From assembly GCA_028870355.1 (NCBI GenBank), contig JAGWPU010000113.1, positions 1 to 38,360 on the forward strand: a stretch of DNA of 38,360 bases. The letters are read 5' to 3'. Below are positions 1 through 38,360 of the stretch, in pieces; within the stretch, counting starts at the first letter, position 1; every line of letters starts with the position of its first letter. Under the pieces are notes generated by a model. It had not been told where the DNA came from, made no database searches, and was given only the letters and a program-made list of their open reading frames with translations. The position numbers were made by a program, and so were the translations under genes. Source of the stretch: Gammaproteobacteria bacterium (GTDB lineage Bacteria; Pseudomonadota; Gammaproteobacteria; Steroidobacterales; Steroidobacteraceae).

Positions 1-754
1 CCACGATCGGGTTCGTCGAGGCGCGCACGCGGTTCGCCGGCGCGCGGGCGCCGGTCCGCATCGCGGCCGGTGGCTCGAGCGGCGGCCTCGCGCGGTCGGC
101 AGGCCCGCGGGCGGATGGTGCGGCATCGCAGGCGATTCCGAGAGCGCCGAGGAGCGCTCGGCTCGCGCACGCGAACGCCGCCTGGTCCGCGACGAGCGAC
201 TCCAGGCGCTCGACGGTCGCGCCGGCGCGGCGTTCCAGCTCCTCGCGGACGCGGCCGAGCGTCGCGGTGGCGCTCGTCGGCACCGCGATGCCGGCGAGGC
301 GCTCGCGCAGCCACAGCGGCAGCGCGCGGGCGAGTTCGCTCCCGCGGTCGGGCGACGGCTGGTCCGGCGAGAGGCACGCGAACTCCTCGGCGAGCACGCT
401 CGAGAGGTTGCGCGCAACGCCGGGGAGCGCGCGGGCGCCGAGGATTTCGCAGCGGGCATCCTCGATCGCGTCGTAGAGCGCACGGGCTCGGGGCGCAGAG
501 GGCTGCAGGCGTTGGTGCAATCCGGCATCGTGGTGCGCGAGCCGCAGCGCGAGCCGGTCGGCGCGTCCGCGCAGCCGCATCGCGGTCGCCGCATCGAGCG
601 GCTCCGCCGGCTCCGGGAGTCGCGGCGCCTCGCGATCCGCGGCGCGCGCGGGCGGACCGAACACGATGTCGACGTGCGGACGGCCGGCGAGCGCGCGCGT
701 CGCGTCGGCGAGTGCGCGACGGAATCGATCGACCGGGGGCCGGCGCTCGGGCAC
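1..754 (-). CDS. cobT: CobT-like cobaltochelatase subunit (N-terminal part, cut by window edge)
   Basis: This is the N-terminal 251 codons of a CobT-type protein; the C-terminal half, where the family carries its VWA/MIDAS domain, lies outside the window. CobT partners with the AAA+ ATPase CobS and the large subunit CobN to insert cobalt into hydrogenobyrinic acid a,c-diamide in the aerobic cobalamin pathway. Family signs are an N-terminal block containing RFRRALADATRALAGRP and, near residues 95-125, RARALYDAIEDARCEILGAR followed by VARNLSSVL. The start is GTG at 754, in the same frame as the cobS stop and 15 nt after it, so the two genes are translationally close and probably co-transcribed. 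No cobN is visible. Its place beside a B12-dependent mutase operon suggests cofactor support for that pathway, which is an inference. The family call is solid; the exact start is less certain. Confidence 0.82.
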   Translation of the reverse strand, partial: MPERRPPVDRFRRALADATRALAGRPHVDIVFGPPARAADREAPRLPEPAEPLDAATAMRLRGRADRLALRLAHHDAGLHQRLQPSAPRARALYDAIEDARCEILGARALPGVARNLSSVLAEEFACLSPDQPSPDRGSELARALPLWLRERLAGIAVPTSATATLGRVREELERRAGATVERLESLVADQAAFACASRALLGALGIACDAAPSARGPADRARPPLEPPAAMRTGARAPANRVRASTNPIV

Positions 755-769
755 GGATGCGTCGCGGCG

Positions 770-1753
770 TCAGATCACCGGGATCTGCGCGGCGTTCTCG
801 GGGAGATCGGTGTCGAAGGCGCGCTGGAAGAACTCCGCGACCGTCGCGCGCTCCGGCGCGTCGCACTTGTTCAGGAACGTCATCCGGAACGCGAGGCCGA
901 CGTCGCCGAAGATCCGGGCATTCTCCGCCCACGCGATCACCGTGCGTGGACTCATCACCGTCGACAGGTCGCCGTTGATGAAGGCGTTGCGGGTCAGCGC
1001 GGCGACGCGCACCATCGCGCTCACCGTTCGGCGGCCCGCGTCGCTGTCGAACCCTCCCACCTTCGCGAGCACGATCGCGGCCTCGGCGTCGTGATCGAGG
1101 TAGTTCAAGGTCGTCACGATCGACCAGCGGTCCATCTGCCCCTGGTTGATCGGCTGCGTGCCGTGATAGAGCCCGGTCGCATCGCCGAGCCCGATCGTGT
1201 TCGCGGTCGCGAACAGCCGGAAGCTCGGGTGCGGATCGAGCACGCGGTTCTGATCGAGCAGGGTGAAGCGGCCGTTCGCCTCGAGCACGCGCTGGATCAC
1301 GAACATCACGTCCGGCCGGCCCGCATCGTATTCGTCGAACACCAGCGCGATCGCGCGCTGCAGCGCCCAGGGCAGGAGCCCTTCGCGAAATTCCGTGACC
1401 TGCTTGCCCTCGCGCAGCACGATCGCGTCGCGACCGACGAGGTCGGTCCGGCTGACGTGCCCGTCGAGGTTCACGCGGATCAGCGGCCAATTGAGCACCG
1501 CGGCGACCTGTTCGAGGTGCGTCGACTTCCCGGTGCCGTGATAGCCCTGGATCATCACCCGGCGGTTGAATGCGAAGCCCGCGAGCACCGCGAGCGTGGT
1601 CTCGGGATCGAACCGGTAGGCCTCGTCACGCCGCGGAACGTATTCGCTCGGACGAGAGAACGCGGGCACCGGCATGTCGCTCGCGACGCCGAACTCACGC
1701 GCCGAGATCCGCGTGTCCGGGGTCGCAACCAGGAGATCGTCGGCGGTGGTCAC
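770..1753 (-). CDS. cobS: CobS-like cobaltochelatase AAA+ ATPase subunit
   Basis: A 327-residue MoxR-type AAA+ ATPase, the normal length of CobS. It powers cobalt insertion in the aerobic B12 pathway together with CobT and CobN. The Walker A loop GYHGTGKST lies at residues 70-78 and the Walker B LVFDEYD at 137-143. The family-typical stretches [25 protein letters not shown] and [18 protein letters not shown] are present. The conserved N-terminal ISAREFG block forces a start upstream of it, and GTG at 1753 is the best candidate. No Shine-Dalgarno precedes it; instead a -10-like TATACA ends 8 nt upstream, so the mRNA may be leaderless. cobT follows directly. The gene is divergent from the dehydrogenase/hydratase fusion and shares the operator-like TGTATACTGT with it. 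Standalone CobST pairs can also serve in other metal or remodelling roles, so cobalt chelation is likely but not proven. Confidence 0.88.
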
Positions 1754-1761
1754 CGAAAACT

Positions 1762-1771
1762 TGTATACTGT
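1762..1771. promoter_or_regulatory. Candidate GntR operator, copy 1 (TGTATACTGT)
   Basis: One of three occurrences of TGYATACKGT in the intergenic regions of the island. It lies between divergent cobS and the dehydrogenase/hydratase fusion gene and covers the -10 of cobS. Short palindromes with a TATAC core are typical binding sites of FCD-type GntR regulators, and such a regulator is encoded at 20619. The assignment to that protein is inference. Confidence 0.5.
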
Positions 1772-1789
1772 CCACAATAAACCTGTCAA
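1762..1789 (-). promoter_or_regulatory. Predicted sigma70 promoter of cobST
   Basis: On the minus strand a perfect -35 TTGACA (plus coordinates 1784-1789) is followed, after 16 nt, by TATACA (1762-1767) as -10. Transcription would begin near 1755, only a couple of bases before the cobS GTG at 1753, implying a leaderless or near-leaderless transcript. The -10 lies inside the TGTATACTGT element, so a repressor bound there would block RNA polymerase directly. Confidence 0.6.
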
Positions 1790-1862
1790 GGGCGCACGGG
1801 CCGGATCCGGTCCGGCCGCCGCGGACGGGACGCTTCGATCGTGAGAACCCGCGGAGGTCGAC

Positions 1863-3884
1863 GTGCGCCTGAGGGACATTCCCGCCAATCCTGCCCTGAT
1901 CCGCGGGTCGCGCCCGCTGCCGCGGTCGATCGGCGTGATCGGCGCCGGGACCATCGGCCCGGACATCGCGTATTACCTGGCGAGCGAGATCCCGGGACTG
2001 CGGCTCGTGCTCGTCGACATTGCGCCGGAGGCGCTCGCGCGCGCACAGGAACGGATATCCGCGTACGCGGACAAGGGCGTGCAACGCCGCAAGCTCTCCG
2101 CGGAGCGTGCCGCGTCGATTCGCGCCGGTCTCGCGCCGACGACCGATTATGCCGAGCTCGCGGGCTGCGACTGGGTGATCGAGGCCGCGACCGAGGATCT
2201 GGCGGTCAAGCGGCGGATCTTCGCCGCGGTCGAAGCGGTGGTCGCCCCGTCGGCCTATCTGTCCTCCAACACGAGCTCGCTGCCGGCGAGCCGCCTGTTC
2301 GCACAGCTTGCGCATCCCGAGCGCGCGACCGTGACCCATTTCTTCGCGCCGGCGTTCCAGAATCCGATCGTCGAGGTGATCGACTGGGAGCGTGCCGCCG
2401 ACTCCACGATCGCGTGGTTTCGCGCGTTGTTCGCGGCGACCGGCAAGGTGCCGCTGGTCACGCGCGACGCCGTGTGCTTCATGCTCGATCGGGTCTTCGA
2501 CAACTGGTGCAACGAAGCGGCGTTACTGCTCGACCGAGCGGACGCGGCGCAGATCGACCGGGTCGCCGGCGAGTTCGTGCACGCCGGGCCGTTCTTCGTG
2601 CTGAACCTCGCGAACGGCAATCCGATCATCGTCGAGACCAATACGCTGCAGGCCGAGGAGGAGGGCGAGCACTACCGGCCGGCGCGGATCTTCTCGTCGG
2701 TCGATCGCTGGAAGCTCCCGGCGCGCGGCGCGGCGGTGCCCGCGATCGACGACGCGCGGCGGTCCTCGATCCGCGATCGGCTGCTCGGAATCCTCTATTC
2801 CCAGGCGGCCGACATCCTGGATCGGCAGATCGGTCGGCCGGCGGATCTGGAACTTGGTTGCCGGCTCGCCTTCGGCCTGAAGCGCGGGCCGCTCGAACTC
2901 ATGCGGCAGGCCGGCGCGCCGGAGGTGGATCGGATCCTCGGACGCCTCGCCGAGGAGCGGCCGGGCATGCCGCGACGCACGCGACCGTTCGCCGGGTACG
3001 TCGACTTTCGCCGCGACGTGCTGGTCGACGAGGTCGACGGCGTCTGCGTGATCACCTTGCGTCGCCCGGACGCGCTGAACGCGCTGCACGACGCACTCAA
3101 CGACGAGATCCTGTCGGTGCTGACCGAGCGCGCGGACGATCCGGCCACGAAGGGCTTCGTGATCACGGGCTACGGTTCGCGAGCGTTCTGCGCCGGCGCG
3201 GACATCGGCCGCTTTCCGGCGATGCTCGGCGACGCGGCCGCGTCGCGGGACTACGCGCGCGCGTGCTCGCGACTGCTGGTCGCGCTCGATCGGGCGAAGA
3301 AGCCGGTCGTCGCCGCGCTGAATGGCCTCGCGTTCGGCGGTGGGCTCGAGCTGGCGCTGCGCTGTCACGCGATCGTCGGGGTTCGTGGCGCGACCCTGCA
3401 GTTTCCCGAGATCGGGCTCGGCATCGTCCCGGGGATCGGCGGCCTCGCGGTGCCCTACCGGCGCTGGCCGCAGGCGGCGGAGCTCTTTCACCGGATGCTG
3501 CGCACCGCGGCGCGCGTCGACGTCGAGACCGCGGCGCGCCATGGCGTGCTCGAGCGGTGCGAGGACCCCGCGGCGCTGATCCCGACCGCGGTCGCGCGGG
3601 TGCTGGCGCTCGTCGGGCGGGTTCCGGTGCCGGTGGACGGTCCCGTGGGGATCGTCGCGCCGGCCGCGGCGCCGGCGATCGCTGCCGACGGTGCCCCGCT
3701 CAGCGCCGCCGTGCGCGCGATCGTCGATCAGGCGATCGTCGCCGCCGCGGCCGCGCCCTCGTGGACCGACGCGCTCGAAGTCGGTTATGCGGCGTTCGGC
3801 GCGAGCGCGTGCACCGCGGCGGCCCGCGAGGGGATCAGCGCGTTCGCGGAGCGGCGCGCGCCGGATTTCGGCAAGACCGGCTGA
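1863..3884 (+). CDS. Fused 3-hydroxyacyl-CoA dehydrogenase / enoyl-CoA hydratase (indoleacetate pathway type)
   Basis: A 673-residue bifunctional beta-oxidation protein with the dehydrogenase first and the crotonase last, the reverse of FadB. Residues 20-350 hold the NAD-binding fold (GAG-T-IG at 27-32), Ser-Asn-Thr-Ser near 135-139 and the catalytic-type His159 in THFFAP. Residues 380-600 form the crotonase with FCAGADI for the oxyanion hole and both catalytic glutamates (Glu496 in GGGLEL, Glu516 in FPEIGLG) at the standard 20-residue spacing. The dehydrogenase position that is usually Asn in a VNR motif reads Asp209 (MLDR). The start is GTG with GGAGG 7 nt upstream. In the iaa pathway such a fusion hydrates and oxidises 2-aminocinnamoyl-CoA before thiolysis, and the thiolase converges on it 9 nt away. 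The domain calls are firm; the substrate rests on context. Confidence 0.85.
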
Positions 3885-3905
3885 GCGCGCCGTTCAGCGG
3901 CGCGC
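3885..3905. terminator. GC-rich hairpin between convergent genes
   Basis: GCGCGCCG (3885-3892) and CGGCGCGC (3898-3905) form a perfect 8-bp stem with a 5-nt loop. It sits immediately after the stop of the fusion gene and across the stop of the thiolase gene. Without a T-tract it is only a candidate bidirectional terminator, because GC-rich DNA yields such stems by chance. Confidence 0.35.
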
Positions 3906-5105
3906 GGCGCCGACGCGGATCACGACGGCCATCGCCGAATCGCCGGCGGCGCATCCCGTGAACAGCCCGAGGCCGCCGCCGCGCTCGACCAGGAACTCGA
4001 TGAGTTCGATCGTCGAGCGCAGGCCGGTCGGCGCGTTCGGGTGGCCGTAGACCAGGGAGCAGCCCCGCGGGTTCATCGTGTCCGGATCCGCGCCGGTGGC
4101 CTGCGCGAACGCGAGATCGTTCACGACGAACGGATTGTGGGTGTTGATCGCGGCGAGATCGCCGATTCCGACGCCCGCGACCGCGAGCGCCCGTTCGGCC
4201 GCGGCGATCGGCGCTTCCGGCATGTACGCGAGTTCGGCCCGCGACTGGCCGAAGCCCAGGATCTCGATCGATACCCCCGGGTCCGCCGACAGCTCGCGCG
4301 CGCGCTCGGGACTCGTGACGACGATCGCGGCGCTGCCGTCCGCCGGATGGGTCTGACCGCCGAAGCTCACCGTGCCGCCGTCGATCACCGGCTTCAGGCC
4401 GGCGAGTCCCTCGGGCGTCGAGAATCGAATGCCTTCGTCGCCGTCGAGCGTGGCCTGCAGCTTGCGCAGCCGGGCGTCCGGCACCGGGAACGGGAGCGTG
4501 ATGTAGCCCTTCTGGAAGCGCCGGTCGTCCGCGAGCGCGTCGCGGTACTGCGCTTCGCGGCGCAACACCAGCTCGTTCTGGCGCGCCGCATCGATCCGGT
4601 AGCGATGCGCGACGTTCTCCGCGGTCTGCACCATCGAATGCCCGCCGAGCGGATCGCAGGCCATGTTCTCGAGGATGAAATCCTCCGCCTCGCCGGTGCC
4701 GCCCATCCCGCCGGGATTCGGGTAGTAGATGTGCGGCCCGTTCGAGGTGCGATCGCACGCGATCGCGAGCGCGACCTGCGCCTCGCCCGACGAGACCTCG
4801 CGCGCGACCGTCGACAGGGCGCGCACGCTGGTCGCACAGGCCTGCGACACCGTCGGGCCGGCGACACGGCCCGCGCCGACCAGGCCCATCAGCCACGGGA
4901 GACCATAGAAGCCGTTGCGTTCGGGTCGCGTCATGCCGAGCACGCCGAAATCGAAGAGGCCGGGATCGAGCTTGCGCCGCGCGAGCTCCGCGCGCGCGAC
5001 GTGCGCGGCGAAGCGCAGACTGTGCAGGTGAGCGAACGCGCCTTGCCAACGCGCGAACGGCGTCGACCAGTAGGCTCGGTAAGGGATCGACGCACGCAGC
5101 GGCAT
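3894..5105 (-). CDS. Thiolase-family beta-ketoacyl-CoA thiolase, last gene of the indoleacetate operon
   Basis: A 403-residue thiolase. The nucleophilic cysteine is Cys90 in SQACATSVRA, the GHP motif gives His355 in LVYGHPNAPTG, and the second catalytic cysteine is Cys385 in FTGCAAGDSAM. The start at 5105 is preferred over the ATG two codons upstream because GGAG lies 7 nt before it and would touch the upstream ATG. Thiolases cleave 3-oxoacyl-CoA with CoA. In the proposed pathway this one would release acetyl-CoA and 2-aminobenzoyl-CoA from 3-(2-aminophenyl)-3-oxopropionyl-CoA. It follows the CoA transferase by 55 nt in the same operon. The motifs around the cysteines (QACATS rather than NRVCGSG, GCAAGD rather than CIGGG) place it in the SCP2-thiolase-like side of the family rather than FadA. 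IaaA is the name I recall for the corresponding protein, with moderate certainty. Confidence 0.82.
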   Translation of the reverse strand: MPLRASIPYRAYWSTPFARWQGAFAHLHSLRFAAHVARAELARRKLDPGLFDFGVLGMTRPERNGFYGLPWLMGLVGAGRVAGPTVSQACATSVRALSTVAREVSSGEAQVALAIACDRTSNGPHIYYPNPGGMGGTGEAEDFILENMACDPLGGHSMVQTAENVAHRYRIDAARQNELVLRREAQYRDALADDRRFQKGYITLPFPVPDARLRKLQATLDGDEGIRFSTPEGLAGLKPVIDGGTVSFGGQTHPADGSAAIVVTSPERARELSADPGVSIEILGFGQSRAELAYMPEAPIAAAERALAVAGVGIGDLAAINTHNPFVVNDLAFAQATGADPDTMNPRGCSLVYGHPNAPTGLRSTIELIEFLVERGGGLGLFTGCAAGDSAMAVVIRVGAARR

Positions 5106-5160
5106 GGTCATTCTCCGGTCGGGTGGATGGCAGGAATCACGGCCTTCGCGAGCGCTCCGA

Positions 5161-6354
5161 TCAGAGGATCACCCCGTCCCGCGCCCAGTCGTCGATCTGC
5201 CGCGGGTCGCAGCCGGCCTCCGCGAGGAGCCGACGGGTATCGGCGCCGTACTTCGGCGGGAATGCCAATTGCCGCGGCGCGCCGGGGGCATCGACGGGGA
5301 GCGGCTGCATGCGCATCGCTCGACCGTCCGGGAGCGTCGTCGTCGTCAGCCGGTCGCGCAGCGAGGCGAGTTCGCGAACCGCCGGCAGATCGAGGATCTT
5401 CGTCGCCGGGAGCGTCGCCTCGCGGAAGGTGGCGAGCAGCGCCTCGGCGGTGCGCGTGGCCGTGACCGCGCCGAGTTCGCGGTAGATCGCCTCGCGCTCG
5501 CGATGACGGCCTTCGTTGGTCGCCCGGGCCGCGCTCGCGATTCCCTCGAAGCCCGGGATCGCGGTCAGGCGGCGCCACTGCAGGTCCGAGCCGATCGCGA
5601 GGTACACGAATCCGTCGCGCGCCGGGTAGACGTTGGTCGGGATGAACTTTCGATGGGCATTGCCGGAGCGGGTCAGATCCGCCGGCGCCGCGCCGCAGTC
5701 GAGCAGCGGCAGCACCGTGATCAGCCAGGACGCCGCGGCCTGGAGCATCGACACGTGGATCTCGCGTCCCTCGCCGCTGCTCGCCCTGTCCAGCAGCGCA
5801 AGGAGGACGCTCGAGTAGAGTTCGTCGCCGGCCTTCAGGTCGACGACCGGCACGCCCATCAGCGTCGGCGGTCCGCCCGGATCGCCGGTGAGCGCCATGT
5901 AGCCGCACATCGCCTGGATCACCGGATCGTACCCCGGGGTGTCCGGTGCGTCGGGGCCGAGCGCCGAGATGCCCGCCCAGATCAGGCCCGGCCGTTCCGC
6001 CGACAGCGTCGCATAGTCGATCCCGAGCGCGCGGTAGCGTGCCGGGAGCGTGTTGCAGCAGAACACGTCGACGTTCAGCGATCGGATCAACCGGCGCAGG
6101 ATCGCGCGCCCGCGCTCGTCCTTCAGGTTGAGCGCGATCGCTTCCTTGCCGACGTTCGGTGCGACGAAGTAGCTGCGCCGATCGTCGTCGGCGATCCGCT
6201 CGCCGATGTACCGGTTCGGGTCGCCGGGCAGGCCGTCGCCGCCCGGCGTCGATTCGACGCGAATCACCCGCCACCCGAGTTGGGCGAAGCGCAGCGTCGC
6301 CGACGGCAGCGAGAGAGCCTGTTCGAGACTGAGGATCGTCGGCCGCGGGGTCAC
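5161..6354 (-). CDS. iaaL: Class III CoA transferase (CaiB/BaiF family), IaaL-like
   Basis: A 397-residue family III CoA transferase. The N-terminal fold segment [11 protein letters not shown] corresponds to the family's LGADVIKVE strand. The block [20 protein letters not shown] carries the aspartate that forms the acyl-enzyme anhydride. The start is GTG, overlapping the stop of the Mo-subunit gene by four bases (GTGA), so translation is coupled. These enzymes move CoA between carboxylic acids. IaaL of the indoleacetate pathway transfers CoA to (2-aminophenyl)succinate or phenylsuccinate from a C4 donor, and here the neighbouring mutase needs exactly such a thioester. The N-terminus is shorter than usual (no 'LxGVRVLDL' opening), so the annotated start may clip a few residues or the protein may be slightly divergent. 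Family call firm, substrate inferred from operon content. Confidence 0.82.
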
Positions 6355-8744
6355 GCGGCGCTCTCGGGCCACGTGGGTGCGGTGCTCTTGCCGCGCAGCG
6401 CCCGATACACCTTCTCCGGCGTGAACGGCAGCGCGTAGATCCGCGTACCGGTCGCATTGTAGATCGCGTTCGCGACCGCGGCGGCGATGCAGATCGCCGG
6501 CGCCTCGCCGACGCCCTTCGCGCCCTGCGGGCCCTCGCCATCGAACGTCTCGATGAACGAGACGTCGACGTCCGGGACCTCCGGCGCGGTGATCAGCTTG
6601 TAGTCGCGGAAGTTCGGGTTCTTGATCACGCCGCCCTCGACCAGCAGGTCCTCGGTCAGCGCGTACCCCTGGCCCATCACGATCCCGCCCTCGATCTGCC
6701 CCTCGATGCCGAGCCGGTTCAGCACGCGCCCGACGTCGTGCGCCGCGGTGATCTTCAGGAGTCGCACCACGCCGGTCTCGGTGTCGACCTCGACTTCGGC
6801 GACCTGCGTCGCCCAGGAATACGCGGCCGAGACGTCGCCGCGGTATTGACGGTCGAGGTGCACGCTCGGCGGCTCGTAATAGTAGGTCGTCATCACGAGA
6901 TCGGCCTTCTCCGCGAAATGCAGCGACCGCAGGAACTTGCCGAGGTCCTGCACGCGCTCGCCGGTCGCCTTCACGACGATGGAGCCGCCGTGCAGGTCGA
7001 GCTCGTCCGCGGCGAGTCCGGCCGTCGGCGCGGCCGCCTCGAGGATCTTGCGTTTCGCCTTGCGTGCGGCGCCGATCGCGGAGTTGCCGCCGATGAACGT
7101 CGTGCGCGACGCGTGCACGCCGACGTCCCACGGCGTGATCGCGGTGTCGTTGTTCACGACGGTCACGGCATCGATCGGCAGGCCGAGCTCCTCGCAGGTG
7201 AGCTGCGCGAGCACCGTCTCGGAGCCCTGGCCGATCTCGGAGGCGCCGGTGATCAGCGTGACCTTCGCGAAGTCGTCGAGCTTGATGATCGTGCCGCAGC
7301 CGTCCGACGGGTACATCTTCGCGCCGCCGCCGACGTGCAGCATCGACGCGATCCCGATCCCGCGCTTGATCGGATTGCCGTCGTTCCAGTGCGCGAGGTT
7401 CGCGCGGCGCTTCGCGCGATAGTCGCTGCGCTCTGCGGCGGTGCGCAGGCAGTCCTTGAAGCCGCAGGATCGGAAGTGCATCCCTTGCGGCGTCGTCTCG
7501 CCCGGGTCCTGGGCGTTCTGCAGGCGGAACTCGAGCGGGTCCATCCCGAGCGCGTCCGCGAGCTTGTCCATGTGCGCCTCGACCGCGAACGTCGCCTGCA
7601 GATTCCCGTAGCCGCGGAACGAGCCGGCATACGGATTGTTCGTGTAGACCGCGCGCGTCCGGTAGTGACAGTGCGGGACCCGGTACAGCGAGGAGATCGT
7701 CTGCATCATCACGAACGGCGTCGTCGCGCCCCAGGACGTGTACGCGCCGTTGTCGTGCAGCGTCTCGACCGAGCGGAACGTGAGCCGGCCCGCGCTGTCG
7801 CAGCCGGAACGAAGCTTCAGCAGCACCGGCTGGCGGGTCGGCGACGCGATGAACTCTTCCTCGCGCGAGAACACGAGCTTGACCGGCCGGCGCGTCAGCT
7901 TCGCGAGGAAGATCGCGATCGGCTCGAACGGATAGATGTCGAGCTTCGAGCCGAAGCCCCCGCCGATCGGCGGCTGGATGATCCGGATGCGACCGGGGTC
8001 GATCCCGAGCAGTTCGGCGAACTCTCTCTTGTGCAGGAACGGCACCTGCGTGTTCGAGTAGAGCAGGAGATTGCCGGAGGGGTCGAACTCCGCGATCACC
8101 CCGGAGACGCCCATGCAGCAATGGGTCACGTAATGCAGCCAGAACACGTCCTCGACGACGACCGCGGAATCGCGTTCGCCCTGGGCGACGTCGCCCTGGC
8201 GGTACTCGTGAACCATCGCGACGTTGTCCTTGGACGCCGGGTGCACGACCTCGAGCGCGCCGCCGCGTCCGGGCGCGCGCAGGTCCTCGCCGTGCAGGAG
8301 CGGTGCGCCGGGTGCGAGCGCCTCGGCGCTGGTCGCGACCACCGGCAAGGGCTCGTAGGTCACCCGGATCAGGCGCAGCGCCTCGTCGGCCGCCTCGACC
8401 GTGTCGGCCGCGACCGCGGCGATCTCGTCGCGGCGGCTGCGCACGATGTCGCTCTTCAGCGGCAGGTGATCCTTGGTCACGCCGATCGGTCGTTGCCACG
8501 GCACGTCGGCGGCGGTGATCACCGCGTGCACGCCGGGCACCCGCCTCGCGGCCTCGACGTCGATCGACACGATCCGGGCATGCACCTGCGAGGAGCGAAG
8601 GATCTTCGCGTGCAGCTGTCCGGGAATGTTGATGTCGTGCAGGTAGCGGGTGCGGCCGCTCGCCTTGTCCGGCGCGTCCAGCTTCGGGATGCGCCGCCCG
8701 ATCAGCGAGTCCGTGTTCGTGCGTTCGAGTGTCGTCGTTGCCAC
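6351..8744 (-). CDS. Molybdopterin-binding large subunit of a xanthine-oxidase-family hydroxylase
   Basis: A 797-residue Mo subunit of the XDH/4-hydroxybenzoyl-CoA reductase/CO dehydrogenase superfamily, in the split three-gene form. It contains the cofactor-binding GGGFGSK (261-267), the [17 protein letters not shown] segment (about 373-389), [19 protein letters not shown] in the C-terminal third, and the catalytic glutamate Glu747 in GAKGVGE. Such enzymes hydroxylate N-heterocycles with oxygen from water, passing electrons through two 2Fe-2S clusters and FAD. In the indoleacetate pathway the corresponding enzyme hydroxylates C2 of the pyrrole ring to give 2-oxindole-3-acetate. The GTG start has GGAG 6 nt upstream and lies 11 nt after the iron-sulfur gene; a start far upstream is excluded because that region codes for the iron-sulfur protein in another frame. 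No Mo-cofactor maturation gene (XdhC-like) is visible in the window. Confidence 0.88.
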
Positions 8745-8755
8745 GGTGCGCTCCT

Positions 8756-9238
8756 TCACTCGGCGGACGCGGTCGGATGCGCGACCGCCTCGACCGCGTC
8801 GATGATCTTCCGGTACCCCGTGCAGCGGCACAGGTTCCCCTCGAGGCCACGTTGGATCTCTTCGCGGCTCGCGTGCGGATGCTCCGCGAGCACCTGCTGC
8901 GCCTGCATCATGAATCCCGGCGTGCAGAAGCCGCATTGCACCGCACCGTGCGCCACCAGCGAGTGGTTCAGCCGTTCGCCGAGCGGCGTCGCGGAGAGGC
9001 CCTCGATCGTCTGAACCTCGCGGCCGTTGCAGTCGACCGCGAACATCAGGCACGAGTTCACCGTGCGCCCGTCGACGGTGATCGTGCACGCGCCGCACTC
9101 GCCCTCGCCGCAGCCGTACTTGGTGCCGGTGAGACCGAGCACGTCGCGGAGCATCTCCAGCGCGCTCATGTCCGCCGCGACCGCGGTTCGCTGCACCACG
9201 CCGTTCAGGCGGAATTCGATTTCAAGCATCGCAGACAT
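8756..9238 (-). CDS. 2Fe-2S subunit of the molybdenum hydroxylase
   Basis: A 160-residue small subunit with the two clusters of the family. Cys43, Cys48, Cys51 and Cys63 bind the plant-type cluster (CGEGECGAC plus a later Cys), and Cys102, Cys105, Cys137 and Cys139 bind the second, helical-domain cluster (CGFC, CRC). It relays electrons from the Mo centre to the FAD subunit. The start at 9238 overlaps the end of the FAD-subunit gene by 17 nt; an ATG at 9229 (8-nt overlap) is also possible and would shorten the protein by three residues. The gene order FAD, FeS, Mo is that of many aerobic and anaerobic heterocycle hydroxylases. All eight ligands are intact. Confidence 0.9.
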
Positions 9239-10088
9239 CGTTGAGTACTCTCCGCAGGAGATTGTGCACCAGTTCGCGCCGATACCAGTCGGATGCGCGT
9301 ACGTCGCTGATCGGGCGGATCGTCGCGTCCGCCGCCTCGACCGCGCGATCGATCCGCGCCCGGTCGAGCGGGCCTTCCGACAGCACGCGCTCCGCCTCGC
9401 TCGCTCTGATGGCGGTCGGCGCGACCGCGCCGAACGCAATGCGGGCATCCTCGAGCCGCCCCTCCCGCAGCGTTCCGCCGACCGCGAGCGCGATCGCGGA
9501 GATGTCGAGGGCCGGCCGGGCACCGAATTTCAGGTATCGATCGACCCAGCCCGCCGGCGGGAGCGGCGCCTGCACCGCGACGAGGAGCTCGTCGGTCCGC
9601 CGAGCCGTGCGCCCGGGCCCGACGAGGAATTCCGCGAGCGGCAGCCGCCGCTTCACGATGCCCTCGGGCCCAGCGCTCGCGAGGACCACCGACGCGCCCA
9701 GCACGAGCAACGGGACCAGCGTATCGCCGGCCGGCGAGGCATTGCAAATGTTGCCGCCGAGCGTTGCCGCGTTGCGGATCTGGCTGCTCGCGAAGTGATC
9801 GCAGGCGGTGCGGAGCACCGGTGCGCGGTCGCGGATCAGCGGATCCTCGAGCAGGCTCGTGATCGTCGTCAGCGCACCGATCTGAACGCCGCCCGGGTCG
9901 CGTGCGACGCCGCGCAGTTCGTCGATCCCCTGGACGTTCAGCAAGGTCGGGGCGAACCGTACCCGGCCGGCGCGGCTCTGCGGCATCAGGTCGGTGCCGC
10001 CGGCGAGCACGGTCGCCGGACCCGAGGCCAGCACCCGCAGCGCATCGGCGAGCGATCGGGGTGCCACATAGTCGCGGATCTCTGTCAC
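9222..10088 (-). CDS. FAD-binding subunit of the molybdenum hydroxylase
   Basis: A 288-residue CO-dehydrogenase-type flavoprotein subunit. The FAD motifs AGGTDLM (near residue 30) and IRNAATLGGNICNASPAGDT (near 103-122) are clear. The C-terminal CO dehydrogenase flavoprotein domain follows. 4-Hydroxybenzoyl-CoA reductase carries an inserted loop with four cysteines for a 4Fe-4S cluster in this subunit. No such insertion or cysteine group is present here, which favours an oxidative hydroxylase over a reductive dehydroxylase. The GTG start is 2 nt after the mutase stop, so the mutase and hydroxylase genes are tightly coupled. The electron acceptor cannot be told from sequence. Confidence 0.88.
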   Translation of the reverse strand: MTEIRDYVAPRSLADALRVLASGPATVLAGGTDLMPQSRAGRVRFAPTLLNVQGIDELRGVARDPGGVQIGALTTITSLLEDPLIRDRAPVLRTACDHFASSQIRNAATLGGNICNASPAGDTLVPLLVLGASVVLASAGPEGIVKRRLPLAEFLVGPGRTARRTDELLVAVQAPLPPAGWVDRYLKFGARPALDISAIALAVGGTLREGRLEDARIAFGAVAPTAIRASEAERVLSEGPLDRARIDRAVEAADATIRPISDVRASDWYRRELVHNLLRRVLNDVCDA

Positions 10089-10090
10089 TG

Positions 10091-11698
10091 TCAGAACCTC
10101 ACCGGCTCTTGGTAACGCCCGTATACCTCGACGAGCTCCTGGGTGATCTCGCCGACGCTCGCGTACGCCTTCACCGCGTCCATCATCGCCGGCATCACGT
10201 TCTCGCCGCGGCTCGCGGCGCTCTTCAACGCGCTCAGCGCACGGCTGACCGCGGCGGCGTCGCGTTGCCCGCGGACCGCGTCGAGGCTCGCGATCTGCGC
10301 GCGTGCGTCGTCGTCGCGATACGGGTGCAGCTCGACCTCGGCGTACTGTTCACCCTCCTGGCGGTAGCAGTTCACGCCGACCTTGCGGAACCCGCCGTTC
10401 TCGATCGCACGGGCCATCTTGTACGCCTGTGCGGACACGCCCGCCTGAATCTCCCCGGAGGCGACCTGCTGCACGATTCCGCCGTTCGCGTCGGTCTCGG
10501 CGATGATCGCGCGCATCCGCTCGCGCATCTGGTTCGTCAGGGTCTCGACGTACCAGGAGCCGCCGAGCGGATCGACGGTCTCGGTCAGGCCCATCTCCTC
10601 GATCAGCAGCTGCATGGTGCGCAACGAGATCCGCTGCGCGTATTCCGACGGGATCGTGTACGCCTCGTCGTAGCAGCACAGCGCCATGGTCTGTGCGCCG
10701 GAGAGCGCGCTGATCAGCGCGTAGTACGCGCCGCGGACGATGTTCACCTCCGGCTGTTCGAGGGTGAGGCCGCCGCCGCCGCCGCCCGCGATCATGCGCA
10801 TCCACATCGATCCGGGCTTGGTCGCGTGGTACTCGTCGCGCATGATGCTCGCCCAGAGGCCGCGGCCCGCGCGGAACTTCGCGACCTGCTCGAACAGATT
10901 CCCGAAGATGTTGAAGTTGAACGACAGCCGGCCTGCGAACTCGTCGATCGGCAGCCCGCGGCGCACGACCTCGTCGGCGTACGCGCGGGCGATGCAGAAC
11001 GCATACGCCATCTCCTGCGCGGGATCGGCGCCGGACTCGCGGATGTGATAGCCGCAGACCGACACCGGGCTGTATTTCGGCGCGTGATGCGCGCAGTACT
11101 CGATCGTGTCGCCGACCAGCCGGATCGACGGGCCGACCGGGTAGATCCAGGTGCCCCGGCCGATGAACTCCTTCAGGATGTCGTTCTGCGCGGTGCCGCG
11201 CAGTCGCTTCACGTCGTAGCCGCGCTTTTCGGCCATCGCGAGGTACATCGCGATCAGCTGCGGCGCGGCGCCGTTGATCGTCAGCGAGACCGTGATCTTC
11301 TCCAGGTCGACCCCGTCGAAGGCGACCTCGAAATCATGCAAGGTATCGACCGCCATCCCGACCCGGCCGACCTCGCCTTCGGCGAGCGGATCGTCCGAGT
11401 CGAGTCCGCACTGGGTCGGCAGATCGAACGCGACGTTGAGACCGGTCTGGCCGTTCTGGATCAGGTAATGGAACCGCTGGTTCGTGTCCGCGGCGTTGCC
11501 GAATCCGGTGTACTGGCGCATCGTCCACGGCTGCTTGCGGTACATCAGCGGGTGGATCCCGCGGGTGAACGGGTACTCGCCCGGGCGCCCGACCATCGTG
11601 GTACCGCCGGTACGCTCGACGTCGTCCGGGCCGTACACGGTCTGGATCTCGATTCCGGATTCGTTCACGACCGGTTTCGCTTCTTTGAAGTCACTCAT
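10091..11698 (-). CDS. B12-dependent acyl-CoA mutase large (substrate-binding) subunit, divergent, (2-aminophenyl)succinyl-CoA mutase candidate
   Basis: A 535-residue methylmalonyl-CoA-mutase-type catalytic subunit without the B12 domain, which is a separate gene 4 nt-overlapped upstream. Residues matching the methylmalonyl-CoA mutase substrate pocket are kept: Tyr63 (Tyr89 equivalent, RQYTGFG), Gln171, Arg181 (Arg207 equivalent, KEFIGRG) and His218 (GYH). The arginine indicates a carboxylated acyl-CoA rather than the isobutyryl or 2-hydroxyisobutyryl type, which have Gln there. Two normally near-invariant stretches are altered: the HxQT(A/S)G block reads IAGGGGGG (303-310), and SLHTNxxDEA reads TMALCCYDEA (337-346). 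In the indoleacetate pathway IaaGH rearranges (2-aminophenyl)succinyl-CoA to (2-aminobenzyl)malonyl-CoA, consistent with a carboxylate anchor plus a remodelled pocket for an aromatic group. No MeaB-type chaperone gene is nearby. Confidence 0.85.
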   Translation of the reverse strand: MSDFKEAKPVVNESGIEIQTVYGPDDVERTGGTTMVGRPGEYPFTRGIHPLMYRKQPWTMRQYTGFGNAADTNQRFHYLIQNGQTGLNVAFDLPTQCGLDSDDPLAEGEVGRVGMAVDTLHDFEVAFDGVDLEKITVSLTINGAAPQLIAMYLAMAEKRGYDVKRLRGTAQNDILKEFIGRGTWIYPVGPSIRLVGDTIEYCAHHAPKYSPVSVCGYHIRESGADPAQEMAYAFCIARAYADEVVRRGLPIDEFAGRLSFNFNIFGNLFEQVAKFRAGRGLWASIMRDEYHATKPGSMWMRMIAGGGGGGLTLEQPEVNIVRGAYYALISALSGAQTMALCCYDEAYTIPSEYAQRISLRTMQLLIEEMGLTETVDPLGGSWYVETLTNQMRERMRAIIAETDANGGIVQQVASGEIQAGVSAQAYKMARAIENGGFRKVGVNCYRQEGEQYAEVELHPYRDDDARAQIASLDAVRGQRDAAAVSRALSALKSAASRGENVMPAMMDAVKAYASVGEITQELVEVYGRYQEPVRF

Positions 11699-12093
11699 CG
11701 GACATTGGCCTCGACGAACGCCACGATATCGTCGAGCCGCGAGCTCGACGGGAACACGCCCTTGAACCCGAGCGCGCGCAGATCCTCCTGATCCGCCTTC
11801 GGGATGTTGCCGCCGATGATCCACAGGCGGTTGCCGAGACCGGACTGTTCGAGCATCGGCTTCAACTTCCGGCAGAAGTCGAGGTGCGAGCCGGCCATGC
11901 TGGACAAGGCGACCACGTCGGCGTCGTGCTCGCGCGCGATCTTCGCGATCGACGCGGGCGTCTGCCGCAGTCCGGTGTAGATCACCTCGAAGCCGGCCTC
12001 CATCAGCGCGCGCGCGACGACCTTCGCGCCGTGATCGTGGCCGTCGAGCCCGGGCTTGCCGAGCACGATCCGGATCTTTCGTTCCTGATTCAT
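11695..12093 (-). CDS. B12-binding small subunit of the acyl-CoA mutase
   Basis: A 132-residue cobalamin-binding domain protein. The base-off/His-on motif is seen as LDGHDHGAKVVARAL near residues 16-30, with the histidine that replaces dimethylbenzimidazole. The later SSMAGSH and IIGGNIP segments complete the B12 site. The length matches small subunits of split mutases. ATG at 12093 overlaps the acyl-CoA dehydrogenase stop (ATGA), and its own stop overlaps the large-subunit start the same way, giving stoichiometric coupling. It donates the adenosylcobalamin cofactor to the large subunit at 10091-11698. Confidence 0.92.
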   Translation of the reverse strand: MNQERKIRIVLGKPGLDGHDHGAKVVARALMEAGFEVIYTGLRQTPASIAKIAREHDADVVALSSMAGSHLDFCRKLKPMLEQSGLGNRLWIIGGNIPKADQEDLRALGFKGVFPSSSRLDDIVAFVEANVR

Positions 12094-13222
12094 CGAGTCA
12101 ACTCCCGCGCGATCAGCATCTTCAGGATCTCGCTGGTCCCGCCGCCGATCAAGGTGAAGCGCACATCGCGCAAGTAACGTTGTATCGGGTATTCCATCGC
12201 GTAGCCGTAGGACGCGTAGATCCGCGCCGCCTGGTCGCACACGCTCGCGGCGGTCTCGCTCGCCTGGAGCTTCGCCATCGCCGCCTCGCGATGGTGCGGC
12301 AAGCCGGCGTCGTAGCGGCGCGCCGCGTCGTAGACCAGGAGCTCGGCGGCCGCGAGGCCGGTCGCCATCTCCGCGAGCTTCAACTGGATCGCCTGGAACG
12401 CGGCGATCGGCTTGCCGAATTGCTTGCGCTCGGTCGCGTAGCGGATCGACGCGTCGAGTGCGGCGCGGGCGACGCCGATCGCCATCGCGCCGGTGATCAC
12501 CCGGATCTCGGCGAGCGTCTTGCGCAGGTGCTCTTCGCCGTCGCCCTCCGCGTGCGAGAGTCGGTGGGAGTCGGGGACGAAACATCGATCGAGACTGAGC
12601 TCCGCGGTCGGCAGCGCCCACACGCCCATCTTGTGGATGCTGCGGCCGATGGTGAGACCTTCGGCGCCGCGCTCGACGAGGAAGATCGTGAGCTTCGCGT
12701 CCACGCCGGCGCGCGCGAACACCGTGAAGAAGTCCGCGACCGGCGCCGACGTGACCCAGGTCTTCTGGCCGGTGAGCTGGTAGCCGCCCTCGGTGCGTTC
12801 GGCCCGGGTCGCGATGCCGCCGAGGTCGCTCCCGGCGTTGGGTTCGGTCATGCAGATCGCGCCGATTTTTTGGCCGAGCAACGCCGGCCGGAACAGCCGC
12901 GTCTTGATCTCCTCGCTGCCCAGCAGCTGCAGGAACTTGGTACCCATCAGCGACTGCATCGCAGCGGCGCCCGCGAGCGACAGCGATCCGCGGGCAATTT
13001 CCTCGAGCGCGAGACAGAACTCGGTCAAGCGCATCCCGGCGCCTCCGTCGGCCTCTGGATAGCGCATCGCGAACAGGCCGACGTCCGCGAGCAGCGCGAA
13101 CAGCTCGGCCGGGAACTCGCCCGCCGCGTCGAGTTCCGCCGCCTTCGGCGCGATCGCCTCGTCGCACAGCCGCGCGAAGGTGTCGCGGATCTGGCGCTGT
13201 TCGTCGCTCAGCCCGAATTCCA

Positions 13223-13223
<1 letters not shown>
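12090..13223 (-). CDS. iaaF: Acyl-CoA dehydrogenase, benzylmalonyl-CoA dehydrogenase (IaaF)-like
   Basis: A 377-residue acyl-CoA dehydrogenase with the expected domains: N-terminal helices, the beta domain with MTEPNAGSDLGG (125-136), and the C-terminal helices with RKQFGKPIAAFQAIQ (266-280). The usual catalytic glutamate of the YEGT motif is replaced: residues 360-363 read GGGT. Glu239 (LAEIRVITG) aligns with the alternative catalytic glutamate used by isovaleryl-CoA-type dehydrogenases, so the enzyme should still be active. In the indoleacetate pathway IaaF oxidatively decarboxylates (2-aminobenzyl)malonyl-CoA to 2-aminocinnamoyl-CoA, and this gene sits directly before the mutase subunits. 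Its start overlaps the ligase stop by one base (TGATG). Electrons would go to ETF, which is not encoded here. Specificity is inferred from context. Confidence 0.82.
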
Positions 13224-14770
<1,547 letters not shown>

Positions 14771-14898
14771 CGCTAGGCTTGCGCGCCCGCGGGCGGCGCG
14801 AGCTGCCGGCGAGTGCCGATCCAAGAGGGGGGCGTGCCAGGCATCGGGTCCGATCTCGTCTCCGCGACGGCCGAAAACGACCGTGGAAAATTGCGTAC

Positions 14899-14908
14899 TG
14901 CATACGGT
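14899..14908. promoter_or_regulatory. Candidate GntR operator, copy 2 (TGCATACGGT)
   Basis: The second copy of TGYATACKGT lies midway between the divergent ligase-to-thiolase operon and the hydantoinase genes. Its core is a near-palindrome ATAC-G-GTAC. It overlaps the weak -10 proposed for the minus-strand operon. Its position allows one bound regulator to control both transcription units. Confidence 0.5.
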
Positions 14909-14933
14909 ACACTCACGTCTCGAACGGTGTCAA
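14906..14933 (-). promoter_or_regulatory. Possible promoter of the ligase-to-thiolase operon
   Basis: On the minus strand a perfect -35 TTGACA (14928-14933) is followed after 16 nt by the weak -10 TGTACC (14906-14911). The geometry mirrors the cobST promoter, including overlap with the TGYATACKGT element. It would leave a 5' leader of roughly 130 nt. The poor -10 makes this tentative and suggests activation may be needed. Confidence 0.35.
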
Positions 14934-14945
14934 TCAAGGCGGCCC

Positions 14946-17021
14946 ATGCGCGTAGGAATCGACGTCGGCGGTACGTTCACGGACTTCGTTTTGTTGCACG
15001 AAGGCAGCGGCGAGACCCTCACGTACAAGTGCCTCACGACGCCGGCCGATCCCGCCGAGGCGATCCTCGAGGGGCTCGTCGCGTTCGAGCGCCAGCGTCC
15101 CGGCACGATCGCGGGTCTCGAGGAAGTGATCCACGGCACGACGCTCGTGATCAATGCGATCATCGAGCGCAAGGGGGCGCGGACCGGCTTGCTGACGACC
15201 CGCGGTTTCCGCGACGTGCTCGAACTCGGTCGCGAGGTTCGCTACGCCGCGTACGATCCGCACGCGCCGATGCCGGAGCCGCTCGTGCCCCGCGAACGGC
15301 GGCTCGAAGTCGACGAGCGCATCCGCTCCGACGGCAGCGTGCTCGAGCCGCTCGTGCGCGACAGCGTGATCGCCTCGCTCGCCGGGCTCGCGGCCGAGCG
15401 GGTCGAGTCGATCGCGGTCTGCCTGCTCAACTCGTTCGAGAACCCGGCGCACGAGCGGCAGATCAAGCAACTGATCGCCGAGACGCTGCCCGGCGTGTCG
15501 GTCTCGATCTCCTACGAGGTCCTGCCGCAGATCCGCGAATACGAACGCACCAGCACCACGGTCGCGAACGCCTACGTGAAGCCCCTGACCGAGTCGTATC
15601 TGCGCTCGCTGCGGGAGCGCCTGGCGGACCGGGGATTCCACGGGCGGCTGTTCATCATGTTGTCCTCCGGCGGCGTCACCTCGGCGGACATCGCGGCGGC
15701 GTATCCGGTACGCATCATCGAGTCGGGGCCGTGCGCGGCGGTGATCGCCGGCCAGTATTTCAGCAAGCTGTTCGATCTGCCGGACATGTTCTGCTTCGAC
15801 ATGGGCGGAACCACCGCGAAGTCCTGCCTGATCCAGAACGGCACCGCCGACGTCGTGCCGACGTTCGAGGTCGGCCGCGTCCAGCGCTTCCAGAAGGGCA
15901 GCGGGATCACCCTGCAGGTTCCGGTCGTCGATCTGATGGAAATCGGTGCGGGCGGCGGGTCCATCGCGCGGCGCAGCCGCGTCGGGACCCTGCAGGTCGG
16001 TCCGCAGAGTGCCGGCGCGGAGCCGGGGCCGATCTGCTACGGTCGCGGCGGCACCGGGCCCACCGTGACCGATGCGGACCTGCTGCTCGGTTACCTCGAT
16101 CCCGAGTACTTCCTCGGCGGCACGATGCGGCTCGACCGCGAGGCGGCGCGCCGCGGCATCCAGGAGCAGATCGCCGAGCCGCTCGGGATCCCCCTGCTGC
16201 AGGCCGCGTGGGGGATCCACGACCTGATCAACGAGACGATGGCCGCTGCGGCGAAGACCCATATCGCCGAGCGCGGTGGCAACGCGCGGCGCGTGACGAT
16301 CGCGGGCTTCGGCGGCGCGGGTCCCGTGCACCTGTACGGTCTCGCGCGCAAGCTCGGCGCGCCGCGCCTGCTCGTGCCCCCGAACGCGGGCGTCGGATCG
16401 GCGCTCGGCTTCTTCACCGCGCCGCGCGCGTTCGACGTCGTCCGCAGCCACAAGACGCCGCTGCTCGGCGCCGATTTCGCGGCGCTGGAGACGCTGTTCC
16501 GCGGTCTCGAGGCCTCGGCCGCCGAGGCGCTGCGCTCGAGCGGCGCCGGCGACCAGGTGCAGTTCGAGCGCAGCGCGGACGTGCGCTTCATCGGCCAGGG
16601 ATCCGAGACGACGTTGCCGCTGCCCGCGGTGGACCTCGCGGGCCTCACGGTCGATGCGGTGCGCGAGCGGTTCGACGCGATCTACGCGAAGCTCTACGGG
16701 CGCACGTACCCCGAGTGCGACGTCGAATTCGTGAGCTTCCGCGTCCGCGCGAGCTTGCCGGTGCGGTTGCTGGAACTGCCGAAGCTCGCGCCGGTCGCCG
16801 GCGCGACCGCGGCGCGGGCGCTCAAGGGCGAGCGCCTCGCGTACTGCGCCGAGGCGGCGGCGATGATCCCGTACGCGGTCTACGACCGATACCGTCTCGC
16901 GCCGGGCGTGCGGTTCGCGGGGCCGGCGATCGTCGAGGAGCGCGAATCGACCATGGTCGTCGGCGCGGGCGGGCAGGTCCGCGTCGACGACTACGGGTTC
17001 CTGTGGATCGATCTGTCATAA
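14946..17021 (+). CDS. Hydantoinase A/oxoprolinase-family subunit (ATP-dependent lactam hydrolase alpha)
   Basis: A 691-residue HyuA-type protein. It opens with the actin-like ATP-binding strand VGIDVGGTFTD and continues with HGTTLVINAI (about 60-70), CFDMGGTTAKS (second phosphate motif) and GFGGAGPVH. With its partner it uses ATP to open a cyclic amide or, in relatives, to carboxylate ketones. In the indoleacetate pathway the hydantoinase-like enzyme (IaaC/IaaE) opens the lactam ring of 2-oxindole-3-acetate to (2-aminophenyl)succinate, a step otherwise missing from this gene set. The third small subunit of acetone carboxylase is absent, which supports hydrolase rather than carboxylase. The ATG at 14946 begins the conserved strand directly. 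No strong Shine-Dalgarno is seen. HyuB follows 14 nt downstream. Confidence 0.87.
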   Translation: MRVGIDVGGTFTDFVLLHEGSGETLTYKCLTTPADPAEAILEGLVAFERQRPGTIAGLEEVIHGTTLVINAIIERKGARTGLLTTRGFRDVLELGREVRYAAYDPHAPMPEPLVPRERRLEVDERIRSDGSVLEPLVRDSVIASLAGLAAERVESIAVCLLNSFENPAHERQIKQLIAETLPGVSVSISYEVLPQIREYERTSTTVANAYVKPLTESYLRSLRERLADRGFHGRLFIMLSSGGVTSADIAAAYPVRIIESGPCAAVIAGQYFSKLFDLPDMFCFDMGGTTAKSCLIQNGTADVVPTFEVGRVQRFQKGSGITLQVPVVDLMEIGAGGGSIARRSRVGTLQVGPQSAGAEPGPICYGRGGTGPTVTDADLLLGYLDPEYFLGGTMRLDREAARRGIQEQIAEPLGIPLLQAAWGIHDLINETMAAAAKTHIAERGGNARRVTIAGFGGAGPVHLYGLARKLGAPRLLVPPNAGVGSALGFFTAPRAFDVVRSHKTPLLGADFAALETLFRGLEASAAEALRSSGAGDQVQFERSADVRFIGQGSETTLPLPAVDLAGLTVDAVRERFDAIYAKLYGRTYPECDVEFVSFRVRASLPVRLLELPKLAPVAGATAARALKGERLAYCAEAAAMIPYAVYDRYRLAPGVRFAGPAIVEERESTMVVGAGGQVRVDDYGFLWIDLS

Positions 17022-17035
17022 AGGAGTGCCGCGCC

Positions 17036-18748
17036 GTGTCGCGTTTCGACCCCGTCACGCTCGAGATCCTCTGGCGCCGCCTCGTGTCGATCGTCGACGA
17101 GGCGGACGCGGCCGTCGCGCGAACGGCGTTTTCCAGCGTGCTTCGCGATTCGCACGACTATACCTGCATGTTCACCGACAGCCGTGGCCGCGAGCTCGCG
17201 CAGGGCACCCTCGCGAGCCCCGGTCAGTCGGGCGCGATGGCGCTCGGGATCAAGAAGCTCGTCACCAGCCGTTCGCCGGCGTTCTTCCAGCCCGGCGACG
17301 TCTTCGTCACCAACGACCCCTGGGCGCTCGCCGGCCATCTGAACGACGTCTGCGTGCTCGCGCCGGTGTTCCACCGCGATCGGCTGATCGCGTTCACCGC
17401 CTGCATCCTGCACCACGCGGACGTCGGCGGGCGCGTCGCCTCGAACAACCACGACGTCTTCGAGGAGGGGCTGTTCCTGCCGCTGGTGCGACTGTACCGC
17501 GACGGGGAACCGAATCCCGACGTGCTCGACATCATCCGCGCGAACGTGCGCACCCCGGAACAGGTGCACGGCGACCTGCGCTCGCAGATCGCCGCGAACC
17601 ATGTGTGTGCGCGGCACATCCAGCAGTTGCTCGACGACTACCGGCTGGACGATCTCGATGAGCTCGGGGACGAGATCATCCGCCGCAGCGAACGGAGCCT
17701 GCGCGAGTCGATCGCGCGGGTCCCCGACGGTACCTACCGCGCCAGCGGGACGATCGAGCAGATCGAAGGCCATGCGCCGGTCGAGATCCATTGCGAATTG
17801 CGGATCGCCGGCAGCGACGTCGTCGTGGATCTGTCCGGTACGACGCCCCAGGTCGACTGGGGCGGCAACGTCGTGTTCAATTTCACGTACGCGTACGTGC
17901 ACATGGCGATCAAGAGCATCTTCGATCCTGAATTGCCGAACAACGAGGGCACCGCCGCGCCGGTCACCTTGATCGCCCCGGAGGGCTCGGTCGTCAACTG
18001 CCGCCATCCCGCGCCGGTGGTCGCGCGGATGCAGATCGGCCACTTCATGACCGAGATCATCTACCGGGCGCTCGCGCCGGTGCTGCCCGATCGGGTGATC
18101 GCCGGGAGCGGCGGGACGCCGGCGACGATGCAGGTGTTCTACGGCGCGCGCGCCACCGGCGAGCCGTTCCATACCGCGGTGATCCGCGGCGGCGGCATGG
18201 GGGCGGGCGCGGCGGGCGACGGATCGGGCAGCTTCGTGTTTCCCGCGAACGCGGCGAACACGCCGGTCGAGATCTTCGAGAGCGATACGCCGCTCGTGAT
18301 CCGTTCGCGGGAACTGCTCGCCGATTCCGGCGGCGCGGGCAAGTTTCGCGGCGCACAGGGCCGGCGCGAGGTGATCTGGGTGCCGGACGACGAGCACGGC
18401 CCCCGCGGCAGCGTCGGCATGGCGATCCAGTCGGGGCGGTTCCAGCGCGCGCCGGACGGACTCTACGGCGGCGGCGCCGGCGGCCTCGCGCGCCTGACCG
18501 TGAACGGCCGGCCTGCGGATCCCTACGGATTGACGAGACTGAAGCGCGGCGACGTGGTCGAGTTCGATACCGCGGGCGGTGGCGGGTTCGGCGATCCGAC
18601 GGAACGGGATCCCGCCGCGGTGGCGCGCGACCTCGCGAGCGGCCGCGTGAGCCCTGAGCGGGCGGCGATCGACTACCGGATCACGCCGGATGCGGCGCCG
18701 CGCGCCGCCGTGGAAGGCTCGCGCGCACGAGCAGCGGGGCGAACCTGA
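17036..18748 (+). CDS. Hydantoinase B/oxoprolinase-family subunit (ATP-dependent lactam hydrolase beta)
   Basis: A 570-residue HyuB protein, the partner of the upstream HyuA. Characteristic segments are FDPVTLEILWRRLVSIVDE at the start, DPWALAGHLNDVCVLAPVF (about 95-113), HHADVGG, and the C-terminal GGGGFGDPTERDP. The GTG start at 17036 has AAGGAG 9 nt upstream and follows the HyuA stop by 14 nt. Together with HyuA it is expected to hydrolyse the 2-oxindole lactam. The last 68 bases overlap the convergent nnrS gene; the tail past residue 545 is Ala/Arg-rich and probably not part of the fold, so the reading frame may have grown into its neighbour. Confidence 0.87.
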   Translation: MSRFDPVTLEILWRRLVSIVDEADAAVARTAFSSVLRDSHDYTCMFTDSRGRELAQGTLASPGQSGAMALGIKKLVTSRSPAFFQPGDVFVTNDPWALAGHLNDVCVLAPVFHRDRLIAFTACILHHADVGGRVASNNHDVFEEGLFLPLVRLYRDGEPNPDVLDIIRANVRTPEQVHGDLRSQIAANHVCARHIQQLLDDYRLDDLDELGDEIIRRSERSLRESIARVPDGTYRASGTIEQIEGHAPVEIHCELRIAGSDVVVDLSGTTPQVDWGGNVVFNFTYAYVHMAIKSIFDPELPNNEGTAAPVTLIAPEGSVVNCRHPAPVVARMQIGHFMTEIIYRALAPVLPDRVIAGSGGTPATMQVFYGARATGEPFHTAVIRGGGMGAGAAGDGSGSFVFPANAANTPVEIFESDTPLVIRSRELLADSGGAGKFRGAQGRREVIWVPDDEHGPRGSVGMAIQSGRFQRAPDGLYGGGAGGLARLTVNGRPADPYGLTRLKRGDVVEFDTAGGGGFGDPTERDPAAVARDLASGRVSPERAAIDYRITPDAAPRAAVEGSRARAAGRT

Positions 18749-19889
18749 CCCCGTAGATCAGGAACGCGAGCGCCCACAGGAACGCCGCGGCGCCCACGAG
18801 CCACTCGGGCCCGTGCGACAGCGCGAACGCGACCCGGAGGATCGCGGCGATCGGCAGCAGGGCGTACGCGAAGCGCATCATCCGATCCGCGCGGACCGCG
18901 CGGCCGGTGTGTTTCAGCGCGACGCGGGTCATCAAACCGAGCTTCAGCGTGCTGTACGCGCCGATGGTGAACGCGTGGATCGCGGCGTCCTGCCACGCGA
19001 GACGTGTCCCGGCGCACGCGCGCAGCAGGAACGAGGCGATCAGCCACAGGTACCCGAGGTGCACGCACCGCAGGATCGGGTCGCGGAACGCCCTCCAGCC
19101 GCGCCATCGGGCCCAGCGCCACGCATGGATCAGCGCGGCCGCGCTCGCGGTCAGGGTCATCCACTGCACGGGCGCGTGCAGCAGATCCGCGAGCGCGAAC
19201 GCGAGCATCGCGGCCGCGGTCGCCATTTCGATCGGCGGCGACAGCGGCTTCGACTCGATCCCGCGGGCGCGGAGCCAGCGGCGGGTGAACGCCGGAACGA
19301 ACAGGCCACCGTACAGGGTGAACAGGAACATCAGCGCATCGACCGCGAGCGCGAGCGCGCGCTCGATCTCCCCGGTCGAGCCCGAGCGCACCCCGGCGTA
19401 GAAGAGGAAGTTCGCGGCAGCGAACGCGCACAGCGGCACCGTGGTCCAGGCGAACAGCCGCTTGCGCGCGCCGCGCGTGCTGTACGCCAGCAGCAAGCCG
19501 AGCACCGGCAGCAACGCCCCGTCGCCGACGACGACCAGCGGTGCCGGCAAGTCGTGCTGGAACAGGAAACACCCGCGTCCGATCAGCCAGAGCGCCGCGA
19601 GGAGTTGCAGCGGCGCGCCGCGAATCTCGGCCGCGCCGGTCCAGCTCGGCATGGCGGTCAGCAGGATCCCGCAGACCAGCGCACCGGCGAACCCGAACAG
19701 CATCTCGTGCGCGTGCAGCGCCCACAGGGGCAGGTGCGGATCGGGGGACGGCCACCACCCGAGGCGCGCGCCGTACCACCACCCGAGCAGCGCGGGACCG
19801 TAGAATGCGGCCGCGAGGAAGAACGGCCGGAAGCCCGCGGCCCACACGGCGGCGCCCTGTGCGCGATCCGCGCCGGCGGTGTGGGTCAA
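18681..19889 (-). CDS. nnrS: NnrS-family haem-copper membrane protein
   Basis: A roughly 400-residue, very hydrophobic polytopic membrane protein with about a dozen predicted transmembrane stretches. The NnrS signatures GFRPFFLAAAFYGP near the N-terminus and HAHEMLFGFAGALVCG are present, with further conserved His/Arg-bearing loops such as AIHAFTIGAYSTLKLGLMTR. NnrS proteins are associated with nitric-oxide stress and denitrification and bind haem and copper. The start chosen is TTG at 19889, which overlaps the stop of the upstream epimerase-like gene (TTGA). A GTG about 13 codons later, just before WAAGFRPFF, is an alternative. The gene shares an operon with the VOC protein and converges on hyuB. 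Why it belongs to this island is unclear; a denitrifying host using this pathway without oxygen is one possibility. Confidence 0.8.
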   Translation of the reverse strand: MTHTAGADRAQGAAVWAAGFRPFFLAAAFYGPALLGWWYGARLGWWPSPDPHLPLWALHAHEMLFGFAGALVCGILLTAMPSWTGAAEIRGAPLQLLAALWLIGRGCFLFQHDLPAPLVVVGDGALLPVLGLLLAYSTRGARKRLFAWTTVPLCAFAAANFLFYAGVRSGSTGEIERALALAVDALMFLFTLYGGLFVPAFTRRWLRARGIESKPLSPPIEMATAAAMLAFALADLLHAPVQWMTLTASAAALIHAWRWARWRGWRAFRDPILRCVHLGYLWLIASFLLRACAGTRLAWQDAAIHAFTIGAYSTLKLGLMTRVALKHTGRAVRADRMMRFAYALLPIAAILRVAFALSHGPEWLVGAAAFLWALAFLIYGVRFAPLLVRASLPRRRAAPHPA

Positions 19890-20347
19890 CGCGCGCCCGG
19901 TGCGTCCGGTGTGCCGCGCGTGCCCGGGGTCTCCTCGAGCTCGCGCCACTTGTAGTCGATGACCTCCAGCAACACGCCGTTCATCCGGCGCGGATGAACG
20001 AACGCGAATTCGCAATCCCGGAACTGGCGCACGCCGCCGATGATCGGATAATCGTTCGCCGCGAGCTCCGTGACCGTCTGCCGCGTGTCGTCGACGTTCA
20101 GGCTGATCAGCATCACGCCCTCGCCGCGCCGCTCGATGAACTTGGCCACGTCGCCGTCCGGGGTCAAGGATTCCATGAGCTCGAACCCGACCCCGCCGAT
20201 CCAGTAACGCGCGACGCGGATCTTTTCCGGTTCGTCGACGTAGGCATCGTCCGGCGCGCTCTTGCCGAGCACCGGCTCCCAGACCTTCCGGGCGGCCTCC
20301 AGATCGCGGACCGCGATGCAAATGTGATCGATCTTGTTCGTCTTCAT
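19886..20347 (-). CDS. VOC/glyoxalase-fold protein resembling methylmalonyl-CoA epimerase
   Basis: A 153-residue protein of the vicinal-oxygen-chelate superfamily, closest in pattern to methylmalonyl-CoA epimerase: KIDHICIAVRDLEAARKVW at the start, ESLTPDGDVAKFIERRGEG in the middle and FVHPRRMNGVLLEVID at the end. His8 and Glu128 match metal ligands, and Glu56 takes the place of a Gln. The paired histidines of the LHH strand are missing; residues 79-80 read Met-Leu. The active site is therefore altered. A (2-aminobenzyl)malonyl-CoA or (2-aminophenyl)succinyl-CoA epimerase would fit next to the mutase pathway. ATG at 20347 starts the conserved strand and has GGGGAG upstream. The upstream region carries operator copy 3. 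Family firm; activity speculative. Confidence 0.72.
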   Translation of the reverse strand: MKTNKIDHICIAVRDLEAARKVWEPVLGKSAPDDAYVDEPEKIRVARYWIGGVGFELMESLTPDGDVAKFIERRGEGVMLISLNVDDTRQTVTELAANDYPIIGGVRQFRDCEFAFVHPRRMNGVLLEVIDYKWRELEETPGTRGTPDAPGAR

Positions 20348-20398
20348 CCGCCGCCGCTCCCCGCCCGGTCGCGCGCGATCGCGACCCACCGGATCGAG

Positions 20399-20408
20399 TG
20401 TATACGGT
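20399..20408. promoter_or_regulatory. Candidate GntR operator, copy 3 (TGTATACGGT)
   Basis: The third copy of TGYATACKGT, extended to TGTATACGGTATGC with the perfect odd palindrome ATAC-G-GTAT. It lies about 50 nt upstream of the epimerase-nnrS pair and about 60 nt upstream of the predicted gntR promoter, so it could serve both. It is the most symmetrical of the three copies. Confidence 0.5.
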
Positions 20409-20460
20409 ATGCTCTGAACCGCCTAGCGGGGTGCGCCGGTGCCGGTGGGGCCGGCGACGA

Positions 20461-20488
20461 TTGACGCGATGCATGGCCTAGATACAAT
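20461..20488 (+). promoter_or_regulatory. Predicted sigma70 promoter of the GntR gene
   Basis: TTGACG (20461-20466), a 16-nt spacer and TACAAT (20483-20488) match the sigma70 consensus at five of six positions in each box. Transcription from about 20495 would leave a leader of roughly 125 nt before the regulator's ATG at 20619. No other reading frame of note was seen in that leader. Confidence 0.6.
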
Positions 20489-20494
20489 GACTTG

Positions 20495-20507
20495 CGCTTT
20501 CAAAGCG
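20495..20507. repeat. Inverted repeat CGCTTT-C-AAAGCG at the gntR transcription start
   Basis: A perfect 6-1-6 inverted repeat lies right at the predicted start of transcription of the regulator gene. It may be an autoregulatory site or the first hairpin of the leader. It does not resemble TGYATACKGT, so a different protein or an RNA role is possible. Confidence 0.35.
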
Positions 20508-20618
20508 ACCCGGATGCGCCTGCCATCGAGAATGAGGGATGACCCCGCGCCGACGCCGTGACTGCGTCGTCACCGGGCCCGCGAGTCGCCCGGCTCGCCC
20601 GTTGAGCCAAGGATACCA

Positions 20619-21338
20619 ATGAAGCGATCGTCTCCGATCAAGAAGGAAGCGACCCTGCGCGAGCAGGTGTTTCAGGTGCTCGTCAGTGAGCTCAAGAGCG
20701 CGCGCTTCGCGCCCGGGGAGCGGATCACCGAAGAAGGGCTCGCAAAGCGGCTCGGCGTGTCCCGGACGCCGATCCGCGAGGCGCTCGGGCAGCTCACGAA
20801 GCAAGGCATCCTGCGTGCGCGCGACGGCGGCGGCTACGTGGTGCCTTCGCCGTCGATCGAGGAGATACGCCAGATCATCGCGGTGCGCCGGCTGCTCGAG
20901 CCGGCCGCGGTCCGAATGGCCGCCGGGGAGTACGGGCCGCCCGAGATCGACCGGATCTCGAAGTCGATCGATGCGGAATCGCGCGCGGCGCCGCGAGCCT
21001 CCCCCGGATTGTTCGCGAAGGCGAACGAGGACTTCCGGCACGCGATCTTCGATGCGATCTCCAACCGGGTGCTGAGCTCGGTGATCGCGCAGTTCGCGGG
21101 CCACCTGCATTTCATCCGGGGCGCGACGCTGAGCGATCTGGAATTGCGGCGCGAGATCGTGAGCCGTCAACAGGCGATCCGCGATGCGCTCGCGCGGCAC
21201 GACGCCGACCGCGCCGAAGCGTTGTGGCGTTCCTATCTCGATCTCACCGAAGCGGCGCTGACGAAGGCGATGATCGACCTCACGCGCCGCGCCACGACCT
21301 CGGCGCGCGACGCGGCCAAGGCGGCGGACGCGGCCTGA
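20619..21338 (+). CDS. GntR-family regulator with FCD domain, probable controller of the indoleacetate genes
   Basis: A 239-residue regulator. Residues 10-75 form the winged helix-turn-helix (RITEEGLAKRLGVSRTPIREAL at about 35-56, wing GGGYVVP). The rest is an all-helical FCD ligand domain with EDFRHAIFDA. Two histidines that usually complete the FCD metal site are replaced: the EHRAI-type motif reads RQQAI and the terminal RRHL-type motif reads RSYL. This suggests a metal-free, FadR-like ligand pocket, for which an acyl-CoA such as indoleacetyl-CoA would be an attractive effector (inference). A GntR regulator also accompanies the known iaa cluster. AAGGA lies a few bases before the ATG. The candidate binding sites are at 1762, 14899 and 20399. 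Confidence 0.86.
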   Translation: MKRSSPIKKEATLREQVFQVLVSELKSARFAPGERITEEGLAKRLGVSRTPIREALGQLTKQGILRARDGGGYVVPSPSIEEIRQIIAVRRLLEPAAVRMAAGEYGPPEIDRISKSIDAESRAAPRASPGLFAKANEDFRHAIFDAISNRVLSSVIAQFAGHLHFIRGATLSDLELRREIVSRQQAIRDALARHDADRAEALWRSYLDLTEAALTKAMIDLTRRATTSARDAAKAADAA

Positions 21339-21356
21339 ACGCTTCCGCGTCGCCGG

Positions 21357-21383
21357 CCGCGAGCGCGCGCCGCGCGCTCGCGG
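21357..21383. terminator. Hairpin after the GntR gene
   Basis: CCGCGAGCGCGC (21357-21368) and GCGCGCTCGCGG (21372-21383) form a perfect 12-bp stem with a 3-nt loop, 18 nt after the gntR stop and before the receptor promoter. There is no T-run, so intrinsic termination is plausible but not certain. Confidence 0.45.
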
Positions 21384-21397
21384 CGGTCGTCACCGGC

Positions 21398-21427
21398 TTG
21401 TCATCGATAATCAATATCAGGTAGATT
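21398..21427 (+). promoter_or_regulatory. Possible promoter of the TonB-dependent receptor
   Basis: TTGTCA (21398-21403), an 18-nt AT-rich spacer and TAGATT (21422-21427) form a moderate sigma70-like promoter. It lies in an AT-rich stretch that stands out from the surrounding GC-rich DNA, about 80 nt before the receptor ATG. No TGYATACKGT element is present here. Confidence 0.4.
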
Positions 21428-21508
21428 CGCGCGTAGCATCGGCGCCACTCGGGTATTCCGGGTGGCTGCGCAGGTGCGTCGATTCAAAACGGAAACCAGG
21501 GGATTCGG

Positions 21509-24500
21509 ATGCCCAACTCATTGATTTCAAAAGCGAGAATATCGAGTCTCGCAGGACTCGCGGTCGCGCTCGGCGCGTCCGCGGTAGGTGTTGCGGCCGC
21601 GCCAAACGCGGTTGCCGGCCACGCGGCGTCGGCGAACGACGCGGCGCCGAGCACGGTGTCGGTGCTGAACCAGATCGTCGTGACCGGAACCCGGATCGCG
21701 AGCCCCGGCGAGACCTCGGACAGCCCGCTGGTCTCGGTCGGCGCGTCCCAGATCGCGTCGACCGGCCAGGTCTCGCTGGATTCGGCGCTCGCGCAGATGC
21801 CGCAGTTCTCGGCGGCCCAGGGCCATGCCGAGGTCGGCGACGTGCAGGGGTCGACCGGCTTCCAGGGCGGCCAGTCCTACTCCGACCTGCGCGGCCTCGG
21901 CCCGCAGCGCACCCTGGTGCTGCTCGACGGCCAGCGCCTGGTGCCGACCAACCCGAACGGCGCGGTCGACCTCAACATCATCCCGATGGCGCTGATCAAG
22001 GGCGTCGACGTGATCACCGGCGGCGCCTCCGCGGTCTATGGCTCCGACGCGATCGCGGGCGTGGTGAATTTCCGCCTGCGCCAGCACTTCCACGGCGTGA
22101 AGGTCTCCTACCAGCACGGCGCATCGACGCACGGCGACGGCCAGGAGAACAGCGTCAGCCTCCTGCTCGGCGGCAACTTCGCGCACGACCGCGGCAACGC
22201 GGTGTTCGATCTCGAGTACAACGAGCGCGGCGGGATCACCGGCGCGAGCCGTTCGTTCTTCTCGAACATCCAGACGATGGACCGGGGCGTGCCGCGCGGT
22301 CCGGAGGCGATCTTCAACGCCGGCGAGCTCGGTGCGACGATCCCGATCTCCGCGGTCAACGGCATTCTTGCCGGCTATCCCGGCACGACGCCGCTGACCG
22401 GAACCGGCAACTATCCCGGGTACTTCGGCATCAACGGCAACGGCACGCTGTTCACCACCCGCGATCCGGGCAACTGCGTGCAGAACTACCAGGGGCCGGT
22501 GGGCCAGACGCTGGGTCTGCACATCACCCCGGATTGCACGACCGTGAAGTCCTACCTCGGACCGTACTTCGCGATCCAGGTGCCGATGCGCCGCTACAAC
22601 GTGTTCTCGCGCGTGACCTACGACGTGAACGACAAGCTGCAGGCGTACGGGCAGGTCAATTTCATGCACTCCTATGCGCAGGATCTGCAGGCCGCCTCGT
22701 ACATCGGTCCGGGCAAGTTCTTCTACATCCCGTTGAGCAATCCGTACGTCCAGAACAACGCCGCCCTGCAGCAGCTGATCAGCTCGAGCACGACCCCGGT
22801 CACCGGACCGCTGTCGGTCGAGGATTGGCTGACCGCGCTCGGGCCCCGGATCGAGACCTTCACCTACAACGACTACCAGCTCGCGGGTGGCCTGAAGGGC
22901 GGGATCGGCTCGACGGATCTGACCTGGAACGTCTACGGTTCCTATGGCCAGACCTTGTTCGACAGCGCGCAGGCGAACAACATCAACATCCCGGCGATCG
23001 AGACGATCCTGTACGGCACCGCGAACTACCAGGGCGCGAACGGCCAGGATTGCGTCGGATACGCGTGGAACCCGCTGGGGGCGCAGCCGATGAGCGCGGG
23101 CTGCCGCGCGTATGCGATCGGCACCGCGCACAACACCAACACGATCACCCAGAAGAACTTCGAAGCGGACCTCAGCGGGACCGTGATGAAGCTCGCCGAG
23201 GGGGATCTCAAGTTCGCGGTCGGTGCGGACTACCGCGGCGAGAGCTTCAGCTACAGCGCCGACCCGAGCCTGAACCCGGCGTTCAACGTGATGCCGTCGC
23301 CGCTGCCCTCCGACATCATCTCGCCGTCCTACGACCTGGTGAGCTCGACCGGCGGCACGCAGAACGTGCGCGAGGTGTACGGCGAGCTGCAGGTGCCGGT
23401 GCTGAAGGACAAGCCGTTCGCGAAGAACGTCGCGGTCGATCTCGGCGTGCGGCATTCGCAGTACGACCTGTTCGGCGGCGTCAACACCTGGAAGGCGGAC
23501 TTCCACTGGCAGACCAACAGCGCGCTGATGTTCCGCGGCAGCTTCGAGCGCGCGATCCGGGCGCCGAGCCTGCAGGAGCTCTACAACCCGATCGTGCAGG
23601 CGCAGGACTCGATCTCCGTGGATCCGTGCGAGTACAACAGCTCCTACCGGACCGGCGCCAGCGGGGCGCAGGTCGCGGCGCTGTGTGCGGCGCAGGGCGT
23701 GCCGGCGGCGGCGCTGTCGACGTTCACCTACGGCGTGAGCTCGGCCCCGGGCATCTTCCAGGGCAACTCGACGCTGCAGCCTGAAACCGCGAACACCTAC
23801 TCGCTCGGCTTCGTGCTGACGCCGAAGTTCGACTCGCCGATGGGGCGGGACCTCGGCCTGTCGGTCGACTACTACCACATCAAGCTGAGCAACGCGATCG
23901 CGGGGGTCAGCCTCGACGCGGTGCTGTCGCGCTGCTTCAACGCGGGCGGTGCGAACCCGACCTACAGCGAGAGCAACTTCTACTGCCAGCAGATCCAGCG
24001 CGACAGCAACGGCTTCATCACGCTCGGCAAGGAGTTCTCGCTGAACATCGGGTCCTACACGACCGATGGCGCCGACATCGAGGGCCACTGGGGCTTCGCG
24101 CTGCACGACCTCGGCTTGCCCGAGAACTCGGGCCGCGTGATGATCCAGTCGTACATCTCGTACCTCAACTCGTTCACCGAGACGGGCGTGCTCGGTGCCG
24201 CACCGATCAACTTCGCGGGCGGCATCGGCGACACCGGCACGGTGTTCGCGGCGAACGGGACGACGATCTCGGATCTGTCGCACCCGCACTGGAAGGCGAA
24301 CACGATGTTCGGGTACGCGATCGGCCCGGTCTCGGGCGCGCTCCACTGGCGGTTCATCAGCGCGATGAACGACCTCGGTACCCCGGGCGTTCCGCGGGTA
24401 CCGGCGTACAACTACTTCGACCTGGATGCGAACTGGCAGGTGACCGGGCAGATCAAGCTGACCGCCGGGCTCACCAACCTGTTCGACAAGGCGCCGCCGC

Positions 24501-24592
24501 TGATCGAGAGCGCGCCGATGCGCACCGATGCGGCGACCTACGACGTCGTCGGTCGGACGTACTACGTCGGGATCCAGGCCTCGATCGAGTAA
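21509..24592 (+). CDS. TonB-dependent outer-membrane receptor
   Basis: A 1027-residue TonB-dependent receptor. A signal peptide covers about residues 1-40 (basic start, then Ala/Val-rich core to ...GHAASA). A TonB-box-like NQIVVTGTRI follows near residue 55. The plug domain carries LRGLGPQRTLVLLDGQRLVP and GGASAVYGSDAIAGVVNFRL. The rest is a 22-strand beta-barrel rich in aromatic and Gly residues with typical YYHIKLSNAIAG and LTNLFDKAPP motifs. The chain ends YYVGIQASIE, lacking the usual terminal aromatic residue. The family imports large or scarce substrates across the outer membrane using TonB. It is isolated, 170 nt after gntR, and bounded by hairpins. Transport of indoleacetate or a conjugate, or of a B12 precursor, are both conceivable from context; sequence alone does not decide. 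Confidence 0.9.
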   Translation: MPNSLISKARISSLAGLAVALGASAVGVAAAPNAVAGHAASANDAAPSTVSVLNQIVVTGTRIASPGETSDSPLVSVGASQIASTGQVSLDSALAQMPQFSAAQGHAEVGDVQGSTGFQGGQSYSDLRGLGPQRTLVLLDGQRLVPTNPNGAVDLNIIPMALIKGVDVITGGASAVYGSDAIAGVVNFRLRQHFHGVKVSYQHGASTHGDGQENSVSLLLGGNFAHDRGNAVFDLEYNERGGITGASRSFFSNIQTMDRGVPRGPEAIFNAGELGATIPISAVNGILAGYPGTTPLTGTGNYPGYFGINGNGTLFTTRDPGNCVQNYQGPVGQTLGLHITPDCTTVKSYLGPYFAIQVPMRRYNVFSRVTYDVNDKLQAYGQVNFMHSYAQDLQAASYIGPGKFFYIPLSNPYVQNNAALQQLISSSTTPVTGPLSVEDWLTALGPRIETFTYNDYQLAGGLKGGIGSTDLTWNVYGSYGQTLFDSAQANNINIPAIETILYGTANYQGANGQDCVGYAWNPLGAQPMSAGCRAYAIGTAHNTNTITQKNFEADLSGTVMKLAEGDLKFAVGADYRGESFSYSADPSLNPAFNVMPSPLPSDIISPSYDLVSSTGGTQNVREVYGELQVPVLKDKPFAKNVAVDLGVRHSQYDLFGGVNTWKADFHWQTNSALMFRGSFERAIRAPSLQELYNPIVQAQDSISVDPCEYNSSYRTGASGAQVAALCAAQGVPAAALSTFTYGVSSAPGIFQGNSTLQPETANTYSLGFVLTPKFDSPMGRDLGLSVDYYHIKLSNAIAGVSLDAVLSRCFNAGGANPTYSESNFYCQQIQRDSNGFITLGKEFSLNIGSYTTDGADIEGHWGFALHDLGLPENSGRVMIQSYISYLNSFTETGVLGAAPINFAGGIGDTGTVFAANGTTISDLSHPHWKANTMFGYAIGPVSGALHWRFISAMNDLGTPGVPRVPAYNYFDLDANWQVTGQIKLTAGLTNLFDKAPPLIESAPMRTDAATYDVVGRTYYVGIQASIE

Positions 24593-24606
24593 CGCGATGG
24601 ACGGTC

Positions 24607-24643
24607 CCGGCTCTCCGGTCACCTGGCGTGACCGGAGAGCCGG
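24607..24643. terminator. Strong bidirectional hairpin terminator
   Basis: A perfect 15-bp stem (24607-24621 with 24629-24643; arms CCGGCTCTCCGGTCA and its complement) with a 7-nt loop lies 14 nt after the receptor stop and 30 nt past the end of the convergent FAD oxidase gene. There is no clear T-tract, but stem length and position between convergent genes support a terminator. Confidence 0.65.
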
Positions 24644-24673
24644 CGCTTCCCGTCCTCGTCGGCGCGGTGCGGC

Positions 24674-26056
24674 CTACAGCACCTTCCCGGGGTTCATGAT
24701 CCCGTTCGGATCGAACACCGCCTTCACCCGGCGCATCCGCTCGAGCCGCGCCGGCGAGCCGAGCCGGTGCAAGGTGGCCTTCTTCTCGAGTCCGATGCCG
24801 TGTTCCGCGGAAAACGATCCGCCGAGTGCGGGCAGCTCGTCGGTCACGAGCGGCGCGATCTCCTCGTAACGTTCGACGATCGGCCGTTCGGCGTTCACCG
24901 TCAGGTGCAGGTTGCCGTCGCCGAGGTGCCCGATCACGTAGAGCGCGAGCGCGGGATCGTGGGACGCGAGCCGCGCGCGACAGGCGTCGACATAGGCGGG
25001 CAATGCCGCGAGCGGCACCGACACGTCGTACCACAAGCCGCCCGGGCGCTCCCGATCGACGGCCCAATCCTCGCGGATTCGCCAGAACCGCAGCCGCTGC
25101 GTGTCGTTTTGCGCGATCGCGGCGTCCGCGACCAACCCGCGGGCCAACGCGTCCTCCAGCCAGGCAATCAGCGCGGCTTCGGCCACGGCGGTTTGGGGCC
25201 GGGTGACCTCGACGAGCACCAGGTAGGGATGCGCCGCGAGTCCCATGAGTTCCGTCGCGACGGCCGCACGGCAGGCCGCCGCCGCGTGATTGCCGGACAT
25301 CAGTTCGACCGCCTGCAGGTCGAAATCCGGATGGCGCCGAGCCGCATCGCAGAGCGCCGCCGCGGCATCGAGGCTCGGGACCGCGATCAGCGCGGTCGCC
25401 GGACTGGCGCCGCGCTCGACCAGCGCGAGCGCCACCCGGGTGACCACGCCGAGCGTCCCTTCGGCGCCGATGAACAGTTGCTCGATCGCGAGTCCTTCAT
25501 TGCGCTTGCGGACGCGGCCGAGTTCGCTCAGCACCGTGCCGTCGGCCAGCACCGCTTCGAGCCCGAGCACGCGCTCGCGCATCGTGCCATGGCGGAATGC
25601 GGCGTTGCCGCCGGCATTCGTCGATACCAGCCCGCCGATCGTCGCGCCGTCGCGCGCGCCGAGATCGATGCCCGGCGCGAGGCGGTGCGCGGCGGCGCGC
25701 TCGGCGAGTGCCGCGAGCGTCACGCCCGCGCCGACGATCGCCGTGCGGCTCATGGGATCCAGCGACTCGATCTGCGAGAAGCGATCGAGCGCGACGATCA
25801 CCTCGTCGTCTCGCGATTCGGCGCCACCGGAGAGCCCCGTGCGCCCGCCCTGCGGCACGACGCCGATCCGGCGCTCGTTGCAATACGCGAGTGCGCGGGC
25901 GAGCGCATCGGTCGACCGCGGGCGCAGCATCAAGCCCGCGCCGAGATTCCTCGGATCGACGCCCGGGTCGAGCGTCGCAAGATCGGCGGCGCCACGCGCC
26001 GAGTCAGCGCCGACGATCGCGACCAGGTTCGATACGTGCTCGGGCGACAGCGGCAT
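24674..26056 (-). CDS. GlcD-type FAD-linked oxidase/D-2-hydroxyacid dehydrogenase
   Basis: A 460-residue flavoprotein of the FAD-binding type 4 / FAD-linked oxidase C family (GlcD, D-lactate and D-2-hydroxyglutarate dehydrogenases). The FAD-binding part has PQGGRTGLSGGA (68-79), NAGGNAAFRHG and FIGAEGTLGVVT. The C-terminal substrate domain has IGHLGDGNLHLTV with metal-binding type histidines, SAEHGIGLEKK and the terminal FDPNGIMNPGKVL. Such enzymes oxidise D-2-hydroxy acids to 2-oxo acids and feed electrons to ETF, cytochrome c or quinones. It is the third gene of a probable operon after the PLP enzyme and the DmdA-like protein, 84 nt downstream of the latter. The substrate is unknown. Confidence 0.85.
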   Translation of the reverse strand: MPLSPEHVSNLVAIVGADSARGAADLATLDPGVDPRNLGAGLMLRPRSTDALARALAYCNERRIGVVPQGGRTGLSGGAESRDDEVIVALDRFSQIESLDPMSRTAIVGAGVTLAALAERAAAHRLAPGIDLGARDGATIGGLVSTNAGGNAAFRHGTMRERVLGLEAVLADGTVLSELGRVRKRNEGLAIEQLFIGAEGTLGVVTRVALALVERGASPATALIAVPSLDAAAALCDAARRHPDFDLQAVELMSGNHAAAACRAAVATELMGLAAHPYLVLVEVTRPQTAVAEAALIAWLEDALARGLVADAAIAQNDTQRLRFWRIREDWAVDRERPGGLWYDVSVPLAALPAYVDACRARLASHDPALALYVIGHLGDGNLHLTVNAERPIVERYEEIAPLVTDELPALGGSFSAEHGIGLEKKATLHRLGSPARLERMRRVKAVFDPNGIMNPGKVL

Positions 26057-26140
26057 CCTCGATCCTTCGCATCGCGACCTTCACGCGCCGCGGCGGATCG
26101 ATTGTGCCGGCCTGCCGGGCCTGCGGCAAGGCGCGTGCGC

Positions 26141-27295
26141 TCAGGGCGCCGGTGGCGCGATGAACGGCAGCGGCGTCACCCGCGCGCGGAGCTTGCCGAG
26201 GCTCGGCACCTGCACGTCGAGCGTCGTCCCCTCGTTCCAATGCGACCGATCCAGCATGGCATAACCGATGCCCTCGCCGAACGCGGGCGAGACGGCGGCC
26301 GACGTGACTTCACCGACGCGTCGCTCCTCGGCGAACACGGGCCAGCCGACCTCGCAGGCCGGCAGCTGCGTCGATTCGATGAAGACGCCCATGATCCGCC
26401 GCGTGACCCCGCGCTCGCGGATCGCGGCGAGGGCGCCGCGGCCGAGGAAGTCGATGTCGCGATCCAGGTGCACGTATTTCTCGAGGCCGATCTCGAACGG
26501 GTTGTTGGCATTGTCGAAATCGTTCCCGTACGACAGCAGTCCGCCCTCGATCCTCTCGGTATTGTGGGGCGCGCCCGGGCCGACGTGGAGGTCTCGACCC
26601 GCCTCGAAGCACGCGTCCCACAGGCGCTCGCCGAGCGCCCAGTCGTTCACGTAGATCTCGAAGCCGCCCTGCTTGCTCCACCCCGAGCGCGCGACCACCA
26701 ATCGATGCCCCTGCCAGGGGAGGGTCGCGAAACGGAAGAAGCGGATGCTGCGGACCTCGTCGCCGAACACGCGGGCGACCAGTTCTTCGGCCTTCGGGCC
26801 CTGCACCGCGAGCGGCCAGACCGCGGGCTCGCGGCAGGCGACGTCGAGTCGCAGGCCCGCCGCGAGCCCCTTCGCCCACAGCAGCACGTCCGAATCGGCG
26901 ATCGACAGCCAGTAGTGCTCGTCCGAGAACTTGAGCAGCACCGGGTCGTTCACCATGCCCCCGTGCTCATCGACCAGGGGCACGTACAGGCACTGTCCGG
27001 GTACCGCCCGCGAGACGTCGCGGCAGGTCATCCGCTGGATGAGCGTCGCCGCATCGCGTCCCTGGATCTCGACCTGGCGCTCGCACCCGACGTCCCAGAC
27101 CTGGACATGGGTCTTCAGGTGCCGGTAGTCCTCGACGTCGCCGTTGAACACTTCCGGCAGCAGCATGTGGTTGTAGATCGAGAACACCCGGCAGCCCGCC
27201 GCCTCCACGCGCGCGGTGTACGGCGTGCGCCGCATGCGCCGCCCCGCCGCGAGCAGCGGAGCCGACGCCGATACGATGGTCGAGATCTCGTTCAT
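26141..27295 (-). CDS. DmdA-like tetrahydrofolate-dependent demethylase (GcvT family)
   Basis: A 384-residue GcvT-fold protein that reads much closer to dimethylsulfoniopropionate demethylase DmdA than to aminomethyltransferase. DmdA-like stretches include RRTPYTARVEAAG, YNHMLLP, HVQVWDVGCERQVEIQG, YWLSIADSDVLLWAKG, PLAVQGPKA, ARSGWSKQGGFEIYV and ERIEGGLLSYGNDFDN. DmdA moves a methyl group from DMSP to tetrahydrofolate, leaving methylmercaptopropionate. Distant DmdA homologues act on other methylated compounds, so DMSP is a hypothesis. The start ATG has GGAGG 9 nt upstream. The upstream gene is a Cys/Met-type PLP enzyme, which also points to a methylated sulfur or amino compound. No dedicated DMSP transporter or DmdB/C/D set is present in this cassette. 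Confidence 0.75.
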   Translation of the reverse strand: MNEISTIVSASAPLLAAGRRMRRTPYTARVEAAGCRVFSIYNHMLLPEVFNGDVEDYRHLKTHVQVWDVGCERQVEIQGRDAATLIQRMTCRDVSRAVPGQCLYVPLVDEHGGMVNDPVLLKFSDEHYWLSIADSDVLLWAKGLAAGLRLDVACREPAVWPLAVQGPKAEELVARVFGDEVRSIRFFRFATLPWQGHRLVVARSGWSKQGGFEIYVNDWALGERLWDACFEAGRDLHVGPGAPHNTERIEGGLLSYGNDFDNANNPFEIGLEKYVHLDRDIDFLGRGALAAIRERGVTRRIMGVFIESTQLPACEVGWPVFAEERRVGEVTSAAVSPAFGEGIGYAMLDRSHWNEGTTLDVQVPSLGKLRARVTPLPFIAPPAP

Positions 27296-27341
27296 GGGGT
27301 TCGTCCTCCGATGAGCCCGACCCACGCGATCGCGCGGGTCG

Positions 27342-29171
27342 TCATTCCAGCATCTGCGCCATTCTAGGCTTCGCCGCGACGTAGCGCCGGTGCACGTCGA
27401 GGTAGGTCGACTCGTAGAGCGCGTCGACCGCCGCCGGCGACGGAAAGTCGCGAGTGAAGCCCGGCACGACGGGCTCGAACGCGAGCTCCGCCGATCGCAT
27501 CAGGTGCGCGAGCAGCACGCGCGGGTCCTCGTTCCCGACCGCGATCCGGATCGTCGTGCGGGTGATCCCCGCATCCGCGAGCGCCGCGTCGGACAGTTCC
27601 GAGTGACTCGTGAGGGCCGGGCACAGCACGACCGAGTTCGTCTGCCCGAGGCTCACCTGCAGCCCGAACACCGGCTCGAGCAGGTCGAAGAACGCCTTGA
27701 ACGCGTCGATCGGGATCCGCTCCTCGCCGCGCTTCGGCTCGAAGTCGATCGTGAACAGCGGTGCCGGCAGTCCGAGGAACAGGTTCTCGCGGCGCAGACG
27801 CGCGTTCGGATGCCCCTCGACGGCGGAGCAGTTCACGCGGATCCGCGGATGCGCGGCGAGCGCGTTCGCGAGCACGATCGTGGTGATGCACTTCGCCAGC
27901 ATCCGCAGTTCGAGGGTGCGCATTCCGTTGATCACCTCGTACGCCTTGTCGGCGTCGAGGAACGCGCCCTTGATGTAGTAGACGTTCCAGAACAGCGTCT
28001 CGTCCCAGCGCACCGTCTCGGTCTGCCCGCTGGCGCGCTGCACGGTCACGCTCGCGCCCTTCGGCAGGAACATGTCCTCGTTGCGCCCGATCACCACGCC
28101 GGCGGTCGTCGCACCGTACCCCGCGAGATCCTTCGTGTACGAGTGGATCACGAAATCCGGGCGCTCCGCGACGGCGTCGCGCCGCAAGGTCGGCTGCAGG
28201 AAGGGCGTGCCCACGGTCGCATCGCAGATCACCGTATGCCCGCGCGCGTGCGCGAGACGGCAGATGCCCGGGACGTCGAGCACGTAGCCGTGCGGATTGC
28301 AGGGGCTCTCCAGGTACACGTAGATGCGGCGGCCCGCCCCGATCCGCTCGGCGCAGCGCGTGCGCACCTCGTCGAGGGCCCGTTCGACGTCCGCGGCTTC
28401 GTAGCCGTCGAACCAATGGATCGCGACGTCGAGATTCCCGCGCTTGCCGTACCAGTCGTGGAGCAGCTGATACGCGCCCCCATAGATGTTGCGGCTGGCG
28501 ACGATCACGTCCTGGTAGCCGACGAGGTGCGACAGGGTCGCGTCGATCGCCGCCATCCCGGAGTTGAAATTCCACGCGAGGTACTCGTTCGCCAGCGGCC
28601 CGGCCTCCACGTCCACGATGTGGTTCGCGAGGCTGATCGAGGTCGGATTCAGCAGCCGCGAGTAGATCTCGTGCAGGAACTCCTTGCCCTTGAACGCATC
28701 CTCGACCCACTCCATGCACGCGTAGATGTAGGTCGCGGTGCGGGTGATCACCGGGGTCGCCGAGAAGATCGCGGTCACGTTGTCGAAGATCGGATAGGGA
28801 CCGCGGCCGGCATCCGGCTGCGCGTGGCCGACCAGCGACTGGTAGGTCTTGCGCATCGGCGACTGGAGATTGTCGAGCACCTTCGCGAGCTGAAAGCACG
28901 CGAACCGCTTCGCATTGAACCACGCGATCCGGTCCTTGCGGTCGAGCTGCGCGAGCTGCCGCGCGGTGATGTCGATCAGTTCGTGCGTCGCGACGTTCGC
29001 CGCGTACAGGCTCTCGGTCAGCGCACCGAGTGCGCGGCCATGGTCGCTCGCGGGATCGATTCCGAAGTGCCCGAGCTGTTCGGCGACGAGTTCGCCCGCC
29101 GTCTTCGCGTGGGTGGAGTTGCGGCGCGGGCTGAGCTCGCGCATCGGGTGGATCGCTGGCGTGTCGTTCAT
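27342..29171 (-). CDS. Extended Cys/Met-metabolism PLP-dependent enzyme
   Basis: A 609-residue fold-type I PLP enzyme related to cystathionine gamma-synthase, methionine gamma-lyase and O-acetylhomoserine sulfhydrylase. The PLP-binding lysine is Lys347 in SYTKDLAGYG, with Asp317 in ICDAT, ESPCNPHG (288-295) and NFNSGMAAID (201-210). The common family length is about 400 residues. Here roughly 130 residues precede the usual start and there is extra sequence near the C-terminus. The ATG at 29171 has GGAGG just upstream. A C-S lyase or gamma-replacement activity on a methionine-like substrate fits the DmdA-like neighbour, but the reaction is not established. The divergent Lrp/AsnC regulator 112 nt away is the likely controller. 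Confidence 0.75.
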   Translation of the reverse strand: MNDTPAIHPMRELSPRRNSTHAKTAGELVAEQLGHFGIDPASDHGRALGALTESLYAANVATHELIDITARQLAQLDRKDRIAWFNAKRFACFQLAKVLDNLQSPMRKTYQSLVGHAQPDAGRGPYPIFDNVTAIFSATPVITRTATYIYACMEWVEDAFKGKEFLHEIYSRLLNPTSISLANHIVDVEAGPLANEYLAWNFNSGMAAIDATLSHLVGYQDVIVASRNIYGGAYQLLHDWYGKRGNLDVAIHWFDGYEAADVERALDEVRTRCAERIGAGRRIYVYLESPCNPHGYVLDVPGICRLAHARGHTVICDATVGTPFLQPTLRRDAVAERPDFVIHSYTKDLAGYGATTAGVVIGRNEDMFLPKGASVTVQRASGQTETVRWDETLFWNVYYIKGAFLDADKAYEVINGMRTLELRMLAKCITTIVLANALAAHPRIRVNCSAVEGHPNARLRRENLFLGLPAPLFTIDFEPKRGEERIPIDAFKAFFDLLEPVFGLQVSLGQTNSVVLCPALTSHSELSDAALADAGITRTTIRIAVGNEDPRVLLAHLMRSAELAFEPVVPGFTRDFPSPAAVDALYESTYLDVHRRYVAAKPRMAQMLE

Positions 29172-29213
29172 CGTGCCTCCCTGGTCGGTTCGCAGAGGCT
29201 ACGCTCGACCGGC

Positions 29214-29228
29214 TGGCAAGTGCTGCCA
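29214..29228. promoter_or_regulatory. Palindrome TGGCA-N5-TGCCA upstream of the PLP gene
   Basis: A perfect 5-5-5 inverted repeat sits 43 nt before the PLP enzyme start in the divergent intergenic region. It has the size of a dimeric regulator half-site pair. The binding protein is unknown; the adjacent Lrp/AsnC protein is the nearest candidate. Confidence 0.35.
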
Positions 29229-29239
29229 AAGATTCGTCG

Positions 29240-29255
29240 AATATGGATTAATATT
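29240..29255. promoter_or_regulatory. AT-rich inverted repeat AATAT-N6-ATATT between PLP gene and Lrp regulator
   Basis: AATAT and ATATT separated by six A/T/G bases form an AT-rich dyad in otherwise GC-rich DNA, 28 nt before the regulator's GTG. AT-rich imperfect dyads of about 15 bp are typical Lrp/AsnC sites. The stretch also supplies the only plausible -10 elements for both divergent genes. Confidence 0.4.
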
Positions 29256-29283
29256 GGTCGATTTCACTACTGGAGGGCCCATC

Positions 29284-32702
<3,419 letters not shown>

Positions 32703-32709
<7 letters not shown>

Positions 32710-34040
32710 AGAGGCGCGCCGCTCGCGCGGCAAGGAACATCTCCGCGGATCAGGCGGCTGCGCTGGTCGAGTCGAATACCTGGCTGGACTACGGCGTGTC
32801 GACCTGCCAGCCGGATGCGTTCGATCGCGCGCTCGCGCGGCGGGTCGGCGAGCTGCACGACGTGAAGATCCGCTCCTGCCTGACCACGAAGCCGCGGGCG
32901 GTGCTCGAGGCCGACCCGCAAGGGCGGCACCTGCACTGGTTCAGCTGGCACTTCTCGGGCTACGATCGCCGGCAACACGATGCCGGACGCTGCAATTACC
33001 TGCCGCTGAACCTCGGCGAAGTGCCGGACTACTACCGGCGCTTCCTCGATCCGGTCGACCTCGTCGTGCTGAAGACCTGCCCGAAGGACGAGAACGGGTA
33101 CTACAACTTCAGTGTCTCGAACATGTGGCATCGCGCGCTGATCGAGCGGGCGCGCCGGGTGATCGTCGAGACCGCGAGCACCCTTCCCTACGTGTACGGC
33201 GAGTACAACGCGGTGCACGAGTCGGAGGTCGATTTCGTGATCGACGGCGACAGCGAACCGCACGCGGAACTGCCGAACCCGCCGCCGAGCCCGATCGACC
33301 GGGCGGTCGCGGGGCGGATCGCCGCCGAAGTCGATGACGGCGCCTGCATCCAGGTCGGCATCGGCGGCATGCCGAACGCGGTCTGCACGCTGCTCGCCGA
33401 CAGCGGCGTCCGCGACCTCGGCGTGCACACCGAGATGCTCACCGACGGGATCCTCGCGCTGGTTCGCGCCGGACGGGTCACCGGGGCGCGCAAGACGCTC
33501 GATCCCGGCCGCATCGTGTTCACGTTCGCGCTCGGTTCGCGGGACCTGTACGCGACGGTCGATCGGAACCCGGACATGTGGTGCTGTCCGGTCGACTACA
33601 CGAACCTGCCGCACCTGATCATGCGCAACGATCGGGTCGTGTCGATCAACAACACCACCCAGGTCGACCTGCAGGGCCAGGCCGCATCGGAGTCGGACGG
33701 ACACCGGCACATCAGCGGCACCGGCGGGCAGCTGCAGTTCGTTCGGGGCGCTTATGCGTCGAACGGCGGCAAGTCGTTCATCTGCCTCGCGGCGACCTAT
33801 GACAAGCACGGCGAGCGGCGCAGCCGCATCGTGCTCAACCTGACGCCGGGAAACGTCGTCACGACGCCGCGCTCGGACGTGATGTACGTCGTGACCGAAT
33901 ACGGGATCGTGAACCTGAAGGGCCGGTCGGTCGCGGAGCGCGCCCGCGGGATGATCTCGCTCGCGCATCCGGACTTTCGCGAGGGGCTCGAGCGCCAGGC
34001 GTACGAGCATCGACTGATTCCGCGCGGAGTGCGCTTCTGA
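32703..34040 (+). CDS. Acetyl-CoA hydrolase/transferase-family CoA transferase
   Basis: A 445-residue family I-type CoA transferase resembling 4-hydroxybutyrate and butyryl-CoA:acetate CoA transferases. The glutamate that forms the acyl-glutamyl anhydride is Glu244 in GVHTEMLTDG. The C-terminal part has GGQLQFVRGA, NLTPGNVVTTPRSDV and YVVTEYGIVNLKGRS, and the N-terminal GVSTCQPDAF fits the family's entry loop. It would exchange CoA between a short acyl-CoA and acetate or a related acid. The ATG at 32703 lies inside the end of the SDR remnant frame and lacks a strong Shine-Dalgarno. It leads the plus-strand set of CoA transferase, crotonase, RidA-like, reductase and ThDP enzyme. Confidence 0.83.
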
Positions 34041-34082
34041 GCACGGCGGCCGCGCGACCCTGCTCCGGCCGAGGAGGACGAA

Positions 34083-34871
34083 GTGAACGAACACGATCAG
34101 GAACCCCCGGTACTCGCGAGCCTGCGCGACGGGGTCGCGACGTTGCGGCTGAACCGGCCGCAGCAGTTGAACGCGTTGTCGGATGCGATGCTCGAGGGCC
34201 TGCAACGCGAACTCGACCGCCTCGCCGGGGATCGATCGGTGCGCTGCGTCGTGCTCGCGGCGAACGGCCGCGCGTTCTCCGCCGGCCACGATCTCGGCGA
34301 GATGCGCCGCCTGCAGGGCGCCGAGCCGTGTCGTGCGCTGTTCGCGCGCTGCAGCCGCGTGATGCTGAGCCTGCGCGCGCTGCCCGTGCCGGTGATCGCA
34401 CGGGTGCAGGGTGTCGCGACGGCCGCGGGCTGCCAGCTGGTCGGGAGCTGCGATCTGGCGATCGCCGCCGACACGGCGCGCTTCGCGGTCTCCGGGATCA
34501 ACGTCGGTCTGTTCTGCTCGACGCCGTCGGTCGCGCTGTCGCGCAACGTCGCGACCAAGCGCGCGTTCGACCTCCTGGTCACCGGACGGTTCATCGACGC
34601 GGCGACGGCGTGCGCGTGGGGATTGATCAACGAATCGGTTCCGGCCGAGGCACTCGATGCGGCCGTCGAGCGCAAGGTCGGCGAGATCGTCGCGAAGAGT
34701 CCGGCCGCGATCCGCCACGGCAAGGCGATGTTCTATCGGCAGCTCGCGATGCCGCTCCCCGAGGCCTATGAGTTCGCCGGCGAGGTCATGGCGCGCAACA
34801 TGCTGGAAGCCGACGTGGCCGAGGGGATCGACGCCTTCCTCGAACGGCGCTCACCGGTGTGGGCGACGTGA
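34083..34871 (+). CDS. ECHDC3-like crotonase-family protein lacking catalytic glutamates
   Basis: A 262-residue crotonase-fold protein. The oxyanion-hole motif FSAGHDLGEM (65-74) and GVATAAGCQLVGSCDLA (110-126) are as in the ECHDC3 group, as are NVGLFCSTPSVALSR and the ending AFLERRSPVW. The two glutamates that activate water in hydratases (GGGxE and PE motifs) are Gln118 and Gly138. Hydration of enoyl-CoA is therefore unlikely, and an isomerase, thioesterase or binding role is possible. GTG start with a GAGGAGG Shine-Dalgarno. RidA-like gene starts 7 nt later, so the two are coupled. Confidence 0.8.
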   Translation: MNEHDQEPPVLASLRDGVATLRLNRPQQLNALSDAMLEGLQRELDRLAGDRSVRCVVLAANGRAFSAGHDLGEMRRLQGAEPCRALFARCSRVMLSLRALPVPVIARVQGVATAAGCQLVGSCDLAIAADTARFAVSGINVGLFCSTPSVALSRNVATKRAFDLLVTGRFIDAATACAWGLINESVPAEALDAAVERKVGEIVAKSPAAIRHGKAMFYRQLAMPLPEAYEFAGEVMARNMLEADVAEGIDAFLERRSPVWAT

Positions 34872-34878
34872 GGTCGCG

Positions 34879-35286
34879 ATGAGCCGTACCCGCATCGACA
34901 CCGGGTCCTCGTTCGAGGCCGAGATCGGTTACAGCCGCGCGGTCGTGCAGGGCGAGTGGATCTTCGTCTCCGGCACGACCGGCTTCGACTATTCGACGAT
35001 GACGATCGCCGAGGGCCTCGAGGAACAGACCGAGCAGTGTTTCCGGAACATCGAAGCGACCCTGCGGCGCGCCGGCGCGACGCTCGCCGACGTCGTCCGG
35101 GTCACCTACATCCTGCCGAACGGCGGTGAATTCCGACGCTGCTGGCCGATCCTGCGCCGCTATCTCGGCGAGGTCCGTCCCGCGGCGACGATGATCTGCG
35201 CGGGTCTTGCGGACCCGCGGATGCAGATCGAGATCGAGGTGACCGCACTGCGGCAGCCGCGTGCACGGACGACGCCCTCGGAGTGA
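34879..35286 (+). CDS. RidA/YjgF-family protein (non-archetypal)
   Basis: A 135-residue Rid-family protein, recognisable from VVQGEWIFVSGTTG, EEQTEQCFRNIEATLRRAGATLADVVRVTYIL and QIEIEVTAL. Archetypal RidA deaminates reactive enamines and imines using an arginine in the PARS motif. Here that segment reads RPAAT, with Ala103 in place of the arginine, which places it among the Rid groups without proven deaminase activity. It starts 7 nt after the crotonase stop. Its presence with a mu-crystallin-family imine reductase hints at an imine/enamine intermediate. Confidence 0.85.
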   Translation: MSRTRIDTGSSFEAEIGYSRAVVQGEWIFVSGTTGFDYSTMTIAEGLEEQTEQCFRNIEATLRRAGATLADVVRVTYILPNGGEFRRCWPILRRYLGEVRPAATMICAGLADPRMQIEIEVTALRQPRARTTPSE

Positions 35287-35334
35287 ATTCGGCGATGGCT
35301 TGCCGAGCGGTTTCTCCGGCTTCATGATGCGTCG

Positions 35335-35544
35335 ATGAGAATCGCGAAGCCCATTCTGATGGTCACGACGCCGGTCGGCCTGATCGGCGGCTTTCACGAG
35401 GCGTATCAGCTTGCGGGCAACCTGGTCTGGCTGATGGCCGCGATGGTGTCGGTGCTGACGGCTTTCGTCGTGTTCCTGGTCCGGATCGCGCGCCGCGAGC
35501 AGGCCGCGGCCGCGCGCGGCGGGGGCGACCGCGCGACACGGTAG
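35335..35544 (+). CDS. Small hypothetical membrane protein
   Basis: A 69-residue frame encoding one or two hydrophobic segments (about residues 6-20 and 25-50, LVWLMAAMVSVLTAFVVFLV) followed by an Arg-rich tail, so it would be an inner-membrane protein with a cytoplasmic basic end. No family is recognised. It lies between the RidA-like and reductase genes, in the same direction, and no other frame here is better. No Shine-Dalgarno is obvious, so expression is uncertain. Confidence 0.45.
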   Translation: MRIAKPILMVTTPVGLIGGFHEAYQLAGNLVWLMAAMVSVLTAFVVFLVRIARREQAAAARGGGDRATR

Positions 35545-35565
35545 CGCGGCCCGCGCTCCGGCCGC

Positions 35566-36528
35566 ATGCGTTCCATCGACGCCGCGACGCTCGCCTCGCT
35601 CCTCGACCGCCGCGCGCTGATCGACGCGCTCGATCGGGCGTTCGCGGCCGGCGCCGAGGTGCCGCCGCGCATCCATCACGAGACCGGCGGGGCAGGCCGA
35701 CCGGGCACCCTGTTGATCATGCCGGCGTGGTCGGCGTCGTCGCTCGGCGTGAAGCTCGTGACCGTGCACCGGGACAACGCGGCCCGTGGCGAGCCGGCGG
35801 TGCATGCGACCTATGCGCTGTTCGACGCGACGACCGGCGCGCCGCGGGCGGTGATCGACGGCACCGAGCTCACCCGGCGCCGCACCGCGGCGGTGTCCGC
35901 GCTCGCGGCCCGGTATCTGGCGCCGCCCGGCGCCGAGCGCTTGCTGATGGTCGGTACCGGCAGTCTCGCGACCCACGTGATCGAGAGCCACGCGCTGGTG
36001 CGGCCGATTCGCGCGGTGCGGATCTGGGGACGCCGGCGGGAGCGCGCCGCCGCGATCGCGGATCGCCTCGCCGGGCGCGGATTCGAGGTCGCCGTGGCCG
36101 AGGATCTCGCCGCCGCGGTCGCGTGGGCGGACATCGTCAGCTGCGCGACGCTCGCGACCGAACCCGTGGTGCGCGGCGCGTGGCTGCGCCCCGGGCAACA
36201 CGTCGACCTGATCGGCGCCTACACGCCGCAGATGCGCGAGATCGACGACGAGGGCTTGCGGCGCGCGCGGATCTACGTCGACACGCGGGCGGGCGCGCTC
36301 GCCGAGAGCGGCGAACTCGTGCAGGCGATCGCCGCCGGCGTGATCGCTCCCGCGGACCTCGCCGGGGAGCTTGCGGACCTCGCTCGCGGCCGGGTGGCCG
36401 CGCGGCGCGATGCGCAGGAGATCACCGTGTTCAAGAGCGTCGGCACGGCGCTCGCCGATCTCGCCGCGGCCGAGCTCGCGATCGCGGCGAGCGACGCGCG
36501 TGCCCGCGGCGACGAGGGGCGAGCATGA
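35566..36528 (+). CDS. Ornithine cyclodeaminase/mu-crystallin-family imine reductase or dehydrogenase
   Basis: A 320-residue NAD(P)-dependent protein of the ornithine cyclodeaminase/mu-crystallin family. It shows GVKLVTVHRDN, TELTRRRTAAVSALAARYLA, the dinucleotide-binding GTGSLATH (about 131-138), GAYTPQMREID and FKSVGTALADLAAA. True ornithine cyclodeaminases carry a DCPGKTEL-like motif where this protein has YTPQMREID, so a ketimine/pyrroline-carboxylate reductase, amino-acid dehydrogenase or related role is more likely. Its stop overlaps the ThDP-enzyme start (ATGA). With the RidA-like protein it suggests handling of an imino or 2-oxo acid. Confidence 0.83.
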   Translation: MRSIDAATLASLLDRRALIDALDRAFAAGAEVPPRIHHETGGAGRPGTLLIMPAWSASSLGVKLVTVHRDNAARGEPAVHATYALFDATTGAPRAVIDGTELTRRRTAAVSALAARYLAPPGAERLLMVGTGSLATHVIESHALVRPIRAVRIWGRRRERAAAIADRLAGRGFEVAVAEDLAAAVAWADIVSCATLATEPVVRGAWLRPGQHVDLIGAYTPQMREIDDEGLRRARIYVDTRAGALAESGELVQAIAAGVIAPADLAGELADLARGRVAARRDAQEITVFKSVGTALADLAAAELAIAASDARARGDEGRA

Positions 36529-38171
36529 TCCAGGGCGCGGAATTGCTGGTCGCAGCGTTGCACAACGAGGGCGTGGAGCGCATCTACGGACTGCCCGGCG
36601 AGGAAAACCTCGACGTGGTGGAGGCGCTGCGGCGCTCGCCGATCGAGCTCGTACTGACCCGGCACGAACAGGCCGCCGCGTTCATGGCCGCGACCTACGG
36701 ACGCCTGACGGGCAAGGCGGGCGTGTGCCTGACGACGCTCGGACCCGGCGCGCTGAACCTCGCGACCGGCGCCGCGTACGCGCTGCTCGGCGCGATGCCG
36801 ATGGTGATGATCACCGGACAGAAGGGGGTGCTCTCGTCCCGGCAGGCGCGCTTCCAGGTCGTCGACGTCGTCGGTGCGATGAAACCGCTGACGAAGCTCG
36901 CGCGGCAGATCGTCTCGCCGGCGACGATCCCGACGCTGGTGCGCGAAGCGTTCCGGGTCGCCGAGGAAGAACGTCCGGGGCCCGTGCACCTGGAGCTCCC
37001 GGAGGACATCGCCGGGGCCGAGTGCGACGCGCCGCCGCTGATCCCGCCGCACCCGGTCGAGCTGCCGATCGCGAGCGCGGACGCGCTCGATCGGGCGGCG
37101 CGACTGATCCAGCAGGCCGCGCGACCGCTGGTGATGCTCGGCGCCGCCGCATCGCGCCCGCGCTCGACCGCGGATCTCGCGAAGTTCGTGATCCGCACGC
37201 GGATCCCGTACTTCACGACGCAGATGGGCAAGGGCACCGTCCCCGGCGGCACCGACCTGTACCTCGGCACCGCGGCGCTGTCGGAGCGCGACTACGTGCA
37301 CGAAGCGATCGAGCGGGCCGACCTCATCGTCACGATCGGCCACGACACGGTCGAGAAGCCGCCGTTCATCATGGGGCCGAACGGCCCGCAGGTCGTGCAC
37401 GTCGGCTATCAGCCCGCGACCGTCGAACAGGTGTACTTCCCGCAGGCCGAAGTCGTCGGCGACCTCGGCCCGTCGTTGCGGCTGCTCGCGGACCGCCTCG
37501 AGGGCCGGTTGCCGAACGCCGGCGCGCTGTTGCCGATGCGCGAGCGGATCCTCGCGCGCCTCGCCGAGCGTGCGACGGAGCCGCGCTTCACGCCGCAGCG
37601 CCTGGTGCACGACGTGCGGCAGGTGATGCCGCCGGACGGCATCGTCGCGCTCGACAATGGGATGTACAAGATCTGGTTCGCGCGCAACTACCGTACGCGG
37701 GTCGCGAATACGCTGCTGCTGGACAACGCGCTCGCGACGATGGGCGCGGGCCTGCCGTCGGCGATCGCCGCCGCGCAGCTCCACCCGGGGCGACGCGTGC
37801 TCGCGGTCTGCGGCGACGGCGGCTTCCTGATGAACAGCCAGGAGCTCGAGACCGCGGTCCGGCTGCGGCTGAATCTCGTGGTTCTCGTGATCGACGACGG
37901 CGCCTACGGGATGATCCGCTGGAAACAGGCGGTGGACGGATTCGCGGACTTCGGGATGACTTTCGGCAATCCCGATTTCGTGCGCTATGCCGAGGCGTAC
38001 GGTGCGCGGGGCACGCGCGTCGGCGCGGTCGACGAACTCGCCCCGACGCTGGAAAGAGCGTTCCGCGACGGCGGCGTGCAGCTGGTCGCGGTGCCGATCG
38101 ACTACTCGGAGAACACGCGGGTGTTGATCGAGGAGTTGCGCGAGCGGCTGCCCCGCGAGTGGGGCCGGTGA
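36525..38171 (+). CDS. Acetolactate-synthase-like ThDP-dependent enzyme
   Basis: A 548-residue thiamine-diphosphate enzyme with the three domains of the acetolactate synthase/benzoylformate decarboxylase family. The cofactor-activating glutamate is Glu48 in TRHEQAAAFMA. The Mg-ThDP motif GDGGFLMNSQELETA through NLVVLVIDDGAYG lies in the C-terminal domain. GLPGEENLD and GPGALNLATG are typical of the N-terminal domain. The FQExD motif common in acetolactate synthases reads FQVVD, so biosynthetic IlvB function is doubtful, and no small regulatory subunit gene follows. Start overlaps the reductase stop by four bases. It probably decarboxylates or ligates a 2-oxo acid produced by the operon. Confidence 0.85.
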   Translation: MIQGAELLVAALHNEGVERIYGLPGEENLDVVEALRRSPIELVLTRHEQAAAFMAATYGRLTGKAGVCLTTLGPGALNLATGAAYALLGAMPMVMITGQKGVLSSRQARFQVVDVVGAMKPLTKLARQIVSPATIPTLVREAFRVAEEERPGPVHLELPEDIAGAECDAPPLIPPHPVELPIASADALDRAARLIQQAARPLVMLGAAASRPRSTADLAKFVIRTRIPYFTTQMGKGTVPGGTDLYLGTAALSERDYVHEAIERADLIVTIGHDTVEKPPFIMGPNGPQVVHVGYQPATVEQVYFPQAEVVGDLGPSLRLLADRLEGRLPNAGALLPMRERILARLAERATEPRFTPQRLVHDVRQVMPPDGIVALDNGMYKIWFARNYRTRVANTLLLDNALATMGAGLPSAIAAAQLHPGRRVLAVCGDGGFLMNSQELETAVRLRLNLVVLVIDDGAYGMIRWKQAVDGFADFGMTFGNPDFVRYAEAYGARGTRVGAVDELAPTLERAFRDGGVQLVAVPIDYSENTRVLIEELRERLPREWGR

Positions 38172-38228
38172 GCGGTGGTGTATCATTCGCGAGCGATCCA
38201 TCGATCGAAATCAAAGGAGTGACCGGCC

Positions 38229-38360
38229 ATGGCGAACGAGACGCGATCGACGAAGGAACGGCGGGAGGCCGCGCTCCAGGTCGACGCCATCGATCCGGAG
38301 CGGAAGAATTCACCGGTGCTCGACGACCCGGAACAATCCTTCGAGCTGTTGCGCGAGCAG
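38229..38360 (+). CDS. Unrecognised protein, 5' part only (cut by window edge)
   Basis: The first 44 codons of a gene starting MANETRSTKERREAALQ, hydrophilic and charged, without signal peptide or membrane segment. GGAG lies 9 nt upstream of the ATG, and TATCAT (38181-38186) is a possible -10, suggesting its own promoter 58 nt after the ThDP gene. Too little is visible to assign a family. Confidence 0.65.
   Translation, partial: MANETRSTKERREAALQVDAIDPERKNSPVLDDPEQSFELLREQ

Follow-up and report, generated by a model that had tools for sequence, protein, structure and literature searches.

A conserved VOC protein with the methylmalonyl-CoA epimerase fold and a degenerate metal site, and its possible place in anaerobic 2-aminobenzoyl-CoA metabolism

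The window, i.e. the whole stretch of 38,360 nucleotides analysed here, carries within an iaa-type locus a gene for a VOC protein that has the predicted fold of methylmalonyl-CoA epimerase (MCE) and a degenerate metal site. The family appears to travel with oxygen-independent aryl-CoA catabolism, and the protein is tentatively regarded as an accessory enzyme of the steps around 2-aminobenzoyl-CoA, possibly a tautomerase or deaminase of the reduced ring. In the best reading of its surroundings, the association is strongest where 2-aminobenzoyl-CoA is made or used, i.e. in indoleacetate/tryptophan degradation, in anthranilate activation and alongside dearomatising reductases. When auxin, tryptophan and anthranilate are broken down anaerobically, the route runs via 2-aminobenzoyl-CoA, the further degradation of which is a known activity with, to our knowledge, no assigned gene. 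A family that shares 67–90% identity over proteobacteria, sulfate reducers, planctomycetes and acidobacteria and is encoded mostly near such genes would give a point of entry to that step, as well as an example of how an epimerase fold is reused once its metal site decays.

Fold and metal site of the VOC protein

The open reading frame has coding-type codon usage (GC3 0.88). Its product passed the gathering score of Pfam Glyoxalase_4 (PF13669; 51.1 bits, gathering score 27) and shares the paired β-α-β-β-β architecture of this VOC superfamily, but it is short of one usual metal ligand and stands in no known glyoxalase or dioxygenase context. The nearest NCBIfam model was TIGR03081 (MCE), aligned with residues 5–130 at 72.5 bits and thus below the equivalog cut-off of 114.95. 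Beyond the superfamily level, none of the curated Pfam and NCBIfam models exceeded its cut-off, and no description of such a protein was found in the literature on VOC/glyoxalase proteins in benzoyl-CoA metabolism; the family, highly conserved as it is, is apparently undescribed.

The AlphaFold2 model was confident over residues 1–138 (mean pLDDT 87.9 overall), and all of the top 20 matches of this model in a Foldseek search against the PDB were MCE entries or the MCE-like 3oa4, with TM scores of 0.71–0.80 by query length. The modelled structure is that of an MCE: residues 2–133 align with MCE chains, and the whole fold and the domain length are common to the VOC protein and MCE (TIGR03081; PDB 3oa4, 6bu2, 6wf6, 3rmu and 1jc4). 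The sequence-only reading, which had likened the protein to MCE over its entire length, is in agreement with the TIGR03081 alignment, the chain alignment and the Foldseek matches, except for the final 15–20 residues that lie outside the fold.

Residues of the Streptomyces coelicolor MCE were mapped as read from the HMMER alignment. The metal ligands of that enzyme, which we take to be His7, Gln60, His84 and Glu134, correspond to His8, Glu56, Leu80 and Glu128 of the VOC protein, so that His7 and Glu134 are kept, Gln60 is exchanged for glutamate and His84, the second histidine of the HH pair, is lost. The position of the first histidine is occupied by Met79, and the strand equivalent to EGIHHI reads EGVMLI. 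Moreover, the acid/base Glu43 is replaced by Val45 and Ser115 by Phe109; Gln60 and Glu43 are named as mutated residues of MCE in titles of PDB entries. In an alignment of 81 homologues (67–100% identity), His8, Val45, Glu56, Met79 and Glu128 proved to be invariant, as did, for example, Arg47, Tyr48, Arg107 and Cys112, while residue 80 is leucine in 76 and isoleucine in 5, leaving the four-ligand set of MCE incomplete in 81/81. With Met79 invariant and only leucine or isoleucine at position 80, neither a local mutation nor chance accounts for the change, and the loss of the histidines is an old and fixed trait of the family and not the decay of a single genome. The earlier observation that the LHH ligand strand reads VML therefore holds for the family as a whole; both histidines of the pair are indeed gone, with the correction that only the second is a ligand. 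The idea that Met79 substitutes for the ligand histidine was dropped because that histidine aligns with Leu80.

It is very improbable that the protein is simply the ordinary methylmalonyl-CoA epimerase of the genome, serving propionate metabolism. A search with the VOC protein found no second MCE-like gene in the 92% complete genome, which would suit such a role, but the score under the TIGR03081 cut-off, the differing metal and acid/base residues and a gene context that is aromatic, not propionate-related, led to its rejection.

The iaa locus and its putative operator sites

The window holds a full iaa-type cluster, from the thiolase through the hydantoinase pair, the NnrS gene and the VOC gene to the divergent GntR/FCD gene (Table 1). 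Compared with the iaa pathway of Aromatoleum aromaticum, it has the ligase, the hydantoinase, a GGG-type IaaF and the IaaGH mutase, and also the molybdenum dehydrogenase, IaaL, the thiolase and the fusion dehydrogenase; a VOC-type protein is unnamed in the available part of the published pathway text. The GGG motif has been reported as diagnostic of benzylmalonyl-CoA dehydrogenase (IaaF) (PMC8360864). In support of the sequence-only reading, the VOC gene belongs to a genuine iaa locus here and is found within or close to iaa-type genes in about 20 further loci.

Table 1. Features of the iaa locus in the window.
Feature	Position	Strand	Remark
3-Hydroxyacyl-CoA dehydrogenase/enoyl-CoA hydratase fusion	1863–3884	+	
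Thiolase	3894–5111	−	
IaaL-like class III CoA transferase	5167–6492	−	63% to L010 protein
Molybdenum dehydrogenase, molybdenum-binding subunit	6351–8798	−	
Molybdenum dehydrogenase, 2Fe-2S subunit	8792–9223	−	
Molybdenum dehydrogenase, FAD subunit	9222–10088	−	
IaaG-like mutase large subunit	10091–11740	−	
IaaH-like B12-binding mutase subunit	11695–12090	−	Start approximate
IaaF-like acyl-CoA dehydrogenase	12090–13226	−	GGG motif (RFTLIGGGTSEI)
IaaB-like aryl-CoA ligase	13223–14824	−	
Hydantoinase A-type subunit ORF	14718–17021	+	True start probably about 14946
Palindrome, divergent ligase/hydantoinase promoter	14895–14910		GTACCGTATGCAGTAC; resembles VOC/GntR-gap site
Hydantoinase B-type subunit	17018–18748	+	Start approximate; homologous ORFs in L001, L002, L004, L005, L006
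NnrS-family membrane protein	18681–19889	−	Directly downstream of VOC gene
MCE-fold VOC protein, 153 aa	19886–20347	−	ORF 19889–20347, ATG start, stop at 19886; EGVMLI for EGIHHI; H8, E56, E128 kept; H84-equivalent L80; E43-equivalent V45
Putative operator/promoter element, VOC/GntR gap	20397–20415		GTGTATACGGTATGCTC on +, ATACCGTATACACT on −; conserved in L002, L003
GntR/FCD regulator	20619–21338	+	Divergent from VOC gene

A link of the VOC gene to the pathway through its operator had also been proposed. The element ATACCGTATACACT in the VOC/GntR gap (20397–20410) resembles the palindrome of the ligase/hydantoinase promoter, for which 0.05 occurrences are expected by chance; the former is conserved in L002 and L003, and at the position of the latter a perfect palindrome is found in L004 and L005. 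On the other hand, the likeness of the two window gaps taken alone is at chance level (99/400 shuffles) and may stem in part from promoter sequence, so that the putative sites give modest support to a shared control of the VOC gene and the iaa genes.

An NnrS gene is present in or beside the iaa operons of the window and of L004, L005, L010, L011, L024, L028 and L106, a placement hinting at a link of auxin degradation with nitric-oxide/denitrification physiology. The segment 21509–32401 encodes a TonB receptor, an FAD-linked oxidase, a GcvT-like protein, a Cys/Met PLP enzyme and a peroxidase, and is syntenic with L003 (83–94% identity).

Neighbourhoods and distribution of the family

A homologue scan yielded 80 loci (67–90% identity), the hosts of which belong to Pseudomonadota, Desulfobacterota-type MAGs, Planctomycetota, Acidobacteriota and others; plasmid and phage collections gave only distant MCEs or one distant match. 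Of 63 loci that span 8 kb or more, 55 have, along with the VOC gene, a marker of the indole, anthranilate, aryl-CoA-reductase or ring-cleavage type, and only 21 have iaa markers. No indole or anthranilate marker was seen within the flanks of 21 loci that carry OYE, Bam or Bcr genes, and no relevant neighbours were seen in the D. cetonica locus (L012) and seven further loci.

The neighbourhoods fall into four recurrent kinds. The first is the iaa operon, in one layout of which (L010, L016 and L103) the VOC gene has the ligase gene immediately on one side and the IaaF-mutase genes on the other. The second, seen in loci of the sulfate-reducer type, comprises genes for TetR, a naphthoyl-CoA-reductase-like flavoenzyme (nearest solved structure 6qkg), a 175-residue protein, the VOC protein and an HdrA-like protein; some of these loci include genes for indolepyruvate oxidoreductase, a TrpB-like protein or hydantoinase (L007, L064). 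In the third, the VOC gene is followed by BamC and the remaining class II benzoyl-CoA-reductase set, with BamC directly after it in L021, L025 and L102; Oah immediately precedes the VOC gene in L025, as does an Oah fragment in L102. BamB of these clusters is genuinely homologous to benzoyl-CoA reductase (4z3w, E 1e-242), and several of them contain, by sequence similarity, a ligase nearest to the anthranilate-CoA ligase 4wv3 and a monooxygenase of the salicylyl-CoA-hydroxylase family, to which 2-aminobenzoyl-CoA monooxygenase/reductase belongs; RidA-like ORFs occur in the BamBC/anthranilate clusters L102 and L115. The VOC relatives encoded here directly upstream of BamC are 78–80% identical to the window protein, whereas the window's own genome has a class I benzoyl-CoA reductase, encoded with Dch, Oah and Had on another contig (G000:C74, L087), and a search of that genome for BamB found none. 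The fourth kind consists of Oah/Had or class I reductase genes. In the protein tree, iaa-associated members occupy several places, which requires six parsimony changes, at least two of them forced, and this scatter fits repeated recruitment. A molybdenum-hydroxylase-type trio was also found on G000:C74, beside the Dch, Oah, Had and Bcr genes.

Since the genomes include many MAGs and relatives cannot count as independent cases, the co-occurrence figures are descriptive only. For the order to which the window belongs, 6 of 296 genomes have the VOC gene and 5 have a close IaaG, each of these five (5/5) also having the VOC gene. The sixth VOC genome is apparently that of L002, a 3.5-kb contig on which a hydantoinase gene is still visible. 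In the Azonexus-type family (that of G016), IaaG was detected in 38 of 299 genomes (74–82% identity) and the VOC gene in 2, both without IaaG, so that the overlap is 0/38; three of those IaaG loci (L104–L106) are iaa clusters without the VOC gene. Among 50 genomes hosting the VOC gene, Oah was found in 44, IaaG at 60% identity or more in 22, some related mutase in 39 and an IaaF-like dehydrogenase in 18.

These counts bear on the proposal that the protein adds an epimerase step to the iaa pathway. Such an enzyme would make sense, since IaaF is strictly stereospecific for a single benzylmalonyl-CoA enantiomer and the Rhodobacter sphaeroides MCE both epimerises benzylmalonyl-CoA and can restart IaaF, the spontaneous exchange being about 1700-fold slower than IaaF (PMC8360864). 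Accordingly, an MCE-like epimerase or racemase for (2-aminobenzyl)malonyl-CoA, the metal site of which would be altered or reduced to three ligands and which would supply the enantiomer for IaaF, would agree with the MCE fold, with the retained His8, Glu56 and Glu128, and with the gene order in L010, L016 and L103. Co-occurrence with the mutase, suggested beforehand as a check, held in the window's order (5/5) but not in the Azonexus-type family (0/38), and an obligate iaa step was rejected on the latter count. The VOC gene is, furthermore, common without a close IaaG (28/50 hosts) and in anthranilate/BamBC clusters, in which a malonyl-type intermediate would not be expected to arise, so that its distribution is largely independent of the mutase, the very pattern named in advance as speaking against the proposal. 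As to the residues, the third ligand histidine is leucine or isoleucine and Glu43 is valine; human MCE has valine at the latter position too, and the loss of Glu43 is thus by itself compatible with epimerisation. On balance this epimerase function is a rather unlikely though serious alternative, and since the family is spread over indole-, anthranilate- and benzoate-type anaerobic clusters, the protein probably does not represent an added step reserved for the degradation of auxin (indoleacetate).

Candidate roles at the 2-aminobenzoyl-CoA node

The best common denominator of the settings in which the VOC gene occurs is 2-aminobenzoyl-CoA together with ring reduction. Anaerobically, 2-aminobenzoyl-CoA is known to be converted to benzoyl-CoA, and this conversion has been attributed to a 2-aminobenzoyl-CoA reductase (PMC4539516). 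If the ring of 2-aminobenzoyl-CoA were reduced, its amino group would come to sit on a double bond, giving an enamine, 6-aminocyclohexadiene-carbonyl-CoA, and the likeliest step for the VOC protein would be the conversion of that enamine to the imine or ketone with release of ammonia, by which benzoyl-CoA or 6-oxocyclohexenoyl-CoA would be supplied to the ring hydrolase Oah. The ligand-poor pocket would still bind the CoA thioester and aid one proton shift on the ring intermediate; in the window's lineage the gene would have been placed under the iaa regulon, and the epimerisation of (aminobenzyl)malonyl-CoA would not be performed by the protein. The frequency of Oah, found in 44/50 host genomes versus 12/296 genomes of the window's order, argues for an accessory role of this sort. 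As to settings that combine an anthranilate-CoA ligase with its accompanying BamB paralogue, the VOC gene is present in L018, L021, L025, L033 and L102; it is absent in the genome G351, which has, by sequence similarity, a cluster of anthranilate ligase, monooxygenase and BamB.

The 38 IaaG genomes devoid of the VOC gene, which presumably handle 2-aminobenzoyl-CoA, count against this accessory enzyme, and together with G351 they indicate that the VOC protein is not essential for the 2-aminobenzoyl-CoA node either. The 21 OYE/Bam/Bcr loci free of indole or anthranilate markers, as well as L012 and the seven other loci with no relevant neighbours, point in the same direction. A role as a general component of the benzoyl-CoA core was weakened by the window's order, where 7 of the 12 genomes with Oah are without the VOC gene (5/12 have it); as the gene is not present wherever Oah is, it encodes no obligate component of that core. 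It is rather unlikely that the VOC protein is itself the missing anaerobic 2-aminobenzoyl-CoA enzyme, moving the proton or releasing the ammonia and feeding Oah, with the adjacent BamBC or flavoenzyme acting as the 2-aminobenzoyl-CoA reductase.

A non-catalytic accessory that binds or senses aryl-CoA, e.g. a chaperone of the dearomatising reductase or a sequestering factor, is a possible alternative and, as a close second, nearly as likely as the accessory enzyme. The loss of a metal ligand and of the acid/base, the 67–90% identity across phyla and the association with several unrelated reductase types would all fit, as would the 175-residue protein with a TRAPP/V4R/H-NOX-like ligand-binding fold that adjoins the VOC protein in the OYE loci; however, the invariant His/Glu/Glu set together with Cys112, Arg47, Tyr48 and Arg107 suggests chemistry more than binding.

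Quite improbable, in turn, is a tautomerase that would convert the enol form of 2-hydroxyindole-3-acetyl-CoA to the 2-oxindole form ahead of ring opening by the hydantoinase. Enol and keto forms of 2-oxo-IAA reportedly exist, and genes for molybdenum hydroxylases often adjoin the VOC gene, within iaa loci and outside them (L049, L053, L065, L069); in BamBC/anthranilate loci, L021 and L102 for instance, however, no molybdenum hydroxylase lies next to it, and the 38 iaa genomes without the VOC gene speak against it as well.

The 175-residue protein mentioned above (L007:9143–9670 and 21 other loci) is encoded between the flavoenzyme and the VOC gene and has no Pfam family, some of its homologues matching ATC_hydrolase weakly, below the cut-off; its model, which is confident, resembles the TRAPP, V4R, H-NOX and MopR aromatic-sensor folds. 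The Azonexus-type genomes G461 (L102, L118, L119) and G351 each contain three BamB paralogues of distinct identity classes. In G461, the paralogue next to the VOC gene accompanies the anthranilate genes, and the two others have no VOC gene nearby; that one BamB class goes with anthranilate genes suggests, at the level of sequence, substrate-specific class II aryl-CoA reductases in betaproteobacteria. In L042, two class II Bam-type clusters are arranged in tandem, and the VOC gene is positioned in front of one of them only.
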